Shown in pieces: positions 1-64,000 of a DNA stretch of 64,000 nt. Under the pieces are notes generated by a model. The model was given only the letters and a program-made list of their open reading frames with translations, had not been told where the DNA came from and ran no database searches. Numbering within the stretch: position 1 is the stretch's first letter; each line of letters begins with the position of its first letter. The stretch is from Acidimicrobiia bacterium (lineage in GTDB: Bacteria; Actinomycetota; Acidimicrobiia; Spongiisociales; ZC4RG35): assembly GCA_028284765.1 (NCBI GenBank), contig JANQRA010000019.1:1-64000 (forward strand). Direction: 5' to 3'. A program made the position numbers and the translations under genes.

Positions 1-282
1 GTCGTCGATTCCAGCTCGGATCCAAACCTTCCCTCTCTACTCGATCAGTTCCCGGGCAGCCGTTACGCCATGGCAGAAACAAAAGGACACGCAGAGATAC
101 ACCATCGCGACGGTCGCAGGTTCACACTGCAAGCTGACCGACCAAGCGAGGAGAACGAGCCGACCATCGCAGCGTCCGTGCTTTATGCCTTCGAGTCAGC
201 TGGACAAGCCCTTCCTGAAGCCCTAGATATTACGGTTGGTGACTCCTCGTCTCGCCATCACATTTGGCACCTCAGCAGCTAG
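1..282 (+). CDS. 3' end of an unknown gene (partial)
   Basis: The reading frame is open from the first base of the window to the TAG at 280-282, so this is the last 93 or so residues of a protein that begins upstream; the ATG at 70 need not be its start. The visible part is hydrophilic, with no membrane segment and no motif I recognise. Its stop codon shares the bases CTAG with the stop of the convergent STAND gene. Coding is likely from the open frame and amino-acid composition, but function is unknown. Confidence 0.5.
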   Translation, partial: VVDSSSDPNLPSLLDQFPGSRYAMAETKGHAEIHHRDGRRFTLQADRPSEENEPTIAASVLYAFESAGQALPEALDITVGDSSSRHHIWHLSS

Positions 283-2810
283 GGCACCACACCCAACTCG
301 ACCTCCAACACCTCAGCGCGAGGATGTCCCAGTTCCCTATAGAGTTGGTATGCCCGCTGCCGACACCGACGTGCCTCTAGTTTCCAACCCAACTCCGCGG
401 ACGCTAACGCCAACAACTCGTGAGCCTCAGCAAGTTCATAGCCCAGTCCTAGTGACTCCAACTCTGGGATGGTGGACTCCACGATCGATATGGCATCCTC
501 GAAGCGCCTGCCCGCCAATAAGGCCTCCCCACGCCGCACTGCAACCCTGCCGACGTTCACACGATCTTCTACACCTACGAATACGGGTACTGCGCGGTCC
601 AGCAGCCTGAGGGCGCCAACATAATCTCCCGTTTGAGCGCAGCTCTTGGCCCAGTAATAGTCCGCCAGCGCGGCACCTCTATGTGACCCAACGGCCAGCA
701 TCTGGTCCCGAGCCATCGACAAGGCAGCAATTGCCTTCGTGTGGTCACCTGCTGCCAAAGCACACACTCCTGCAAATTCTGACAGAGACGCAGCCAACCG
801 GGCATCCTGACTTCTTCCAACGGCAACAAACGCCCGGTCCATTTCGGCCTCAGCAGCTGGATGATCCCCGAGTTCCGAAAAAGCACGCGCAAGCTGGGAA
901 CGCAGACGTGCTTCTGCATCATCGCGTCCTAGGCTTACCGCCGCCTCAATGCCCAGCTCATGTGACTTAACCCACTCTCCGAACCACTTCTGAGTTGCCA
1001 CCAGCGGCCAAAGAGCCGCAGCGAACTGCCAGACCCTCTCAGGCTGACCAAGTTCGGCTGCCGTTTCCATCGCCGCCATAACATTGTGACGCTCGGCTCG
1101 GAACCACTTGTATGCATCTGATGGCGACTCAACTCCGGTCTGCACATCTACGGTGGGAGCGGGTCCGGATAGCCGTAGACGATCAGCAACGACAGCAAAG
1201 TCAGCGTCGTTTACCGCCGCATACATCCACTCAACTCCCGCAACTAGGGCTGCCTCAACAATCTCAGCTCCCTCCACGACGTTGACTGTGGCTGCCATGT
1301 GCGATCGAACGAGCACGTGCGCTCCAAACTGCTTGTGACGACGAGCTTCAATCAGATGGCGACTCCTCAACCCATCTAGCGCCGACTGGGTTTCTACTTC
1401 ATTCCTCGCCATTAGTGCTGCTATCAACCCAACTGTCACCGTTGGCCCTTGCCATAGACCCATTCTTCGATAGGCCAAGGCCTCGACGGAACCAAGCGAC
1501 TCGTATGCCACCTGGAATACCGAAGCAACGGAAAACCGACCTGGACCGGACAACGCTTCAATCTGATGTCGAGCCGATATGATCTCCGAAGCTAACTCCT
1601 CGGGCGTGAGTTCACGTTCGAGAGCTAACGAACTCCCACACACAGTCAACGCTATCGGCAGCCCACCACACAATTCGACCAGAGTCCTGGCTGCTCGATC
1701 CGATGTGCCTACTCGATCATCACCAGCAATCTCCATCAACATCTTCAGACCCGCCCTTGGATGAAGTGGTTCAACCTCCACCAGACGTGCTCCCTCTAAA
1801 ACCAACTCGTCAAGCCGACGATTGCTCGCAGCTATCACCACTGAACCAGCCCCAGTCGGCAAGGTCGCCAACACCTGAGCGGGTTCCTCAACATGGTCCA
1901 AGAACATCAACAGCCGCCGCGGGGCTGTCAGCCGAACAAACAGCCGCCTACGCTCTCCCGCCGACTCCGGGATTACTGAATCCTCAGCTCCCAGATCATG
2001 TAGCAATCCCTTGAGCGCTTCACCTATGTCCAGTCCGCCAGCTCCAACGTCACTGGCGAAGTCGACATAGAGATCGCCATCTGGAAACTGGTCCCGCACA
2101 CGATTCGTCCACTCAGACCCAACTGCTGACTTCCCTACTCCGTGCATTCCGGTCAATAAAGCAACTCTCGGCCCAGCAGCAGTCTCCGCTGCCCCCAACA
2201 GTTCGTCCAGCTCGGCCAACTCAAGATCTCGATTAACAAAAGCCAATGGCGCAACGGGTAACCCGCGGGGCACCTGAACCGACGAATCAGCAGCGATGTC
2301 GAGGTACCGGCGAATAAGCCACTCCAACTCACGGCGCCGAAAGGACAACTCCTCAGCAATAGCGTTGCCGTCGAACACCGCCAGCCGCACTCCAAAGCGT
2401 TCAAGGGCTTCAGCTTCAATTGCATGCCTGGTCGATACAGCTACATCGGCTGCGCAGTAGGCCACTACTAGCGCAACGGGGGGTCCAGAAATCACCGCCT
2501 CTACATCTGCCAAGACCTTCGACCTCAAACCACCTTGTTGCAACGTGCAAACAAACGCCACTGGAGCCCCGGGCACCAGTCCCAGGACTTCTCCAACGTC
2601 ACGCGGCGAAGCAGTAGAAGAAAGATACGTCTCAAAATCGCGCCCCTGATCCCCACCAGCACCCACGGGACCAGTCGCGGGAACGATATTGGGTGTCACC
2701 GATTCCCGCGCCAGCCCGCGACACAGATGCTCGAACTCGTGTTGCGCGTTTCGTGCACCCAGACCGGCGAGTGCGTAACGTACGCGCTCTCGGAATTCGC
2801 CAGCCATCAT
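279..2810 (-). CDS. Nuclease-like / NB-ARC STAND ATPase / TPR protein
   Basis: This 843-residue protein has three parts. Residues about 25-165 look like a PD-(D/E)xK nuclease-type domain (motifs GGDQGRDFE near 52-60 and CTLQQ..RSK near 88-98). Residues about 190-450 are an NB-ARC-type STAND NTPase with Walker A TGMHGVGKSAV (220-230), a Walker B-like LLMFLDH and a GLPIAL motif. The C-terminal half (about 560-835) is rich in TPR-like helical repeats. STAND proteins use such repeats as sensors that release an effector domain upon ligand binding, and nuclease-STAND proteins are known among anti-phage Avs-type systems. A defence role is therefore an inference; a regulatory role is also possible. 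The gene is single, with no partner on the same strand. Whether the nuclease active site is intact cannot be settled by eye because the usual lysine motif is atypical. Confidence 0.8.
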   Translation of the reverse strand: MMAGEFRERVRYALAGLGARNAQHEFEHLCRGLARESVTPNIVPATGPVGAGGDQGRDFETYLSSTASPRDVGEVLGLVPGAPVAFVCTLQQGGLRSKVLADVEAVISGPPVALVVAYCAADVAVSTRHAIEAEALERFGVRLAVFDGNAIAEELSFRRRELEWLIRRYLDIAADSSVQVPRGLPVAPLAFVNRDLELAELDELLGAAETAAGPRVALLTGMHGVGKSAVGSEWTNRVRDQFPDGDLYVDFASDVGAGGLDIGEALKGLLHDLGAEDSVIPESAGERRRLFVRLTAPRRLLMFLDHVEEPAQVLATLPTGAGSVVIAASNRRLDELVLEGARLVEVEPLHPRAGLKMLMEIAGDDRVGTSDRAARTLVELCGGLPIALTVCGSSLALERELTPEELASEIISARHQIEALSGPGRFSVASVFQVAYESLGSVEALAYRRMGLWQGPTVTVGLIAALMARNEVETQSALDGLRSRHLIEARRHKQFGAHVLVRSHMAATVNVVEGAEIVEAALVAGVEWMYAAVNDADFAVVADRLRLSGPAPTVDVQTGVESPSDAYKWFRAERHNVMAAMETAAELGQPERVWQFAAALWPLVATQKWFGEWVKSHELGIEAAVSLGRDDAEARLRSQLARAFSELGDHPAAEAEMDRAFVAVGRSQDARLAASLSEFAGVCALAAGDHTKAIAALSMARDQMLAVGSHRGAALADYYWAKSCAQTGDYVGALRLLDRAVPVFVGVEDRVNVGRVAVRRGEALLAGRRFEDAISIVESTIPELESLGLGYELAEAHELLALASAELGWKLEARRCRQRAYQLYRELGHPRAEVLEVELGVVP

Positions 2811-3296
2811 TCAGGTATTGACCGCCTTGTCAGTCGTGCAATGACCATCAATCACACCGAGAATTGCCTACCGATTGCCCCAGACGATGACAGGAATAGC
2901 TCGGATCGCATGTCTAGCTTGCTGACGAGCCATCAGTGGTGCTTGGCTCAGATACTGCAAGCTCTTGATAGTCAACGCCGACCTCAGATAGTGAGACTCC
3001 AATTGCCATCACCCAGATCCTATCGCATCGAGCTTCATCCCACTCGCGAGGGTTGCGTGCATCTGATGCACAAACCAATCCTCCTGTCAAGGTAGCGAAT
3101 CTCCCAACCCTCCCTAGGAGAAGCGAATCGCTGCGCCTGACAATTTGTGTGTCCCTGCTGCTTACCTGACTCTCGATAGCAGAGCTGACACGGACTCTCA
3201 CGCCACAGGGTACTTGGCCGACACCAGCTGGGGTGATCACGATCTGGTGTTCGAGGAGTCCGGCTGAACCAACAGCGGCCCTTCCGGAAGATGGCT
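2811..3296. other. Intergenic stretch without a recognisable gene
   Basis: These 486 bases lie between the start of the STAND gene and the stop of the isocitrate dehydrogenase gene. Open frames crossing the stretch are extensions of frames antisense or out of frame to the neighbours and have no protein-like composition. I see no tRNA, strong hairpin or tandem repeat. It presumably holds the promoter of the STAND gene near 2811-2900. Confidence 0.4.
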
Positions 3297-4739
3297 CTAC
3301 TCGCCCTGCCCCAGCGAGTACGCGGCCTGGCCCCCGATCGTGTAGAGGTGCTCGGTCTTGATCACCTCGTAGCCCGATTCGTTGAGTTGGCCCAGCAGCC
3401 TGAGCACATCGGTGAATCTCACATCGTCGCCTGTGGTGAAGCGGCAACGCCAATGGTCGGTCCTGTACGTCTCTGGGATGCCGTCCGGGTAGACCTTCAC
3501 CCCGCGGTTGGTGATCATCTTCAGCGACCAATCATCGGGAGCTGCCTGCTCCAAACCCTGCCCGAGTGAGTCGGGGTCTCGGCCGTCCTCTGTCCAGTCG
3601 AGAAAGACATCCACACCAACGAGTTGCTTCTCCTGACGGCTTGGCTTCGGAGCGGGAACACTCAGATTGCCTGCTCGATAGTGGACAGGGCGAAGGTGTT
3701 GCGGCTTCTCGCCGAGACGGTCGATCACGGCGTCCACGAATCCCGCCGTCCCGACTCGCTTCTCGCTGAGTCCCTCCCGGTAGATGTCACCTGTGTGGAT
3801 GCCACTCTCGAGGGTGGCGAGCCATGCGTTCTTGATGGATTCGGCCACATCTCCTTTGCCGATGTGAACCAGCATCTGGGTGGCCGCCCAAAGCAACCCC
3901 GAAGGATTGGCCACTCCCCTTCCGGCGATGTCCGGAGCCGATCCGTGAACCGCCTCGAACATCGAGACTGTCTCCCCGATGTTCGCCGACCCGGCCAGGC
4001 CCACCGACCCCGCTATCTGCGAGGCAATGTCGGAGAGGATGTCCCCGTAGAGGTTCAAGGTGACAACCACGTCCAAGGCCTCGGGCTGCGCCGCCAGACG
4101 CGCGGCGCCGATGTCGATGATCTGATGATCGCTCTGAATGTCGGGATACTCGGCGGCCACCTCGTCGAAGACCCGATGGAAGAGACCATCGGTGATCTTC
4201 ATGATGTTGTCCTTCGACATGCATGTGACCTTGCGGCGGCCATAGGCCTCGGCGTACTCGAAGGCGTACCTGATGATCCGCTCGGATCCGGGTCTCGTCA
4301 CCAGCTTGAGGACCTGCGTCACCTCAGATGTCTGCTGGTGCTCGATCCCCGCGTAGAGGTCTTCCTCGTTCTCACGGATGATCACGAGGTTCATCCCCGG
4401 ATGCTCCGATGCGACGTAGGGGGCGTAAGACTTGGATGGCCGGACGTTGGCGTAGAGATTGAGGCTCTTCCGGATGGTCACGTTGAGGCTCTTGAAGCCC
4501 CCACCTTGAGGAGTCGTGATCGGAGCTTTCAGGAACACAGGGTTCCGCCGGATGATGTCCCACGACTCCGGCGCGATCCCCGAGCTGTGGCCCTGCTCGA
4601 AGACCTTCTCACCGACCTCGACGACCTCGTACTCCAGGTTCGCTCTGGCAGCTTCGAGCACACGCAAGGTCGCTTCCATGACCTCAGGGCCGATGCCGTC
4701 TCCGTGGGCAACCGTGATCACGTCTCTACTCGTCGTCAT
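3297..4739 (-). CDS. icd: NADP-type isocitrate dehydrogenase, Thermus-like with C-terminal extension
   Basis: The protein oxidatively decarboxylates isocitrate to 2-oxoglutarate in the TCA cycle. Its 480 residues begin with the family start HGDGIGPEV and contain the substrate and metal motifs VRENEEDLYAGIEH and NLYGDILSD, and the coenzyme-region motif EAVHGSAPDIAG. After about residue 340 there is an extra domain of about 140 residues (VGVDVFLDW, LKMITNRG, HWRCRF), the hallmark of the longer Thermus thermophilus-type enzyme rather than the E. coli (about 416) or monomeric (about 740) types. Isopropylmalate dehydrogenase is excluded by the extension. The gene stands alone with about 135 bases upstream before the toxin gene. 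Confidence 0.9.
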   Translation of the reverse strand: MTTSRDVITVAHGDGIGPEVMEATLRVLEAARANLEYEVVEVGEKVFEQGHSSGIAPESWDIIRRNPVFLKAPITTPQGGGFKSLNVTIRKSLNLYANVRPSKSYAPYVASEHPGMNLVIIRENEEDLYAGIEHQQTSEVTQVLKLVTRPGSERIIRYAFEYAEAYGRRKVTCMSKDNIMKITDGLFHRVFDEVAAEYPDIQSDHQIIDIGAARLAAQPEALDVVVTLNLYGDILSDIASQIAGSVGLAGSANIGETVSMFEAVHGSAPDIAGRGVANPSGLLWAATQMLVHIGKGDVAESIKNAWLATLESGIHTGDIYREGLSEKRVGTAGFVDAVIDRLGEKPQHLRPVHYRAGNLSVPAPKPSRQEKQLVGVDVFLDWTEDGRDPDSLGQGLEQAAPDDWSLKMITNRGVKVYPDGIPETYRTDHWRCRFTTGDDVRFTDVLRLLGQLNESGYEVIKTEHLYTIGGQAAYSLGQGE

Positions 4740-4874
4740 TCTGACCTGGCCTTGTGCATGTCAGTCACGATACATCCGAGGCAAACAGTGCAAACTCGGC
4801 TGTGGCCCGGCGCGTAGTTCGGGAACGCTTATCCGCCTGTTCGGCACATATACACGATATGTGCGGTCGGCGAG

Positions 4875-5393
4875 TCAAGCTCTCAAAGTCTTCAGGATGT
4901 CCCTCATCAACAGGAGCAGGTGAAGCTCGTCGGTCGGAGACGGCTCGAAGTCCGGGATGAGGTGCATGTAGAAGTCGCGAGCCTCTTGTGTCTCCGCATG
5001 TACCAGCAGGCCACGACACCCAATCTCTACCCCTAGCTGGGCCGTGCGGCTGACAACATCGGCGAGAAGCCCAGCCCCGAGACCTCGGCCCTCGTGATCT
5101 CGCGACACTCCAAGCCGGGCGAGTAACGCCACAGGCTGCGGATATCGTCCGGCACCTTTGCGAACCCGCTGTGGTGCCTCTTGGATCGAAATGCTCGCCA
5201 TCGACCAGGCGTAGTAAGCAAGAACTTGGTCATCGTCAGCCGCGGTGACCACCAATACTTTCGCAGTGCCAACAGCCTGTGCCTGTTGAGCGTGGTGACG
5301 CAACCAACTGGTCTGCTCCGCTGATCGGCATTCAAACTGGTCGACGATATCGCCAGTCTCCAGCAGTCGGGGTGGCCGATATCGCTTGGTCAC
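4875..5393 (-). CDS. GNAT acetyltransferase toxin (TacT/AtaT-like)
   Basis: The 172-residue product is a GNAT acetyltransferase. The acetyl-CoA loop is visible as LGVSRDHEGRGLGAGLL near 93-110, followed by the family helix and a late DFYMHL..F segment. Small GNATs encoded directly after a DUF1778 ribbon-helix-helix protein are known toxins that acetylate aminoacyl-tRNA and stop translation; this assignment rests on the gene pair and length. Its start overlaps the antitoxin stop by four bases, so the two are translationally coupled. Confidence 0.85.
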   Translation of the reverse strand: MTKRYRPPRLLETGDIVDQFECRSAEQTSWLRHHAQQAQAVGTAKVLVVTAADDDQVLAYYAWSMASISIQEAPQRVRKGAGRYPQPVALLARLGVSRDHEGRGLGAGLLADVVSRTAQLGVEIGCRGLLVHAETQEARDFYMHLIPDFEPSPTDELHLLLLMRDILKTLRA

Positions 5394-5677
5394 TCGTCCG
5401 TGAAAGGCGTCGGGCGGGCCATCAGTTCAGCGAGTCCATCCAGGCTGCGCGCACGACGATGGTTGACCTCCTCCCATGCGGTTTGGGTCTCTGAGTCCAG
5501 CACCCAGTCGGTTCGGTCGGCCAGAACACGACGTGAAGCGACAGTCAGACTCGAGATGACAAATTCGGTGAGGTCAGTTCCGGACGCGGCCACTGCCTGG
5601 TTTATCAGCGCTCGATCCTCCGCGGTTGTCCGGACCTCGAGACGTTCGCTACGAGTGCGTTTCGTGTTGGCAGCCAA
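5390..5677 (-). CDS. DUF1778 ribbon-helix-helix antitoxin
   Basis: The predicted antitoxin of the GNAT toxin downstream. I place the start at TTG 5677 because a good ribosome site (AAGGGAG) lies seven bases before it, giving 95 residues; an ATG at 5737 would add residues that read through the operator-like repeats. The N-terminal part, RSERLEVRTTAEDRALINQAV, is the DUF1778 DNA-binding ribbon-helix-helix, and the C-terminal part would wrap the toxin. Such antitoxins repress their own operon. Direct repeats just upstream suit this. Confidence 0.85.
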   Translation of the reverse strand: MAANTKRTRSERLEVRTTAEDRALINQAVAASGTDLTEFVISSLTVASRRVLADRTDWVLDSETQTAWEEVNHRRARSLDGLAELMARPTPFTDE

Positions 5678-5693
5678 TGTGTCGCTCCCTTCA

Positions 5694-5713
5694 GTACGGC
5701 CAGTGTACGGCCA
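5694..5713. promoter_or_regulatory. Paired direct repeats, probable toxin-antitoxin operator
   Basis: GTACGGCCA occurs at 5694-5702 and again at 5705-5713, one helical turn (11 bp) apart, ending 16 bases before the TTG start of the antitoxin. Phased repeats of this kind are typical binding sites of dimeric ribbon-helix-helix repressors. Binding is inferred from position only. Confidence 0.5.
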
Positions 5714-5962
5714 CCTGCTGGATTGATCAATGGACATGCCCAGATCCCACCAACCGCTTCTTGTGCGACCTCGGGCCTAACGGTCCGCGCCAAACGTCTG
5801 AACCAAACCCTCCTGAACTCGGCGTTCGTCCGCTCTGATTCGACAGTGATCTGGGCTATAGAACCAGCATGGCGGCAGCACCTTCGGCCAGCCGACGGAC
5901 GTAGGTGACGACTGCTTCCAGGTCATCCCCACGTTCGAAGGAGGGAGACGTCGCCCTAGTCG

Positions 5963-6754
5963 TCAAGGTTTGCCTTGCGACTGAAGGCCTCCCGACCAGA
6001 ACACGACTCGACGTTCGATCGCCTCGATGAGCGCATACAGCAGGTACGCAACCAGGGACAGCACAACAAGGAATGCAAAGAGGTTGGCCGTCTCCAGCCG
6101 AGCCGCTGCGAACTCGATCCGGAAACCGAGCCCTCGCGTTGCACCGAAGAACTCTCCGATGATCGCGCCGACCACCGCAAACGCCATGGCTGTCCTCATC
6201 CCGGCGAATGTGTACGGAAGCGCAAGCATCATCTTCAGCCGGCGGAATGTCTGCCACCGCGAAGCCCGCAATGACGTCATCAACTTCATCTGATCGTCAT
6301 CAGCCGATACGAGGCCGGCCACGGTGTTGACCATGACAGGGAAGAAGCATATGAACGCGGCCATCACCACCTTGGCCGTGATGCCGAAGCCGAAGAACAC
6401 GATGAACAACGGCGCCAAGGCAATCTTGGGTGTCGCATTCAGAGCCACCGTGTACGGCACGACAACACGCCGCACCACCTTGAACTCAGCCACTAGCCCG
6501 CCCAGAACGACGGCACTGGTGACGCCGATTGCGTAGCCCAACAGGATCTCTTGGATCGTGATCCAGGTGTCACGCCAGTACTCCGCAGGGCCTAAGAAGT
6601 TCTGAGCGAAGAACCAGAGAGACACTCCGATCTCCGAAGGTGGCGGAAGAACAAGAGGATTGACGTATTCCTGCGCAGACGCGTACTCCCAGACCAAACA
6701 GATAGCGGTAAGGGACACAACAAAGGTCAACGCTGACTTGGTGCGCTCACTCAC
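5963..6754 (-). CDS. NitT/TauT-type ABC transporter permease
   Basis: A membrane subunit of the SsuC/TauC kind, about 263 residues with six hydrophobic segments. The EAA loop that contacts the ATPase is seen as ASRWQTFRRLKMMLALPYTFAGMRTA. I prefer the GTG at 6754, which has AGGAGGAG seven bases upstream and overlaps the ATPase stop by eight bases; an ATG at 6775 lacks a ribosome site. It works with the ATPase just upstream and probably the lipoprotein at 9827-10954. The substrate is not readable from sequence; family members carry sulfonates, nitrate, pyrimidine precursors and other small anions or heterocycles. Confidence 0.88.
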   Translation of the reverse strand: MSERTKSALTFVVSLTAICLVWEYASAQEYVNPLVLPPPSEIGVSLWFFAQNFLGPAEYWRDTWITIQEILLGYAIGVTSAVVLGGLVAEFKVVRRVVVPYTVALNATPKIALAPLFIVFFGFGITAKVVMAAFICFFPVMVNTVAGLVSADDDQMKLMTSLRASRWQTFRRLKMMLALPYTFAGMRTAMAFAVVGAIIGEFFGATRGLGFRIEFAAARLETANLFAFLVVLSLVAYLLYALIEAIERRVVFWSGGLQSQGKP

Positions 6755-7586
6755 CGGCGGACTCCTCCTCGGCATGGGCGTCCTCGATCAAGTCGCGTAC
6801 CTTTCGCACGTAGGCGATCAACTCGTCTGAGGCAAACAGGTCCGACGATCGATCGGCACCCAACTCGATCTCAACACGTCCGGCAACGCGTCCAGGTCGT
6901 GGCGTCATCACATCGACTCGATCAGCCATGAACACGGCCTCGAGCGGGCTGTGCGTCACGAGGATGGCGCTACGTCCCTGGCTCGTGATGATCTGGCGCA
7001 GCTCGACATCCATGAACTCGCGCGTCAGCTCGTCGAGAGCTCCGAACGGCTCGTCGAGAAGCAACACCTGTGGCTCGGCTATCAACATGCGGCAGATGGC
7101 CACGCGCTGTTGCATCCCGCCGGACAGTTCGGAGGGGTACCTCTCGGCGAACCCTGCCAGGCCAACCAACTCGATGAGGCTGTTGGCCTTGTCCTGAGAG
7201 TGCTCACTCTCCGCGCCCTGAACCTTGAGGGGCAGAAGGACGTTGTCGATCACCTTCAACCATGGAAGCAAAACGGGTCTCTGGAACATCATCCCTATCG
7301 CCGGGCTTGGGTCGGTCACAAGTGAGCCGGCTACTCGGATCTCTCCCTCCGTGGTGGTGACGAGGCCTCCCACCATGTTCAACAATGTGCTCTTCCCACA
7401 ACCGCTCGGCCCAAGTAGCGCAACGACTTCACCCTCCGGAACATCGAGGTCGATGTCCTGGAGAGCTACGACTTCGTCCTCTGCGCCGTGGTTGTAGACC
7501 TTGGTGGCAGCCCTGACCTGTACGGCAGGTAGCCCTCGTTTGTCTTGCGACTCGTCAACTGTCATTTGCGCATCACTCAACGCCAT
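6747..7586 (-). CDS. NitT/TauT-type ABC transporter ATPase
   Basis: The energy-coupling subunit of the importer, 279 residues. It shows Walker A GPSGCGKSTLLN, the Q-loop FQRPVLLPW, the ABC signature LSGGMQQRVAI, Walker B LLLDEPFGALD and the H-loop THS. These are the features of SsuB/TauB-type ATPases. It is transcribed away from the LLM oxidoreductase at 7710 across a 123-base AT-rich gap, and is coupled to the permease by overlap. The binding protein is encoded 2.2 kb away beyond the two LLM genes. Confidence 0.92.
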   Translation of the reverse strand: MALSDAQMTVDESQDKRGLPAVQVRAATKVYNHGAEDEVVALQDIDLDVPEGEVVALLGPSGCGKSTLLNMVGGLVTTTEGEIRVAGSLVTDPSPAIGMMFQRPVLLPWLKVIDNVLLPLKVQGAESEHSQDKANSLIELVGLAGFAERYPSELSGGMQQRVAICRMLIAEPQVLLLDEPFGALDELTREFMDVELRQIITSQGRSAILVTHSPLEAVFMADRVDVMTPRPGRVAGRVEIELGADRSSDLFASDELIAYVRKVRDLIEDAHAEEESAGE

Positions 7587-7709
7587 TCAGCATAGAAAAT
7601 AGTCTCCCACCACGGAGTTCAAAGTTTACCAAATCAATTTTGGCATTATTCAAGACGACATGCCTACTCTTTCGAGAGCACATCGGAGAACAGAGCGAGA
7701 GAGGTACCA

Positions 7710-8771
7710 ATGGCTGCTGAATTCGGAGTGAGGCTCCCTGTTGCGGGGCCGCTTGCAAACCGCGACAGCATCCGCCGAGGCGCCGTTGAAGCCGAGCGCC
7801 TTGGCTACGACACACTCTGGGTTCACGACTACCTGGTATGGAACCAGGAGCTCGACTCGATGCACATCTCGTGTGGCTCCAAGGAGACCTTCCTCGAAGC
7901 CCTCGAGTCACCCGACTATGTGCCGAAGTTCTACGAGTCGCTCTCGAATCTCGCTTTCGTCGCCGGCATAACGGACCGCATCCGCCTGGGCGCAGCCGTG
8001 TTGTGCCTCCCATACCGAGAGCCGCTGGCAACCGCCAAGCAGATCGCCACGATTGACGACTTGTCGGGTGGGCGCGTCGACTTGGGCATTGGGCAGGGTG
8101 CTGCCAAAAGCACCAGAAACGTTGAGTTTGAGGTCATGGGCATTGACCGAGCGACAAAGGTCAAACACACCAGAGAGATGTTCGAGGCCATGCGTGAGGT
8201 GTGGATCAACGACGTGGCGTCGTTCCGCGGAGAGTTCTACGAATTCGAAGGTGCCCAGGTATATCCCAAACCTGCCCAAGCACCGCACCCACCGATTTGG
8301 ATCGGCGGTGTAAAGGACCTCTCGCTGAAGATGATCGCCGACTACGCAGACGGATGGCTCTCGTTCTGGATAACCCCTGAGCAGTTTCCCACCGCTACGG
8401 GCCGACTGAACGCCATGCTCGAGGAACGGGGACGGGAACCAGACTCGCTGAAGGTTGGAACTGAGATTCACGTCTACCTCGAGTCCACCGTCGAAAAGGC
8501 GAGGAGAGACGTCAACGCAACCATGCGAGCCTTTGACGACGCCTACGAAGGCACCTCCGGGACCTTTGCCCTCGAGGCCGAGGTCGACCACACAGCAGAG
8601 ATGTGGAATTCCTCTCTCATCGGCACGCCCGAGACAGTCTCAGAGAGGATCGCTGCCTACATGGAAGCCGGCTGCACTGTCTTCGAGATGAAGTTCATCT
8701 ATCACAACGTCGACCACATGGTCGAACAGTGGACGCGATTCTCCGAAGAAGTCGCCCCCAACTTCCGATAG
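7710..8771 (+). CDS. LLM-class flavin/F420-dependent oxidoreductase
   Basis: A 353-residue luciferase-like (TIM-barrel) oxidoreductase. Family features seen: EAERLGYDTLWVHDY near the start, the strand IRLGAAVLCLPYREPLATAKQIATIDDLSGGRVDLGIGQG, and a late PETVSERIAAYMEAGC segment. Enzymes of this class use reduced FMN or F420 to hydroxylate or reduce small molecules. It stands between a heterocycle-type importer and a second LLM enzyme, so a catabolic monooxygenase role is likely but unproven. Its stop lies seven bases from the stop of the convergent LLM gene. Confidence 0.85.
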   Translation: MAAEFGVRLPVAGPLANRDSIRRGAVEAERLGYDTLWVHDYLVWNQELDSMHISCGSKETFLEALESPDYVPKFYESLSNLAFVAGITDRIRLGAAVLCLPYREPLATAKQIATIDDLSGGRVDLGIGQGAAKSTRNVEFEVMGIDRATKVKHTREMFEAMREVWINDVASFRGEFYEFEGAQVYPKPAQAPHPPIWIGGVKDLSLKMIADYADGWLSFWITPEQFPTATGRLNAMLEERGREPDSLKVGTEIHVYLESTVEKARRDVNATMRAFDDAYEGTSGTFALEAEVDHTAEMWNSSLIGTPETVSERIAAYMEAGCTVFEMKFIYHNVDHMVEQWTRFSEEVAPNFR

Positions 8772-8778
8772 CTGAGCA

Positions 8779-9783
8779 CTACCTGCTCGAAGCGATTCTT
8801 CTCAATTCGGGCAGCACTTCCGTGCCGATCAGGTGCAGTGTGCTGTCGGCATCTGTAGAAGCCACCTGGATGGACACGTAGTCCGCTCCGACTTGTTCGA
8901 TCAGGGGCCTGTACGCCTCAATCAGCGCCTCGGTGTCCGGCACGATCGTGTACTGGCTCAATACCTCGTCCCGGTCCAACTCGTCAGCTCGCTGACGTAG
9001 AACCATGGGATCTACTGCTTCCAATCTGCCGGGAGCCCTGAGCCCTCTGAGAGACTTGAGAGCCTGCCAAGCTTCCGACGAGTCCTTTGCCAGAACCACC
9101 CAGCGAGTTGCCAAGACGATTGGATCGGCTCGACCAGCACTTTGGCCGGCCTCCGAGAAAGGCTCAATGGCCCTCTCGAGGGACACGGCAGGATCTTTGA
9201 CAGAAGTTATGAGCCCGTCGCAGCGTTCTCCGGCAAATCGTGAGGACTTCGGTCCGCCGGCAGCCATCAGGATCGGAACCCGCGACACGGGCGGGCTGTA
9301 GAGCCTGGCCGCTTTGGTGACGTAGTAGTCACCCTTGAAGTCGAGCTTCTCCCCATCGAGAAGCCGGCGAATGATCTCCAAGGCTTCCGCCATCCTCGAG
9401 ATCCGCTCCTGGTATCCAGGAAAGTCGAACCCCATTGGGCCCTCGTTGATGTTCTCACCCGTTCCCAACCCCAGCAGGAATCGCCCATCAGACAGACGAT
9501 CGACCGTCGCCGCTGCCTGGGCGATGAGAGCAGGGTGATAGTGAAAGAGCGGGCAGGTGACCGAGGTCCCTATCTTGACTTGCTGTGTCTTGGCAGCGAC
9601 GGCCCCCAGCCAACTCCACACAAACCCTGCTGCCGACTGATCGTCGACCCAAGGGTGGAAGTGGTCCGACCCCAGCACCAGATCGAATCCGTGCTCTTCG
9701 GCAGCAACTGCCTGGTTGACCAAAGCCTCAGGTTGATATTCCTCGTGACTGCACAACCAGCCGAATTTGACCTGGTTCGTCAA
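8779..9783 (-). CDS. F420-dependent oxidoreductase, Fgd/LLM family
   Basis: A 334-residue LLM enzyme resembling F420-dependent glucose-6-phosphate dehydrogenases and their relatives: KFGWLCSHEEYQPEALVNQAVAAEE, SDHFHPWVDDQ, and the GRFLLGLGTGENINE loop. The SDHFHPW region corresponds to the F420-site strand of that group. It lies downstream of the binding protein and amidohydrolase genes on the same strand and probably belongs to that unit. Sequence identity with the neighbouring LLM at 7710 is low, so this is not a recent tandem copy. Substrate unknown. Confidence 0.85.
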   Translation of the reverse strand: MTNQVKFGWLCSHEEYQPEALVNQAVAAEEHGFDLVLGSDHFHPWVDDQSAAGFVWSWLGAVAAKTQQVKIGTSVTCPLFHYHPALIAQAAATVDRLSDGRFLLGLGTGENINEGPMGFDFPGYQERISRMAEALEIIRRLLDGEKLDFKGDYYVTKAARLYSPPVSRVPILMAAGGPKSSRFAGERCDGLITSVKDPAVSLERAIEPFSEAGQSAGRADPIVLATRWVVLAKDSSEAWQALKSLRGLRAPGRLEAVDPMVLRQRADELDRDEVLSQYTIVPDTEALIEAYRPLIEQVGADYVSIQVASTDADSTLHLIGTEVLPELRRIASSR

Positions 9784-9826
9784 TTGAGTTGACCCCTTGA
9801 ATGAACTCTGTGGCGATCGACTTCAG

Positions 9827-10954
9827 CTACCCGGCGCTCGCCGCGAGGTCGTTGGCTGCTTGACGCACAGCTGCCTTGTCAAAGCTGTTGAAGGCATCAA
9901 CCAGATCGTTGGTGTAGAGATCTTCTCGATCCAGCTCACTGGTCAACTCACCGCGAGCAGACAGCAGATCCAGGTAGCCCTGCCACGAGTCTGGACGGTT
10001 CCAACCCCACATCTCGCCTGACTCGTCGTACTGCTTCGTGCGCTGCATGGTTCCTTCGAGGGCGAGAAGATCGAATCCTTCCGGATCAGTGACCTGGTCG
10101 GGATAGTCCTCGCCAATGGCGATGAGCATCGCCTCTGGGCTTGCGAAGGTGAACTCGGTGGCCTTCGCCATGGCTCGGCCGACGCATTCGATCAGCTGCT
10201 TGTTGTTGTCAATGGTGGCGGTGCTGGTGACCAAGCTGGCCGCGTGCAGCAGTGCGAACTCGCCCAAATCGTATTCCTGGAGCTCGACCTCGAATCCCAG
10301 TTCGATGATGTTGAAGTAGTCGGAGAAATAGGCAGCAATCCGATCCGCATCGAAAGCCGCTGCGGTCGAGGCACCAGCGCCTGTCTCGACAATCTGCACT
10401 TCGGTGTCGGGATCAACACCGTTGGTCGCCAACAGACCTTCGAGGAAGGGGACCTCTCCAGCGGTCGCTTCGGACACGCCGATCGTCTCGCCGGCGAAGT
10501 CGGCGATCTCTTCGAATGGCGCACCACCGGGAGCAACGAGACCGTATATGAGGCCTGTCTGATACACGTATGGGACCACAAGCTCTTCTCCGGCTGCGAC
10601 TGCATCGATGATCGGACCGGGATCAGCCAAGCCCATCTCGACATTGCCGGCGGCAACCTGCTGCACCACGCTGGCACTGCCGTCTGCCGTCTCGATGGCA
10701 ACGTTGAGCCCCTCATCTTCGAAGTAGTCGAGTGCCTCTGCACCGAAGACGGAGAAGAAGGGGACGGCGAATGGGAACGGCAGCAGAATCGTGACGTCAG
10801 AGAGCTCGCCATCAGTGGCACACGAACCGGCGTCCGTCCCTGAACCGTCTGTCTCAACCGTTGTGCCACTGGTCGAACCGCCACAAGCGGCAACTGCCAG
10901 TGACATGACGGCTATCAGTGCGAAAAAGCGAATCCTGCTGACGATCCCAGCCAT
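9827..10954 (-). CDS. NitT/TauT-type ABC substrate-binding lipoprotein
   Basis: A 375-residue SsuA/THI5-like periplasmic binding lipoprotein. From the ATG at 10954, which has AGGAG nine bases upstream, the signal peptide ends in the lipobox AVAAC with the lipidated cysteine at residue 24. After it come DVTILLPFPFAVPFFSVFGAEALDYFEDEGLNV, NVEMGLADPG and FAGETIGVSEATAG, the usual layout of this family. The upstream ATG at 10993 would spoil the signal. It presumably feeds the permease and ATPase at 5963-7586. Ligand unknown. Confidence 0.85.
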   Translation of the reverse strand: MAGIVSRIRFFALIAVMSLAVAACGGSTSGTTVETDGSGTDAGSCATDGELSDVTILLPFPFAVPFFSVFGAEALDYFEDEGLNVAIETADGSASVVQQVAAGNVEMGLADPGPIIDAVAAGEELVVPYVYQTGLIYGLVAPGGAPFEEIADFAGETIGVSEATAGEVPFLEGLLATNGVDPDTEVQIVETGAGASTAAAFDADRIAAYFSDYFNIIELGFEVELQEYDLGEFALLHAASLVTSTATIDNNKQLIECVGRAMAKATEFTFASPEAMLIAIGEDYPDQVTDPEGFDLLALEGTMQRTKQYDESGEMWGWNRPDSWQGYLDLLSARGELTSELDREDLYTNDLVDAFNSFDKAAVRQAANDLAASAG

Positions 10955-11064
10955 TAGAACGTTCTCCTCGTCGTCTAAATCCATCGTGACCATAGCAGGA
11001 AGTTTGAATATGATCTAAGACTTTTTGATTTTAGTGAAAGAGAATGAACTGACGCCCAAAACTT

Positions 11065-12444
11065 CTAGACACGAGTGGCCAATTGGCCGTAGCCCGGTTC
11101 AGCAGTCACGTGCCCATCCTTGGCCACTACCTTCCCGCGCAACAGAGTCATCCACGGGACACCTTTCAACACCTCTCCCTCATAAGGGCTCCAACCACAC
11201 TTGCTGAGGACGTCCTCACGCCTCACCTCGATCTCAGCGTCGAGGTCGACGATCACGAGATCGGCATCTGAACCTGGTTCGATCGTTCCCTTCTTCGGAT
11301 ACAGGCCAAAGATCTGCGCAGGCCTCACCGAAGTTATGCGAATGACATCGTCGAGCGTCAGCTGGCCCCGGGTCACCGCTTGAAGCAGCTTCATCAGATA
11401 GTGCTGGAGCTGGGGTGTGCCTGTCGGGGCGGACCACATGTTCTCCCAACCAGGCTCCTTCTCCTCGATCGTGTGGGGTGCGTGGTCGGTCCCGAGCGTG
11501 TCGATGGTTTGATCGCGGATTCCCGCCCAAAGAGCATCGCGCCACTCAGGCTTCAGGCAACGCCCCAGAGCGTATGGCCCGCGATCTTTGACCTCTTCCC
11601 AGTCGGCAAGGAAGAGCCCGAATGCGTTTACCTCAGACGTGATGTTCTGGCCATCGCTCTTTGCTCGCCGGATCAGCTCGACCGTCCGATCAGTCATCAT
11701 GTGGAGAACGTGGAGGGGCCCTTCGATAGAGCGCTGGAGCTCGATCAATGTTGCGATGGCACTGCTCCACACGGCGCCGTCGTACATCCACTCTGCCTTG
11801 GAATAGGGCTCGGGACCGAGCAATCCCATCTCGAAGTGTGACTTCTCGACGTGTTCGAACAGCCCCTGATCGTTGGGGTGCACCATCAGAGGCAGACCCG
11901 TGCTTGCGACCGCCTCCATTATCTGCGCGAGATTTCCGTGGTCATGTATCCCCAGCCCGGGCATATGGGGATACGACCTCTTGGCGTCGATGACCATGAA
12001 GAGCTTGAACCCCAAAGGGCCAAGAGCGGCGATCTTCTCGACTTCTTCGAGGTTGGTGGGAGAAGGGTTGTGGTTGTAGTCGACAACTGAGCGGTTTGCC
12101 TGATCCTCTATCAGAGTCTTGTAGAGGTCTGCTGTGGTCGTTGGCGGATCCACATTGGGCATCCCGACCGTGACGGTGACACCACCCACGGCCGCCGCCT
12201 GGCTCGCTGTCGTTATGTCCTCTTTGTGAGTGAAGCCTGGATCGCGGTGATGCGAGTGTGTGTCGATGAGACCGGGGATCACGACTTTGCCGCTTGCGTC
12301 GATGACCTCACTTGCACCGCTCGCATCGGTTTCACCATCGACTGAAACGATCTGTTCGCCGCTGATCAGAACCCGGCCCGGCTTGATCCAACCCGAAGGC
12401 GTCCAAACATCTCCACCTACAACGGCAACATCATGGTCTGGCAC
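11065..12444 (-). CDS. Cyclic amidohydrolase (allantoinase/dihydroorotase/hydantoinase family)
   Basis: A metal-dependent hydrolase of about 459 residues that opens cyclic amides. Seen: the HxH metal motif in GLIDTHSHHRDPG, the lysine expected to be carbamylated in LGFKLFMV, histidines in LMVHPND and LHVLHMM, and the aspartate motif TDHAPH. The set matches the allantoinase/dihydroorotase branch better than urease or D-aminoacylase types. I prefer GTG 12444 (GAGGGG upstream) over ATG 12474, since the latter lies inside an inverted repeat that looks like an operator. With the hydroxylase, LLM enzymes and RidA nearby, a ring-opening step in a heterocycle pathway is the likely job. Confidence 0.82.
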   Translation of the reverse strand: MPDHDVAVVGGDVWTPSGWIKPGRVLISGEQIVSVDGETDASGASEVIDASGKVVIPGLIDTHSHHRDPGFTHKEDITTASQAAAVGGVTVTVGMPNVDPPTTTADLYKTLIEDQANRSVVDYNHNPSPTNLEEVEKIAALGPLGFKLFMVIDAKRSYPHMPGLGIHDHGNLAQIMEAVASTGLPLMVHPNDQGLFEHVEKSHFEMGLLGPEPYSKAEWMYDGAVWSSAIATLIELQRSIEGPLHVLHMMTDRTVELIRRAKSDGQNITSEVNAFGLFLADWEEVKDRGPYALGRCLKPEWRDALWAGIRDQTIDTLGTDHAPHTIEEKEPGWENMWSAPTGTPQLQHYLMKLLQAVTRGQLTLDDVIRITSVRPAQIFGLYPKKGTIEPGSDADLVIVDLDAEIEVRREDVLSKCGWSPYEGEVLKGVPWMTLLRGKVVAKDGHVTAEPGYGQLATRV

Positions 12445-12462
12445 GTGCACCCCTCTCGAATG

Positions 12463-12494
12463 AGATTTGATCATTGCTCAAGTAGATCAAATCT
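12463..12494. promoter_or_regulatory. Inverted repeat upstream of the amidohydrolase
   Basis: AGATTTGATC at 12463-12472 and its exact complement GATCAAATCT at 12485-12494 are separated by 12 bases. The repeat ends 18 bases before the GTG start at 12444. It is a candidate operator, perhaps for the XRE-cupin regulator encoded 0.5 kb away; I found no second exact copy in the window, so the assignment is weak. Confidence 0.4.
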
Positions 12495-12587
12495 TACTCG
12501 ATTCGGATGAGGGCTGCGGCGGGCTCCTAGAAACTCGAAGACAGGTCGACTTGACCGGTGCTCAGCGAACGGGCCCCGACGCGACAG

Positions 12588-12983
12588 CTACTCGGGCACG
12601 ACGGCGACGGCTTCCATCTCCACCATCTGCCGCTCATCCCAGAGACGAGCGACCTCCACCATCGTCGACGCCGGCCACACGGCCCCCCAGGCCTCCCGCC
12701 ACACCTCATCGATCTCCGGATAGGCCTCGATATCGGTGACGTATGTCCGGATGGAGACAACATGATCGAGAGTGGCACCGGCCGCCTCGAGGATGACCTC
12801 CATGTTCTCGAGCACTTGGCTGGCCTGCGCTCGCATGTCACCAGGGCCGACCATCTCCCCAGTAGACGTCCTGGCGGTCAACCCGGACAGGTGAAGAGTT
12901 CTGCCAACCGACGGAGCCTCGATGATCTGGGAGAAGCCGTCGATGGGCACGTGGTAGGACGGCGAGTTGATGGCGCTACGCAA
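12588..12983 (-). CDS. RidA family protein lacking the usual catalytic arginine
   Basis: A 131-residue YjgF/YER057c/UK114 protein. Family signs: LHLSGLTAR, QVLENMEVILEAAGATLDHVVSIRTYVTD and a final VEMEAVAVVPE. Archetypal RidA deaminates reactive enamine/imine intermediates with an arginine in PARS; here the aligned stretch reads WPAST, so the arginine is replaced by serine. It may belong to a Rid subgroup with another role, such as binding or hydrolysing a ring-opened intermediate. It follows the XRE-cupin gene by 29 bases and is probably co-transcribed. Confidence 0.85.
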   Translation of the reverse strand: MRSAINSPSYHVPIDGFSQIIEAPSVGRTLHLSGLTARTSTGEMVGPGDMRAQASQVLENMEVILEAAGATLDHVVSIRTYVTDIEAYPEIDEVWREAWGAVWPASTMVEVARLWDERQMVEMEAVAVVPE

Positions 12984-13012
12984 GACAGTTCCCTTTCGTC
13001 AGGATTCCCCGC

Positions 13013-13603
13013 TCAGAAAGCTCTCAGGTTCACCCAGAGAGCCCTGACCCGCTTCTTGCCCTCGTTGTAGAGAGAGTGAAGCTGTGAGGAGTCGTAGGCA
13101 ATTGCGTCACCTTCACCGAGCACGTACTTCGTGCCGGCCAGCTCGACGGTCAACTCACCGGCGAGCACGATCCCGTATTCGTAGCCATGGTGCCTTGCCG
13201 ACTCTGGCTCACGTGCGCTGCCGGGCTCGTAGTTGTTGAGCGAGATTTCGACGTTGTTCTCGTTGTCAGTCTTGACGATCGTGCGCTCGACTCCGACGTC
13301 AGGTTGTATGACGACCTGGTCAACCGCCCGGCTCACCGGGCTGGAGCCGGAGCCATTCTCTTCATCAAACAACTCTCGAATGTGTATGCCCAGGGCTGAC
13401 GACATCGCAACCAACGAGCCGATCGACGGGCTCGCCCTTCCTCGTTCGACGAGGCTGATCATCGACGAGCTGAGACCCGTCTCCCGGGCCAAGTCTTGAA
13501 GAGTGAGACCACGGCTTTGACGAGCCATGCGAAGGCGGGAGCCAATCGCGAGCAAGTGATTGGCTGCGTGGCGGTCTTTGCTAGTCGTGTCAGTCATTTT
13601 CAA
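13013..13603 (-). CDS. XRE-cupin transcriptional regulator
   Basis: A 196-residue regulator. Residues about 18-75 are a Cro/C1-type helix-turn-helix (IGSRLRMARQSRGLTLQDLARETGLSSSMIS is the HTH region), and residues about 115-190 a single-domain cupin (HHGYEYGIVLAGELTVEL, GEGDAIAYDSSQLHSL). XRE-cupin proteins of the PuuR/SutR kind sense small amine or sulfur compounds through the cupin and usually repress nearby catabolic genes. It sits between the hydroxylase operon and the amidohydrolase/RidA genes, so these are its probable targets. Confidence 0.88.
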   Translation of the reverse strand: MKMTDTTSKDRHAANHLLAIGSRLRMARQSRGLTLQDLARETGLSSSMISLVERGRASPSIGSLVAMSSALGIHIRELFDEENGSGSSPVSRAVDQVVIQPDVGVERTIVKTDNENNVEISLNNYEPGSAREPESARHHGYEYGIVLAGELTVELAGTKYVLGEGDAIAYDSSQLHSLYNEGKKRVRALWVNLRAF

Positions 13604-13680
13604 TCATGGTCAATGGCCGTGTGATCATAAGTGCCCGCCTTCCTTCTTTGTGACCCATGTGTGGTGGCAGTCTCAAGGGG

Positions 13681-15981
13681 TCAGCTCCAAGCCGTCTCTT
13701 TGGCTTTGCCAGTCAAAAGTCCACGGATCCGCTCCGGAGTGAGTGGCATCTCCGTTGCCTGAACCCCGAGGGCGTCACAGATGGCGTTGATGATCGCAGC
13801 AGGTGCGGATGAAGTCGTGCCCTCACCAACGCCCTTGGCTCCCAGAGGGTTCAGAGGAGTGGGATGAGACCGATGGGCGACCTTCATTTGAGGGACATCC
13901 ATGGCGGTTGGCAGCAGATAGTCCATGAAGGAACCCGTGAGAAACTGGCCCTGATCGTCATATCGGGCTTCTTCGAGGAGAGCATTTCCCAAGCCATGGA
14001 CAACGCCACCCTCCAGCTGCCCCTTGACCACCGCCGGGTTCAACACCGTTCCACAGTCGTCCACAGCCGTGTATTCGAGAACGTCCACGAGGCCGGTCTC
14101 CTGATCCACTTCAACGAGCGCCACGGCGGTACCCGATCCGAACGTGACCGTCGGCGGAGTCCACTCAATCGTTGCCTCTAGTGGCAGCCCCTCGTCCTCT
14201 GAAGCCACCAGCGCAAGCTCCGCGAAAGTGACAGTTCGTTTTCCATCGGTGACCAGGCCATCGCGAAGCTCGAGCTGACTCGACTCCGAGCCCAAAGCAG
14301 TTGCCGCGAGCCCAAGGGCCCTGTCGCGCAACTGACGCGATGCTTCGAGAACAGCCGAGCCGGCCGTCACGGCGCTTCGACTCCCGAAGGTGCCGCCACC
14401 AGTCTCGGTGAGAGCTGTGTCGCCGCCCCAGACGGTTATGCGGTTGGCCTCCAGGTCAAGGACCTCAGAGCAGACCTGCGCCAGCGAAGTCTCCAGCCCC
14501 TGACCGTGTGGCTGCGCACCAGTGTGAACGTAGACCTCCCCCTTGAAGTCAACTCCCACCACCGCCGTTTCGTGTGGCCCGAATCCGGTGCCTTCTACAT
14601 GGGTTGCGACTCCCACACCAAGAAGACGACCCTGTTCGTTGGCCTCCGCCTTCTGGCGTTTCAACTCTGGGTAGTCGGATATGTCAAGAGCAAGCTCGAA
14701 TTGGGCAGGGAAGTCACCCGAGTCGTAGACCATCGGCACCCCATCCCGATACAGCATGCCCATCGGAAACGGCATCTCCTCGGCCCGAATGAGGTTCTGT
14801 CTTCGAAGGGCGACCGCGTCGATGCCGGTCTCCTCCGCGGCCATGTCGATCAGACGCTCCAGGACGAAGATCACCTCCGGGCGCCCGGCACCTCGAACCG
14901 GCGTGTTGCGCGTCTTGTTCGTCGCTACGCACAAGGCCTCACAACTGAAGTTGTCGATTCGGTAGACAGAGCGAGCATGAGATGCCGAGTTGTACGGCAG
15001 CGTGATGCCGAAGGGATTGAAAGCCCCGCAGTCTTGAAGGATCCGCATCGAAAGCGCCTCGAACTTTCCGTTCGAGCCAAAGGACAACGTGGCATCGATG
15101 ACCTGGTCTCTGCTGTGACGAGAGCCGGAGAGTTGCTCGGTCCTGTCTTCCAGCCAGCGGATCGGAACACCCAATTTCATCGCGGCCCAAGGAACCAAGA
15201 TCTCCTCCGGGTAGATGCCACCCCCGAAACTGCCGCCGACGTCAGGCGCGGCCACGCGAACGCTTTCTTCAGACAGGCCAAGGGCCTCACAGAGGAAGGA
15301 CTTCAGAACGTGAGGGATCTGTGTCGTCGACCAAACCGTGAGCTTGCCGTCGGACCACTCGGCGATGACTCCTCTGTTCTCGATGGGTGACCCGAGGGAG
15401 CGATGAACACGAAAACGTCCGGTGACACTGTGGCCTGTTTCTACCGCCTCGGGGTGGCCAACCTTCACCGCGAAACGACCATGGAGGTTCCCTGGGATGT
15501 CGGGATGGATCTGTGGCGAGTCCACCTCGAGAGCCGCCTCGATGTCGGCGACAACCTCGAGAGGATCGATGTCCGCAAACACGAGATCCCGGCCATCCTC
15601 CGCCGCCGCTCGGTCGGTTGCCACAACCATTGCCAGAGCCTCCCCGGAGCGAACAACTCGTTCGCGGGCGAACAACGGCTCCGAGTACGGCGCGAGGAAC
15701 ACCGACGCCTCTTCGACGAATGCAGGGTCGAGTGTGTAGAAGGTGCGCTCGATGGCATTGCTGTCATCGTCGAGGTCGTCTGCTGTCAGCACCGCGACAA
15801 CGCCATCGGCGGCCAGAGCATCGGAACTGTCGATGCTGTGAATCGAACCGTGGGCAAGCGAGCTGCGCACAAAAACAGCGTCGTGAACACCAGCGACGTC
15901 GAGGTCGGCGATGAACCGTCCACCTCCGGTCAGGAATCGTCGGTTCTCTTTGCGATCCAGTGGTTTTCCGATACCAGTCAC
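13681..15981 (-). CDS. Molybdopterin-binding large subunit of an XDH/CoxL-family hydroxylase
   Basis: The catalytic subunit, 766 residues, of a molybdenum hydroxylase. It has the N-terminal GIGKPLDRKENRRFLTGGGRFIADL typical of CoxL/aldehyde oxidase large subunits, the molybdopterin loop DVGGSFGGG, GAGRPEV, QPHGQG, and near the C-terminus GAKGVGEGTT, whose glutamate is the catalytic base of the family. I do not see the AYRCSFR active-site loop of true CO dehydrogenase, so an organic heterocycle or aldehyde substrate is more likely. Its ATG overlaps the iron-sulfur subunit stop by four bases. Subunit order FAD, 2Fe-2S, Mo is usual. Confidence 0.88.
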   Translation of the reverse strand: MTGIGKPLDRKENRRFLTGGGRFIADLDVAGVHDAVFVRSSLAHGSIHSIDSSDALAADGVVAVLTADDLDDDSNAIERTFYTLDPAFVEEASVFLAPYSEPLFARERVVRSGEALAMVVATDRAAAEDGRDLVFADIDPLEVVADIEAALEVDSPQIHPDIPGNLHGRFAVKVGHPEAVETGHSVTGRFRVHRSLGSPIENRGVIAEWSDGKLTVWSTTQIPHVLKSFLCEALGLSEESVRVAAPDVGGSFGGGIYPEEILVPWAAMKLGVPIRWLEDRTEQLSGSRHSRDQVIDATLSFGSNGKFEALSMRILQDCGAFNPFGITLPYNSASHARSVYRIDNFSCEALCVATNKTRNTPVRGAGRPEVIFVLERLIDMAAEETGIDAVALRRQNLIRAEEMPFPMGMLYRDGVPMVYDSGDFPAQFELALDISDYPELKRQKAEANEQGRLLGVGVATHVEGTGFGPHETAVVGVDFKGEVYVHTGAQPHGQGLETSLAQVCSEVLDLEANRITVWGGDTALTETGGGTFGSRSAVTAGSAVLEASRQLRDRALGLAATALGSESSQLELRDGLVTDGKRTVTFAELALVASEDEGLPLEATIEWTPPTVTFGSGTAVALVEVDQETGLVDVLEYTAVDDCGTVLNPAVVKGQLEGGVVHGLGNALLEEARYDDQGQFLTGSFMDYLLPTAMDVPQMKVAHRSHPTPLNPLGAKGVGEGTTSSAPAAIINAICDALGVQATEMPLTPERIRGLLTGKAKETAWS

Positions 15982-16469
15982 TGGTCGTCCAGCTCCTCGG
16001 CAGCAGAGGCAACCGCTTCAACAATGCTCTGATAGCCGGTGCAACGACACAGATTCCCGGCGAGCCGTTCCTTGATGCGCTCTCGGTCGGGGGTCCCTCC
16101 CTCTCTGAGGTACTCGGTGGCGGTCATCAAGAAACCTGGCGTGCAATAGCCACACTGAAGGGCACCGTGTTGATTGAAGCTGGCTTGAAGAGAGTTCAGT
16201 CCTCCCTCCTCCGCTAGATGCTCGGCGGTGGTGATGTCTGTCCCGTCCGCCTGCACCGCGAGCATCAGACAGGAGCGGACCGACCGTCCATCGACCAGGA
16301 TCGTGCACGCTCCACACACACCGTGTTCGCAGCCAAGGTGGATGGAGAAGAGTCCGAGCTCAGCCCGCAGCCAGTCGGCGAGCGATTGGCGAACCGGAAC
16401 GGTTGACGAGACAAGTTCACCGTTGACATTGAGCTCGATCCCAAGAGCGTCGTGGGGCCCATCAGTCAA
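15978..16469 (-). CDS. 2Fe-2S subunit of the XDH-family hydroxylase
   Basis: The electron-transfer subunit. It carries an N-terminal plant-ferredoxin cluster motif CEHGVCGACT (with a further cysteine in RSCLML) and the C-terminal helical cluster motifs CGYCTPG and CRCTGY. I place the start at TTG 16469, preceded by AGGTGG five bases away and overlapping the FAD subunit stop; this gives 163 residues, normal for the family. An ATG at 16544 would overlap the FAD gene by 83 bases. It passes electrons from the molybdenum site to FAD. Confidence 0.88.
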   Translation of the reverse strand: MTDGPHDALGIELNVNGELVSSTVPVRQSLADWLRAELGLFSIHLGCEHGVCGACTILVDGRSVRSCLMLAVQADGTDITTAEHLAEEGGLNSLQASFNQHGALQCGYCTPGFLMTATEYLREGGTPDRERIKERLAGNLCRCTGYQSIVEAVASAAEELDDQ

Positions 16470-17322
16470 GTCGACCACCTGCTTTCCTGATGGCACGGCT
16501 GGTGAGAGCCCCTGCGACCTCTCGCTTGTAGCTAGCCGACGCATGCTGATCGTCCAAGGGCTCTGCGGCTTCGATGACGGCCTCGGCTGCCGATGAGATC
16601 TCTGTATCGCTCAGTGACCCACCGGTGAGAGACTCCCCTGCGGCCCGGCACAGCTTGGGTGTCAGTCCGAGGCCCAGGAGCGCCACCTTCGCGCTTGAGA
16701 TCACATCGCCACGTCGTTCGAGGGCAACACCGACACCGGCCATGGCAAAGTCGCCGTGTCTCCGCGCAACCTCGACCAACGCCGATCCGGCGGCAGGCTC
16801 AGGGAGGTTGAAGCTGACCGACTCGATCAACTCGTCGTGATGAAGCGAGGTTGTCATCCAGTCGACGAAGAAGTCTTCGATGCCGACATCTCTACTCCCT
16901 TCCGGCCCGACAGCCCGAACACTTGCGTCAAGAAGCAGGGCTATCGCAGCCCACTCGGCGGCCGGGTCGGCATGGGCGAGTGAGCCGCCGACTGTGCCTC
17001 TGTTGCGGATGCCGACGTGACCTATGAGCGGGAGGGCATCGGCAAAGACACCGATGTCTCGCTTCAGTGTTTGCCTGTCCTCGATGTCCCGATGGGTGGT
17101 CATGGCTCCGACCTTCAAGGTCTGGCCCTCCCACGCCACGCTTGCGAGGCCATCGACGCGTGACAGGTCGACAAGGGCACTAGGCCGCGCCAGCCGGAAG
17201 TTCATGAGAGGGATCAGGCTTTGACCTCCCGCAAGCGCCTTGGCACCGGGAACATCAGACAGAACCTCGACAGCCTCACTCAGAGACGACGGGCGGTAGT
17301 AGTCGAAAGCGGGCGGTTTCAT
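16462..17322 (-). CDS. FAD-binding subunit (CoxM-like) of the XDH-family hydroxylase
   Basis: A 286-residue FAD subunit and the first gene of the hydroxylase operon. The FAD pyrophosphate motifs AKALAGGQSLIPLMNFRLA and TVGGSLAHADPAAEWAA are clear, followed by the CO dehydrogenase flavoprotein C-terminal domain. The gap of 148 bases upstream should contain the operon promoter; it includes TTGAA-GTTCA-TTCAA at about 17365-17379, a possible regulator site. It shares eight bases with the downstream iron-sulfur gene. Confidence 0.88.
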   Translation of the reverse strand: MKPPAFDYYRPSSLSEAVEVLSDVPGAKALAGGQSLIPLMNFRLARPSALVDLSRVDGLASVAWEGQTLKVGAMTTHRDIEDRQTLKRDIGVFADALPLIGHVGIRNRGTVGGSLAHADPAAEWAAIALLLDASVRAVGPEGSRDVGIEDFFVDWMTTSLHHDELIESVSFNLPEPAAGSALVEVARRHGDFAMAGVGVALERRGDVISSAKVALLGLGLTPKLCRAAGESLTGGSLSDTEISSAAEAVIEAAEPLDDQHASASYKREVAGALTSRAIRKAGGRLD

Positions 17323-17470
17323 TCTTTGCTGGCCTGGCGGAGTCTCGGAGGCAATTTGAGTCTAGTTGAAGTTCATTCAATCTAACTACACAGTCGGGTC
17401 GCACGGCCCCAGGTGGGGTGTCGCGACGAAGCAGATAACTGCTTCGCTCAACCTGACCAGGCGGATGCCA

Positions 17471-17986
17471 TCAGCCGGTGTTCACGATTGTGGAGACCCC
17501 GGCCGGAAGGGGTTCGGCCAGTAGATCCTTGACGGCGGCGGGTCGGACATCGACAAAGGCCAGACCAGTTCTCTCGAACCAACGGAACTCGAGGGCGAAC
17601 TCGCGTGACGTGCCTGCCAACTCATGGCCCATGAAGGAGTCCACAGCGGTCAACTCATGTGGCAACTCCATTTCGAGGTAGAGACCGATCTCATGGTGGT
17701 TACTACTAGTCGATGGGTCCGGCAGTTGGTCGAGTGGATAGTGGTTGAAGAAGTTCTCCACGACCCAGAGGAGCCGCCCGACAGCGACTTCGACGCCAAC
17801 CTCCTCCACCATCTCTCGTCGCAGGGCGTCCGCTGCCGTCTCGCCGACGTTCAGTCTGCCCCCAGGCAATGCCCAGAACTCGTCGTGCTCGCTCCGGTGG
17901 AGCAACACACGATTGTCGTGCACGGCGACACCTGCCACTCGACACAGAAACACCGTGTCGCCGTCTCTCATCTGCGCATTACCCAT
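17471..17986 (-). CDS. Nudix hydrolase
   Basis: A 171-residue Nudix enzyme with a full Nudix box, GGRLNVGETAADALRREMVEEVG minus its first residues falling near 42-64 (GX5EX7REUXEEXGU pattern intact). These enzymes cleave nucleoside diphosphate-linked compounds. It is transcribed toward the hydroxylase operon but separated from it by 148 bases that include an 8-bp hairpin (17427-17446), so it is probably a separate unit. Substrate unknown. Confidence 0.85.
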   Translation of the reverse strand: MGNAQMRDGDTVFLCRVAGVAVHDNRVLLHRSEHDEFWALPGGRLNVGETAADALRREMVEEVGVEVAVGRLLWVVENFFNHYPLDQLPDPSTSSNHHEIGLYLEMELPHELTAVDSFMGHELAGTSREFALEFRWFERTGLAFVDVRPAAVKDLLAEPLPAGVSTIVNTG

Positions 17987-18183
17987 CTGATCCCAGTCTC
18001 CGCTGAATCGTGAGCGTAAGAAGGTCTATACCTCAACGATGGCCATGGCCTGACCCGAGGGTGAGCGCCGGGCACCAGAACGTTGGCCATTGGCAGCGCA
18101 TGGGCGGAGAAAAGCCAAAACAGTCGTGGGCTACATTCCGGCGCCGCTCATCACACACCACTCACAACGAAGGGAGAACCACA

Positions 18184-18543
18184 GTGAGACGAGTAATACC
18201 CGGAGCTCAGGCAGCATCAGGTCGCCCATTCTCGGGCGCGGCCATTGCCAACGGGCTCGTGTTCATCTCGGGACAGACGTTCGCCGATGGAGCTGATGTC
18301 GAAGCCCAAACGCACGGTGCACTCGACAAGGTCTCGGAGCTCCTCAACCATGCAGGGACGAATCTGGATCACGCAATGAGATGCACTGTCTACATGACGG
18401 ACCTCACCTTGTACGACCGCATGAACGTCGCATATGCCATGCATTTTCAAGACGATCCGCCGGCTCGCGCAGTGGTTGGAGCTGCTCTCGGACCTGATTG
18501 TCTGGTTGAAATCGACTGCATCGCAATCGTCCCCGATGACTGA
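18184..18543 (+). CDS. RidA family protein
   Basis: A 119-residue RidA/YjgF protein. I place the start at GTG 18184, eight bases or so after GGGAG; frames reaching upstream to 18010 lack a ribosome site. Family features: GLVFISGQTFADG, ELLNHAGTNLDHAMRCTVYMTD, and VEIDCIAIVPDD. Unlike the RidA at 12588, it keeps the arginine in PPAR, so classic enamine/imine deamination is possible. It ends 39 bases before the first GntR-type operator of the next cluster. Confidence 0.85.
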   Translation: MRRVIPGAQAASGRPFSGAAIANGLVFISGQTFADGADVEAQTHGALDKVSELLNHAGTNLDHAMRCTVYMTDLTLYDRMNVAYAMHFQDDPPARAVVGAALGPDCLVEIDCIAIVPDD

Positions 18544-18562
18544 GGGAGCCTGACACAGCTGG

Positions 18563-18603
18563 TTGACGGGATACTAGATGCGATATACGATCTTCCGCAT
18601 ATC
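18563..18603 (+). promoter_or_regulatory. Promoter and GntR-type operator A, upstream of the PotD operon
   Basis: TTGACG (18563-18568), a 17-base spacer and TACGAT (18586-18591) make a good sigma-70-like promoter. Over the -10 lies GATATAC-N8-GCATATC (18582-18603). The same site occurs before both GntR genes and before the DUF3830 operon. It lies 77 bases before the start of the binding-protein gene. Confidence 0.65.
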
Positions 18604-18680
18604 AGACTCCGCGTATCAGAACCAGCCCGACGGGTTGCAGTTTCTGTGCAGAGGCCCGGCTGTCCCGAAGGAGGATGTCA

Positions 18681-19757
18681 ATGCTGAGTTCAAGGTCATC
18701 TCGGTGGATATACGCAGGGCTTGTAGCCGCTCTTGTTCTCGCCGCCTGTGGTGGCGGATCGTCAACCACCACCAACGGATCCAGTGCTTCCGCCGATGGG
18801 GTCGTAATCGAGGGAGGCACCGGCCTCTTTGGGGAGTGTCTCCGTACTGCCTTCTTTGACCCCTTTACCGCAGAGACAGGGATCGAAGTGTTGGAAGCGC
18901 CCGAAGACTCCGGCATGGCTCGCACGCAACTGGCGGTCGATACTGGGACATACGAAGTCGATGTCGAACAGCTCGATTCCGCTTCACAGCTGGAAGAGTT
19001 CGGCGAAGATCTTCTCGAGCCCATCGACTATTCCCTCGTTCCGCGCGACGAGATCATCGATGGCTTAGCCCTCACATACGGAGTCGGTGTCAACCCCAAC
19101 GCATTCGTTGTCGCATACAACGAGGAGTTTCTGCCTGAAGGCGAGCGACCGGACAGCATTGAGGATTACTTCGATCTAGAGAAGTTCCCCGGCAAGCGCG
19201 GACTGTTCGAGTTCGCCGAGTCACATTGGATCGCACTAGCTCTTCTTGCTGACGGGGTTCCGCCAGAAGACATCATCCCGTTCGACTTCGACCGCGCTTT
19301 CGCCAAACTCGACACAATCAAAGACGAGCTCGTGTTCGCGTCGAGCGGCACCGACATGCGTGCCCTTCTCGATTCTGGCGAGACGCCCCTCCAGATCACT
19401 TTCGCCAGTCGTGTCAAGGAGTCGCAGGACGCAGGTTTCCCTGCTGGAGCTGCGTGGGATGGCTTCAGCATCTTTGCCAATTTCCTGGCCATACCAAGAG
19501 ACAATCCCAATGTGGATGCGGCAATGGATCTAGTCGCCTTCATATCCCGTAGTGACGTAAGCGGTGGAATGTCGGGCTGCGTTGGCGTAGGACCCGCAAA
19601 CGCCGAAGCAACAGTGGATCCAGCGGCAGAACCTTTCCTTCCGACCTCGCATCTCGACCAGCGGCATGTTGTGCTTTCGTCAGACGACGCCGTGGCCTGG
19701 ATGACAGGCAACGAAGAAGAGATCTTCAACCGCTATCAAGCGTGGAAGACGGGTTAA
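18681..19757 (+). CDS. PotD/Fbp-like ABC substrate-binding lipoprotein
   Basis: A 358-residue extracellular binding protein of the spermidine/putrescine/iron type. The start is ATG 18681, with AAGGAGG six bases upstream; an ATG at 18675 abuts the ribosome site. The signal peptide ends in the lipobox LAAC with the cysteine at residue 23. Later segments (VIEGGTGLFGECLRTAFFDPFTAETGIEV, YEVDVEQLDS) follow the family pattern. It heads an operon with an isochorismatase-type hydrolase, two permeases and an ATPase. Ligand unknown; polyamines are only one possibility. Confidence 0.85.
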   Translation: MLSSRSSRWIYAGLVAALVLAACGGGSSTTTNGSSASADGVVIEGGTGLFGECLRTAFFDPFTAETGIEVLEAPEDSGMARTQLAVDTGTYEVDVEQLDSASQLEEFGEDLLEPIDYSLVPRDEIIDGLALTYGVGVNPNAFVVAYNEEFLPEGERPDSIEDYFDLEKFPGKRGLFEFAESHWIALALLADGVPPEDIIPFDFDRAFAKLDTIKDELVFASSGTDMRALLDSGETPLQITFASRVKESQDAGFPAGAAWDGFSIFANFLAIPRDNPNVDAAMDLVAFISRSDVSGGMSGCVGVGPANAEATVDPAAEPFLPTSHLDQRHVVLSSDDAVAWMTGNEEEIFNRYQAWKTG

Positions 19758-19812
19758 CGGCTGGGAATCGGTGGCCTGAGAACGGTCAGCTGACATAGCG
19801 ACGGAGAAGCCA

Positions 19813-20445
19813 ATGGCGTCTTTGAGCAGTGCCGCTCTACTCGTGGTAGACATCCAGAACGACTTCGTTCACCCGGCAGGCAAGGTAGGCGAAGCAACCG
19901 GAGACATGTCTCCCCTCTTGTCGGCAGTCGACTCGATCAATCGACTGATCGCAACGGCTCGACAAGTCAAGGTTCCGATCGTCTACATCCAGGTCACGCA
20001 TTCACCGGAGCTCGATGCGCCCTCATACCGGGCTCGATATACGAGACGTGGCATGACGCCTGAAGATTTGCTTTGTGCCGATGACTCCTGGGGCGCCGAG
20101 TTCTACGACGGTCTCACGCCACCTGAACCAGGAGATCTCGCGCTCACGAAGCATGGCTACGGGGCCTTCACCTCGGGAGAACTCGGTGACTACCTACGCG
20201 ACAACTCGTTGGACACGGTGATCGTCACCGGTGTCGTCACTGAACTCTGCGTCCTTGCAACAGTCTCCGGAGGTTTTGAGGCCGGCTTTCACGTGTTGGT
20301 TCCGCGGGAAACGACAGCAAGCGTCGATATAGATGCGGCCAACGCGGCCCTCTCGTTGATAGACAAGTTCTACGGAACCATCGCCAATGTGGATGAGCTG
20401 CTCGTTGATCTCCAAAAGTCATCGTCGAAGCGGCTCGAAACATGA
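19813..20445 (+). CDS. Isochorismatase-family cysteine hydrolase
   Basis: A 210-residue hydrolase with the family catalytic triad visible: aspartate 13 in LLVVDIQNDF, lysine in TKHGYGAF and cysteine in VTELCV. Relatives include nicotinamidases, N-carbamoylsarcosine amidases and RutB, all of which cleave amide or carbamoyl bonds. Its position inside a transporter operon, with its stop overlapping the first permease start (ATGA), suggests it acts on the imported compound or a product. The true isochorismate substrate is unlikely in this context. Confidence 0.87.
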   Translation: MASLSSAALLVVDIQNDFVHPAGKVGEATGDMSPLLSAVDSINRLIATARQVKVPIVYIQVTHSPELDAPSYRARYTRRGMTPEDLLCADDSWGAEFYDGLTPPEPGDLALTKHGYGAFTSGELGDYLRDNSLDTVIVTGVVTELCVLATVSGGFEAGFHVLVPRETTASVDIDAANAALSLIDKFYGTIANVDELLVDLQKSSSKRLET

Positions 20446-21323
20446 CAGATGGTCCCGGCCAGGCACCTCCGCCATCATTTGCGCTTCGCCATTTGAAGGA
20501 CCGTTGGCTACTTGCTCTAGCGCCGGGCGTAGCTGTCATCGCCCTCTTGTACTTCTGGCCCTTGATTGTCATGGCGTCGCGCAGCTTCACCGAACCGTCA
20601 TTTGGCCTTCAGAACTTCGAACGGTTCATCGACTCACCGGTTGCGGTTCGTTCTTTGCTTGCGACTGTGCTCATGGCATCGATTTCGACAGTGGCTTGCA
20701 TTCTCATCGGCTACCCATACGCGTATCTCATGGCCACTGTCAGTCGGAAGTGGGCAATCGTCTTAGGCGCCGCCATGCTCATACCCGCAGCCGTCAGCTT
20801 CCTCGTCCGTGCCTTCGCCATGCAAGTCCTTCTTTGGGACACAGGTGTGATCAACAGCGCTCTACGCCAAATCGGCCTGATCGACGACCCACTGCCTCTC
20901 ATACGAAATGACCTCTCGGTGACCCTCGTCATGAGCGCTTTGTTGTTGCCGCTATTCGTCCTGCCGGCGTTTTCCGTGATGCGACGCATCGACCCCGACT
21001 ACTTGTCGGCCGCTGCTCTCCTCGGTGCTTCACCAATGCGCAGTTTCCTGAGGGTGTACCTGCCGCTGAGCATTCCTGGAGTAGCTGCGGGGTCGTTGCT
21101 CGTATTCGTCATAGCACTCGGCTACTACATAACCCCGACCCTTTTTGGCGACGGCTTCACCTTGTATCTCGGCGAGCTGATCGTCTTCTACACGCAGCGG
21201 CTCGATTGGGGTCTGAGTAGTGCTGTGTCCATGGTGCTACTGGCGGTCGCCCTGATATTCATCTGGGGAGCGTCGAGGCTGGTTCGCATCACAGACGTGT
21301 TTGGCGTGGAGATCGAGGATTGA
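20442..21323 (+). CDS. PotB-like ABC transporter permease
   Basis: A 293-residue inner-membrane permease with about six transmembrane segments, matching the first permease of PotABCD-type importers (FYFWPLIVMASRSF near the N-terminus; the EAA loop is AALLGASPMRSFLRVYLPLSIPG). It forms the channel together with the next gene. Four-base overlaps on both sides indicate tight translational coupling. Confidence 0.88.
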   Translation: MTDGPGQAPPPSFALRHLKDRWLLALAPGVAVIALLYFWPLIVMASRSFTEPSFGLQNFERFIDSPVAVRSLLATVLMASISTVACILIGYPYAYLMATVSRKWAIVLGAAMLIPAAVSFLVRAFAMQVLLWDTGVINSALRQIGLIDDPLPLIRNDLSVTLVMSALLLPLFVLPAFSVMRRIDPDYLSAAALLGASPMRSFLRVYLPLSIPGVAAGSLLVFVIALGYYITPTLFGDGFTLYLGELIVFYTQRLDWGLSSAVSMVLLAVALIFIWGASRLVRITDVFGVEIED

Positions 21324-22153
21324 GGCTGACCGTCACTGGGTTCAGTACAGGTCGAGCCTTGCTCGCCGTGTTCTCACTGCTCGTGGCCACAGCCTTGCTA
21401 TTGCCAATCGTGATCGTTGTGCTTCTGAGCGTCGGCGAAGACCGCATCATGGCCTTTCCTCCCCGTGGGTTCACGCTCAATTGGTTCGCTGACGCTTTCA
21501 CTAGCGACCGGTGGCGAAGCAGGTTTGCATCCAGTCTCCAAGTAGGTGCCGTGTCTGCGACCGCAGCCACCGTGTTGGGCACCCTCACCGCTCTCGGACT
21601 CAAGAGAACCAAGTTGCCTGGCAAGAGCATCATCTACGGGTTGCTCCTGACCCCACTGATTGTGCCAACTGTGACTGTCGGCATCGGCATGTTTTTTGTG
21701 TGGTTGGAGGGATGGTCCTTCGGGCCGCTGGTGATCGGTGGCGGCCTGACGGGCTCGCTACTGGGATATGTAATGGCACATACAGTTCTGGCGCTCCCCT
21801 ATCCGCTAATCACGGTCACGGCCAGTCTTATGACAGTCGACCGAAACTTGGAGCTCGCTGCAGGGGGAATGGGAGCATCGCCCTGGGTCACGTTTCGGCG
21901 GGTGACCCTTCCATTGATAATGCCTGGAGTGTGGGCAGGCTTCATCCTTGCCTTTCTGACCTCTTGGGACGAAGTGATCGTGGCCCTCTACATGGCCACA
22001 CCCCAATTCGGGACGATCCCAGTTGAGTTGTTCGGCCAGATCCGCCAGAGCCCAACCCCGACGGCGGCCGCGATATCGACGATGCTCATGGTCGCCGGCG
22101 TAGTGATCTTCCTGGCCGCCCTTACGTTTAGACGACGGGGAGCACAGCAATGA
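21320..22153 (+). CDS. PotC-like ABC transporter permease
   Basis: The partner permease of 277 residues, with about six transmembrane segments and the EAA loop AAGGMGASPWVTFRRVTLPLIMPG. The start is TTG 21320, overlapping the preceding TGA; no ATG is available nearby. PotC-type features (MAFPPRGFTLNWFADAF) place it as the second permease of a PotABCD-like system. Confidence 0.88.
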   Translation: MRLTVTGFSTGRALLAVFSLLVATALLLPIVIVVLLSVGEDRIMAFPPRGFTLNWFADAFTSDRWRSRFASSLQVGAVSATAATVLGTLTALGLKRTKLPGKSIIYGLLLTPLIVPTVTVGIGMFFVWLEGWSFGPLVIGGGLTGSLLGYVMAHTVLALPYPLITVTASLMTVDRNLELAAGGMGASPWVTFRRVTLPLIMPGVWAGFILAFLTSWDEVIVALYMATPQFGTIPVELFGQIRQSPTPTAAAISTMLMVAGVVIFLAALTFRRRGAQQ

Positions 22154-22163
22154 GCAGGACGAA

Positions 22164-23261
22164 ATGACCGACCGGAAGAGAGAACCCGCCCTGGAACTAC
22201 GAGGCGTCACAAAGGAGTACGACGGAGGTGTCCTCGCCGTCGATCACATCGACCTCGTCGTCCGCGATCAGGAGTTCCTCACGATTCTCGGTCCTTCAGG
22301 CTCCGGAAAGACGACCACTTTGAAGCTGATCGCAGGGTTCGTGACGGCCAATGCCGGCCAGATCATGCTCGACGGAGAAGACGTCTCACGAACTCCGCCA
22401 TACAAACGCAACCTAGGAATGGTCTTTCAGAACTATGCCCTCTTTCCACACCTGACCGTGGAACAGAATCTTCGGTTCCCGTTGGAGATGCGACGCCTGC
22501 CGGCAGCAGAGTCGAGCGAACGTGTAGCCGAGGCATTGGATCTGGTTCGCCTCACTGGAATGGGCGATCGCTACCCCCGTCAGCTATCAGGAGGCCAACA
22601 GCAACGGGTGGCTCTGGCGAGGGCCATTGTCTACCAGCCACGCGTGCTGCTGATGGACGAGCCTCTTGGAGCCCTCGACCGACGTCTTCGAGAAGACCTT
22701 CAGTTGGAGTTCAAGAGATTGCATCAGGAACTGGACGTGACCGTGATCTATGTCACTCACGACCAGGAAGAGGCATTGTTGCTGAGCGATCGGATTGCTG
22801 TGTTCAACGAGGGCCGGATCGAGCAACTCGGTAGTGGCGAGGATCTCTATCAGTGGCCACGAACGTCGTTTGTCGGATCGTTCATGGGCGACTCCAACAC
22901 GTTCCGCGGAGTGTTCGAACAAAGGGGTGAAATCGGATCGATTCGCCTGGCGAACACCACGTTGCATGGCTCAGTCCACCCAGACTCCAACCTGAAGAAC
23001 GGCGAAAGCGCCGTCATGATCGTGCGACCGGAGGACTGCGCGGTGGGCCACCTCGAGCCCACGGTCAAGACGAATCGCCTCGAGGTCGTGGTTGAACAGG
23101 CTGTCTATCTGGGGTCGACCATCAAATACGTTGTCGAATACGACGGTATGACCCTGTATTCGCGAATGCCCGCTCGGTCGAGCGATCCACCTCAAGAGCC
23201 AGGTGCCGGTGTATCCATCCAATGGGCCGCCAACGATGCTGTGATCGTCCCGGACAGATAA
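22164..23261 (+). CDS. PotA-like ABC transporter ATPase
   Basis: The 365-residue ATPase of the importer. Walker A GPSGSGKTTTLK, Q-loop FQNYALFPH, signature LSGGQQQRVAL, Walker B LLMDEPLGALD and H-loop THD are all present. A C-terminal TOBE-type regulatory domain (about 285-365, with VMIVRPED) is typical of PotA/MalK-like ATPases. It closes the operon; the next gene, 157 bases on, has its own promoter. Confidence 0.92.
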   Translation: MTDRKREPALELRGVTKEYDGGVLAVDHIDLVVRDQEFLTILGPSGSGKTTTLKLIAGFVTANAGQIMLDGEDVSRTPPYKRNLGMVFQNYALFPHLTVEQNLRFPLEMRRLPAAESSERVAEALDLVRLTGMGDRYPRQLSGGQQQRVALARAIVYQPRVLLMDEPLGALDRRLREDLQLEFKRLHQELDVTVIYVTHDQEEALLLSDRIAVFNEGRIEQLGSGEDLYQWPRTSFVGSFMGDSNTFRGVFEQRGEIGSIRLANTTLHGSVHPDSNLKNGESAVMIVRPEDCAVGHLEPTVKTNRLEVVVEQAVYLGSTIKYVVEYDGMTLYSRMPARSSDPPQEPGAGVSIQWAANDAVIVPDR

Positions 23262-23352
23262 TCTCGGAAGCGGGAGTTCACGGTTTCAACTCCAAGGTGG
23301 GCACCGGTCAGCCCGAGCCGAGTCGCAGTTGAAACTCAGGCACTCTTCGGTA

Positions 23353-23396
23353 TTGACGCCATTCGCGGGCCTGCGATATACCATGCTCCGCATATC
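23353..23396 (+). promoter_or_regulatory. Promoter and operator B, upstream of GntR regulator 1
   Basis: TTGACG (23353-23358) and TATACC (23377-23382) form a promoter with 18-base spacing. GATATAC-N8-GCATATC lies at 23375-23396, the best copy of the shared site. It ends 22 bases before the TTG start of the regulator gene, which suggests autoregulation. Confidence 0.65.
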
Positions 23397-23418
23397 GAAT
23401 CCCACACGAGGAGAATCG

Positions 23419-24114
23419 TTGGCAACGCTTCAGCCACTAGTAACCAAACCGGAGAGTCTCACCCAAATGGTATATGACGCCATCCGGCTCGCCATCGTGT
23501 CAAAGGAGATTGCGCCAGGCACACCTGTGTCTGAGGCACAGTTGGCACGCGATCTACAAGTGAGTAAGACCCCCGTACGCGAAACCCTCCTTCGGCTTCA
23601 AACAGTCGGCCTAGTCGAGCCCGACGGTGCTCGCGGCCTCAGAGTGATCACGCCGTCCCTCGACCGAATCGCTGATGCCTACGACATCCGAGGAATGCTG
23701 GAGGCCGGCGCGGCCCGACTTGCTGCGGAGCGCGCCAGTGCCGAGGAAAAGGAGGGCATCCTCCAAAAGGCAAACGAGTCGCTGTCTGCTGCACAATCGG
23801 GAGACTCAACCGGCTTCGCTCGCTTGGACGCCGAGTTCCATCTTGAGATAGCGGCCGCGGCAAAGAACCCCCGACTGCTCACTCTGGTGGAGGATGCGCT
23901 GAGCCTCACCCGGGTACTGCGTCAGAGGGATGTCCCCGCCAAGACTGATGCCACCAGATGCGGCGATCAGCATGTCGGGATTGCTCAGTTGATCATTGCC
24001 GGCGATCCGGCCGGCGCCGCCCGACACGCGGCCCAACACGCAGAAGACGTACAGAGAATCGTTCTCGGTTTGGCCGACTTTGCAGATGGTGACCCGACTG
24101 CCGGCATCGCCTGA
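23419..24114 (+). CDS. FadR-type GntR regulator 1 (FCD domain)
   Basis: A 231-residue regulator starting at TTG 23419, with GAGGAG six bases upstream. Residues about 10-75 are a GntR winged helix (PVSEAQLARDLQVSKTPVRETLLRLQTVGLVE), and the rest is an FCD ligand-binding domain with metal-site-type residues in DAEFHLEIAAAA and a histidine in CGDQHVGI. It is a clear full-length paralogue of the protein at 33128-33823, of equal length. FadR-type GntR proteins usually repress catabolic genes until their substrate or an intermediate binds. Confidence 0.9.
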   Translation: MATLQPLVTKPESLTQMVYDAIRLAIVSKEIAPGTPVSEAQLARDLQVSKTPVRETLLRLQTVGLVEPDGARGLRVITPSLDRIADAYDIRGMLEAGAARLAAERASAEEKEGILQKANESLSAAQSGDSTGFARLDAEFHLEIAAAAKNPRLLTLVEDALSLTRVLRQRDVPAKTDATRCGDQHVGIAQLIIAGDPAGAARHAAQHAEDVQRIVLGLADFADGDPTAGIA

Positions 24115-24269
24115 AGATCGAACGAGCGTCACGCAAACACGACGAACTGGATCCAAGCGTCGCAACTGGTCTTTGCAACGGGCCACGGGACCGTGAGAAA
24201 CCACTCCATAGAGAGTTGGACTCTTCTGGAAGAAGGCTCTCGAGCGAGGTGGTCATATCTAACGGCCAT

Positions 24270-24311
24270 TTGACTGACATATGAGATCTGGTATACGATG
24301 CTCCACACATC
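24270..24311 (+). promoter_or_regulatory. Promoter and operator C, upstream of the DUF3830 operon
   Basis: TTGACT (24270-24275), an 18-base spacer and TACGAT (24294-24299). The operator variant is GGTATAC-N8-ACACATC (24290-24311), which keeps the central ATGCTCC of sites B and D. It ends 21 bases before the GTG start of the first DUF3830 gene. The two arms are less perfect than in site B, so affinity may differ. Confidence 0.58.
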
Positions 24312-24332
24312 AGATCCCACAGCAGAGGCGTT

Positions 24333-24848
24333 GTGCAGAACAAAGAACCAGTGGCCGATGTAGCTGACCTGAGTCACCGTCAATTGCGGCAGATCAGAAT
24401 CTCTTTTCCTGCCTCAGGTGCCGCCGCCACTGCGACTCTCCTCGAGGAGGACAGTCCAAACACCACGACAGCGATCTGGGACATGCTCCCCCTCCAGCTG
24501 AGAGCAACACACGACATGTGGTCGGGTCATCTAGTCCGCGGGCACCTTGAGGGGAACCCGTACCTGAGCCCCGAGAACGTGCTCACCCACATCCCCATAC
24601 CGGGCGACATCTTCTACTACCACCGGCCTGCCAACTACTACAGAGGAAACCCCTACGGACGTTCGGAGTCCGCTGAGATAGGAATCGTCTACGCGTCTGA
24701 TACACGACCACAAGGCCCACGTGGACCCGAGGCCGTGAACCTGTTTGCAGAAATCGACTCAGGACTGGATCAGATCGCCGAAGCATGCCGAGAGATTCTC
24801 ACCGACGGCCAACAGGAACTGGTCATCGAAAGGGTGATCGAGTCGTGA
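24333..24848 (+). CDS. DUF3830 family protein 1
   Basis: A 171-residue protein starting at GTG 24333. It shares with the next two products an ordered set of positions: an AIWDMLP-type segment, a PEN... segment, then PGDIFYYHRP, an acidic/IVY strand, and a final LVIERV. I assign all three to DUF3830, a small beta-barrel family that I recall as cyclophilin-like; catalytic activity is not established. It begins the operon controlled by operator C. There is no signal peptide, so it is cytoplasmic. Confidence 0.72.
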   Translation: MQNKEPVADVADLSHRQLRQIRISFPASGAAATATLLEEDSPNTTTAIWDMLPLQLRATHDMWSGHLVRGHLEGNPYLSPENVLTHIPIPGDIFYYHRPANYYRGNPYGRSESAEIGIVYASDTRPQGPRGPEAVNLFAEIDSGLDQIAEACREILTDGQQELVIERVIES

Positions 24849-25351
24849 GGAAGCTTCTCTTCGAGATGAACGGGGCAAAGGCCGTGGCCGAGATGCATGA
24901 CGACATCGTCCCCAACACGTGTGACGCCATTTGGGACATCCTGCCGGTCGACGGCATGTCGATCCATGCAAACTGGGCGAGCCGCGAGATAATGCTTCAC
25001 CTCCAGGGCGACAAGGTTCTTCGCCTGCCCGCCGAAGGCCACAACTACCGAGGCACCATTGCTCCCGGCGACATCGTGTACTTCTGGAGGTCGCCACAGA
25101 TGTCACGAGGCAAACAACTTGCCTACAGCTCGGAGTTCCAACGAGAGCTGTCTGAGTTCGCGATCTTCTACGGGGAGCCATCTGGTGGCGGGCTTGCAGC
25201 CAACGATCCTTCCCGCGACCACGACGCCAGCTTGCAGGTCGTGACTCTCTTCGCCACGTTCATAGACCTTCCGGCGGAGTTCGTCGAACAGTGCGAATCG
25301 GTTCGTCACCAGGGCCTGCAACACCTCACCGTAAGCCGCTACGAGACCTGA
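24845..25351 (+). CDS. DUF3830 family protein 2
   Basis: A 168-residue protein that begins at GTG 24845, overlapping the previous stop by four bases. It is the most typical of the three: VRKLLFEMNGAKAVAEM, TCDAIWDILPVDG, REIMLHL, PGDIVYFWR and a FAIFYGEP strand. Translational coupling suggests equimolar products that may act together or form a mixed oligomer. Function unknown. Confidence 0.75.
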   Translation: MRKLLFEMNGAKAVAEMHDDIVPNTCDAIWDILPVDGMSIHANWASREIMLHLQGDKVLRLPAEGHNYRGTIAPGDIVYFWRSPQMSRGKQLAYSSEFQRELSEFAIFYGEPSGGGLAANDPSRDHDASLQVVTLFATFIDLPAEFVEQCESVRHQGLQHLTVSRYET

Positions 25352-25361
25352 GGATTCACGA

Positions 25362-25811
25362 ATGACCGACATCAAGATCCAACTCGGAAGGGCTGAGGCA
25401 ATCGCCAAACTGGATACCGCCGGCGCGCCCGTCACAACAGAGTGGCTACTTGGACAATTGCCCTTCAGCGATCAGGCCATCCACAGCATGGAGAACGGTC
25501 GAGAGGTCTACTCCATCCTCGACGCCATCGATACCCCTCCACCAGAGAACCAAAGTATCTACCAAGCCGTTGGCGACCTCTTCGTCTATCACAAGCCAGC
25601 GATTTTCGTCGATCCCGAATGGCCAAGGCACACGAGGAATTATCTGGTTGTCGGCTTCATCTACGAGCGTGACAGCGCTATTCGAGGGATAAGCGGTCCA
25701 CTTGCTGCCAACATCGTTGGAACCATCACAGATGGGCTGACAGAACTTGCGCATGAGGCTCCGCGAATGAGACGGGAAGGCATGGGCCAACTCAGCATCG
25801 AGCGGCTCTAG
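25362..25811 (+). CDS. DUF3830 family protein 3
   Basis: A 149-residue protein with the same ordered motifs as its two neighbours, including PPPENQSIYQAVGDLFVYHKP and the ending LSIERL. It is the most diverged at its N-terminus (IKIQLGRAEAIAKLD). It lies 10 bases after gene 2 and 14 bases before the amidohydrolase gene. The three copies differ too much to be a recent triplication. Confidence 0.68.
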   Translation: MTDIKIQLGRAEAIAKLDTAGAPVTTEWLLGQLPFSDQAIHSMENGREVYSILDAIDTPPPENQSIYQAVGDLFVYHKPAIFVDPEWPRHTRNYLVVGFIYERDSAIRGISGPLAANIVGTITDGLTELAHEAPRMRREGMGQLSIERL

Positions 25812-25825
25812 CCAGAGGATCTCGG

Positions 25826-27424
25826 ATGCTGGACCTGATCATTAGGGGCGGCGAGATCGCGGATGGGACCGGACAGCCCATCTTCAACGGCGATGTCGGA
25901 ATCAAAGACGGAAGAATCATCGAAATCGGCCAGCTCGAGTGGGTTGACAGCAAGGCCGGGATCGATGCGACGGGACTGATCGTTTCGCCTGGGTTCGTAG
26001 ATGTCCACACCCACTCAGACATCACAATCCTCGTCGACCCGCGGGCAGAGAGCGCTGTTCGGCAAGGCGTCACCACACAAGTGTTCCCGAACTGCGGCAT
26101 GGGCCTTGCGCCTGCAGTAGACGGTGCTCGCGATGAAATCGAGCGCGAGGTCGGGCGGTTCGGACTCGAGGTCGATTGGGAGTCGGTCGGCGATTACTAC
26201 GAACGAGTAGAGGCCAGCAGCCCAGCCGTGAATGTCGTCCCAATGGTGGCCCAAGGCACGGTGCGCAGAGCGGTAATGGGGCTGCGAACAGAACCTCCGT
26301 CGCCGAGCGAGATGGAGGCGATGAAAGAGCACGTCGAGGCAGCGATGAGCAGCGGCGCGCGCGGAATGTGCTCTGGCTTGAGATATGTGCCCAGTGGTTA
26401 TGCCTCCGAGCACGAACTGATCGAATTGTCCAAGGTTGTCGGTCGATACGGCGGCATCTATGTCAGCCACATCAGAAGCGAGGGCGACAACGGCGACTGG
26501 TTCGATGCGCTTCGCGAGGCAATTGCAATAGGAAAAGGCGCGGGCGTGCCGGTCCAGGTATCTCACCTCAAGGCCGTTGGTACCGATGTCTGGGGAATGA
26601 GCCAGAAGGCACTCGATATCATCCACGAGGCTCGGGACGCTGGCGTCGACGTCATGTGTGACCAATACCCATACGAAGCTACGAGCAGCACGCTTTTTGT
26701 CCTGTTCCCGCAGTGGGCACAGGAAGGCGGGATTGAACAGTTCCTAGCTCGAACCAGCGATCCCGACCATGCCGCCGACATCGAGTCCTCTTTTCGGCGA
26801 GCACTAGGACTCCGCGGAGGTGGTTCGAGAATGACTATCACGGAGTACGGCCCCAACTCATCAATGGAGGGAAAGACCCTCGCTGAAGCCGCCGAAGAGC
26901 TGGACTTGAACGAGTTCGCTGCCGCCAAGGAACTCCTGGAACAATCCAGTGGACGAGTCAGCATGGTGTTTCACACTCTGGAGCGTGAAGACGTGGAGAG
27001 GATCTTCGCCGATCCGCTGGTCATGGTCGCAAGCGACGGCTCGGCAGTAGCGCCAAGCGGTCCCCTGGCCGCCGACTACTACCCACACCCACGCAACTAC
27101 GGCTGCTTTCCACGTGTGCTGGGAGAGTTCGTCAGGGAGCGCCGTCTCACCACCCTCGAGCAGGCCATCAAGAAGATGACCTCCCTCCCCGCGTCGCGTT
27201 TTCGACTCGAACGTCGAGGGCAGATCAAACACGGCTGGCATGCCGACATAACGGTGTTTGATCCGGCGATCGTCGCCGATCAGGCGTCGTTCAATGAGCC
27301 GAGACGATTCCCACGAGGGATTCATCACGTCTTGGTCAACGGTCGTCCAGTCGTTGTTGACGACGTTCACACAGGGGCCACACCCGGCCGCCTGTTACGA
27401 CGAGAACCGCACGGGGTCGACTGA
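25826..27424 (+). CDS. N-acyl-D-amino-acid deacylase-like amidohydrolase
   Basis: A 532-residue amidohydrolase of the D-aminoacylase family. It shows GFVDVHTHSDI (HxH metal ligands), FPNCGMGLAP (metal-bridging cysteine region of this family), VSHIRSEGDN, VQVSHLKAVG (histidine ligand) and VASDGSA (catalytic aspartate). Family members hydrolyse N-acyl or N-carbamoyl bonds of D-amino acids and of related ring-opened compounds. The TGATG overlap with the LLM gene shows co-translation. Together with DUF3830 and LLM proteins it probably processes the imported substrate. Confidence 0.87.
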   Translation: MLDLIIRGGEIADGTGQPIFNGDVGIKDGRIIEIGQLEWVDSKAGIDATGLIVSPGFVDVHTHSDITILVDPRAESAVRQGVTTQVFPNCGMGLAPAVDGARDEIEREVGRFGLEVDWESVGDYYERVEASSPAVNVVPMVAQGTVRRAVMGLRTEPPSPSEMEAMKEHVEAAMSSGARGMCSGLRYVPSGYASEHELIELSKVVGRYGGIYVSHIRSEGDNGDWFDALREAIAIGKGAGVPVQVSHLKAVGTDVWGMSQKALDIIHEARDAGVDVMCDQYPYEATSSTLFVLFPQWAQEGGIEQFLARTSDPDHAADIESSFRRALGLRGGGSRMTITEYGPNSSMEGKTLAEAAEELDLNEFAAAKELLEQSSGRVSMVFHTLEREDVERIFADPLVMVASDGSAVAPSGPLAADYYPHPRNYGCFPRVLGEFVRERRLTTLEQAIKKMTSLPASRFRLERRGQIKHGWHADITVFDPAIVADQASFNEPRRFPRGIHHVLVNGRPVVVDDVHTGATPGRLLRREPHGVD

Positions 27425-28458
27425 TGGTCTCCTTTGGCATAGGCATGGCACCAGTTGAGCCTTTGTCGAAAGTGATGGAAACGGCACAGCTCGCAGAGAG
27501 CCTCGGGTTCAACCACTTTGTGCACGCAGACCAGCGCTTTGCGGGCGAAAAGGACGTGTTCGTGACGCTGGCCGCAGACGCCCTGGCTACCAAACGCATC
27601 GAACTGGGACCGTGCGTGTCCGACCCATACAGCCGAATTCCGGCGATGATTGCGGTGGCGATAGCCAGTCTCGACGAACTCTCAGCTGGCCGGGCCTTGC
27701 TGACTCTTGGAGCCGGAGGATCCGGATTCCGGCAGATGCACATCCATCGAGAGAAGGTGAACACCGCCCTGCGGGAGACAATCCTCATGACTCAATCGCT
27801 TCTTCGCGGTGAGACCGTTGACTTTGAAGGGGACCTCTTCAGTTTGTCCGACGCGAACCTGAACTTCGACACTCGGCCAGACATCCCGATCCTGCTTGCC
27901 AGCCGAAGTCCAAGGAACCTGGAATTGGCCGGCGAACTAGCTGACGGTGCCGTGATCGCGTCGTACGCCGCCAAAGAGCAGCTGACCTTCGCCATCGAGC
28001 ATGTTGTCAGAGGGGCGGCCAAAGCTCAGCGATCGCTCGACGACTTGCGACTCGTCTCGTGGGTCTATACCTCGATCTCGGAGGACGGAACGAAGGCAGT
28101 CGAGAACGTGAGACCTTTTGTGACCCAGGCTCTCATCAACACCTCACCAAACACATATCCCACGATTTTCGAAGGTTTTGACGACGGGCTTGCGGACTTC
28201 CTCCTCAAGTGCAAAGAAGCAGGGCCCGCCGGTCTAGAGGAGGCCTACGCGGATCGCAGGCACCTGACTGACCAAGTCATCAAGCGATTCTCCGTTGCCG
28301 GGACCGCAGAAGACTGCATTCAAAAGATCGAAGAGATTGTCTCGATGGGCATCAACGAGATATGGCTCCGCTGCTTCTCTGCCCCACGATCAGAGATTGA
28401 GCACGAGAAGGTGATCGTCCCGTTCGCAGAACAGGTCATGCCTCACTTCACCACCTAG
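27424..28458 (+). CDS. LLM-class oxidoreductase, methylene-H4MPT reductase-like
   Basis: A 344-residue LLM enzyme. FGIGMAPVEPLSKVMETAQLAESLGFNHFVHADQR and ELSAGRALLTLGAGGSG follow the pattern of F420-dependent Mer-like oxidoreductases. It is the last gene of the operator-C operon and converges on the ABC ATPase gene at 28506. A short hairpin (CCGCC-ACTC-GGCGG, 28481-28494) in the 47-base gap could contribute to termination. Substrate unknown. Confidence 0.85.
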   Translation: MVSFGIGMAPVEPLSKVMETAQLAESLGFNHFVHADQRFAGEKDVFVTLAADALATKRIELGPCVSDPYSRIPAMIAVAIASLDELSAGRALLTLGAGGSGFRQMHIHREKVNTALRETILMTQSLLRGETVDFEGDLFSLSDANLNFDTRPDIPILLASRSPRNLELAGELADGAVIASYAAKEQLTFAIEHVVRGAAKAQRSLDDLRLVSWVYTSISEDGTKAVENVRPFVTQALINTSPNTYPTIFEGFDDGLADFLLKCKEAGPAGLEEAYADRRHLTDQVIKRFSVAGTAEDCIQKIEEIVSMGINEIWLRCFSAPRSEIEHEKVIVPFAEQVMPHFTT

Positions 28459-28505
28459 TGTCGAACTAGCCCGTTCCGAACCGCCACTCGGCGGACTGAA
28501 GGAGT

Positions 28506-29285
28506 TCAGACGGCTGGGTCAGCCTGCCCTACTTGGTGAATCTCCAACACCCTCTCTCGCACTTCTCTGGCCGCATCGAAGAATTTGATGCTCGACCGCA
28601 TCGACGGATCTCTTTCCTTTGGCAGTTCGACTACCACCTCTGCAAGGATCCGACCGGGCCTTGGGGACATGATCAGAACCCTGTCGGAGAGAAAAACGGC
28701 CTCCTCGATGTCGTGTGTTACGAGCATCGCCGTCGCGCCCAGCTCCCTGATCATGCGACTTAACTCGTGCTGCAATCCCTCTTTGGTGAACTCGTCCACG
28801 CCGGTAAACGGCTCATCCATGAGGACGATCGATGGCTTGTGGACAAAGGCACGGGCAAGCGACACTCGCCTCTGCATCCCACCCGAGAGCTCAATCGGGT
28901 AAGCCTTCTCGAAGTCCTGCATCCCAACCATCCTGATGAGTTCGTCAATAGCCTCTGGATCGGATCTCCCGACAACCTCGAGGGGAAGCCTCACGTTGTC
29001 GTACACGCTCCTCCACGGCATCAGACTGGACTCTTGGAATATGTAGCCCACCACGAAACCACCATCTGGGCTGTCCCTTTGAATGGTTCCTTCCGTCTGG
29101 TGGTCTACACCGGCAATCAATCTGAGCAAGGTGCTCTTCCCGCACCCGCTGGGGCCAACGATGGCCAAGGTCTCTTGGTCCCGGACTGAAAGAGAAACGT
29201 CTGTGAGAGCCGTCACATCGTCACCTTTCGCGGTGGAATACCGCTTGCCGATCCCGGTCATCGTGACCACATCTGGTTGGCTCAT
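28506..29285 (-). CDS. NitT/TauT-type ABC transporter ATPase (second system)
   Basis: A 259-residue ATPase. I use ATG 29285, which overlaps the permease stop (ATGA), rather than the upstream ATG at 29315. Walker A GPSGCGKSTLLR, Q-loop FQESSLMPW, signature LSGGMQRRVSL, Walker B VLMDEPFTGVD and H-loop THD are present. It ends the minus-strand operon that starts at GntR regulator 2. It differs clearly from the ATPase at 6747, so the two importers are separate systems. Confidence 0.9.
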   Translation of the reverse strand: MSQPDVVTMTGIGKRYSTAKGDDVTALTDVSLSVRDQETLAIVGPSGCGKSTLLRLIAGVDHQTEGTIQRDSPDGGFVVGYIFQESSLMPWRSVYDNVRLPLEVVGRSDPEAIDELIRMVGMQDFEKAYPIELSGGMQRRVSLARAFVHKPSIVLMDEPFTGVDEFTKEGLQHELSRMIRELGATAMLVTHDIEEAVFLSDRVLIMSPRPGRILAEVVVELPKERDPSMRSSIKFFDAAREVRERVLEIHQVGQADPAV

Positions 29286-30046
29286 GCGCGCTCGTTCCAC
29301 GGCATCACCCGCCATCCGAGAAAGACGACACTCCCGTACAGGGCAAGTCCGAGAGCGGTGAGGATGACAAAAGCACCGAACGCAGCTGTCGTATTGAAGG
29401 TGTACTGAGAGTTGAGGATGAGGAACCCCAGTCCCTCACTCGAACTCACAAACTCCGCCACGATCGCTCCGACGAGCGCACCTGAGACTGCTATGCGAAG
29501 ACCGTCGAAGAAGTAGGGAAGTGAATTCGGAAGCCGGACCTTGTAGAACACGGAGAACCGGCCAGCGCCCAGCGACTGGAGCAGATGTACGAGGTTCCGA
29601 TCGACTGTCGCCAGGCCCGTGCTGACATTGATGACTATTGGGAAGAAGGTCAGAATCACAATCAAGATCACCCGCGAGGTGTTCGTGAACCCAAGCATGA
29701 TGTAGAGAATCGGAGCGATGGCCACCTTCGGCAAGACCTGGAGAGCCACGACGTAAGGCATGATCATGCGACTCAGCACGTGTGAAAGAGTGATGACGAC
29801 GGCGAGTGCGAACCCGAAAACGACCCCAATCGTGAAGCCGGTCAGGGCCGTTCGAAGCGTAGCCAGGGTATGCCGAAGCCAGTCCACATCTGCGGTGAAG
29901 TAGACCTCGAAGATCGCCGACGGAGCGGGGAAAAGGAAGCTGGGAACATCGAACCAGCCGACCATCAACTCCCACAACACCAGACCGAGCAGGAACGAGA
30001 GAACGGACAAGCCGTAGCCCGCCTGTCTGGACAGGCTACGGCTCAT
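29282..30046 (-). CDS. NitT/TauT-type ABC transporter permease (second system)
   Basis: A 254-residue permease with about six transmembrane segments and the family loop SLGAGRFSVFYKVRLPNSLPYFFDGLRIA. It pairs with the ATPase by a four-base overlap and follows the binding-protein gene by 31 bases. The spacing shows one operon of SBP, permease and ATPase. Confidence 0.88.
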   Translation of the reverse strand: MSRSLSRQAGYGLSVLSFLLGLVLWELMVGWFDVPSFLFPAPSAIFEVYFTADVDWLRHTLATLRTALTGFTIGVVFGFALAVVITLSHVLSRMIMPYVVALQVLPKVAIAPILYIMLGFTNTSRVILIVILTFFPIVINVSTGLATVDRNLVHLLQSLGAGRFSVFYKVRLPNSLPYFFDGLRIAVSGALVGAIVAEFVSSSEGLGFLILNSQYTFNTTAAFGAFVILTALGLALYGSVVFLGWRVMPWNERA

Positions 30047-30077
30047 CGTTGCTGTTCAGCCATCAACCCTCATCAAC

Positions 30078-31232
30078 CTAGGGTTGCAGCACGTAGTCGT
30101 TGGTGTAGAGCGTCGCGGGATCGAACTCGGTCTCGATCTCAAACAACTCACGCAGGTCAGGCAGCGTGGCAGCGATCAAGTCAGGATCGAACCAACCAAG
30201 GGTCAGAGGATCAACTCCTTCGGCCTCGGCAGGGTCTATGCCGTACTGGGCCTCTAGCGCAACCTGCCACTCGGCCAACGTCTGGTCGTAGTCACGTCCA
30301 TCGTTGATTTCGACGAAGTCGGTGATGCACTCCTCAGCGCTCACCGCGCAGAAGTGCAGTCCGGTCGTAGTAGCCCATGCGATGGCCCGAGCCACCTCAG
30401 GGTGCTCCTCCATCAGGCTCTTCTGTACCACGACTCCTGTAAGCGGCGAAGCGATTCCATAGTCACCGAACAGGAAATAGCCGACCGTCTCCCCTTGCTC
30501 AGGAGCGATGATGTTCAAGCTGGCAATTGCTCGCGCGAAGGCGACAATCGCGTCAACCTGGCCTTGGAGTAGCGCTGGATTCAACGCCGAGAACCCGATG
30601 TTCTGAATCGTGACATCGTCCTTGGAAACTCCCTGACTCTCCAAGAACACGTCGAGGTAGGCAGCCGACAAGCTTCCTTGCGGCACACCGATCGTCTTGC
30701 CAACCAGATCTGATGGGTTACTGATCCCTCCGCCTTCGAGGAACATGAGGGCAACAGGGTTTCTCATGGCTCCTGCTGTGATCGCCACCAGTGGTGGGGC
30801 ATCGGGGTTGGCGTCTGCGATGAGCATCTCATCGAGAAGGCTTCCCTGTGTGTATGCGAAACCGCCTGAGTGGGCAGCAACGGCCTGGACTGCCTGTGAT
30901 GTGCCATCGAGAACCACCGTCTCGATCTCGACGTTCACGTCCTCAAAGAACCCTTGAGCTTGAGCCGCATAATCCTGTGGCGCGCTACTGGTCACACCTC
31001 CAACATAGAGAGTGACAACCACCGGTTCCTCAGGGAACGGCGATTGCGTAGTTGTTGTGTTCTCAGATGGATCCGTCGAGTCCGGAGCTTCCCCTGTAGT
31101 CGTCGGGGTAGCGCCTCCGTCCGTGGTGGCAGTACCGTCGCCCGTCGTCGTTGTCGACCCGCCAGGCGAACAGGCAGACAGCACCAGGACCATCACCGTG
31201 CCCAACACCAGCGTCAATGACCTTCTCTTCAT
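30078..31232 (-). CDS. NitT/TauT-type ABC substrate-binding lipoprotein (second system)
   Basis: A 384-residue SsuA-like binding lipoprotein. The start at ATG 31232 has AAAGGA eight bases upstream; the frame continues to 31352 but would run into the preceding gene. The signal peptide ends VLSAC with the lipid cysteine at residue 21, followed by a long Thr/Gly/Pro-rich tether (to about residue 70) that would hold the protein away from the membrane. The ligand-binding region has GKTIGVPQGSLSAAYLDVFLESQGV. Ligand unknown. Confidence 0.86.
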   Translation of the reverse strand: MKRRSLTLVLGTVMVLVLSACSPGGSTTTTGDGTATTDGGATPTTTGEAPDSTDPSENTTTTQSPFPEEPVVVTLYVGGVTSSAPQDYAAQAQGFFEDVNVEIETVVLDGTSQAVQAVAAHSGGFAYTQGSLLDEMLIADANPDAPPLVAITAGAMRNPVALMFLEGGGISNPSDLVGKTIGVPQGSLSAAYLDVFLESQGVSKDDVTIQNIGFSALNPALLQGQVDAIVAFARAIASLNIIAPEQGETVGYFLFGDYGIASPLTGVVVQKSLMEEHPEVARAIAWATTTGLHFCAVSAEECITDFVEINDGRDYDQTLAEWQVALEAQYGIDPAEAEGVDPLTLGWFDPDLIAATLPDLRELFEIETEFDPATLYTNDYVLQP

Positions 31233-31335
31233 CTGTCTTTCCTTTCGTAGTGATCCCCAAGATTTCGCTCGCTCCAGAGACCGATGCGCCCCGGATCCGT
31301 AACCCCACAGAGGTTCCTTCCGCTTGTTCAGTGCA

Positions 31336-32208
31336 TCAGGCCCCTCCGTCACCCGCTATGGCCGACTTGATGAATCCGTACTGGGCGTCACCGATCGTGA
31401 GCGGAGCGCGCTGGCCAGCCAATCCCCGAGCCCAGATCACGTCGACCCCAGCCTCTCTTGCAGCATCGTGATCGAGCCCTCCCGGCGGGGAGCTGATGTC
31501 GAGAACGGTTGTGTTCGCCAACTCCACGAAGTGCGCTTGGTGGACTGTGTCCTCGACCGGCACGGTGTTGACGACGACATCAGTACCCTGGACAGCATCG
31601 TGCCAACCGCTGAGAGGAACGGGGTTGGCGCCCCTACGGCGTGCGGTCTCGCGCTGGACCGGATTTCGAGCTGCCACGTTCGTGTGAGAACCCAGCGCCA
31701 CAAGTGCATCCGCAATAGCACTGCCGGTGGCTCCGTATCCCAAGACCGTAACTTCGAGTTCACGTAGCAGCCGTCTGGTCTTCCCAATCAGCTCGCCAAC
31801 GACTGCTTCGGCCACCGCCGATGCAACGACCACTGCAAGAGCACGATCAGACTTGAATTCGTAAACAGGTATCGACAGTCGTTTGGCGACCCTCTCCAAA
31901 GACGGGGTCTGCTTGCCGAGCACCAACCCACCTTCAGACGCTTGCGTGAGACTCAGCAGCGACTCCGACAGAAACAGTGGCGCAGAGGCATCAGGGGCGT
32001 ACAGCTGATCTTCGGCGGCGAGACCTGGAGCAGGACAAACGATCCACTTGCGGTCGGCGACGGCTTGTTCGAGAGACGATGAGTTCGCCACTCCGCTCAA
32101 ATTGGCCGAGTCGAGACCAAAGACGGCGACGTCGTGACCCTCCTCATGAAGAAGCTCCGCGACACGAGCCTCTCTTTGGTCACCACCGAGGATCGCGAAC
32201 GAGCTCAT
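31336..32208 (-). CDS. DpaA-like (dipicolinate synthase subunit A-type) dehydrogenase
   Basis: A 290-residue protein in two Rossmann-like halves. The second holds the NAD(P)-binding stretch VTVLGYGATGSAIADALVALG, followed by VAARN, as in DpaA/SpoVFA of spore-formers, and the length agrees (about 297 in Bacillus). In Bacillus DpaA works with DpaB to oxidise the DapA product to dipicolinate. No DpaB-like flavoprotein is seen here, and the gene lies 11 bases after a DapA-like gene in a transport operon, so a related catabolic or biosynthetic oxidation is more likely than dipicolinate for spores. Confidence 0.72.
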   Translation of the reverse strand: MSSFAILGGDQREARVAELLHEEGHDVAVFGLDSANLSGVANSSSLEQAVADRKWIVCPAPGLAAEDQLYAPDASAPLFLSESLLSLTQASEGGLVLGKQTPSLERVAKRLSIPVYEFKSDRALAVVVASAVAEAVVGELIGKTRRLLRELEVTVLGYGATGSAIADALVALGSHTNVAARNPVQRETARRRGANPVPLSGWHDAVQGTDVVVNTVPVEDTVHQAHFVELANTTVLDISSPPGGLDHDAAREAGVDVIWARGLAGQRAPLTIGDAQYGFIKSAIAGDGGA

Positions 32209-32219
32209 GAAGCCTGCAC

Positions 32220-33131
32220 CTAGACCCCAGCGCCAATGCTCTCGAGCGCCGCATCAACGCTCCTAATCACCTCTTCAAACCCACGTCGCTCGATATCCGA
32301 CAGCGGGGCGAAAGGAAGCCTGACCATCGGAGTTCCTGCGAAGCCACGGAACGACATCGCCGCTTTGATGGCGCGAGGCTGTCCCAAGGCACGCACCTGT
32401 TCGAAGAACGGTGCTAGAGCCTTCTGAATCTTCAGCGCGATCTGATGTTCAGTAGTTGCGACAGCCTTACCAAGTGAGCAGAAAGCCTGAGGAAAAGCCC
32501 AGAAGTTCGTTGATGTAAGGCCGTCCGCCCCTGCAGACAAGGTCGCCACGGCTACCAAGTCGGAAGCGGCCAGTATTCGGAAAGGACTCGAACTCTGGCG
32601 GGCGACTTCCACAGAGTCGACAAAACGGGCTATCGAGCCTGTGCCCTGTTTCACGGCTCCGAACGTCGGCATGTCTGAAATCGCGGCGAGCACAGCCGAG
32701 CTCGCATCCCAGCCAAAAGCCGGATTGTTGTAGAGAACAAGGGTGCCCGAGCAGTGAGCATCGAGATGACCGAAATGCCGAATCGCGTCGAGGTCGGTGC
32801 ACTCGGTCATGGACGGGGGACCTACCATCACTTCGTCTGCGCCGGCATCAACCAGTCTTTTTGCCAGGCGCAGGGTGGCGTCGGTGGAAGGGTGGGCGGC
32901 ACCAGCCATGATCACGGCATCGGGACGCAGCTTCCTAGCGGTCTCGACAAGATCGACCCGCTCGTCATCGTCAAGACTTTGAAACTCGCCGTAGGCACCC
33001 GTCAGAAGAAATCTGTCGACACCAACCTCTTTGGCTCGGTCGAGGTTCTCCGCTGTGGCGACGGCATCCAGCGTTCCGTCGAAGCCGAACTGCGTCGGGG
33101 CAATCGCGTAGAACTGCCGCTCGAGAGTCAT
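32220..33131 (-). CDS. DapA/NAL-family class I aldolase
   Basis: A 303-residue member of the dihydrodipicolinate synthase/N-acetylneuraminate lyase family. The start at ATG 33131 overlaps the GntR stop by four bases; the longer frame to 33419 is spurious. The catalytic tyrosine is in LYNNPAFG (about 137) and the Schiff-base lysine in GAVKQGTGS (about 164). GAYGEFQSL replaces the usual GTTGE motif, which suggests a substrate other than that of true DapA. Family enzymes cleave or form C-C bonds with pyruvate or similar oxo-acids. Confidence 0.83.
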   Translation of the reverse strand: MTLERQFYAIAPTQFGFDGTLDAVATAENLDRAKEVGVDRFLLTGAYGEFQSLDDDERVDLVETARKLRPDAVIMAGAAHPSTDATLRLAKRLVDAGADEVMVGPPSMTECTDLDAIRHFGHLDAHCSGTLVLYNNPAFGWDASSAVLAAISDMPTFGAVKQGTGSIARFVDSVEVARQSSSPFRILAASDLVAVATLSAGADGLTSTNFWAFPQAFCSLGKAVATTEHQIALKIQKALAPFFEQVRALGQPRAIKAAMSFRGFAGTPMVRLPFAPLSDIERRGFEEVIRSVDAALESIGAGV

Positions 33132-33823
33132 ACGGATTCGGCTGGCGAGTCCGACTGATCGAAGTCTGCGAGGTTCAACACCATCCGCTGGACGTCGTGC
33201 GCGTGCTCGATAGCTTTCTCTGCTGCGACAAAGGAGTCGCCGGCGGCGATGGCGTTGGCGATTTCGACATGCTGGTTGCCGCACTTCGTGGCGTCTGTGG
33301 TAGCTGGAACATCCCGCTGGCGAAGAACCCGAGTCAGACTCAAAGCGTTCTCTACGAGTGTTTCCAGGCGAGCACTGCCCGTCGCAGCTGCGATATCGAG
33401 ATGGAAAATCCCGTCCCACTTAGAAAAACCTGCCGAGTCGCCTGACTCTGCCGCTGCCAGTGAGGCTGCCGCTGATCTGAGGATTGTGAGCTTTGCTTCT
33501 TCCGTGGCGTGCTCGGCGGCCAACCTTGCCGCACCCGACTCGAGAATCCCACGGATCTCGTACGCCTGTGATATCCGTTCGAGCGAGGGGCTGACAACTC
33601 GAACTCCACGGCTTCCGTAAGGCTCAATCAAGCCGACCGATTGCAGCCGAAGCAACGCCTCTCGCACAGGCGTCTTGCTGACTTGCAACTCCCGCGCAAG
33701 CTTGGCTTCCGACACGGGGGTCCCCGGTGCGAAGTCCTTCGACACGATGGCCTCCCGAATCACGTCGTACACCATCTGGGTGAGACTCTCAGGCTTGATC
33801 GAAAGTGGCTTCAGCGTTGACAA
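33128..33823 (-). CDS. FadR-type GntR regulator 2 (FCD domain)
   Basis: A 231-residue regulator starting at TTG 33823. The winged helix and FCD domain match regulator 1 segment by segment (for example KPESLTQMVYD, LQVSKTPVRE, ENALSLTRVLRQRDVPA, DATKCGNQHVEIA). It is the first gene of the minus-strand operon and lies 20 bases after operator D. Because both regulators share recognition-helix sequence, they should bind the same DNA site; differences in the FCD domain may allow two effectors. Confidence 0.9.
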   Translation of the reverse strand: MSTLKPLSIKPESLTQMVYDVIREAIVSKDFAPGTPVSEAKLARELQVSKTPVREALLRLQSVGLIEPYGSRGVRVVSPSLERISQAYEIRGILESGAARLAAEHATEEAKLTILRSAAASLAAAESGDSAGFSKWDGIFHLDIAAATGSARLETLVENALSLTRVLRQRDVPATTDATKCGNQHVEIANAIAAGDSFVAAEKAIEHAHDVQRMVLNLADFDQSDSPAESV

Positions 33824-33843
33824 AAGGCCTTCTCATGGAATCC

Positions 33844-33885
33844 GATATGCGGAGCATGATATATGGAATCTCAAGCCAGCGTCAA
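33844..33885 (-). promoter_or_regulatory. Promoter and operator D, upstream of GntR regulator 2
   Basis: Read on the minus strand: TTGACG (33885-33880), an 18-base spacer and TATCAT (33861-33856). The operator is CATATAT-N8-GCATATC (33865-33844) with central ATGCTCC as in site B. The right half is identical to sites A and B; the left half differs at its ends. Confidence 0.62.
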
Positions 33886-34016
33886 GACCGAGGAAAGAAC
33901 AGAGCCCAAAACTCGGCTGGATCGCCCATTTGGCACAGGAGGGGCTTGGGCAAATCAACCCTTTCCAGCAATCCTGCCTAGGAGGTTGCACCGCAGATAC
34001 CTATTTCAAGAGAGTC

Positions 34017-34095
34017 TGAGAGCGATCGGTTACAGATCGTCTAGATGTGGTCGTGCAGCTACCGACCTGCCCACGGTTGAGAGCGATCGGTTACA
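34017..34095. repeat. 18-bp direct repeat pair
   Basis: TGAGAGCGATCGGTTACA occurs exactly at 34017-34034 and 34078-34095, 61 bases apart start to start. The copies lie in the region between the GntR2 operon and SCO1. They may be regulator sites or a remnant of a duplication; the flanks do not match, which argues against a longer duplicated unit. Confidence 0.55.
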
Positions 34096-34272
34096 TAGAG
34101 GAAGGGCCCCCAGGTTCTGAGCCCGGATCTGGCGCAACAGAAGCCACTTTGGGGCAACTTCTCAGCCCGGCATATTCTCACTCGATGCGGTATGCGAACC
34201 CGGGCCGCGAGTCCGACTCGTACTTCTGGGGGTCAACCGTTGCCGTTGCAACCGTCCAGACGCACCAGTCAG

Positions 34273-34297
34273 ATAGGACCAATGGCATTGGTCCTAT
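34273..34297. promoter_or_regulatory. Perfect 25-bp palindrome upstream of SCO1-CtaG
   Basis: ATAGGACCAAT (34273-34283) and ATTGGTCCTAT (34287-34297) form perfect 11-base arms around GGC. It ends 33 bases before the SCO1 start codon. The length and the ATA...TAT ends recall sites of Rrf2/IscR-type regulators, though the family is uncertain. No T-run follows, so it is more likely an operator than a terminator. Confidence 0.55.
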
Positions 34298-34330
34298 GCA
34301 TCCGGTGCCAGCCGGAGTGGCGGTGGATGG

Positions 34331-34972
34331 GTGAGCCGTCGAACGGTGGCATCGATCTTCTCCGGACTGGCCGTGTTGGTATCGGCCTGCTCTCCGGTCA
34401 CTTCTACCGCTGCACTGGTCGACGACCTGCCACTGGGAGACGACGGCTGGTACGGGATGGCGATGCAACGTCCGTTGGCCATGCCCAATTTGGTCCTCAC
34501 CGATACCGAGGGTGAGACGTACGACCTGAGGGTTGAGACGGCGGAACGGCCAACCCTGCTGTTCTTCGGGTTTGCCTCGTGTCCCGACATCTGCCCTGTT
34601 CATCTCGCCGTCCTGGCCCAGGCAATGGAACAGGCAACGATCGACTCCGACGAGATCGCGGTGGTGTTTGTCTCCACCGATCCGGAAAGAGACACTCCGG
34701 AGTTGATGGGCCAGTACCTGGCCAACTTCAACCCTGGATTTGTGGGTCTGACCGGTGACATCGAGTTGGTCAAGGTTGCGATGCGAGCACTCGAGCTTCC
34801 CGAACCGACCTACACCGAGCCGGATGAGAACGGCTTCTACACCGTGGGCCACCCATCAGCGGTCATCGCGTTCGACCGGGATGGCCAGGCTCGCCGGCTC
34901 TACCCTTTCGGAACCAGGCGCGCCCATTGGGTCAATGACCTGCCCCTGCTGATCGAAGGAGACGCCCGGTGA
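34331..34972 (+). CDS. SCO1/SenC copper chaperone lipoprotein
   Basis: A 213-residue SCO1-type protein delivering copper to the CuA site of cytochrome c oxidase. It starts at GTG 34331, has a lipoprotein signal ending VSAC (cysteine 20), a thioredoxin-like fold, the copper motif CPDIC (cysteines 84 and 88) and the distal histidine in GHPSAV. The stop overlaps the CtaG start by four bases. The pair serves assembly of an aa3/caa3-type oxidase encoded elsewhere. Confidence 0.9.
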   Translation: MSRRTVASIFSGLAVLVSACSPVTSTAALVDDLPLGDDGWYGMAMQRPLAMPNLVLTDTEGETYDLRVETAERPTLLFFGFASCPDICPVHLAVLAQAMEQATIDSDEIAVVFVSTDPERDTPELMGQYLANFNPGFVGLTGDIELVKVAMRALELPEPTYTEPDENGFYTVGHPSAVIAFDRDGQARRLYPFGTRRAHWVNDLPLLIEGDAR

Positions 34973-35811
34973 ACCTGAGCTGGTGGTGTTCGGGGAGCGC
35001 TGGTCGACCATGGGAGTGGACTTACACACCGTTCGTCGGGGTGTGGCTGCTCGTCCTCAGTCTCGCAGGCCTGTATGTGGCAGCTCACCGCACCAATGTC
35101 ACCGGAACCACCCATTCCTTTGAGCGGCGTCACACATTGCGTCTGGTGCTCGGATTGGCCGTCATATTTGTTGCGAGCGAATGGCCACTGGGCCCGCTCG
35201 GGGCCGGCTACTCCGCCACTGTCGCGATGGTGCGAGTCATCCTCTATTCCTTCGTGGCGGCTCCACTACTTCTCACCGCCATACCTTCGTGGTTGCTCCG
35301 CTTCTTGATCGCCCCGCGTCCAGTGTTTGCGATCGTCCGCGCCCTCACCCGATGGCCGGCCGCGTACTTCGTGTTCAACTTGACCTTGGTCGCCGTCAAC
35401 ACACCACTGGCAGTCGACGGACTCAAGACCACTCAGCTCGGCTCCTTTGCCCTCGACGCAGCGCTCCTCATCGCCTCTCTCTTTCTCTGGTACCCCGTGT
35501 TTGGGCCGTCCGACGTGTTGCCCCGACTCGGTGATCCCGGCCGAACTCTGTACGTGCTGGCAAACACGATCATCCCCATCGCCCCTGCCTCGTTCCTCAC
35601 ATTCTCTCGCTTCCCCCTCTTCCGTATCTACGAGCTCGCCCCTCCGTTCATGACCGGTTTCGACCCGCTGTCTGACCAACAGCTCGCCGGCATCATCATG
35701 AAGGTCGTCGGAGGTCTCGCCCTCCTTGGATACGCAGCCGTGCTCTTCTTCAGTTGGGCGAACGAAGAGAGTCGCCCACCACGAGTGAAAACAGGCAGCG
35801 CCGAGAGCTGA
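34969..35811 (+). CDS. ctaG: CtaG-type cytochrome c oxidase assembly membrane protein
   Basis: A 280-residue membrane protein of the caa3_CtaG family with about seven hydrophobic segments. It begins at GTG 34969 and opens with a WEWTYTPFVGVWLLVLSLAGL segment. VNTPLAVDGL and FLWYPVFGP lie in later loops and helices. These proteins are needed for copper insertion and assembly of caa3-type oxidase, which fits the coupled SCO1. It is distinct from the Cox11-type CtaG of proteobacteria. It converges on the GH15 gene with a 21-base gap. Confidence 0.85.
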   Translation: MNLSWWCSGSAGRPWEWTYTPFVGVWLLVLSLAGLYVAAHRTNVTGTTHSFERRHTLRLVLGLAVIFVASEWPLGPLGAGYSATVAMVRVILYSFVAAPLLLTAIPSWLLRFLIAPRPVFAIVRALTRWPAAYFVFNLTLVAVNTPLAVDGLKTTQLGSFALDAALLIASLFLWYPVFGPSDVLPRLGDPGRTLYVLANTIIPIAPASFLTFSRFPLFRIYELAPPFMTGFDPLSDQQLAGIIMKVVGGLALLGYAAVLFFSWANEESRPPRVKTGSAES

Positions 35812-35832
35812 TCGCGCCTCAGCCCAGGTTCA

Positions 35833-37011
35833 TCACCCCGTTGTTGCCGTCGCAATCAGATACATGGCGTGACTCCACAGGAGCGGTCTGGCGGCAGGGC
35901 CCCAACGGTCGACCCAAGGCTCGAGATAGTCGGGGTTCCGGAGGTGGGTTGGAGTCTGCTCGGGAAGGTTGCCGTTCTGGTCGGCTTGCGACTCGATCCA
36001 CTCGATTGACTGCCGACGGGCCAGCGGGTCGACGTTGGCCAAGGCCGCATAGGCACCGGCGAGGACTGGCCATTGCCCGCCCCCATAGAACTCGTCTTCT
36101 TCGTAGCGATGAACTCCCCCATCGACGATGAGCTGGTCGTCGACCGTCTTCAGTGTTGCTGCAACCGTGGGATCGTCCCCGGAAAAGGGCCCGAAGTTCC
36201 CAAGGGTGAGGAGGATGCTGGCGTCCGCTGCATCTGGCGACAGCGGCTTTCCAACCCGCTCGTGCCCTGCGATTGCGGAAGGGTTGGACGTCGTCGAAGA
36301 ATCACCTGTTGGAGCAGAGATTCCGTCGTAGATGAACTTCCTCATGACGTCGTCGCCGGCAGCGCTGCGAAGACGTTCCGTGATCAGTTGCGCCGTGTTG
36401 CCCGCGGCGCTGTTTCCGAACGCATCGGCAGCATGCCGGAGGCCTCCGGCGATCGAAGCCCATGTTGCCGAGTGCCGCCTGGTGGGGTACTCCTCCCAGC
36501 AGTCGTAACAAGGCAGTTCCCAGGTGAGAGTCAGGTACCGGATGACGGTCTCGGCTGCTCGCTCAAATGGCTCCGGATCGGCGGCGTCCTGCGTCACGTG
36601 GTGCGCCAGGCTGCTGAGCCAAAACCCGTAGCCGTCGAGTTGAAAGCTTCCCCAGTCCCCGTCGACTTCTTGTCCATCCAAGGTGTATCGGGTGTGAAGG
36701 GCATCCACGTTGGGAAGGGGCCGCGTCTTGTCGGGTTCTACAGCCTCGAGCCGATCAACCTTGACCCCGTACCGAAGGACGGTGTTGGCCACCCACTGGT
36801 GGAACCGACTTGCGCTCTCGTGCTGGCCGAACAGATCCATGGCGTGGGCGATGAAAGCGCCATCACGGAGCCAGCCGTACTGATAAGTCGCGTAGTCGGG
36901 TGATGCCGGATAGGCCCCGGAAGGAGCTTGGGTTCCGAGAATCAGCTTGATGCTGTGCTCGACAAGCTCTGGGCTGCCTGGCACCTCGGGCATGTTCTTG
37001 CCCGTCGTCAC
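35833..37011 (-). CDS. GH15 glucoamylase-like glycoside hydrolase
   Basis: A 392-residue (alpha/alpha)6-barrel enzyme. YQYGWLRDGAF, CYDCWEEYP (probable general acid) and GNLPEQTP (probable general base glutamate) match the GH15 layout. It is shorter than fungal glucoamylases and lacks a starch-binding domain or signal peptide, so it acts inside the cell on imported oligosaccharides. It shares a four-base overlap with the GH31 gene upstream. Confidence 0.85.
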   Translation of the reverse strand: MTTGKNMPEVPGSPELVEHSIKLILGTQAPSGAYPASPDYATYQYGWLRDGAFIAHAMDLFGQHESASRFHQWVANTVLRYGVKVDRLEAVEPDKTRPLPNVDALHTRYTLDGQEVDGDWGSFQLDGYGFWLSSLAHHVTQDAADPEPFERAAETVIRYLTLTWELPCYDCWEEYPTRRHSATWASIAGGLRHAADAFGNSAAGNTAQLITERLRSAAGDDVMRKFIYDGISAPTGDSSTTSNPSAIAGHERVGKPLSPDAADASILLTLGNFGPFSGDDPTVAATLKTVDDQLIVDGGVHRYEEDEFYGGGQWPVLAGAYAALANVDPLARRQSIEWIESQADQNGNLPEQTPTHLRNPDYLEPWVDRWGPAARPLLWSHAMYLIATATTG

Positions 37012-39527
37012 CGAAGCTCCACCCGGACGGCGGCATCACGACTAACACGGCCGGCAACGCCGGTGGTGGCTGCCGGGATCCACACATCTACCTCGGCGGC
37101 GGCGTTCGACTCGACAACAAGATCTCCCTGATTGATCCGGACTGAGAGGTCGATGAATTCTCCGGTCAGCGGATGGCGTATCCGAGTCTCTCCATCTCCT
37201 GGGTATACGACTGCCACCAGGCGTCCCGAGTCCACGGCCGGCAATCCGGTGTCCGATCCGAGTTCCGGTTCGCCTCTGAACCACATCGGAATGGTCGCTC
37301 CAGCGCGGGCGTAGACCGGAATGCGATCGATGGGTGTGTCCACTTCGATCCATCCGGCCGCGACTCGAGCGTTGGTCCAGATGTCGAACCAGTCTCCATC
37401 CGGCAGATACACCTGACGCGAGCTGGCACCCTCTTCGAGGACAGGTGCTACGAGGAGATCAGCACCCAACAGATATTGGTCATCGATCCCGGCGGCTATG
37501 GGATCGTCGGGGCACTCGAGCAGAAGTGGCCTCATGATCGGTATCCCGTCCCGAGATGCGGTGTGGCCCAGGGTGTCGAGGTAGGGGACGAGGTTCATCC
37601 TCAACCTGGCGTAGAACCGATAAGTGTCGAGGACTTGTGGTTCGCCGGTTTGCTCAGCGATGTTCCATGGGGTGCGATCCACCAGAGGCCGACGGTGCTC
37701 GTTGTGCTCGGAGTGGTACTGCATGATCGGGCAGAACGCCGCCATGGCGGTCGATCGCATGTAGAGCTCGGCGAAAGGGATGGGACCCGAGAAGCCGGCC
37801 AGATCCCAGGACCAGAAAGCGACGCCACCGAGGGCAGCGGATAGCCCGGCTGTCAACGAGGCCCGGTAGGCCTCCCAAGTGGAGTCCTCATCTCCTGCCC
37901 AATGCGCCGGATACTCCTGAGATCCAGTGAACCCGGCCCGACTGAACGTGACCGGCTGGGTGTGCCCGTTGTCGGCAAGGAGCTCGTGATAGGTGCGGAG
38001 ATAGTGGGAGGGATAGGCGTTGGCGGCTGCATGCCCGACTTCGCCGGCATGGTTGATCACGTCGTGACCCCAGAGGTGCTCCCCACCGTCGGTCTTGAAC
38101 CCATCGACCCCGTAGCTGTCAACTAGATAGGCACGTTTGCTGGTCCACCAATCAACTGCGTCCGGGTTGGTGAAGTCGATTACCGACGAGCCTGGGAACC
38201 ACCATCCCCGGTTCCGGTAGGTCTCACCGTCACTGGTTGAGACACTGAGATTCTCTGATTCCGCATAGGTGATGTCGTTCTCTTGTTGAGGGTTGCCGGT
38301 GTCGTCTTTGAGGACCGGGATCTGCCAGAGAATCACCCGGAGGTCACGGTCGTGGAGCCAGTCGATCAGGCCTTTGGGATCGGGCCAGCGGCCAGTGTGT
38401 CTCATGTCTGCTGGGTCGACAGCCCTTTGACCGGGGACCGGTTCGTATTCAGTGTCGTTGAACAGGTAGAAGGTGGCCTCGTCGGACCACGCTTCGATGA
38501 CCACGACAGTGGCCGGGATTTGCTCACTGAGGGTTCGCTCCGCCATCTCTCGTACCGTCGAATCGCGGTCCCATTCGTTGGAGGACATCCACGGCCCATA
38601 AACCCACAGTGGAAGTGGATGGGGTCTACCCACCGCCGCTGTGTATCCACCGAGTATTTCTTTGGGAGACCCGAGGTAGAGGTCGCCCCGGGCGGTGTCA
38701 CCCGGGATGGTGACGGTGGCGACATCGTCCCGGGACTTTCCCAGATCGAACTGGACCCGCTCGTCCGAGTCGACTCCGATTCCATAGCCACGGCTCGACA
38801 GCATCCAGGGCAGGGGGAAGTAGGTACGGGAACCCTGTTGCTTGTACTGCTCGTACACCCGGACATCTGGCGTCTTGCCTCGCTGGTCGAGGCTGTCGTA
38901 GCGCTCTCCGGCGCCAAACAACCGCTCATCGTCTTCGAGTAGCCAGCTCAATCCGAACGATGTCACGGTGTCGTCAATGAGGGTCGTGACCGTGACTTCC
39001 GAGATCGTCAGTCGCATGTGCCCCGTGATCAGATGCAGCGTTCCATCGACGATCGACGCTTCCCACCCGTCATGACTCGCCGAGTCGTCGCCGGCTACCC
39101 CGTCCCGAATCTCGAGAGCCCACCCGAGTCCGCGATCGTCAGGGCGGAGCACCAAGACTGCCGGGCCACAAACAGCCTCGATGGTGCCGTCGACATGACG
39201 CACCGCGCTGAATCGATGGGTATCCGACTTCCGAGGCTGGATCTGATACCACTCGGTCGAATGTTCGTCGGTGGTGAACCGGTAACGGGTGTCGCTGGAG
39301 AAGGGCCCGATTGCTCCCGACCAAACCTGATCGTCCCGATCGAGAAGCTGTTGGCTTCGTTCACCGTTCGCCTCCCATTCCACAAAAACCCTCTCCGGGT
39401 CGTTCTCCCCTTTGACGCCGACCGTCACCGTCTCACCCGTAGTGGGGTGGAGAGGTCGGCGGCTCCAGGGCACAGAGTCGTAGGGGTTGTGATCGCCTTC
39501 GGGATGATGAAAGAGTTGCTGTGTCAT
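37008..39527 (-). CDS. GH31 alpha-glycosidase
   Basis: An 839-residue alpha-glucosidase/alpha-xylosidase-type enzyme. After an N-terminal beta domain (about 1-310) comes the TIM barrel with the nucleophile aspartate in VDGFKTDGGE and the acid/base aspartate in HWAGDEDSTWE; a C-terminal beta domain follows. No signal peptide is seen, so it is cytoplasmic. With the ABC importer and GH15 enzyme it should break down an imported alpha-linked sugar; whether glucose, xylose or a modified sugar is not readable. Confidence 0.88.
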   Translation of the reverse strand: MTQQLFHHPEGDHNPYDSVPWSRRPLHPTTGETVTVGVKGENDPERVFVEWEANGERSQQLLDRDDQVWSGAIGPFSSDTRYRFTTDEHSTEWYQIQPRKSDTHRFSAVRHVDGTIEAVCGPAVLVLRPDDRGLGWALEIRDGVAGDDSASHDGWEASIVDGTLHLITGHMRLTISEVTVTTLIDDTVTSFGLSWLLEDDERLFGAGERYDSLDQRGKTPDVRVYEQYKQQGSRTYFPLPWMLSSRGYGIGVDSDERVQFDLGKSRDDVATVTIPGDTARGDLYLGSPKEILGGYTAAVGRPHPLPLWVYGPWMSSNEWDRDSTVREMAERTLSEQIPATVVVIEAWSDEATFYLFNDTEYEPVPGQRAVDPADMRHTGRWPDPKGLIDWLHDRDLRVILWQIPVLKDDTGNPQQENDITYAESENLSVSTSDGETYRNRGWWFPGSSVIDFTNPDAVDWWTSKRAYLVDSYGVDGFKTDGGEHLWGHDVINHAGEVGHAAANAYPSHYLRTYHELLADNGHTQPVTFSRAGFTGSQEYPAHWAGDEDSTWEAYRASLTAGLSAALGGVAFWSWDLAGFSGPIPFAELYMRSTAMAAFCPIMQYHSEHNEHRRPLVDRTPWNIAEQTGEPQVLDTYRFYARLRMNLVPYLDTLGHTASRDGIPIMRPLLLECPDDPIAAGIDDQYLLGADLLVAPVLEEGASSRQVYLPDGDWFDIWTNARVAAGWIEVDTPIDRIPVYARAGATIPMWFRGEPELGSDTGLPAVDSGRLVAVVYPGDGETRIRHPLTGEFIDLSVRINQGDLVVESNAAAEVDVWIPAATTGVAGRVSRDAAVRVELR

Positions 39528-39546
39528 GACGCGTTTGAGCGAGCCC

Positions 39547-39588
39547 GCTTGGTGGTGGATGGCTGAACTCGCGCACCCACCACCAAGC
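39547..39588. repeat. Intercistronic hairpin between the sugar-binding protein and GH31 genes
   Basis: GCTTGGTGGTGG (39547-39558) and its complement CCACCACCAAGC (39577-39588) form a perfect 12-base stem with an 18-base loop. There is no T-run, so it is more likely to stabilise the binding-protein mRNA or partly attenuate transcription than to terminate fully. Binding proteins are usually needed in excess over enzymes. Confidence 0.5.
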
Positions 39589-39609
39589 TGGGGCTATCTG
39601 TCGCTGCTA

Positions 39610-40929
39610 CTACCCGAGGAGAGCGGCGACCTGTTCGGCGGCTTGGTCGAGAGCTTCCTGGGCTGTCAGCTCACCGGCCACCGCTCGTTCGATGAAGCCG
39701 TTGATGATGTCCTGCATCTCGGCTTGCCGTTCGATAGCCGGAGGCACCACCACGTTCTCCAAAGAGTCGAGGACAGCCTGCCGGTTGTCCGGCGGGGTCT
39801 GCGACAGATACGACTCGTACAGCGACGAGTCGGTCAGTGTCGGCAGCTCCCAAGCGGCATCAACTCGCAGCTTGGCCGCTTCCGGGCTCGAGGTGAAGAA
39901 CCTGATCCACCGGTAAGCGGCATCCTGCTTGTCGGAACTGGCCGAAACCGCAACCCCATTGGCGAAGAAGTGGCTTCCACCCTGGGTGTTCCCAGGCTCA
40001 ACAACCACGTCCCAGCCGAACGGAGCGTCGGCGAAGGCTCCAAACATCCAGATACCTGAGGTCAGGAGACCGATCTGGCCGGCGAGGAACATGTCCCCGT
40101 CGGAGACGCCGCCCATCTCAGCTGCGGTCGGCTGGACGCCGTTCTCGACATAGCTGAGCATGTACTCCAGAGCTCCGACACAGCCGGGCTCGTTGAGGGT
40201 CACCTCTCCGTCGGTGAAGAAGCTGCAGCCGTTCTGGAAGGCCGCCTTGTAGAACTCCCAGAAGTGGATTCCCGCGAAGAATCCCCAGGTGTCGTCGCCC
40301 AACGCAGCGAGGGCTTCGGCGGCGGCACGCTCTTCGTCCCAAGTCCAGTCATTGGTCGGGTAGTCGAGGCCAGCCTCGTCGAACAAGTCCTTGTTGTAGA
40401 ACAACATGACGGTCGAGTAGCTCTGCGGCAACCCGTACTGAGTGCCGTCGATCCCGAAGGCGTTCAGAGCAGGCTGGTAGTAGGCGCCGGTGTCGAGTTC
40501 GGCGTCACCCGCCATGAACGGCCCAAGGTCAGCCAGGGTGTCGTTCTCGGCATAGGCGACGAAGTTCTCGAAGTTGAGCTCGAAGGCGTCGGGGGCGTCA
40601 CCCCCAGCGACTTGGGTCTGCAACACCGAGAAGTACTCGTCGAACGGAGCCGTCTCGACTTCCACGGTGATGTCCGGGTTCTCCGCCTCGAAGGCGGCGA
40701 TCATCTCACCCAGTACCTCTAGATTGTCTGGTGCCGCCGAAAACGTGAAGTACCGGATGGTCGTAGCCTCCGGTTCTTCCTCGGTGGTGGTGGTTGTCTC
40801 TTCGACCGCGGCTTCAGTCGTGGTCGGTTCGCCACCTTCGGCTGTGGTGGTGGTGCCGTCACCGGCATCGCCACTGCACGCCGCCGTCACCAGGCCCATC
40901 ACAAGGGCCAGGATCCATATTTTCTTCAT
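39610..40929 (-). CDS. Sugar ABC transporter substrate-binding lipoprotein
   Basis: A 439-residue family-1 solute-binding protein. Its signal peptide ends VTAAC (cysteine 18), followed by a Thr/Glu-rich tether to about residue 55. IRYFTFSAAPDNLEVLGEMIAAFEAENPDITV and YFSVLQTQVAGGDAPDAF follow the family pattern. It lies after the two permease genes and before the glycosidases, so an alpha-linked di- or oligosaccharide is the probable ligand. No ATPase is encoded here; a shared MsiK-type ATPase, as in other actinobacteria, probably serves it. Confidence 0.88.
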   Translation of the reverse strand: MKKIWILALVMGLVTAACSGDAGDGTTTTAEGGEPTTTEAAVEETTTTTEEEPEATTIRYFTFSAAPDNLEVLGEMIAAFEAENPDITVEVETAPFDEYFSVLQTQVAGGDAPDAFELNFENFVAYAENDTLADLGPFMAGDAELDTGAYYQPALNAFGIDGTQYGLPQSYSTVMLFYNKDLFDEAGLDYPTNDWTWDEERAAAEALAALGDDTWGFFAGIHFWEFYKAAFQNGCSFFTDGEVTLNEPGCVGALEYMLSYVENGVQPTAAEMGGVSDGDMFLAGQIGLLTSGIWMFGAFADAPFGWDVVVEPGNTQGGSHFFANGVAVSASSDKQDAAYRWIRFFTSSPEAAKLRVDAAWELPTLTDSSLYESYLSQTPPDNRQAVLDSLENVVVPPAIERQAEMQDIINGFIERAVAGELTAQEALDQAAEQVAALLG

Positions 40930-40980
40930 GCTTCCTTTCTTCCTTTCTGTCTTGTCTTCAGGTCGTTGGCCATGAATGCC

Positions 40981-41907
40981 TCACTTTCCTGCTCCCAGAA
41001 GCAGTCCTTCTGAGATGTGTTTCTGCACCGCAACGAAAACCAAGATCACGGGGATCACGGTGATCACCGACCCGGCCATCACCAAGTTCCAGTCGGTTTC
41101 AAACCGGCCGTGGAGAGTTGCCAGGCCGACCGGGAGCGTCATGGCCGACACGTTGCGTGCGATGAAGAGCGGCCACAAAAACGCGTTCCAAGCAGCCATG
41201 AACGCCAGGATTCCGTGGGTCACCGCGGCAGGTCTGGCGTAGGGAAAGGCAACCGACCAGAACGTCTTCCACGGCCCGGCACCATCAATCGCGGCCGCTT
41301 CCTCGAACTCAGACGGCATCTGGGTGAAGTACTGGCGGAACAAGAAGACCCCGAAGGCGCTGGCGATCCCAGGCAGGATCAAGGCCTGGAGGGTGTTGAC
41401 CCAGCCCAGCCACCGCATACCTATGAATAGGGGGACGATGGTGACCTGGAAGGGAACCATGAGCGTGCCCAGATAGAGCAGCAGAAGGGCGTTGCGGCCA
41501 CGGAACCTGAACCGGGCCAGGCCGTATCCCGCCATGGCACTAGTCACCACCTGGAGAACAGTGACCACCACCGTGACGATGGCCGAGTTCGCCACGATCC
41601 GGCCGAACGGCATGATCTCGGTCAGGGTCCTATAGCTATCGAAGCTGGGCTCGTCGGGGATGAGCTGTGGAGGAATGCGGAGAATCGTCTGCTCGTCCTG
41701 AAGCGAAGTCGAAAGACTCCAGGCGAAGGGGAACACCATGACCACCGCAATGAGAGCAAGGACGATCCAGCCCACCCAACGCCCATTCCAACGGCGTCGA
41801 CGACTGGCGGCGGTTCGGGGCACCCTGGGGCCGACCGGGCCCTTGCCTGCAGATTCGGGTGCCGAGCGACTCGACCGCAGCTTGGTGGTGGCAGCCGAGT
41901 CAGGCAC
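40981..41907 (-). CDS. MalG-like sugar ABC permease
   Basis: A permease of about 308 residues. I take GTG 41907 as start (GGTGGG six bases upstream, overlapping the previous stop by eight bases); the frame extends to 41955. It has six transmembrane segments and the EAA loop AAAIDGAGPWKTFWSVAFPYARPA. It is the second permease of a carbohydrate uptake CUT1-type importer. Confidence 0.87.
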   Translation of the reverse strand: MPDSAATTKLRSSRSAPESAGKGPVGPRVPRTAASRRRRWNGRWVGWIVLALIAVVMVFPFAWSLSTSLQDEQTILRIPPQLIPDEPSFDSYRTLTEIMPFGRIVANSAIVTVVVTVLQVVTSAMAGYGLARFRFRGRNALLLLYLGTLMVPFQVTIVPLFIGMRWLGWVNTLQALILPGIASAFGVFLFRQYFTQMPSEFEEAAAIDGAGPWKTFWSVAFPYARPAAVTHGILAFMAAWNAFLWPLFIARNVSAMTLPVGLATLHGRFETDWNLVMAGSVITVIPVILVFVAVQKHISEGLLLGAGK

Positions 41908-42775
41908 TGTAAACCCACCGCTTCTGAAGACGGTTCTGCACCAAGGTGACCCCAAAGATCAGAGCGAACAGAACCCAGGACATCGCCGCCGCGTAGCCCA
42001 TCCGGCCAAAGTCGAAGGCGTTCTTGACGATCTGTTCCACCACCACCGTCGTTGAGCCAAGCGGCCCACCTTCGGTGAGGATCCATACCTGCTCGAACAC
42101 CTGAAACGAGTTGATCAGCAAGATGACCAGAACGAGGAACACGGTCGGAGTGAGTAGTGGGAAAGTGATCCGCCAGAACGTCTGCCAGCGGCTGGCGCCA
42201 TCGACCACGGCCGCCTCGGCGTAGTCGGGTGAGATCGCTTGGAGCCCGGCCAAGAACAGGATCATCACGAACCCAGCGTCCTTCCAAACGCTGGCGGCAA
42301 TGATCGACACCATCGCCCAGCCCCTCTCAAACAGCCATGCGGGGCCCTCGACACCGATCAGGCTCAGCGCCCAGTTAATGATGCCGAACCGTGGGTTGAG
42401 CATCCATTTCCACATCAACGCCACCGCGACCCAGGCCGAGACAACAGGCATGAAAAACAGGATCCGGGAGATGCCGGCTGCTCTGCTGCGACGGTTCAAC
42501 AGGGTGGCCAACCCCAAGCCTGCGACAGTCACTACGGGCACGTAGCCGGCGATGAAGACGACGGTGTGAACAACCGATGCCCAGAACCCGCCGTCACCTG
42601 CGAGCTCGCGGAAGTTGCTCAAACCTACGAATTCAGGTGGTGTCAACAGGTTCCACTCGTAGAAGCTCAACAGAGCGGCGACCAGGATCGGGACCACGGT
42701 GAATATGAGGAGCAAACTGAGGCTGGGCGCGACGAACACCATCCACCAGTGCTTCACCGAGCCCACCCAGTTCAT
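41900..42775 (-). CDS. MalF-like sugar ABC permease
   Basis: A 291-residue permease with six transmembrane segments and the EAA loop AAVVDGASRWQTFWRITFPLLTPT. It partners the MalG-like protein. Its ATG overlaps the stop of the ROK gene by four bases, so regulator and transporter are co-translated. Confidence 0.88.
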   Translation of the reverse strand: MNWVGSVKHWWMVFVAPSLSLLLIFTVVPILVAALLSFYEWNLLTPPEFVGLSNFRELAGDGGFWASVVHTVVFIAGYVPVVTVAGLGLATLLNRRSRAAGISRILFFMPVVSAWVAVALMWKWMLNPRFGIINWALSLIGVEGPAWLFERGWAMVSIIAASVWKDAGFVMILFLAGLQAISPDYAEAAVVDGASRWQTFWRITFPLLTPTVFLVLVILLINSFQVFEQVWILTEGGPLGSTTVVVEQIVKNAFDFGRMGYAAAMSWVLFALIFGVTLVQNRLQKRWVYSA

Positions 42776-44031
42776 GCCTGCACCCGACCCGAAGATGCAG
42801 ACACTTCGAAGCCTCGTGTCTTGTGCAGTGGGGATTTGAACATCTCACCAAGCACCACACAGGCGGCACCACGAGCCCATGTGTCGTCACCAGCCGGCTC
42901 GATCACGAATTCGGTCTGATCGGCCAGCCCATCGAAGACATGCTCTTGGAAGGCCTTGCGCATCGCCGCGAAACGCCACTCTCCTGCGTGGACACCCTCA
43001 CCACCGATGACCACAAGACCTGGGTTGAACAGGTTGACCACGTTGGCGATGCCCACACCCAGCCACCGGCCCGATTCCGCCAGCAGTCCTTGGGCTACCT
43101 CATCCCCGCGACGCGCCGCCGCGACAACTTCGGCCATAGTCGGTGTCCCCAGCTCGAGCTCGCCGTCGGCGACGAGCCTGCTGGCTTGTCGGGCCACGGC
43201 ACGGTCTGAAGCCAGCATCTCGAGACACCCGGTCTTGCCGCAGTCGCAAGTGGGGCCACCCTCCACCAGGGTGGTGTGGCCGAGCTCTCCCGCTCCGCCA
43301 CCGGCCCCCCGGTAAAACTGGCCGTTCGCAACCACACCCAAGCCGACGCCCGTACCGACGGTCACAACACAGAAGTGGTCATAGTTGTGGCCGTGGCCGA
43401 ACCACTGTTCAGCGATGGTCAGCGCACTGACGTCGTTCTCCAAGATGACGTCCATTCCCAGGCGCCGCCTGAGCGGACCAGCCAGATCGACGTCTCGCCA
43501 CGCGAAGAAGGGCGAAAACACCACTCTTCTTGTCTGGCTGTCGACAACGCCCGCCAGCCCGACGCCCAAACCGAGCACTGCCGACCTGTCCACCCCGGCC
43601 TCGCTCAGAACATGCTCAACGGTCTCGGCTATCGCAGCGACCACCTCGGCCGGGTCGATACTCCGGCCACTCTCCGTCTGTCGGGGTGTCGGAAGGGGAT
43701 CACTTCGATAGGCGAGCACCTCAGCGTCGAGGTCGGTGACCACCGCGGCCAACCTCTCCTCCATCACCTTGACACCAACCACGAACCCGGCTCGATTGTT
43801 GAGCCTCAAGAGAACCGGTGGACGGCCACGAGTGGTCTCACCGGGGCCCATCTCATGAACCAGATCCTCGGCGATCAGCTCCGCCGTGAGGTTGCTGACA
43901 GTCGCTGCACTGAGACCTGAACGGCGAACGATGTCACGCCGGGAAAGCGGACCGTCACTCTTCACCAGGTTGAGCACCAGGTTGCGGTTGACACGCTTGA
44001 TCGCATCACGGTCGAGGCGGCGATCATCCAT
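42772..44031 (-). CDS. ROK-family transcriptional regulator
   Basis: A 419-residue NagC/XylR-type regulator. Residues about 8-65 form a winged helix (SRRDIVRRSGLSAATVSNLTAELI), and the rest is a ROK fold with the sugar-kinase ATP-like motif (GVGLAGVVDS), the substrate/metal loop ending HTTLVEGGPTCDCGKTGCLEM with the zinc-site cysteines CDCGKTGC. ROK repressors release DNA on binding a sugar. It heads the sugar operon and probably controls it and itself. Confidence 0.9.
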   Translation of the reverse strand: MDDRRLDRDAIKRVNRNLVLNLVKSDGPLSRRDIVRRSGLSAATVSNLTAELIAEDLVHEMGPGETTRGRPPVLLRLNNRAGFVVGVKVMEERLAAVVTDLDAEVLAYRSDPLPTPRQTESGRSIDPAEVVAAIAETVEHVLSEAGVDRSAVLGLGVGLAGVVDSQTRRVVFSPFFAWRDVDLAGPLRRRLGMDVILENDVSALTIAEQWFGHGHNYDHFCVVTVGTGVGLGVVANGQFYRGAGGGAGELGHTTLVEGGPTCDCGKTGCLEMLASDRAVARQASRLVADGELELGTPTMAEVVAAARRGDEVAQGLLAESGRWLGVGIANVVNLFNPGLVVIGGEGVHAGEWRFAAMRKAFQEHVFDGLADQTEFVIEPAGDDTWARGAACVVLGEMFKSPLHKTRGFEVSASSGRVQA

Positions 44032-44134
44032 GACCCACCACCGTTCGTCGCGGATGTTCGGTCATTGAACGAATGAATCTTGAGCCACGGGAACCATCCC
44101 GAGAAACTGCTGTTGTCGCTGGCTCTACGTTATT

Positions 44135-44150
44135 TTTGTGAGCGAACAAA
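44135..44150. promoter_or_regulatory. Candidate ROK operator
   Basis: TTTGT (44135-44139) and ACAAA (44146-44150) are spaced by six bases in an AT-rich patch 104 bases upstream of the ROK gene. Known ROK sites of the XylR/NagC group often have such TTTGT/ACAAA arms. The rest of the 237-base gap (44032-44268) shows no gene. Confidence 0.35.
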
Positions 44151-44268
44151 TCAAGGATGAACATACACCCTGACAGTTCAACCTGTCAACGCGTTTCACC
44201 GACGGATTAGATCTCAAACAGGAGCTACGACCCTGACCGCCGCCCCCAAGCTCCGGCACGAGCCGTCG

Positions 44269-45639
44269 TTACCCGCCGACTTCCTGAGCACCGCGCCGGC
44301 GGCTGAGCACGATTCCCGCTCCGATCACGGCCACAACCGCAACGGCACCGATTATGAGCAGTGCCATTGAACCGCCGTCGTCCTCGAGAGAGGCGATGGT
44401 CGGGAAGCCGGTTGGGTCGACTTCGATCACGAGGGACCCGGCCGGGTGGCTGAACTGCAACGGCTCCTCGAGGATGAGAGAGCCTTTGTCGGCGACCACC
44501 GCTATCTCGGCGTCGCCTTCGGGTCCCCCGATGGAGATCTCGTCGCCTATCTCGAATTCACTGGCGTCGATCTCGATGCGCGTGTCGCCTGCTTCTGCGT
44601 CTTCTTCGAGCAGCTCGAGGGCGCGGTTCGCGTACTCTTCGACCTCCTTCAGCTGCTGTCGGAGGTTGTTATTGATCTCGTAGAGCTCGATCTCGAGTTG
44701 CTCTTCGGCAGTGGCGGTTGGGAGCACGATGACACCCGCGACGTCCGGCACGAATCCAGCGGTGGAAGTGACCATTGCGACCCCACCGCCCAGCACCGCC
44801 ACGGGCACGCCATTGACATAGATCCGGTCCGAGCCTTCTACGACGAGGTTGCCTCGCACGGTCCGGTCGTTGACGCGGGCGACTGCGATCCCGTCGATTG
44901 TGACCGTCCGGTCGCCGGGCCCGAGCCGGTCTGGCGTGGCGGCGGAGGCGATGAACCCGCCGGTCACGGCAATCTGGTCGCGAGCCCATTCGGGGAGGTC
45001 GGCGCGGGTGAGAGCCAAGACGCCGCCCTCCGGGGCGTTGAGGTAGAGATTCCCGTCGCGTTCGATGACGCCGGGCTCGAGCACCGCTTCATCACCGCTG
45101 GCCGTCTCTTCGTCAGCGCCGGCGGTGGGTCGTACCTCCGCACCGACGAGCTCGAACTCTGGTCCGCCTGCCGGAGCCATCCCGAAGATCCGGTTGCCCT
45201 CGACATCGAGATGGAAACTCCCCTCGCTCGACGTGTTGGCGTGGGGATCTCCGTCACACGTCGTGGTGTGGTCGTTGTAGGAGTTGACGGTGAACTCGAT
45301 GCCGTTCCGACCCTGAACTCCGAACAAGCTCTCCACAAAGACGCCGGCACCGGAACCACCTCGCGTTGTGAAGTTCGAGCACGCATCAGACGGGCCCCAC
45401 TCGTAGGTGATGAACGCATCGATGGTGAAGGTGCCATCGGCAAGGCGGGTAATGCGGATGTTGCCTTCGATCGATTCCTTCAACGTCCCGTATGGAGGAT
45501 CGGTCGCAACAAGCTCGCCTTCCCACACCGCCTCCGATTGTGCTGTCGCCCCAGCGGGCACCCACACAACAACGGCTGCGATGAGACAAGCAAACAGCCA
45601 AACGGCGTGGCTATTCACAGTTCCGGGTCGTAACACCAT
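44269..45639 (-). CDS. Secreted, C-terminally membrane-anchored protein of unknown function
   Basis: About 456 residues if started at ATG 45639, where a hydrophobic signal peptide ends at ATAQS; the upstream part of the frame (to 45756) is not protein-like. The exported region is acidic, with beta-rich segments around 45-330, a coiled-coil-like helix (EEQLEIELYEINNNLRQQLKEVEEYANRALELLEEDAEAG region), a further small beta domain, then one transmembrane helix and the ending SRRRGAQEVGG. This is a single-pass surface protein. I do not recognise the family. Confidence 0.65.
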   Translation of the reverse strand: MVLRPGTVNSHAVWLFACLIAAVVVWVPAGATAQSEAVWEGELVATDPPYGTLKESIEGNIRITRLADGTFTIDAFITYEWGPSDACSNFTTRGGSGAGVFVESLFGVQGRNGIEFTVNSYNDHTTTCDGDPHANTSSEGSFHLDVEGNRIFGMAPAGGPEFELVGAEVRPTAGADEETASGDEAVLEPGVIERDGNLYLNAPEGGVLALTRADLPEWARDQIAVTGGFIASAATPDRLGPGDRTVTIDGIAVARVNDRTVRGNLVVEGSDRIYVNGVPVAVLGGGVAMVTSTAGFVPDVAGVIVLPTATAEEQLEIELYEINNNLRQQLKEVEEYANRALELLEEDAEAGDTRIEIDASEFEIGDEISIGGPEGDAEIAVVADKGSLILEEPLQFSHPAGSLVIEVDPTGFPTIASLEDDGGSMALLIIGAVAVVAVIGAGIVLSRRRGAQEVGG

Positions 45640-45789
45640 GAGGCCGGAGTATTCCACAGCGAAGTCATCGACTTTTGAAACCACCGGTCCGGCGGGTGAG
45701 AGACAACGCGCAAGAGTCGTTCGAGAAACTGCCACCCCGATGCTGGACCGAACCATTGGCAGTTCGGTCGCGAACGACGAAGCCCCGGT

Positions 45790-46989
45790 CTAAAGCTCCC
45801 GAACACCGGCTGCGGCCATAGCGAACGTCACTCCGAAGAGAACTGCTTGGTCGCCTTGTTGGACCATCCAATTCGCCAGCATGTGGGACTCTGCCACCTC
45901 AATCGGGATCTCTAGAGTCTGGGCGACGGTATACCCTCGAAGGTTGTCGACAACATAGAATCCGGCATCACTCATCGAGTTGAGATCAAAGTCTTGTAGG
46001 AGAGAATCAGCTAGGCCCCGGATTTCTTCGACTGGTCGACCGAGTTCGGCAAAAAGGCCACGCAGTTTCAGAAGGGCCTCGGTGACGGCCCACCCCCAAA
46101 CCATCAGGGTGTACATCCGTCTAGCGAACTCTTGACGAAACTCGTCGCTTCCTGCAGGCAGGGCTTGGTAAGCCCGCCGCGCATTCGCTTGGAACACTTC
46201 ATCGATCGGCTCCATGACATGCGCTTCGTCAGGCCGCAGACCGCCGAGGACCACCATGCGCGAGTCGTCTTGAAAGGACTCGAACAACCGGTGGAAACGA
46301 TCGGGGGCCCCTACAAAGTTGTGCGACTCCACATCGATCGTCACACTCAAATCGTCGACGGATTGTTCCACTAGCCCAGCATCTCTTTCCCGCCTCAACT
46401 CAGCGTTGGAGAGGTCCTCGATCGGTACCTGCGCTATCGGTGTTGTCTCCGGGGCGTCGTGCTCTTGGGCCGTTGCCACCGGGTCGTTTCTCCCCCATGC
46501 AGTGATGCCGAGGTCTTGAAGTTCATCATCCTGACGGCGTGAGAGACCAGCTGAAGAAGCGACCGAATCAGCGAAGGCCAGATCTCTTCGCAAGATGGCC
46601 CAACTTGGGAACATCGCAAAGAAGGATTCGGCTTCCAACTCCTCGGTCGTCACACCCTTGATCTTCGAGCCCCACCCCTTGCGACCCTCGGCAACGGTCA
46701 CATGCGCGTGTGGCTCGGCTTCAAGAAACAGGAGATTGGTTGCGTTCAATTCCAAACCCGTGAGAGAAGAGAGGGACAGCCTCGCCATGACCGGAGGAGT
46801 GGGATTCGGCCGCAAGAAACAGATGGCATCTTCTGTTAAGAAGAGGTAGTCGAACCCTCGACTCGAGCGCTCATGGCCAATCAACGAGTTTCCAGGAGCA
46901 CGAACACTTTGCTTCACGTCAGGATCGTGACCCATAAGCCTCAAAAACTCTTCGGCGGTCGCAGCAAATGACATTGACAAGGTGCACAT
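45790..46989 (-). CDS. Unknown cytoplasmic protein
   Basis: A 399-residue protein without signal peptide or obvious membrane span except a weakly hydrophobic C-terminus (VLFGVTFAMAAAGV). The N-terminal 110 residues look like a beta-rich PH-like or gradient-of-ligand domain (FDYLFLTEDAICFLRP, ARLSLSSLTGLELN), and residues about 200-395 are helical. I recognise no family. It may belong to the accessory block that follows. Start chosen at the first ATG; one at 46974 is possible. Confidence 0.6.
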   Translation of the reverse strand: MCTLSMSFAATAEEFLRLMGHDPDVKQSVRAPGNSLIGHERSSRGFDYLFLTEDAICFLRPNPTPPVMARLSLSSLTGLELNATNLLFLEAEPHAHVTVAEGRKGWGSKIKGVTTEELEAESFFAMFPSWAILRRDLAFADSVASSAGLSRRQDDELQDLGITAWGRNDPVATAQEHDAPETTPIAQVPIEDLSNAELRRERDAGLVEQSVDDLSVTIDVESHNFVGAPDRFHRLFESFQDDSRMVVLGGLRPDEAHVMEPIDEVFQANARRAYQALPAGSDEFRQEFARRMYTLMVWGWAVTEALLKLRGLFAELGRPVEEIRGLADSLLQDFDLNSMSDAGFYVVDNLRGYTVAQTLEIPIEVAESHMLANWMVQQGDQAVLFGVTFAMAAAGVREL

Positions 46990-47104
46990 TCCTCACATCC
47001 GAGGCAAACCCTCAAGGAGTCAACCGAGGTCGAGACGCAATGGCTGGCTAGTCCCTCAGGTAAATGTCGGCCCGCCGACGGTCACCCAGGGCGGTGTGAA
47101 TTTC

Positions 47105-47356
47105 TCAGCTGTTCTCCAGATTGTCAAGCCGCCAAACCAGCTTGACTCTCTCACTTGCAGCCAACCGAACCTTTTGCGTCGCAGACCCGAATGGGTTGGC
47201 CATCAATTCACCCGTATCCACCAGCGTGAGCTCCACTTTCAAGGGAACCCATCGATACTTCGGAACCAGCGCCGTAGTGACCGACCAAGGGTCACCACCC
47301 AGTTCAATCACATCTCCTTGCTGGATTTCGCGGGCGTGTATCAGCTTCGATTCCAT
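47105..47356 (-). CDS. Small beta-rich hypothetical protein
   Basis: An 83-residue protein that opens IHAREIQQGDVIELGGDPWSV, a KOW/SH3-like pattern as in EF-P N-domains or small DNA/RNA-binding regulators. Similar short proteins occur in mobile elements and actinobacterial accessory regions. Function unknown. Confidence 0.5.
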   Translation of the reverse strand: MESKLIHAREIQQGDVIELGGDPWSVTTALVPKYRWVPLKVELTLVDTGELMANPFGSATQKVRLAASERVKLVWRLDNLENS

Positions 47357-47425
47357 AGCCTTGCTTCAATCTATGGGTTATCGATCTTCACTGTACGGCA
47401 TCAGAAGTACCACCGTGGAGTACGG

Positions 47426-47698
47426 GTGGAGACAAGCCTTGACCTGGAATCCGGCAGGCCCCGAGTGGTCGTCGAGGCGAAAGCCGAGCACGACTGGGAT
47501 GCCACCGGTCGTGAGTTCGGTGCCGCCCTCCGAAACGACGTCGAGTTCATGGGCGGCCAGATGACGATTCCAGAGATGGTCGACGACGTCTACGAGTGGT
47601 ATCAGCAGCATCCACGTCGGCCTGCCCTTCGGCGTTCACCGACTTGGGATCTCATCCATCTGCTGTTCGGCGTGTGCTGTTTCAGCCCGGCACGGTAG
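47426..47698 (+). CDS. Possible small protein or gene remnant
   Basis: A 90-codon frame from GTG 47426, with GGAG five bases upstream. Its first 60 codons have high G/C at third positions and an acidic, helix-like composition (VVVEAKAEHDWDATGREF), whereas the end (after about residue 65) is not convincing. It may be the remnant of a larger gene. No family recognised; the 47357-47730 interval holds nothing else I can support. Confidence 0.3.
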   Translation: METSLDLESGRPRVVVEAKAEHDWDATGREFGAALRNDVEFMGGQMTIPEMVDDVYEWYQQHPRRPALRRSPTWDLIHLLFGVCCFSPAR

Positions 47699-47730
47699 GG
47701 CTCATCAACCCGACGCGACCCGACCTCACC

Positions 47731-48234
47731 TCAACCCCGCCGAAGGTTGGCGAAAGGCAGCGCGGAGTATTCGGAACGAAAGAGATCGAGGAGGCGTCGC
47801 TCCTCTCCAGCAGGGTCGGAACAGGCCCTGTAACAGACGAGCAACTCATCGGCCCCTGCGAGTTGCCACAGATACCTCCCTCCCCAATGGCCGATCGGCT
47901 CGCCCATGCCGAACCTGAGGTACTCATCAAGCCGGGTGCGTATTCCCCGTTTACCGCGCGCGCCGGCTTCAGCCTTCCCGATGTAGAGCACGTACGCGTC
48001 GTCCACCCATTTCGCGGCAAGGGCGTCGGCGCTCACTGACGGGTCACGACCCTTGAACCAACCTCCGGTGCTCCTGCTGAGGAAGTTGATCGGACCAAGA
48101 TCCTCTCTGAAGACGACATAGACGCCGGGCTGCGGCGACACCACTGCTCGACAGAAACGGATGTCTTGAATGGTCGAGAACCCCTCGAACCCCTCCTCTC
48201 GGAGCCAGACGGGTGTCAGCTGTCGCTCCTTCAC
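47731..48234 (-). CDS. GIY-YIG-like nuclease domain protein
   Basis: A 167-residue protein. PGVYVVFRE (about 35) and AYVLYIGKAE (about 81) give the GIY and YIG strands, followed by an arginine in RTRLDEYLRFG and a glutamate in DPAGEERRLL, as in the GIY-YIG catalytic fold. The insert between the two strands is longer than usual. Single-domain GIY-YIG proteins act in DNA repair, mobile elements or restriction; the adjacent Mrr-like protein makes a defence-related role conceivable. Confidence 0.68.
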   Translation of the reverse strand: MKERQLTPVWLREEGFEGFSTIQDIRFCRAVVSPQPGVYVVFREDLGPINFLSRSTGGWFKGRDPSVSADALAAKWVDDAYVLYIGKAEAGARGKRGIRTRLDEYLRFGMGEPIGHWGGRYLWQLAGADELLVCYRACSDPAGEERRLLDLFRSEYSALPFANLRRG

Positions 48235-48338
48235 GTCGGCTCCTGCTTGCGTAGGCCGGTCTTCCCGCTCACTTTCACGGTCGTGAAGAACGGGAGCGCG
48301 CTCAGAACAAGCATCACACCGGAGGATGCGCGCTTGGG

Positions 48339-48929
48339 TTACTGATTGTTGATCTCCTGTCGGAGCACAACCTCACCATCGAGTAGTCGCTCCACAGTCC
48401 ACCTGAAGATCTCGATGTCGATCCTTCCAATCGACCCATTGGACGTTCGCCGGATGATCCCGGTCCAGTCGACACCAAGAATCTCGTTGGTACTCCCGTT
48501 CGACCTGGTCAGCACCTGTCCGGCAAGAGGCATCACCTGCTCCTCCCACAGGCGGTCGAACTCGAGAGCCGTTCGCTCGCCAGGCTCGGGCGTTACGCGT
48601 CGAGTCCCGGGCACCGGCACGGGTACCTGCCGGATCTCAACCTGCAGCTTCTCAGCGACGCGTCGCGCGTCGTCCAGTACTCGGCCGTTCGTGGCGATCA
48701 TCATCTCCCCGCAGTTCTGGTGTGCGGCTGCGCCATGGAGCTGCATGACCATTTGGGCGTTGATGGGCCTGCCGTCGCCATACATCTTGACCTGGACACC
48801 GAGGCGTCGACCCGGCCGCTCACAGATGATGTCAAGCCCGAAGTCGCGATTGGGCGGAGTGACCCGAGCGGCCCAGCCCTCCGCTCGGAGGACATCGGCG
48901 ACGTGGTGCTCATACTCGGTTGGCTTCAT
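48339..48929 (-). CDS. Mrr-like restriction endonuclease domain protein
   Basis: A 196-residue protein whose first 95 residues match the Mrr-type PD-(D/E)xK fold: glutamate in EYEHHVADVL, aspartate in RDFGLDIICE and the QxK motif in LGVQVKMY. The C-terminal 100 residues are unrecognised. Mrr-type enzymes cut methylated or foreign DNA. It is transcribed toward the GIY-YIG gene with a gap of 104 bases; no methyltransferase is nearby. Confidence 0.72.
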   Translation of the reverse strand: MKPTEYEHHVADVLRAEGWAARVTPPNRDFGLDIICERPGRRLGVQVKMYGDGRPINAQMVMQLHGAAAHQNCGEMMIATNGRVLDDARRVAEKLQVEIRQVPVPVPGTRRVTPEPGERTALEFDRLWEEQVMPLAGQVLTRSNGSTNEILGVDWTGIIRRTSNGSIGRIDIEIFRWTVERLLDGEVVLRQEINNQ

Positions 48930-49084
48930 GGATTCGCCCTTGGGTCCACACCGTCGAAAGTAACAAGCGACACCGACGGATTCTGGTGTAGCTGGTCACA
49001 TTCGAACTGGGCCGATCGGGTGGGAGGAACGGGCCTTCGAGCCTTCCCCTTACTCCCGTGTCCCTTCATTTAGCGTCATTCTAA

Positions 49085-49103
49085 GCTAAGCTTCTCTCTT
49101 AGC
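49085..49103. promoter_or_regulatory. Inverted repeat upstream of fic
   Basis: GCTAAG (49085-49090) and CTTAGC (49098-49103), spaced by seven bases, end 28 bases before the Fic start codon. The position fits an operator bound by the Fic protein's own C-terminal winged helix or another regulator. Short arms make this tentative. Confidence 0.35.
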
Positions 49104-49131
49104 CTTCGCTTACAGGGATCGGAACCGAAGG

Positions 49132-50400
49132 ATGGCTGAACTCCTCCACCAACGATGGGAAGCCCGTTTTCAGGGCATGACCCGCCGCGATCGACGGGGC
49201 TGCAACTACGACGCCTACCTTCCCGATCCCCTCGCCGGCTGGGAGCTGACCCTCCCCGGCGACGTGGCCGCCGACATCGCCGATGCCGAAGCAGCGATCC
49301 GAGACCTCAACCAAGCCGGGACCACACACGTCAGCCTCGAAGGACTGGCGCGCTTTCTTCTCAGGGCCGAGTCCGTCGCCTCGTCGAAGATCGAAGGTCT
49401 CGACGCCGGAGGGCGTCGCCTCGTCGAGGCCGAAGCTCTCCTCGTCGAGAGTGGCGAAGCAGGCGACCGGGTCGCCGTCGAGGTTCTCGGCAATATCGCA
49501 TCCATGGAGTCGGCGATCACCTTGGCAGACCGACAAAAAGACATCACCCTCGCCGACCTCCTGGGAATCCATCAGACCCTGATGAAGCGCTCCCCAACCC
49601 CGGAGTTCGGGGGTGTCATCCGCAAGGAACAGAACTGGATCGGCGGCAGCTCATACAACCCGTGCAGCGCCACGTTCATCCCGCCTCCGGCCGAGTTCGT
49701 CAAGCATCTTCTGGAAGACCTCACGGTCTATGTCAACGGAGACGAGCACCCGGCGCTCGTACAGGCCGCCATCGCCCACGCCCAATTCGAGACCATCCAT
49801 CCCTTCGCCGACGGAAACGGGCGCTCGGGCCGCGCCCTTATCCACATCATCCTCCGCCGACGAGGCGTCGCCTCCGCCTTCGTCCCACCCATCAGCCTGG
49901 TCCTCGCCACCTGGGTCGATGACTACATCTCAGGGTTGACCGCGTTTCGTCACCTCTACCCAGCCGACAGCCCCGAGCGCTCGACTGCCGCCCGCGTCTG
50001 GCTTCGCACCTTCGCCGGTGCCGCGCTGCGAGCCTGTAACGACGCCCAGGCCTACGCCGCCGACATCGACGACCTAGTCGAACACTGGGGGGGCACACTC
50101 GGGACCGTCCGCAAGGGCTCGGCCGTGGATCTCCTCCTCGATGTCCTTCCCGGCGTTCCGCTGCTGACTGTCGAATCCGCCGCCCGCCTGACTGAGAGAT
50201 CCGACGTCGCCGCCGGCTCCGCAGTCAACCGCCTCGTCGAGGCCGGGATCCTCATCCAGCGCAACATCGAGAAACAGCGCTACCGGATCTTCGAAGCGCC
50301 CGAAGTGCTCGAGCTCTTCACATCCCTGGAGCGAGCCCTCGCCAGTCCAACGGGAGACACTGCGACCGAGCCACCCGTTCGACCGGTGCCGCGACGCTGA
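49132..50400 (+). CDS. Fic-domain AMP-transferase with inhibitory helix
   Basis: A 422-residue class II Fic protein. The core motif HPFADGNGRSGR is complete at 223-234, so AMP transfer from ATP to a target protein is expected. The inhibitory motif (S/T)xxxE(G/N) is present as SSKIEG (84-89), so activity should be self-restrained. Residues about 330-400 look like a winged helix (AARLTERSDVAAGSAVNRLVEAGIL), which may bind DNA. No separate antitoxin gene is needed. It is transcribed alone. Confidence 0.9.
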   Translation: MAELLHQRWEARFQGMTRRDRRGCNYDAYLPDPLAGWELTLPGDVAADIADAEAAIRDLNQAGTTHVSLEGLARFLLRAESVASSKIEGLDAGGRRLVEAEALLVESGEAGDRVAVEVLGNIASMESAITLADRQKDITLADLLGIHQTLMKRSPTPEFGGVIRKEQNWIGGSSYNPCSATFIPPPAEFVKHLLEDLTVYVNGDEHPALVQAAIAHAQFETIHPFADGNGRSGRALIHIILRRRGVASAFVPPISLVLATWVDDYISGLTAFRHLYPADSPERSTAARVWLRTFAGAALRACNDAQAYAADIDDLVEHWGGTLGTVRKGSAVDLLLDVLPGVPLLTVESAARLTERSDVAAGSAVNRLVEAGILIQRNIEKQRYRIFEAPEVLELFTSLERALASPTGDTATEPPVRPVPRR

Positions 50401-50517
50401 CTCTCGCTAGCGGCGGCCCGGAGCGGATCCGTGATGTCTTCGGCATCCTCATGGTCAAGCAGGGCGCCACTAGCCCGCCTGCAAGGGCACCGCCGAGCAC
50501 CGCAAGAAGGCTGTCCA

Positions 50518-51312
50518 TCACTCACCTGATTGGAGGTAGCCGGCTTGACGCAAGCGCCGCGTGACTTCCCGGATGACACGGTCGACGTCCGGTGGGTCTG
50601 CCATGTATTGGGATAGCTCTTTGGTCCAACGCTGCTGATACTCGGCGAGCCTCCTTTTGTACCGCTGCGGAAAATCACCTGGGTCGAAACCTCGGTGTCG
50701 GGTTTTGGCTTCGAAGTCAGCCGTGATCTCGCCTGGGTCGACGCCTGCATGCTCGAGGAGATACCAAGTATCAAATAGGTCGCGACACTGCAGGCGTTGC
50801 ATCATGGCTCGCAGCTTCTCAGCTGCCATCTCTGCCAGGGAGTAGACCCGCAGCGGTGGTGCCTCCGGCTGATCCTCGTACCTCTTGAGAATGGCTGAGT
50901 GATTGTCGTGGTCGATTACGAGTTCATTTTCGGCGATATCCAGTTTGATGAGACGCGGCTTCTTGGTTTCTTTGGGTCCGATGAACTCGATCGCGGCTGT
51001 CTCGCCGTCTTGGAGTCGAAGATGCGTTAGGCCGACACGATCGCGAGTCGCAGTCAAAACTTCTTCAAGGAGCTGTCGTATCTGTTTCTCGGAGGCGGTG
51101 GGGTCACGGTTGAGATCGATGTCAGCCGAATACCGGTAGTCGGGGAAGTGGCATAGGCGAAGTGCTGTTCCTCCCTTGAACTGGACATGGGCGTTGTCTG
51201 GGTGCAGTGCCAGGGAGACCATCACATGGGTCAGGACGTAGTCCCGCTCGACAACATCAGCATCGACGTTGTCTTCGTCCGCTCTCTTGGTGATCCGATC
51301 CAGTGTGAGCAT
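50518..51312 (-). CDS. AbiEii nucleotidyltransferase toxin
   Basis: A 264-residue AbiEii/Sav1-like nucleotidyltransferase, toxin of a type IV toxin-antitoxin and abortive infection system. FKGGTAL and RYSADIDL give the GG...DxD metal-binding motif of the fold; KLDIAENEL and AAEKLRAMMQR follow as in the family. The start at ATG 51312 lies six bases after the antitoxin stop; longer frames would overlap the antitoxin gene. Family members inactivate tRNAs by adding nucleotides. Confidence 0.88.
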   Translation of the reverse strand: MLTLDRITKRADEDNVDADVVERDYVLTHVMVSLALHPDNAHVQFKGGTALRLCHFPDYRYSADIDLNRDPTASEKQIRQLLEEVLTATRDRVGLTHLRLQDGETAAIEFIGPKETKKPRLIKLDIAENELVIDHDNHSAILKRYEDQPEAPPLRVYSLAEMAAEKLRAMMQRLQCRDLFDTWYLLEHAGVDPGEITADFEAKTRHRGFDPGDFPQRYKRRLAEYQQRWTKELSQYMADPPDVDRVIREVTRRLRQAGYLQSGE

Positions 51313-51317
51313 GAGAG

Positions 51318-52112
51318 CTATGACCGACGAACAGTGTCCAGGTCGGTGCTGGACCAGACCACGCGCGCCGCCGGATCGGTCCAATCAGACGGCTTCTTGA
51401 CCGCCGGGTCGGCACGCACATCCCGAAACCCGGCCTCAAGATCCGCAAGCAGGCCATTAGCCAACTGCTCGAGTCGCAGAACGCGCGCTATTGAACTGAG
51501 ACGCCGGCGAGCAGAGGGCTCGTTGAGTTTCGATGAGTACTCGACAACGACATCCACATCGACACCCGGTGCTGCCGTTTCAACAGCTTCGGCGAGCACG
51601 TCGAGCCCACCTACCAGCTCGACCCGCCGAGCTCCGTCGATCAGAGCTCGTTCGACGTCCGATACTCGCGCGCCATGACCGGCGTCGACCGCCCCGATGT
51701 CGACGAACTCGCGGCTCTCTTGTATGACCTGGAGCGGGCGGCCCGAAAGCTCCGGAACTCGCACCAGCTCGGGACACGCGACTTGGATTCTTCGAGTGGG
51801 ATGGATGGTCAGCCCGTGGAAGGCAAGGGCTGACCTGTAGCCGATGCGATGGGCCCTCTTGGAGAAGATCGCCGCGACGGCCAGTGCAGTCTCTTCCGCA
51901 GCGGCGGACGTCCCCAGTCGTCCAATCGGCCGGATGACGTAATGACCCCTGGTGACTCGGTCAACGAGACCTTGGTTGACCAACCTCGTAAGGAGGTTGC
52001 TAGCGCTCTGTTGTGAGAGATCCAGGATCTCCGCCACTTCGGAACTTGTGAACGTTTCCCTGCCTGACGCCACAAGGCGGTCCAGCATCTCAAGTGCCGG
52101 CTGTCTGACCAT
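51318..52112 (-). CDS. AbiEi-type antitoxin
   Basis: A 264-residue antitoxin. I choose ATG 52112 (AGGTG upstream, after the palindromes); the frame extends to 52163. The N-terminal winged helix (ETFTSSEVAEILDLSQQSASNLLTRLVNQGLV) is followed by the AbiEi-like domain with RIGYRSALAFHGLTIHPTRRIQV. AbiEi proteins repress their own operon by binding two inverted repeats, and two such repeats are present upstream. Confidence 0.85.
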   Translation of the reverse strand: MVRQPALEMLDRLVASGRETFTSSEVAEILDLSQQSASNLLTRLVNQGLVDRVTRGHYVIRPIGRLGTSAAAEETALAVAAIFSKRAHRIGYRSALAFHGLTIHPTRRIQVACPELVRVPELSGRPLQVIQESREFVDIGAVDAGHGARVSDVERALIDGARRVELVGGLDVLAEAVETAAPGVDVDVVVEYSSKLNEPSARRRLSSIARVLRLEQLANGLLADLEAGFRDVRADPAVKKPSDWTDPAARVVWSSTDLDTVRRS

Positions 52113-52128
52113 GCATACACCTAACTCT

Positions 52129-52159
52129 TCGTGAATACACGTTAAACGTGTATTCACGA
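52129..52159. promoter_or_regulatory. Palindrome 1 of the abiE operator
   Basis: Perfect 15-base arms around one central base: TCGTGAATACACGTT at 52129-52143 and its complement at 52145-52159. It lies 16 bases upstream of the antitoxin start. Half-site AATACAC is echoed in palindrome 2. AbiEi-type autoregulation through paired repeats is known in the family. Confidence 0.75.
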
Positions 52160-52190
52160 GCACTCAACTACGCCAGCCGATTCTGACCCA

Positions 52191-52221
52191 TCACTGATAC
52201 ACCCAAAGTGTGTATCAGTGA
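52191..52221. promoter_or_regulatory. Palindrome 2 of the abiE operator
   Basis: TCACTGATACAC (52191-52202) and GTGTATCAGTGA (52210-52221), 12-base perfect arms with a 7-base spacer. Its half-site GATACAC resembles AATACAC of palindrome 1, and the centres are 62 bases apart. The stop codon of the upstream gene (52215-52217) lies in one arm. Confidence 0.7.
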
Positions 52222-52640
52222 GAAGTGAACCGCAGACAAACCCATCTGAATCCGGATAGCTCCCGCCGCTCCAACCGGAGCGCTAGATACCCGGCGGCAA
52301 CGACACCGACAAAGGTGAACACGACGATCCAGGCACTGAGAATCGGGAGCTTGATGCCGGATTCGGTCACAACCGCGGATTCAGCGGCTGCGATGGGAGC
52401 CTCCACCAACGAGGTCAGCGGTGCGGGTGAAGTGGTCGAGGTCGTCGTTGCCGTAGGCGTAGTCGAATCCGTGGAGATCGCAGCCGGCGTGGGTGGTTCC
52501 GCCTCGAGCACCGACCACACCAGCCAGCGGGTGCCACGACGCACCAGGTCAAAATCCCAATCAAGGACCTGCAAGCCAGTCCAACCAGCCCGACAGAAAC
52601 ACTCTCGGCACTGTTGGGGGCACTGACTGGCGGCACTCAA
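52215..52640 (-). CDS. Small membrane protein with Cys-rich N-terminus and Thr/Pro linker
   Basis: A 141-residue frame. Residues about 50-80 are a Thr/Pro/Ser-rich linker, then a clear single transmembrane helix (LSAWIVVFTFVGVVAAGYLAL, about 101-121) followed by basic residues. The N-terminal 20 residues hold four cysteines, but the start is uncertain and this part may not be translated. No family recognised. It ends inside operator palindrome 2 of abiE. Confidence 0.4.
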   Translation of the reverse strand: MSAASQCPQQCRECFCRAGWTGLQVLDWDFDLVRRGTRWLVWSVLEAEPPTPAAISTDSTTPTATTTSTTSPAPLTSLVEAPIAAAESAVVTESGIKLPILSAWIVVFTFVGVVAAGYLALRLERRELSGFRWVCLRFTSH

Positions 52641-52677
52641 CGTCGGATCGGCTGTTCGACATCGAATACGTTGTGGG

Positions 52678-52950
52678 TCAGACCTGCTCTACGACCTCGC
52701 CGTATCGTTGCTGAGCAGCCTGAGCCGAGGTTCCGAGGATCTCCCCAATCTTGTTCCAAGAGATCCCAGCAGCTCGAGCCGTCACAATTGAGTCGACGAT
52801 CTGACGCTCACTCCGAGCTCGGTTCAAGGCAGCCCGCTGCAGGAGATACTCCCCTACAGGGCGTTCGTCCGCACCGTCGGGCTCGTACTCCTCGAAACGG
52901 CGAGCCAACTCGTTGGCGTGATCAAGGATGTTTTGTATGGATCGGGGCAT
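52678..52950 (-). CDS. Small HTH protein, probable antitoxin
   Basis: A 90-residue protein; ATG 52950 follows GAGGTG six bases away, while a GTG at 52959 would overlap the toxin-like gene. The C-terminal 40 residues hold a helix-turn-helix (IVTARAAGISWNKIGEILGTSAQAAQQRYG), the N-terminal part is helical. It is directly downstream of the small gene at 52956 and is probably its antitoxin and repressor. Confidence 0.65.
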   Translation of the reverse strand: MPRSIQNILDHANELARRFEEYEPDGADERPVGEYLLQRAALNRARSERQIVDSIVTARAAGISWNKIGEILGTSAQAAQQRYGEVVEQV

Positions 52951-52955
52951 GACGA

Positions 52956-53177
52956 TCACCTCAGGAACTTCGATCTAGCGGGCATTACATGAATGACGAA
53001 CTCGACGCCCTCGCCCTCAGCGACACCAATCTCGAGAAAGCGACCGTTCCGGTCGGCCCCGATGAGCATGACCAGATCGCCAAGGTCGAACACACGGATA
53101 GGGTTTCGATAGGCGTGCATGATGTCCTCGTCCTCGACCCCGTGCTTGCGAGCGCTGTCCAGAATCACGGGATCCAC
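52956..53177 (-). CDS. Small toxin-like protein (BrnT/RelE-like fold suspected)
   Basis: A 73-residue protein: ILDSARKHGVEDEDIMHAYRNPIRVFD, then LVMLIGADRNGRFLEIGV. This resembles short BrnT-like or DUF4258-like toxins with a helix followed by a beta-sheet. The gene precedes its HTH partner with no gap, toxin first, as in BrnT/A and HigBA. Activity is inferred from organisation. Confidence 0.62.
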   Translation of the reverse strand: MDPVILDSARKHGVEDEDIMHAYRNPIRVFDLGDLVMLIGADRNGRFLEIGVAEGEGVEFVIHVMPARSKFLR

Positions 53178-53325
53178 AGCATCAAGTTAACTTGATAAGT
53201 CTACTGCGTACAGAGGTATTGATGAACGAAATCGCCGCTCGGCTTGTTCGATGTTCCCGCTCATAATCCAAGATCCGACGGGTCACGCCAGCTCCGGACT
53301 CGCACCACTGGCCCTAGACAGAAGA

Positions 53326-53350
53326 AAAACCCAGGCGGTGCCTGGGTTTT
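53326..53350 (-). terminator. Rho-independent terminator downstream of tRNA-fMet
   Basis: An 11-base stem, AAAACCCAGGC (53326-53336) and GCCTGGGTTTT (53340-53350), with a 3-base loop and flanking T runs on either strand. On the minus strand it follows the tRNA 3' end by seven bases. Confidence 0.8.
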
Positions 53351-53357
53351 CTTGTAG

Positions 53358-53431
<74 letters not shown>

Positions 53432-53485
53432 TCGGGTGAATCGTCAATTGTACGGGCGGCCGGGTTGTGCGCAACCTGGTTGTGC

Positions 53486-54763
53486 TCAGCGGGCAGTCGA
53501 TCGGACCAGCGCCCTTGCCACGAACCCGACGGCGAGAAGACCCAAGCCGATGAGCCAAACGATCGGCTCCACCCAGAAGGCCAGAAAGAGACACGCCGCC
53601 AACCCGGCCACCGCCACCCATCGGGGGAAGCGCCGCTGCTCGGGAGTGAGACGCAGTGCAGCCAGGTTGGTGATGGCGTAATAGATCAGAACCGTGAAGG
53701 CGCTGAACGTCCAAGTGGTTCTCACATCACCGATCAACACCAGGCCGGCGACGACCGCTCCCATCACCAGCACCGCCGCCACCGGTGTGGTGCCTGCTTC
53801 GTTGACCCGTCCAGTCGCAGCCGGCATGTCACCACGACGGCCCATCGCCAGGAGGACACGGGACAGGCCAAGGATCAGGTTGAGCAACACTCCGAGCATC
53901 GCTGTGATCGCCCCGATCGCCACCACCCGAGCCAGGCCCGATCCAGAGAACTCGGCCGCCAGCACTTCGAGGGGTGCAGCCAGCTCAGCGGTGAGATCAG
54001 CCAAACGACCGGCACCAGCGACACCCACGGCCACATAGGCGACCGACACGTAGAGGAACATGCTGACAACCAGTGTCGTGATGATCGCCTTTGGAATGGT
54101 CCGTGCCGGATCCCGCACCTCCTCCCCCAGCGTCGCGATCCGCCCGTACCCGGTGTATGCGACGAACATCAACGCCGTCGCCTCCAGCAGACCAACCGTC
54201 CCGCCTGCAGCCAGGAACCCGTCGAAGTTGCCTGGCTCGATGTCGGAGAATCCGAACACGACAAACGCGACCAGAGCCGCGAGCGTCATCGAGACGACAA
54301 CGGCATTGGTGACATTCGAGCCTCGGATCCCGGCCAAGACGATTGAGGTGAGAACCAGCACCGCTCCCAACGCCATAGGGATCAGCCATCTGGCGTCGAT
54401 GCCGAGCAGATCGAGTGTGTAAGCCGAGAAGCCCAAAGCCGCTGTGGCCGCCGACGCCGACTTGGCCAGCAGGAACATCCAACCTGCCGAGAACCCGAGA
54501 GCAGGGTTGAGGAATCGATACCCGTACTCGTAGGTTCCCCCGCTCACAGGATGGGCCGCCGCAAGTTGTGCGCTGTTGAGCCCATTGGCCATTGCCACGA
54601 AAGCAGCGAGCCCCACCGCCAAGACCACGGTCGACCCGGCCAACCCGGCCGCGATGCCGATGCTGACGAAAACACCTGTCCCCACGATCGAGCCGAGGCC
54701 CATGAGCACGGCTCCGGTGACTCCGAGCTCCCGTTTCAACGCCTGATGGGGATGATTGGCCAC
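53486..54763 (-). CDS. APC-family amino acid permease
   Basis: A 425-residue permease with about 12 transmembrane segments. The first helix GAVLMGLGSIVGTGVFVSIG is the APC superfamily substrate-binding region with its helix break (GSIVGTG). GYGRIATLGEEVRDPARTIPKAI is the conserved loop after the sixth helix. The specific amino acid is not readable. It lies just upstream of the tRNA on the same strand, as a separate unit. Confidence 0.88.
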   Translation of the reverse strand: MANHPHQALKRELGVTGAVLMGLGSIVGTGVFVSIGIAAGLAGSTVVLAVGLAAFVAMANGLNSAQLAAAHPVSGGTYEYGYRFLNPALGFSAGWMFLLAKSASAATAALGFSAYTLDLLGIDARWLIPMALGAVLVLTSIVLAGIRGSNVTNAVVVSMTLAALVAFVVFGFSDIEPGNFDGFLAAGGTVGLLEATALMFVAYTGYGRIATLGEEVRDPARTIPKAIITTLVVSMFLYVSVAYVAVGVAGAGRLADLTAELAAPLEVLAAEFSGSGLARVVAIGAITAMLGVLLNLILGLSRVLLAMGRRGDMPAATGRVNEAGTTPVAAVLVMGAVVAGLVLIGDVRTTWTFSAFTVLIYYAITNLAALRLTPEQRRFPRWVAVAGLAACLFLAFWVEPIVWLIGLGLLAVGFVARALVRSTAR

Positions 54764-54905
54764 GGCCGGCGACGTTAGCTCTGCTTGATGAACGGGCGGT
54801 TTCCGTCACCGGGTCGGGTCACGGGTCACTTCGGACGGGGCCGTACGCCCCTATCCCCGCGCAGTCGCCACACATACCTTCGGTAGCACACCAACAAGGA
54901 GGACC

Positions 54906-55304
54906 ATGGCGCCATATCACTTCAGCGTGACCCTGCACGAGGAGTTCGAGTCTGCGGTCGCCAAGACCAGAGAAGCTCTCGCAGATCACGATTTCGGGAT
55001 AGTCAGCGAGATCGACATGGCGGCCACTCTCAAGGAGAAGCTCGGCGTCGAGCACAAGCCTTATCTCATTCTGGGCGCCTGCAACCCGGGATTCGCCAAC
55101 GAGGCAATGAGCCAAGAGCCGGCAATCGGCGTGCTTCTGCCCTGCAACGTGGTCGTCAGAGCCCTCGAAGACGAGAGGGTCATGGTGGACTTCATGGATC
55201 CTGCCGTGGTGCTAGATCTCGTCGGCGAAAGCGGCGTCCACATGGTCGCCGATGAGGTGCGCACCCGCTTGGAGATGACCCGAGACGCGATAGCGACGGC
55301 TTAG
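54906..55304 (+). CDS. DUF302 family protein
   Basis: A 132-residue protein of the DUF302 family: FESAVAKTREALADHDFGIVSEIDMAATLKEKLG, then LILGACNPGFANEAM and GVLLPCNVVVRA. DUF302 proteins are small cytoplasmic folds of unknown function, often found in redox or stress contexts. The start has a ribosome site (AAGGAGG) seven bases upstream. Confidence 0.85.
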   Translation: MAPYHFSVTLHEEFESAVAKTREALADHDFGIVSEIDMAATLKEKLGVEHKPYLILGACNPGFANEAMSQEPAIGVLLPCNVVVRALEDERVMVDFMDPAVVLDLVGESGVHMVADEVRTRLEMTRDAIATA

Positions 55305-55411
55305 CTCCCACCACATCTCTTGTCACCGGATGCCCGCAATCAACTCCGACATGGAACAGGCCAGCCCCCCGGACCGGCCCGGGGCTGTGAGCTTCCTTAC
55401 AATCGAGCCGA

Positions 55412-55798
55412 GTGAAAGACTTCGGTTCCGCACTGGCCTGCATCGACGGCCGCTTCCAACGCCGCACATCCGACTACTTGACCCAGACGTTTGGCGTCAG
55501 GTCGATCGACACCGTCACTGCGGCCGGGATGATCAAGAACATCGCAGAGACAACCGACCGCACCGCGGTGATCCTGGCTGATCTCCAGGTCTCGCTCGAC
55601 AAGCACAGGTCGACCCAGATCGGCGTCGTGGCCCATGCCGATTGTGCGGCCAACCTCGTTCCCGACGACACCCAGAAAAAGCAGGTAGCCCTAGCGGTTG
55701 CCAGCTTGGAGACGATGTTCCCTGATTTCGAAGTGGTCGGGGTTTGGATCGACGAGAACTCGATAGTCGAGCGGATCTGGTCGATCGACCAGCCCTAG
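55412..55798 (+). CDS. Short beta-carbonic-anhydrase-like protein
   Basis: A 128-residue protein starting at GTG 55412. The zinc-site pattern of beta-carbonic anhydrases is seen: CIDGR (CxDxR, residues 10-14) and HADC (HxxC, about 75-78). It is much shorter than usual (about 200) and may hold only the core of the fold, so enzyme activity is open. A related group of small carbonic-anhydrase-like proteins of unknown role exists. Its stop shares CTAG with the stop of the convergent IF-1-like gene. Confidence 0.65.
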   Translation: MKDFGSALACIDGRFQRRTSDYLTQTFGVRSIDTVTAAGMIKNIAETTDRTAVILADLQVSLDKHRSTQIGVVAHADCAANLVPDDTQKKQVALAVASLETMFPDFEVVGVWIDENSIVERIWSIDQP

Positions 55799-56022
55799 CG
55801 GTAGCGCCAGACGATCCGACCCCGGGTGGGGTCGTACGTCGACACTTCAACGTCGACGCTGTCTCCTGGAAGGACGCGAATACCCCGGCCGCGCCGCATG
55901 CGCCCGGAGGGCTTGGCGAGAAGCTCAAACCCACTTTCGAGTTTCACCTCGAATGTCGAATCCGGGAGCATCTTCACGACGGTCCCCCGCATCCTTATGT
56001 ATTCGTCACTGTCCTTGGCCAA
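55795..56022 (-). CDS. Translation initiation factor IF-1-like S1-domain protein
   Basis: A 75-residue single S1/OB-fold protein close to IF-1: MRGTVVKMLPDSTFEVKLESGFELLAKPSGRMRR and VLPGDSVDVEVSTYDPTRGRIVWRY. Typical IF-1 is 72-73 residues and lies in the ribosomal-protein operon with rpmJ and rpsM; here it stands alone near UPF0182, so it is probably a second copy or a divergent IF-1. The usual motif LAHISGKMR is changed to LAKPSGRMR. Confidence 0.82.
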   Translation of the reverse strand: MAKDSDEYIRMRGTVVKMLPDSTFEVKLESGFELLAKPSGRMRRGRGIRVLPGDSVDVEVSTYDPTRGRIVWRYR

Positions 56023-56082
56023 AAACTCTCGTTTCGCTCGATAGCCACAGGTTAGGGCAACGGCCCGCTCTGCGAGAAGACG

Positions 56083-58989
56083 TCAGTTGATGATGAGCGC
56101 GCTTGCCGAAGTCGACCCGTCGAGGATCGAGTCCAACTCCAGGAGGGCCGCCTCGGCCTCGTTGATCCAACGCTGATAGCCGGCGAGATCACCTTGAGCC
56201 AGGGCAGCGTTCGCATTGTCGAACGCTGTCTTTGCCCGCTCGAGCAGCTCCCCGACTGTGGCGTCGCCATCAGACGGTTCAGTCGGCTCGCCGTCACCAC
56301 CGTCCGTGCTGCCCTCTCCGCTGCCACCCGTGACCGGCCCGAAGACCAACTCGAGAGCCGCGTCGAGTGACTCCGCCCACTCCACTCGATCGCTATAGAC
56401 CACAGCAACACGACGGAACTCGGGGAAGGCCCCACCTTCCTCCTCGAGGTAGATGGGCTGAAAGTAGATGACCGAATCTTCGATCGGCACCACGTACAGG
56501 TCCCCCTTGATCACCTTCGATCCGTCGCCACGCCACAGGCTCAGCTGTTCGGAGATCTCGGCGTCCTGCTCGATGCGCTGACCGACCTGCTCGGTTCCGT
56601 CGACGAGCACACCAGAAGGCATCCGATAGTCGAGTAGACGGCCATAGGAGCCAGGCGTCGAATCGGCCACCATGAAGCTGACCATGTTTCTCTTGGCCAG
56701 CGGGTTGAACGGCTGGAGCAGCAGATACGAGAGCTGGTCTTCACCAGGCAGCTCCGTGAGCAGGTAGTAGGGCAGCACCTCCTCCAGCGGTCCCTCGTTG
56801 TTGATGAAGCCTCGAACGTCACCGAGCAACCGTGCATCATCCTCACGGCTGAAGGTCGACGGGTCGCCGGGGAACGACCAGGCGTCGTTGCCGGAGAACA
56901 GCTGGCTCTCCTCGGTGACGTGATACTCCAGGTAGATCTCACTCTGAATCCTGAACAGGTCCTGGGGGTAACGAAGGTGCTCCACCAAGCCTTGCCGCAT
57001 GTTCTCCTGCGGCTCGAAGATCCCCGGGTACGCACTTGCCCAAGCTCTGGCTATCGGATCGGTCGGGTCGACCAGGTAGAAGGTCACGTCGCCGTTCCAA
57101 GCGTCGACCACTGCCTTGACAGAGTTCCGGATGTAGTTGGTGTCGGCGGTCATGTCCGTGGTGAGAGGCAGCCGGTCGAGTGAGTTCTCGGTGATCGGCT
57201 GTGAGTACGGGTAGAACGAGGTCGTCGTGTACATGTCGACCACCCAGAGCACCCGGCCGTTGAGGATCACCGGGTAGGTGTCGGTGTCGGCCACCAGGAA
57301 GGGTGCGATGTCCTTGACTATCTGATTGACGTTGCGCTCGACCAGGACACGGCTGTCCTCACGTATCTGGTTGGAGATCAGTAGGTTCAAGTCCCGGTAT
57401 CGGAAGGCGAAAGCGATCCGCTTCCAGATGCTGTCGATGGTGACCCCGGCCTCACCCTCGTACTGGTTGTACTGAGTGCCCTCGGGCAGCGGGATGTCGA
57501 TCTCTTGCGGCTCGGAGCCGGTGCGGACTATCACCGGCCGCCCGGGCTCGTAGGTCTCACCGAAGTAGATCCGCGGCTCCAACAACTCCAAACCTGGCAC
57601 CGACGCCACCGGTGGAACGTCTTTCAAGAGGAAGTTGGGCTGCCCGTCAGACTGGACCTGGTTGGCCTCGTTGACCACGGCTCCGTACCCATGTGTGTAG
57701 AAGAGACGGGTGTTCTGCCAGTCGTCTCTAGGCAACTCGTCTTCGTCCAACTCCCGAACGGCGAGCATCACCTGACGCGGCTCCCCGTTGGCCACGTAAC
57801 GGTCGGTGTCGACGTTGGGCAGGGCGTAGTAGACCTCCAGCTCCTGGAAGTTCTGATAGGTCTTGGGAAGAACAGAAGTGGTCCAGATGCGGAGGTTGTC
57901 GATGGTGAGACTGTTCTCGGCGATGTCCTCCGCGGTGAGATCGGTCGAGGCCCCGAAGTTGCGCACCTCGACCCGATCGAACTCATAAGAGGCCCGTGTG
58001 GCATCCAGGTTGTTGGTGATGTACTGCATCTCCTTGCCGAGCTGGTCCGGGAGCACGGAGAAACGCTGGATGACCGCTGGATAGGCGGTCCCCGCGAGCA
58101 CGGCGACGAGGACCCATGCCCCAACGGAGACGATGGCGAGGCTCCATCCTTGCCTGAAGATGTTGGCGATGAACAGCGCAGCCGCGATCAAGGCGATGAT
58201 GAACAAGAGCTGAAGCGCGGGCAGACGGGCTGTTACGTCGGTGAACCCAGGCCCGAAGAACTTCTCGGCGTTGTTCGAGTAGAGAATCTCGAACATGTCG
58301 AGGCGGTACGAGGCGGCCCTGACCAGGGCTACCAGAGCAAACATCACCGACAGGTGGAGCTTCGCCCCGCGAGTGGCCGATAGCCGACGGCCGTCGAACC
58401 GGATCCCCGCGTTCAGGTAGTGGGCAACTGCCACGACGACCGTGACGAGGATGAACACGTTGAACAGCCAGTCGACGGCCATCTCCCAAAGCGGCAGTCT
58501 GAAGATGTAGAAGCCGAGGTCGACGCCGAAGATGGGGTCGGTGGTCCCAAACGACTGATGGTTCTGGAACAGGAACACCTCGTCCCGCCAAGTGGCGACG
58601 GTGAGGCCCAGGATCACCGCAAGGATCGACGTGACCACGAAACGGACCTGCCTGACTCGAGGCTCCACCCACTCCCGGAACCGTTCGATCAGCTCCTCTT
58701 CTTCGGTGAGATCGAACGGGGCCCAGCGTGGAGACAGCCTGTCGACGAGCTGCAAGCTGAACCAGAGCACGACGAACACGAAGACGATCCCGATCGTGCC
58801 GAGAAGCAACGCAAGGGAGAGGTTCCGCAGCCAAACGTTGCGGTATCCGACGGAGTCGAACCAGAGAAGGTCGGTCCAAAGGGTGCCTGCAGCCGTCAGC
58901 AGCAAGTAGATGGCCGCCAGGATGCCGAGAAGGATCGTGAGAGGACGGCGCCGGTCGGCAGCGAAGTTGGAGGGTGCCCTGGTGAACAT
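56083..58989 (-). CDS. UPF0182 large membrane protein
   Basis: A 968-residue protein with about seven transmembrane segments in the first 330 residues (for example ILLGILAAIYLLLTAAGTLW) and a long extracytoplasmic part (VRNFGASTDLTAEDIAENSLTIDNLRIW, YNQYEGEAGVTIDSIWKRIAFAF), ending in a Gly/Glu/Asp-rich low-complexity patch (about 890-920) and a helical tail. UPF0182 is widespread in actinobacteria and cyanobacteria; function unknown. It appears as a single gene. Confidence 0.92.
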   Translation of the reverse strand: MFTRAPSNFAADRRRPLTILLGILAAIYLLLTAAGTLWTDLLWFDSVGYRNVWLRNLSLALLLGTIGIVFVFVVLWFSLQLVDRLSPRWAPFDLTEEEELIERFREWVEPRVRQVRFVVTSILAVILGLTVATWRDEVFLFQNHQSFGTTDPIFGVDLGFYIFRLPLWEMAVDWLFNVFILVTVVVAVAHYLNAGIRFDGRRLSATRGAKLHLSVMFALVALVRAASYRLDMFEILYSNNAEKFFGPGFTDVTARLPALQLLFIIALIAAALFIANIFRQGWSLAIVSVGAWVLVAVLAGTAYPAVIQRFSVLPDQLGKEMQYITNNLDATRASYEFDRVEVRNFGASTDLTAEDIAENSLTIDNLRIWTTSVLPKTYQNFQELEVYYALPNVDTDRYVANGEPRQVMLAVRELDEDELPRDDWQNTRLFYTHGYGAVVNEANQVQSDGQPNFLLKDVPPVASVPGLELLEPRIYFGETYEPGRPVIVRTGSEPQEIDIPLPEGTQYNQYEGEAGVTIDSIWKRIAFAFRYRDLNLLISNQIREDSRVLVERNVNQIVKDIAPFLVADTDTYPVILNGRVLWVVDMYTTTSFYPYSQPITENSLDRLPLTTDMTADTNYIRNSVKAVVDAWNGDVTFYLVDPTDPIARAWASAYPGIFEPQENMRQGLVEHLRYPQDLFRIQSEIYLEYHVTEESQLFSGNDAWSFPGDPSTFSREDDARLLGDVRGFINNEGPLEEVLPYYLLTELPGEDQLSYLLLQPFNPLAKRNMVSFMVADSTPGSYGRLLDYRMPSGVLVDGTEQVGQRIEQDAEISEQLSLWRGDGSKVIKGDLYVVPIEDSVIYFQPIYLEEEGGAFPEFRRVAVVYSDRVEWAESLDAALELVFGPVTGGSGEGSTDGGDGEPTEPSDGDATVGELLERAKTAFDNANAALAQGDLAGYQRWINEAEAALLELDSILDGSTSASALIIN

Positions 58990-59036
58990 CGAAGTGGAGT
59001 CTACGAGAGCTTCAGGCCAACCCGCTCAGCAGCGAG

Positions 59037-60662
59037 TCAAACGTTGGCGTGGACCGAAGCTTCTATTGCCTGCTCGTATGCGTGGATGGCGATCTCGCGG
59101 ATCCGACGCTCGGCCTCGTCGGTGCGCCAAACCCGAAATACCTTCGAAGCAGCGGCCTGACGCTCCCTTTGCCCACCGCTCGAAGACTCGAGGGCTGCAT
59201 TCACCGCATCTACCAGTGCCTTGGAGAAGTCGCTGGTGGCATCGGAGTCGGGGGTCGCCGGTCTCTTGATCTTGGAGCCTGTCATCACTTCGGCAACGGC
59301 GTGCCCGGCAGCAAAGCTCTCCGTCCACAGTCCCACCAGCTCGCCGTGCAGCGCATCGTCGACCCCGGCCGAGTCCGGTCTCCACTCCTCGTCGGTGCGC
59401 AGCCCGTCGAGAGCGACGTTCTGAAGTTCCGTCATAGCCTTCTTCGTTCCTCGAAGTGCCCGGTTGGTGATCGGGAGCAAACGAGAGTCACGCTCATCGA
59501 TCCAGTCGGTGGTGCTCGGCGACTCGGCCACGGGCTCGGGATCCGGCTCAGTCTCGGGCGACACCGACTCGACCGTCTCCAGCTCATCCGCGCCAGAGCG
59601 GAGAGAGGCGAACAATGCGCCGAGGGCGTCACCAGTCGACTCCTCGGCCGGCTCGATTGGCTCAGGCGCAGGTGCGGGCTCGGCGTCAGTCTCCGGCTCG
59701 GGTGATGCCTCGAACTCCGATGTCGATTCTGCGGTGATCTCTGGCTCCGGCTCGGCGTCGGGCTCAGGTCCGGGATCGGGATCGGCTTCGACAACCACTG
59801 GGGCCGCGGGCTGCGGGTCCTCCTCACGGACGATCCGAACCGTCTCCCCCGGCTCCCACTCTTCGATGTCGACCGGCTGATTGGGGACGACACGCACAGT
59901 GGTGCCCTGATCTGGGCTGCTGACCAGATCCATTGTCTCCCGCTTCTCTTCCAGCGATCCTTCCAGCTGAGTAAGGGTCGAGCGGACGTTCTCCAACTCG
60001 TCGAGCAGCTCGTCTCGTCGCTGTTCCAGGGCGCGGGCTCGCTCCTGAGCTGTGGCAGCCTGATGGTTGGCCTCGTCGATGATCTCGTCACGTCGCTTCA
60101 CAGCCTGTGACATGGTCTTCTCGGCATCCATCGTGGCCTGACGCACGACATCCTCAGCTTCCCGACGGGCTCCCGAGGTGAGACGGTGCGCCTCTCTCTC
60201 CGCCTCGCCCATCGTGGTGAGCACATCTCGCTCGGCCTGGTCTCGCATCTTGCCGGCCTCTACAGCCGACTGTTCCAGCAGCTCCGTGCCAGTTGTCCAG
60301 GCGTCACGACGCAAGGCCTCGGAGTCGGCCGCTGCCTGCTTTCGGGACTCGTCGACCTCCGCCATCGCATCGGCGCGCCAGACGGCGGCGTCGGCCGCGG
60401 CGCGTTCCCGCATGGCATCAGCCGCCTCCCGGGCAGTTTGGAGGATGCCGCTGATCTCACGCCCCACGGCATCGAACTCGGACTCGAGATCACGGTTAGA
60501 GGACTCACCGATCTGGGCGCTCAAAGTGGCGTGCTGAGCCTCCAGCTCGTCGATCCGGTCGGCGACAGTCGACAAAAATGCCACGACTTCAACACGGTCG
60601 ATGCCGCGTATTGCAGTGCGAAACTCGGCGCTCCGAATGTCAGACCCTGAGATGTTGGCCAT
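59037..60662 (-). CDS. DivIVA-like coiled-coil protein
   Basis: A 541-residue protein. Residues 6-40 (SDIRSAEFRTAIRGIDRVEVVAFLSTV) resemble the DivIVA lipid-binding N-domain, followed by coiled coil to about residue 245, then an acidic Pro/Glu-rich linker (about 270-390), and a conserved-looking helical C-terminus (about 400-541). DivIVA proteins bind curved membrane at poles and septa and organise tip growth or division. The unusual length of the linker distinguishes it from Wag31. Confidence 0.8.
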   Translation of the reverse strand: MANISGSDIRSAEFRTAIRGIDRVEVVAFLSTVADRIDELEAQHATLSAQIGESSNRDLESEFDAVGREISGILQTAREAADAMRERAAADAAVWRADAMAEVDESRKQAAADSEALRRDAWTTGTELLEQSAVEAGKMRDQAERDVLTTMGEAEREAHRLTSGARREAEDVVRQATMDAEKTMSQAVKRRDEIIDEANHQAATAQERARALEQRRDELLDELENVRSTLTQLEGSLEEKRETMDLVSSPDQGTTVRVVPNQPVDIEEWEPGETVRIVREEDPQPAAPVVVEADPDPGPEPDAEPEPEITAESTSEFEASPEPETDAEPAPAPEPIEPAEESTGDALGALFASLRSGADELETVESVSPETEPDPEPVAESPSTTDWIDERDSRLLPITNRALRGTKKAMTELQNVALDGLRTDEEWRPDSAGVDDALHGELVGLWTESFAAGHAVAEVMTGSKIKRPATPDSDATSDFSKALVDAVNAALESSSGGQRERQAAASKVFRVWRTDEAERRIREIAIHAYEQAIEASVHANV

Positions 60663-60726
60663 CCAGAGCTAGAAGATACCGGCGATCAGCTCTCAGTCAC
60701 GGTACCGCCGGCGCTCACGGCGGGTC

Positions 60727-61755
60727 TCAGGCCGCTTCGGAGAGAGACTCGAGGAAGGCGAGCGCTTCGCTGATCGTGGCCACTGGGATGATCTCGATGT
60801 CCTCGAATTCTGCGGTCAGCGCCGACTCGTAGTTCCCCTCCGGCACGAGGATGTGGGTTGCCCCAGCCGCCTCGGCAGCAGGGACCTTCTGCCTTATCCC
60901 ACCGATACTGCCCACAGTGCCGTCCATCCTGATCGTGCCCGTGCCGGCAATGACGTAGCCGTTGGTCAGCTCGCCTTCGGTCAAGGTGTCGATGATGGCA
61001 ATCGTGTGCATCATCCCCGCGGACGGGCCGCCGACATCGCCGGCCTCGACGCCGAGCGGGAACGGTGGCTCACTCAACTCGCCGAGGATCACTCCGATCA
61101 TGGGAACACCGGGCTCGTCGTCTCTCTCGGCGAGCAGCACCTCGATGTCGAGCAGCTCACCGCCGCGGCTGATAGTGACGGTGATCGGCTCTCCGACACC
61201 GACGCCTTCGATCAATGGGCGGATCTCGGCGACACTGCTGACACCGACGCCGTTGACTGCGGCGATGGTGTCTCCGAGCTCGAGGACATCCGCAGCAGGG
61301 ACCCCTTCGACAAACTCGTTGATCACAACCTCTGTGGACACCATGTCGATCCCCAGGTAGTCGAGAGCCACCGCCACTGCCCGGAAGTTGGAGTCGTCCA
61401 TCTGTTGCAAGACGCGATTCCGATACTCCTCGTCCGACTCGCCGACCCGCCTGACGCGTTGCTTCTCGACCAGGTCGATGGTGGGATCAAACCCGGCGAT
61501 CATCGCCTCGAAGATGTTCACGTCCTGGCTGACGATGGTGAGCATCAGCAACTCGCCGTCAGGCGGGTAACTGTCGACACCTTCCACGACGATGGCGTCG
61601 GCGGCATCTGACACCGGCCCCGGACCGAAGGCCACATAGGGCAGCTCGACGGACCAGGCCACTCCCCCGAGAACAGCCATGAGGATGAGCGAGCCGATGA
61701 GGATGAGCGGCCACGGCGCAGATCGTCCCTGCTTTGGAGTCGGTGAATCAGTCAT
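60727..61755 (-). CDS. PDZ/Lon-like serine protease (YlbL-type)
   Basis: A 342-residue protein from ATG 61755; the frame extends to 61827 but that region lacks conservation. One N-terminal transmembrane helix (about 15-37) is followed by a PDZ domain (VPAADVLELGDTIAAVNGVGVSS) and a Lon S16 domain with the catalytic serine in GGPSAGMM and lysine in IRQKVPAAE. Such proteins act outside the membrane in cell division control and quality control. Confidence 0.88.
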   Translation of the reverse strand: MTDSPTPKQGRSAPWPLILIGSLILMAVLGGVAWSVELPYVAFGPGPVSDAADAIVVEGVDSYPPDGELLMLTIVSQDVNIFEAMIAGFDPTIDLVEKQRVRRVGESDEEYRNRVLQQMDDSNFRAVAVALDYLGIDMVSTEVVINEFVEGVPAADVLELGDTIAAVNGVGVSSVAEIRPLIEGVGVGEPITVTISRGGELLDIEVLLAERDDEPGVPMIGVILGELSEPPFPLGVEAGDVGGPSAGMMHTIAIIDTLTEGELTNGYVIAGTGTIRMDGTVGSIGGIRQKVPAAEAAGATHILVPEGNYESALTAEFEDIEIIPVATISEALAFLESLSEAA

Positions 61756-61798
61756 TTGATGATGCGCCCAATTCTCGCAGTAGCCCGGTTTCGCCGAG

Positions 61799-62683
61799 CT
61801 AAACCGCTGCCACCCTCCGAATCGCATCGGCGATGGCCGCCGGCTCCTCTTCCTGGATGAAATGGCCGGCGTCGGTCACGGTGACATCGGCTTCGGGCAG
61901 CTGCCGCTTGATCCGTCTCAGGACCTTCCCCAGAACCGGGTCTTTCTCACCCCACACGATGGCGCTGGGGCCGTCATAACACTCGATGAAGTCCTCCACA
62001 TCCTTCAGGGGCAGAACACTGGGATGCTCCAATGAGCCGGGGACCATCCTGACCAATGCCGAGGCAGCGCCGGATCCACCTTGCGAATGGCTCAACGGAA
62101 AGCTGTACGACTTCTGGACCAAGCCACTGATCGAGCGCCGATCGCCCTGGGCGGCGCCCAAGAACCGGTACCACGGAATCGCCTGTCCGGCGCGGCTGCC
62201 GAAGAAGCGGTGGAATGGTGTGGGGGTGAAGCCGGGTTTGGGTGCTCCCAACATCGTGTTGAGGACGACGAGGCCGCGCATCTGCCCCGGGTTGGCTCTC
62301 ATCGCCAACCCGCCGATCGGGCCGCCCCAATCCTGAACGACGACGACCGCATCGGAGAGATCCAGCTTTGTGATGAGGGCAGCCATCCAGCTGCCGTGGT
62401 TAGCCAGCGTGTGGTCGGCCACCGACAACGGCCGATCGGAAAGGCCCAGCCCGATCAGGTCGGGCATGATCAGCCGGAATGGCTCACTCGCCAGCTGCTC
62501 GGCCACGCGGCGATACAGATACCCCCAGGTGGGATTGCCATGAAAAAGAAGAACAGGGCGGCCTTCGCCTTGTTCCATGACGTGCATCCGAAGGTCCTCT
62601 TCGACCTGGACCCGATAGCGATCAAACGGGAGCTGATCCTCTAGCCAGTCGGGCAGCGGTGGTGGGTCGAGCCGGTCGATCAC
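61799..62683 (-). CDS. Alpha/beta hydrolase, haloalkane-dehalogenase-like
   Basis: A 294-residue hydrolase: HGNPTW oxyanion-loop motif, nucleophile aspartate in VVQDWGGP, acid residue in WGEKDPVLG and catalytic histidine in AGHFIQEE. This set matches haloalkane dehalogenases, including the Asp nucleophile that distinguishes them from esterases; epoxide hydrolases are an alternative. It overlaps the LivG gene by four bases, so it is translated with the amino-acid importer genes. Confidence 0.85.
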   Translation of the reverse strand: MIDRLDPPPLPDWLEDQLPFDRYRVQVEEDLRMHVMEQGEGRPVLLFHGNPTWGYLYRRVAEQLASEPFRLIMPDLIGLGLSDRPLSVADHTLANHGSWMAALITKLDLSDAVVVVQDWGGPIGGLAMRANPGQMRGLVVLNTMLGAPKPGFTPTPFHRFFGSRAGQAIPWYRFLGAAQGDRRSISGLVQKSYSFPLSHSQGGSGAASALVRMVPGSLEHPSVLPLKDVEDFIECYDGPSAIVWGEKDPVLGKVLRRIKRQLPEADVTVTDAGHFIQEEEPAAIADAIRRVAAV

Positions 62684-63513
62684 TGCTGACCGATCTCGAC
62701 CTCTTCACCCAGGTAGGCCTTGATGACGTTGGGGTTTTGCTGCACTTCGGCCGGCTCACCAATCGCTATCTGCTTGCCGAAGTCGACGACGAGCACACGG
62801 TCGGCGATGTCCATGACAAGGCCCATGTCGTGCTCGACCAAGATGATGGCGATCCCCAACTCGTCCTGGACGTCGAGGATGAACCGGGCCATGTCCTCGG
62901 TCTCTTCGAGGTTCATCCCGGCCACCGGCTCGTCCAACATCAGGATCTCCGGGTCCATGGCGAGGGCGCGGCCCATCTCGACACGTTTCTGCACGCCGTA
63001 GGGAAGAAGCCCAACCGGGTACTTGCGCCATTGCTCGATCTCGAGGAAGTCGATGATGCCCTCGACGATCTCCCGGTTCGCCATCTCCTCTCGCTTGGCC
63101 TTGCCCAGCCAGACAGAGCCGGCAAGCCAGCCCGACTTCATGCGGACGTGGCGTCCCGTGAGGATGTTCTCCAGCACGGTCATGTGGGGGTAGAGCGCGA
63201 TGTTCTGGAAGGTGCGTGCGATGCCACGCTCGGCGGTGTGGTTCGGCTTCAGCCCCATCAGCGACTCGCCTTTCCAGAGAATGTCACCTTGCTGCGGGTG
63301 ATACACCTGGTTGATCGAGTTGAAGAGTGATGTCTTGCCGGCACCGTTGGGACCGATGATCGCGAACAGCTCGCCATCGTCGACGTGGAACGAGACACCG
63401 TCGATCGCCTTGACACCCTTGAACGAGAGGTGGATGTCCCTGACCTCCATCAGGTGATCGTAGTCGGCGGGCCCGGAGCGGTCGACCCTGCGTTGGAGCA
63501 GCTTGCCTGACAT
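62680..63513 (-). CDS. livG: LivG-like branched-chain amino acid ABC ATPase
   Basis: A 277-residue ATPase with Walker A GPNGAGKTSLFN, Q-loop FQNIALYPH and Walker B LMLDEPVAGMN. The LivG-type residues (SFKGVKAIDGVSF, the C-terminal FGKQIAIGEP and EVEIG) support the branched-chain/urea-type importer family. The signature region reads PYGVQKRVEMGRAL, as usual for LivG. It partners LivF, 10 bases away. Confidence 0.9.
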   Translation of the reverse strand: MSGKLLQRRVDRSGPADYDHLMEVRDIHLSFKGVKAIDGVSFHVDDGELFAIIGPNGAGKTSLFNSINQVYHPQQGDILWKGESLMGLKPNHTAERGIARTFQNIALYPHMTVLENILTGRHVRMKSGWLAGSVWLGKAKREEMANREIVEGIIDFLEIEQWRKYPVGLLPYGVQKRVEMGRALAMDPEILMLDEPVAGMNLEETEDMARFILDVQDELGIAIILVEHDMGLVMDIADRVLVVDFGKQIAIGEPAEVQQNPNVIKAYLGEEVEIGQQ

Positions 63514-63523
63514 CAGCGCGCCC

Positions 63524-64000
63524 TCAACTCAACCACCGCTTCCGGCGCTTGTAGTGCTTCACGTCACGGAACGACTTCTTCTCCCCACTGGCGTGCAGCC
63601 CCAGGTAGAACTCTTTGACGTCGTCGTCTTTGAGGAGCCGGGCCGGGTCGCCGTCCATCACCATCTTGCCGGTCTCCATGATGTAGCCGTGATGGGCGAT
63701 GGTCAGTGCCATGTTGGCGTTCTGCTCGATGAGCAGGACCGCGGTCCCTTGCTCGTTGATCTCGACGATGATGTCGCGGACTTCCTGGACCAGCAGCGGC
63801 GCAAGGCCAAGCGAAGGCTCATCGAGGATCAGAAGCTTCGGGTCTTGCATGAGAGCTCGCCCGATGGCCAGCATCTGCTGCTCACCCCCTGAGAGATACC
63901 CGGCTGTGGCCCCCCTCCTCTCTTCGAGTCTCGGGAACAGAGACATCACGCGATCATGAGAGCTGTTGTACGCACTGCGATTGCCGTTGACGTGGGCACC
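63524..64000 (-). CDS. livF: LivF-like ATPase (5' part beyond the window)
   Basis: The frame is open to the last base of the window, so only the C-terminal 158 residues are seen. Signature LSGGEQQMLAIGRALM, Walker B LLILDEPSLGLAP and H-loop IEQN are those of LivF. In the visible upstream part the sequence HVNGNRSAYNSSHDRV precedes MSLFPRLEERR and looks unusual compared with typical LivF. The two Liv ATPases would work with LivH/LivM permeases encoded upstream. Confidence 0.88.
   Translation of the reverse strand, partial: GAHVNGNRSAYNSSHDRVMSLFPRLEERRGATAGYLSGGEQQMLAIGRALMQDPKLLILDEPSLGLAPLLVQEVRDIIVEINEQGTAVLLIEQNANMALTIAHHGYIMETGKMVMDGDPARLLKDDDVKEFYLGLHASGEKKSFRDVKHYKRRKRWLS

Follow-up and report, generated by a model that had tools for sequence, protein, structure and literature searches.

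The structure 3KOP, solved in 2009 and comprising six chains in its entry, is that of a DUF3830 protein with no assigned function; no paper on DUF3830 and no function for the family were found in the literature searched, and nothing relevant was found there on cyclophilin-like proteins associated with 5-oxoprolinase or allantoin. Pictet-Spengler chemistry, which is carried out by enzymes of similar fold (see below), joins an amine and a carbonyl via a carbinolamine. A catalytic residue of one such Pictet-Spenglerase, McbB, is Glu97 (PMC9366743). Ureidoglycolate lyase frees urea from ureidoglycolate (PMC3793230). The lyase reaction is of the reverse kind to a Pictet-Spengler-type reaction, and proceeds on an acylated carbinolamine.

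Three DUF3830 genes and their operon

The window (the whole stretch of 64,000 nucleotides that was analysed) contains three genes, D1, D2 and D3 (Table 1), which are the sole DUF3830 genes of this 2.9-Mb genome. As originally predicted, they are tandem DUF3830 genes in one operon, closely spaced on the same strand; each scores above the gathering cut-off of PF12903, the Pfam model of DUF3830 (26 bits, whole-protein score), with a match that spans nearly the full length of the protein, so that none of the three lacks the family profile. D1 and D2 share 4 bp (GTGA), 10 bp separate D2 from D3 and 14 bp separate D3 from an amidohydrolase gene, which overlaps the following gene, encoding an LLM-class oxidoreductase, by 1 bp. 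The start of D2 was corrected to the GTG at 24845 from the GTGA overlap and the 168-aa orthologues. Common ordered motifs at low overall similarity had also been predicted, but this motif list is only in part correct: where AIWDxLP and PGD[IL] would be expected, D3 reads TTEWLLGQLP and VGDL. Against shuffled sequence the similarity reaches Z 26 for D1/D2, 22 for D1/D3 and 5.7 for D2/D3; judged by this measure, the likeness of D1 to either of the others is beyond chance, and that of D2 to D3 weak but significant.

Table 1. Coordinates of the DUF3830 operon, its neighbours and the operator-like sites in the window
Feature	Position	Strand	Remarks
RidA-family protein	18190..18543	+	PF01042; upstream of first operator-like site
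Operator-like 22-bp site	18582..18603	+	upstream of polyamine-type ABC/isochorismatase operon
Solute-binding protein, polyamine-type ABC transporter	18675..19757	+	PF13416
Isochorismatase-fold hydrolase	19813..20445	+	PF00857; weakly RutB/biuret hydrolase-like
Two ABC permeases and ATPase	20442..23261	+	by eye from sequence
Operator-like 22-bp site	23375..23396	+	upstream of GntR1
GntR1, GntR-type regulator	23419..24114	+	family by eye; TTG start inferred from GntR2 alignment
Operator-like 22-bp site	24290..24311	+	21 bp upstream of D1
D1, DUF3830, 171 aa	24333..24848	+	GTG start; PF12903, 82 bits
D2, DUF3830, 168 aa	24845..25351	+	GTG start; PF12903, 59 bits
D3, DUF3830, 149 aa	25362..25811	+	PF12903, 61 bits
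Amidohydrolase, D-aminoacylase/N-acyl-D-amino-acid deacylase type	25826..27424	+	PDB 1m7j, E 9e-84
LLM-class oxidoreductase	27424..28458	+	PF00296; PDB 8qpm, E 1.5e-41
Taurine/sulfonate-type ABC transporter tauB, tauC, tauA	28506..31352	-	convergent with triple operon
DpaA-like dehydrogenase	31336..32208	-	PF16924
DHDPS/NAL-family aldolase	32220..33137	-	PF00701; adjoins tauA in L011 too
GntR2	33128..33823	-	69% identical to GntR1
Operator-like 22-bp site	33844..33865	-	upstream of GntR2-DHDPS-DpaA-tauA-C-B

The active-site residues of D-aminoacylase (HxH, Cys, two His, Asp) have counterparts in the amidohydrolase when it is aligned with 1m7j, and these are invariant in five orthologues. Its nearest NCBIfam model, PRK09061.1, yields 218 bits, below the cut-off of 340. 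The LLM oxidoreductase is nearest to F420-dependent methylene-H4MPT reductase and falls below every NCBIfam cut-off among the matches listed.

With up to 3 mismatches allowed, the whole genome contains four copies of a 22-bp operator-like site, GRTATACSATSNTCCRCAYATC, all of them in the window, and the reversed control pattern yielded 0 occurrences. By their positions the four sites mark out an uptake and breakdown unit of approximately 15 kb (18.6–33.9 kb). The site is presumably bound by the GntR proteins, which are 69% identical over 228 aa in an alignment that starts at residue 31 of the longest GntR1 open reading frame. In each of the four relatives examined, orthologues of tauB-C-A, 71–80% identical, adjoin the triple.

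Other genes of the region touch on known pathways. RidA, isochorismatase and LLM genes occur together, which would recall a pyrimidine pathway of the RutA type, but all of them score far below the RutA/B/C cut-offs and this candidate was rejected. The dehydrogenase resembling subunit A of dipicolinate synthase remains below the curated DpaA cut-offs and adjoins the DHDPS-type aldolase gene; it probably serves the same pathway as another kind of dehydrogenase. By eye, a three-subunit molybdenum hydroxylase (xanthine dehydrogenase/CO dehydrogenase-like) and a Nudix-like gene were noted at 13681–17322 on the minus strand, directly upstream of the regulon, and no copy of the 22-bp site was found among them.

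Conservation and ancestry of the triple

When genome contigs of bacteria and archaea were searched with D1, four Acidimicrobiia-type loci (L011–L014) emerged, all of which contain the whole operon in the order D1-D2-D3-amidohydrolase-LLM, followed by the convergent tauB-C-A, at 66–80% identity; orthologues of D1 in these loci are 62–65% identical, and orthologues of D2 are 73–75% and those of D3 66–69% identical. In a family search that covered 395 genomes of the class, the triple was present, besides the window's genome, in G549, G567, G634, G659 and G704, to four of which L011–L014 belong; the order D1-D2-D3 with the same amidohydrolase and LLM genes downstream recurs in these five at approximately 62–75% identity. 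No genome with one or two D-type genes alone was found among the 395, and the notion that only one of the three might be conserved thereby failed, all three being kept in every relative that has any. DUF3830 is present in 48 of 396 genomes of the phylum, among which no triple was found apart from that of the window's genome; the survey of DUF3830 genes in threes, which had originally been proposed as a check, yielded six Acidimicrobiia genomes only among those sampled. The amidohydrolase orthologue (66–68% identity) is encoded in exactly the six triple genomes out of 138 of the order, the next matches being 38–39% identical (Fisher p 1e-10 for co-occurrence with the triple, not corrected for relatedness). 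A second amidohydrolase gene in G634 (C79:26081-27664; locus L117), 38% identical to the window's, has one in-frame TGA, which may mean a pseudogene, a frameshift or an assembly error. Within the window's own family the triple is patchy, being found in one genome only, and the six genomes, at 62–75% identity, could carry one block moved by transfer.

For each of the three genes dN/dS is 0.07–0.21; D1, D2 and D3 are all under purifying selection. In a maximum-likelihood tree built from 76 members of the family each of them forms a clade with 100% support on a long stem, and a clade uniting all three has a support of 43/2; their mutual distance (about 20–30% identity) is similar to that from other DUF3830 clades. 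The three are ancient, separate lineages, and a recent triplication was rejected because the fully supported separate clades sit on long internal branches. Since a tandem DUF3830 pair on a plasmid of Paracoccus pantotrophus (L050:7965-8884) clusters inside a different clade, tandem copies arose at least twice; this pair is located beside genes for a ureidoglycine aminohydrolase and a Zn-dependent hydrolase.

In plasmids, D2 and D3 gave weak matches only, except for one Rhizobium match to D3 (5e-7), which is also the best match to D1. In a marine Rhizobium locus (L051:7911-12481) the DUF3830 gene with the best plasmid-search E-value to D1 adjoins a solute-binding protein/permease/ATPase set that by eye resembles the window's polyamine-type ABC transporter. 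A different arrangement was seen in three loci from genomes of family f6 (L097, L098, L099), near 5.8–9.1 kb of each locus: there the DUF3830 domain is preceded, at the N-terminus, by a segment (for example TTEDIRAVARRGKTEL) that is similar to the start of a neighbouring larger protein (about 600 aa) and looks like a shared module.

Conserved residues, fold and single-copy relatives

The family core consists of P-x-T, L-P, H, an invariant E, mostly with N as the next residue, an invariant G, and Y; Glu and Gly are found in 76 of 76 sequences, His in 93%. The invariant Glu corresponds to E81 of D1, E64 of D2 and E62 of D3. The invariant Glu and Gly and the near-invariant His and Tyr are present in D1, D2 and D3 of all six genomes, and so are losses peculiar to single paralogues: D2 is without the conserved N after the invariant E and without G and N near the C-terminus, and D1 is without a second E, kept by D2 and D3, which is missing in the so-called type-2 clade too. 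The loop columns of D2 lie in regions with a pLDDT below 50, for which reason the alignment is unsure there. Such paralogue-specific losses read as the marks of specialised subunits.

Structure prediction of the single proteins, likewise suggested originally, was carried out for D1 and D2 with AlphaFold2 (pLDDT 76 and 75), and both models are 3KOP-like: 3KOP is the best fold match of either (Z 20.5 for D1, 18.5 for D2), and by these models D1 and D2 are shown with the cyclophilin-like DUF3830 fold. McbB and KslB follow at Z 17.3–18.2 for the two models (best values 18.2 and 17.9), the matched parts being residues -2..143 of McbB and 174..317 of KslB; 3KOP and KslB are less than 1 Z apart in the case of D2, which was counted as a tie. 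TM1367 (1zx8) matches at Z about 14.5 (14.7 in one comparison) and ordinary cyclophilins at about 12–13, the comparison being one of fold. A 24-member DUF3830 profile reaches McbB with E 0.0039 around the conserved His, in an alignment that covers the first part of McbB only; AF2241 (2nnz) is reached with E 1.4e-7. A common fold does not prove common chemistry.

A context of known substrate class, which the original prediction had expected to be informative, was found via the single-copy relatives, whose neighbours act on ureides and cyclic amides. The type-2 DUF3830 clade is located in urate/allantoin clusters. Genes for OHCU decarboxylase are present in all 22 type-2 genomes outside the class (phylum sample), versus 82 of 396 overall, and in 20 of the 22 they are at most 7 kb from DUF3830; two Acidimicrobiia members of the clade, G054 and G024, are without them. 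One locus (L076 of genome G152; 3994-13428) carries in order xanthine permease, OHCU decarboxylase, urate oxidase, allantoate amidohydrolase, allantoinase and DUF3830, followed by a regulator, hydroxypyruvate isomerase, tartronate semialdehyde reductase and glyoxylate carboligase; the decarboxylase, oxidase, both hydrolases, reductase and carboligase exceed the curated cut-offs and the isomerase is just below. With its single DUF3830 gene after allantoinase, this nearly complete urate-to-glycerate cluster is well suited as a model for studying what the family does. A role of type-2 DUF3830 in place of the ureidoglycolate lyase AllA (PF04115) was considered: AllA is absent in 21 of 22 type-2 genomes, but this was dropped as evidence, since only 5 of 396 genomes across the phylum have AllA and its absence is therefore uninformative.

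Plasmid copies of DUF3830 stand next to AllB in Azospirillum and dihydropyrimidinase in Aureimonas; in Paraburkholderia the neighbours are dihydropyrimidinase together with two racemase-family genes, in haloarchaea amidohydrolases and M20 enzymes. In the canonical clade, which contains the 3KOP-like sequences, the neighbours are amidase, Asp/Glu-racemase-like and class III aminotransferase genes. The gene that recurs beside DUF3830 encodes a hydrolase for amides and ureides, cyclic or linear, and the amidohydrolase of the window fits this pattern, although its D-aminoacylase-like type differs from the cyclic-ureide hydrolases by most single copies. From the single-copy contexts (urate/allantoin, dihydropyrimidinase) the substrate class therefore follows as amide or ureide.

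Candidate functions and comparison with known systems

The reading we tentatively prefer is that D1–D3 act as one unit, most likely a hetero-oligomeric enzyme, in a GntR-controlled pathway for an amide or ureido acid, beside the amidohydrolase; the heteromer, the catalytic residues, the reaction and the substrate are what we infer from the data above. One coupled mRNA would give rise to the D1-D2-D3 unit, the amidohydrolase and the LLM oxidoreductase, and the pathway would import and break down an N-acylated or ureido (amide-bearing) acid. On this substrate the DUF3830 unit might carry out an acid-base step by means of the invariant Glu and the nearly invariant His, either breaking the C-N bond of a carbinolamide (N-acyl hemiaminal) or shifting a proton or stereocentre at the alpha carbon, and the product would then be hydrolysed by the D-aminoacylase-type amidohydrolase.

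It is somewhat unlikely, in our estimate, that D1, D2 and D3 are three separate enzymes instead, each a homo-oligomer, for consecutive or parallel steps or for related substrates of the same amide pathway. Their distance from one another is about as great as that from other clades, each retains the invariant Glu and the His, and single DUF3830 genes elsewhere evidently work without partners; three separate enzymes would, moreover, leave an identical conservation pattern. The heteromer is nevertheless favoured because the genes are never found single or in pairs in the six genomes, are tightly coupled in translation, and show paralogue-specific losses; those of D2, at near-universal positions, fit a helper subunit better than a stand-alone enzyme. 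A hetero-oligomeric unit is a plausible reading of the sequences.

Less probable is a non-catalytic role, in which DUF3830 proteins would bind or deliver substrate or allosterically support the amidohydrolase; an enzyme of the amidohydrolase superfamily often adjoins DUF3830 (in the window and elsewhere), and the lack of any DUF3830 paper in the literature searched accords with it, but the conservation of Glu, Gly and His looks like that of an active site and the kinship of fold is with enzymes. That the three genes are a duplication lately acquired by transfer, or in decay, and have no specific function in common would suit the patchiness of the triple in the window's family, but is very improbable given the purifying selection on all three genes, their deep divergence, the fixed gene order and the common operator-like site.

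Beyond the enzyme unit preferred here, a wider proposal may be ventured, doubtful as it is: DUF3830 proteins might be unrecognised acid-base enzymes that act on N-acyl hemiaminals or alpha carbons of ureido and amido acids with Pictet-Spenglerase-like C-N chemistry carried out on small molecules by a cyclophilin-like fold, the triple being a hetero-oligomeric form in which catalytic and partner subunits have diverged. Both the fold and the gene contexts would be accounted for if the family acted on N-acyl carbinolamines or at the alpha carbon in amido acids. For DUF3830 the locus and the survey supply a substrate class (amides, ureides), genetic partners that can be named, candidates for the active-site residues and a link in fold to Pictet-Spenglerases, and its function is now directly testable; a heteromer of three paralogues, if true, would neatly exemplify how a small fold of an enzyme gives way to division of labour between subunits.

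Among known systems, 3KOP (Arthrobacter sp. FB24) is of the same Pfam family (phmmer E 8.5e-11 with D1), but its closest Actinomycetota sequences, those of the canonical clade, have other neighbours and are not found in tandem among the genomes sampled. The atypical cyclophilins TM1367 and AF2241 have the same fold and are single small proteins of no known function. The Pictet-Spenglerases McbB (listed by the PDB under the name cucumopine synthase) and KslB are alike in fold, but they comprise about 300 residues, of which the fold fills half, as opposed to the 149–171 aa of D1–D3, and belong to a biosynthetic context. The single-copy ureide clusters (urate to allantoin to glyoxylate) likewise place DUF3830 by amidohydrolases that open or trim ureides; they differ in having one DUF3830 gene, an allantoinase rather than a D-aminoacylase type of enzyme, and no LLM partner noted. 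D-aminoacylase and N-acyl-D-glutamate deacylase (1m7j, 3gip) are of the same gene type as the amidohydrolase of the window, with metal and catalytic residues aligned, but the latter is below the nearest curated cut-off and is accompanied by three DUF3830 partners.
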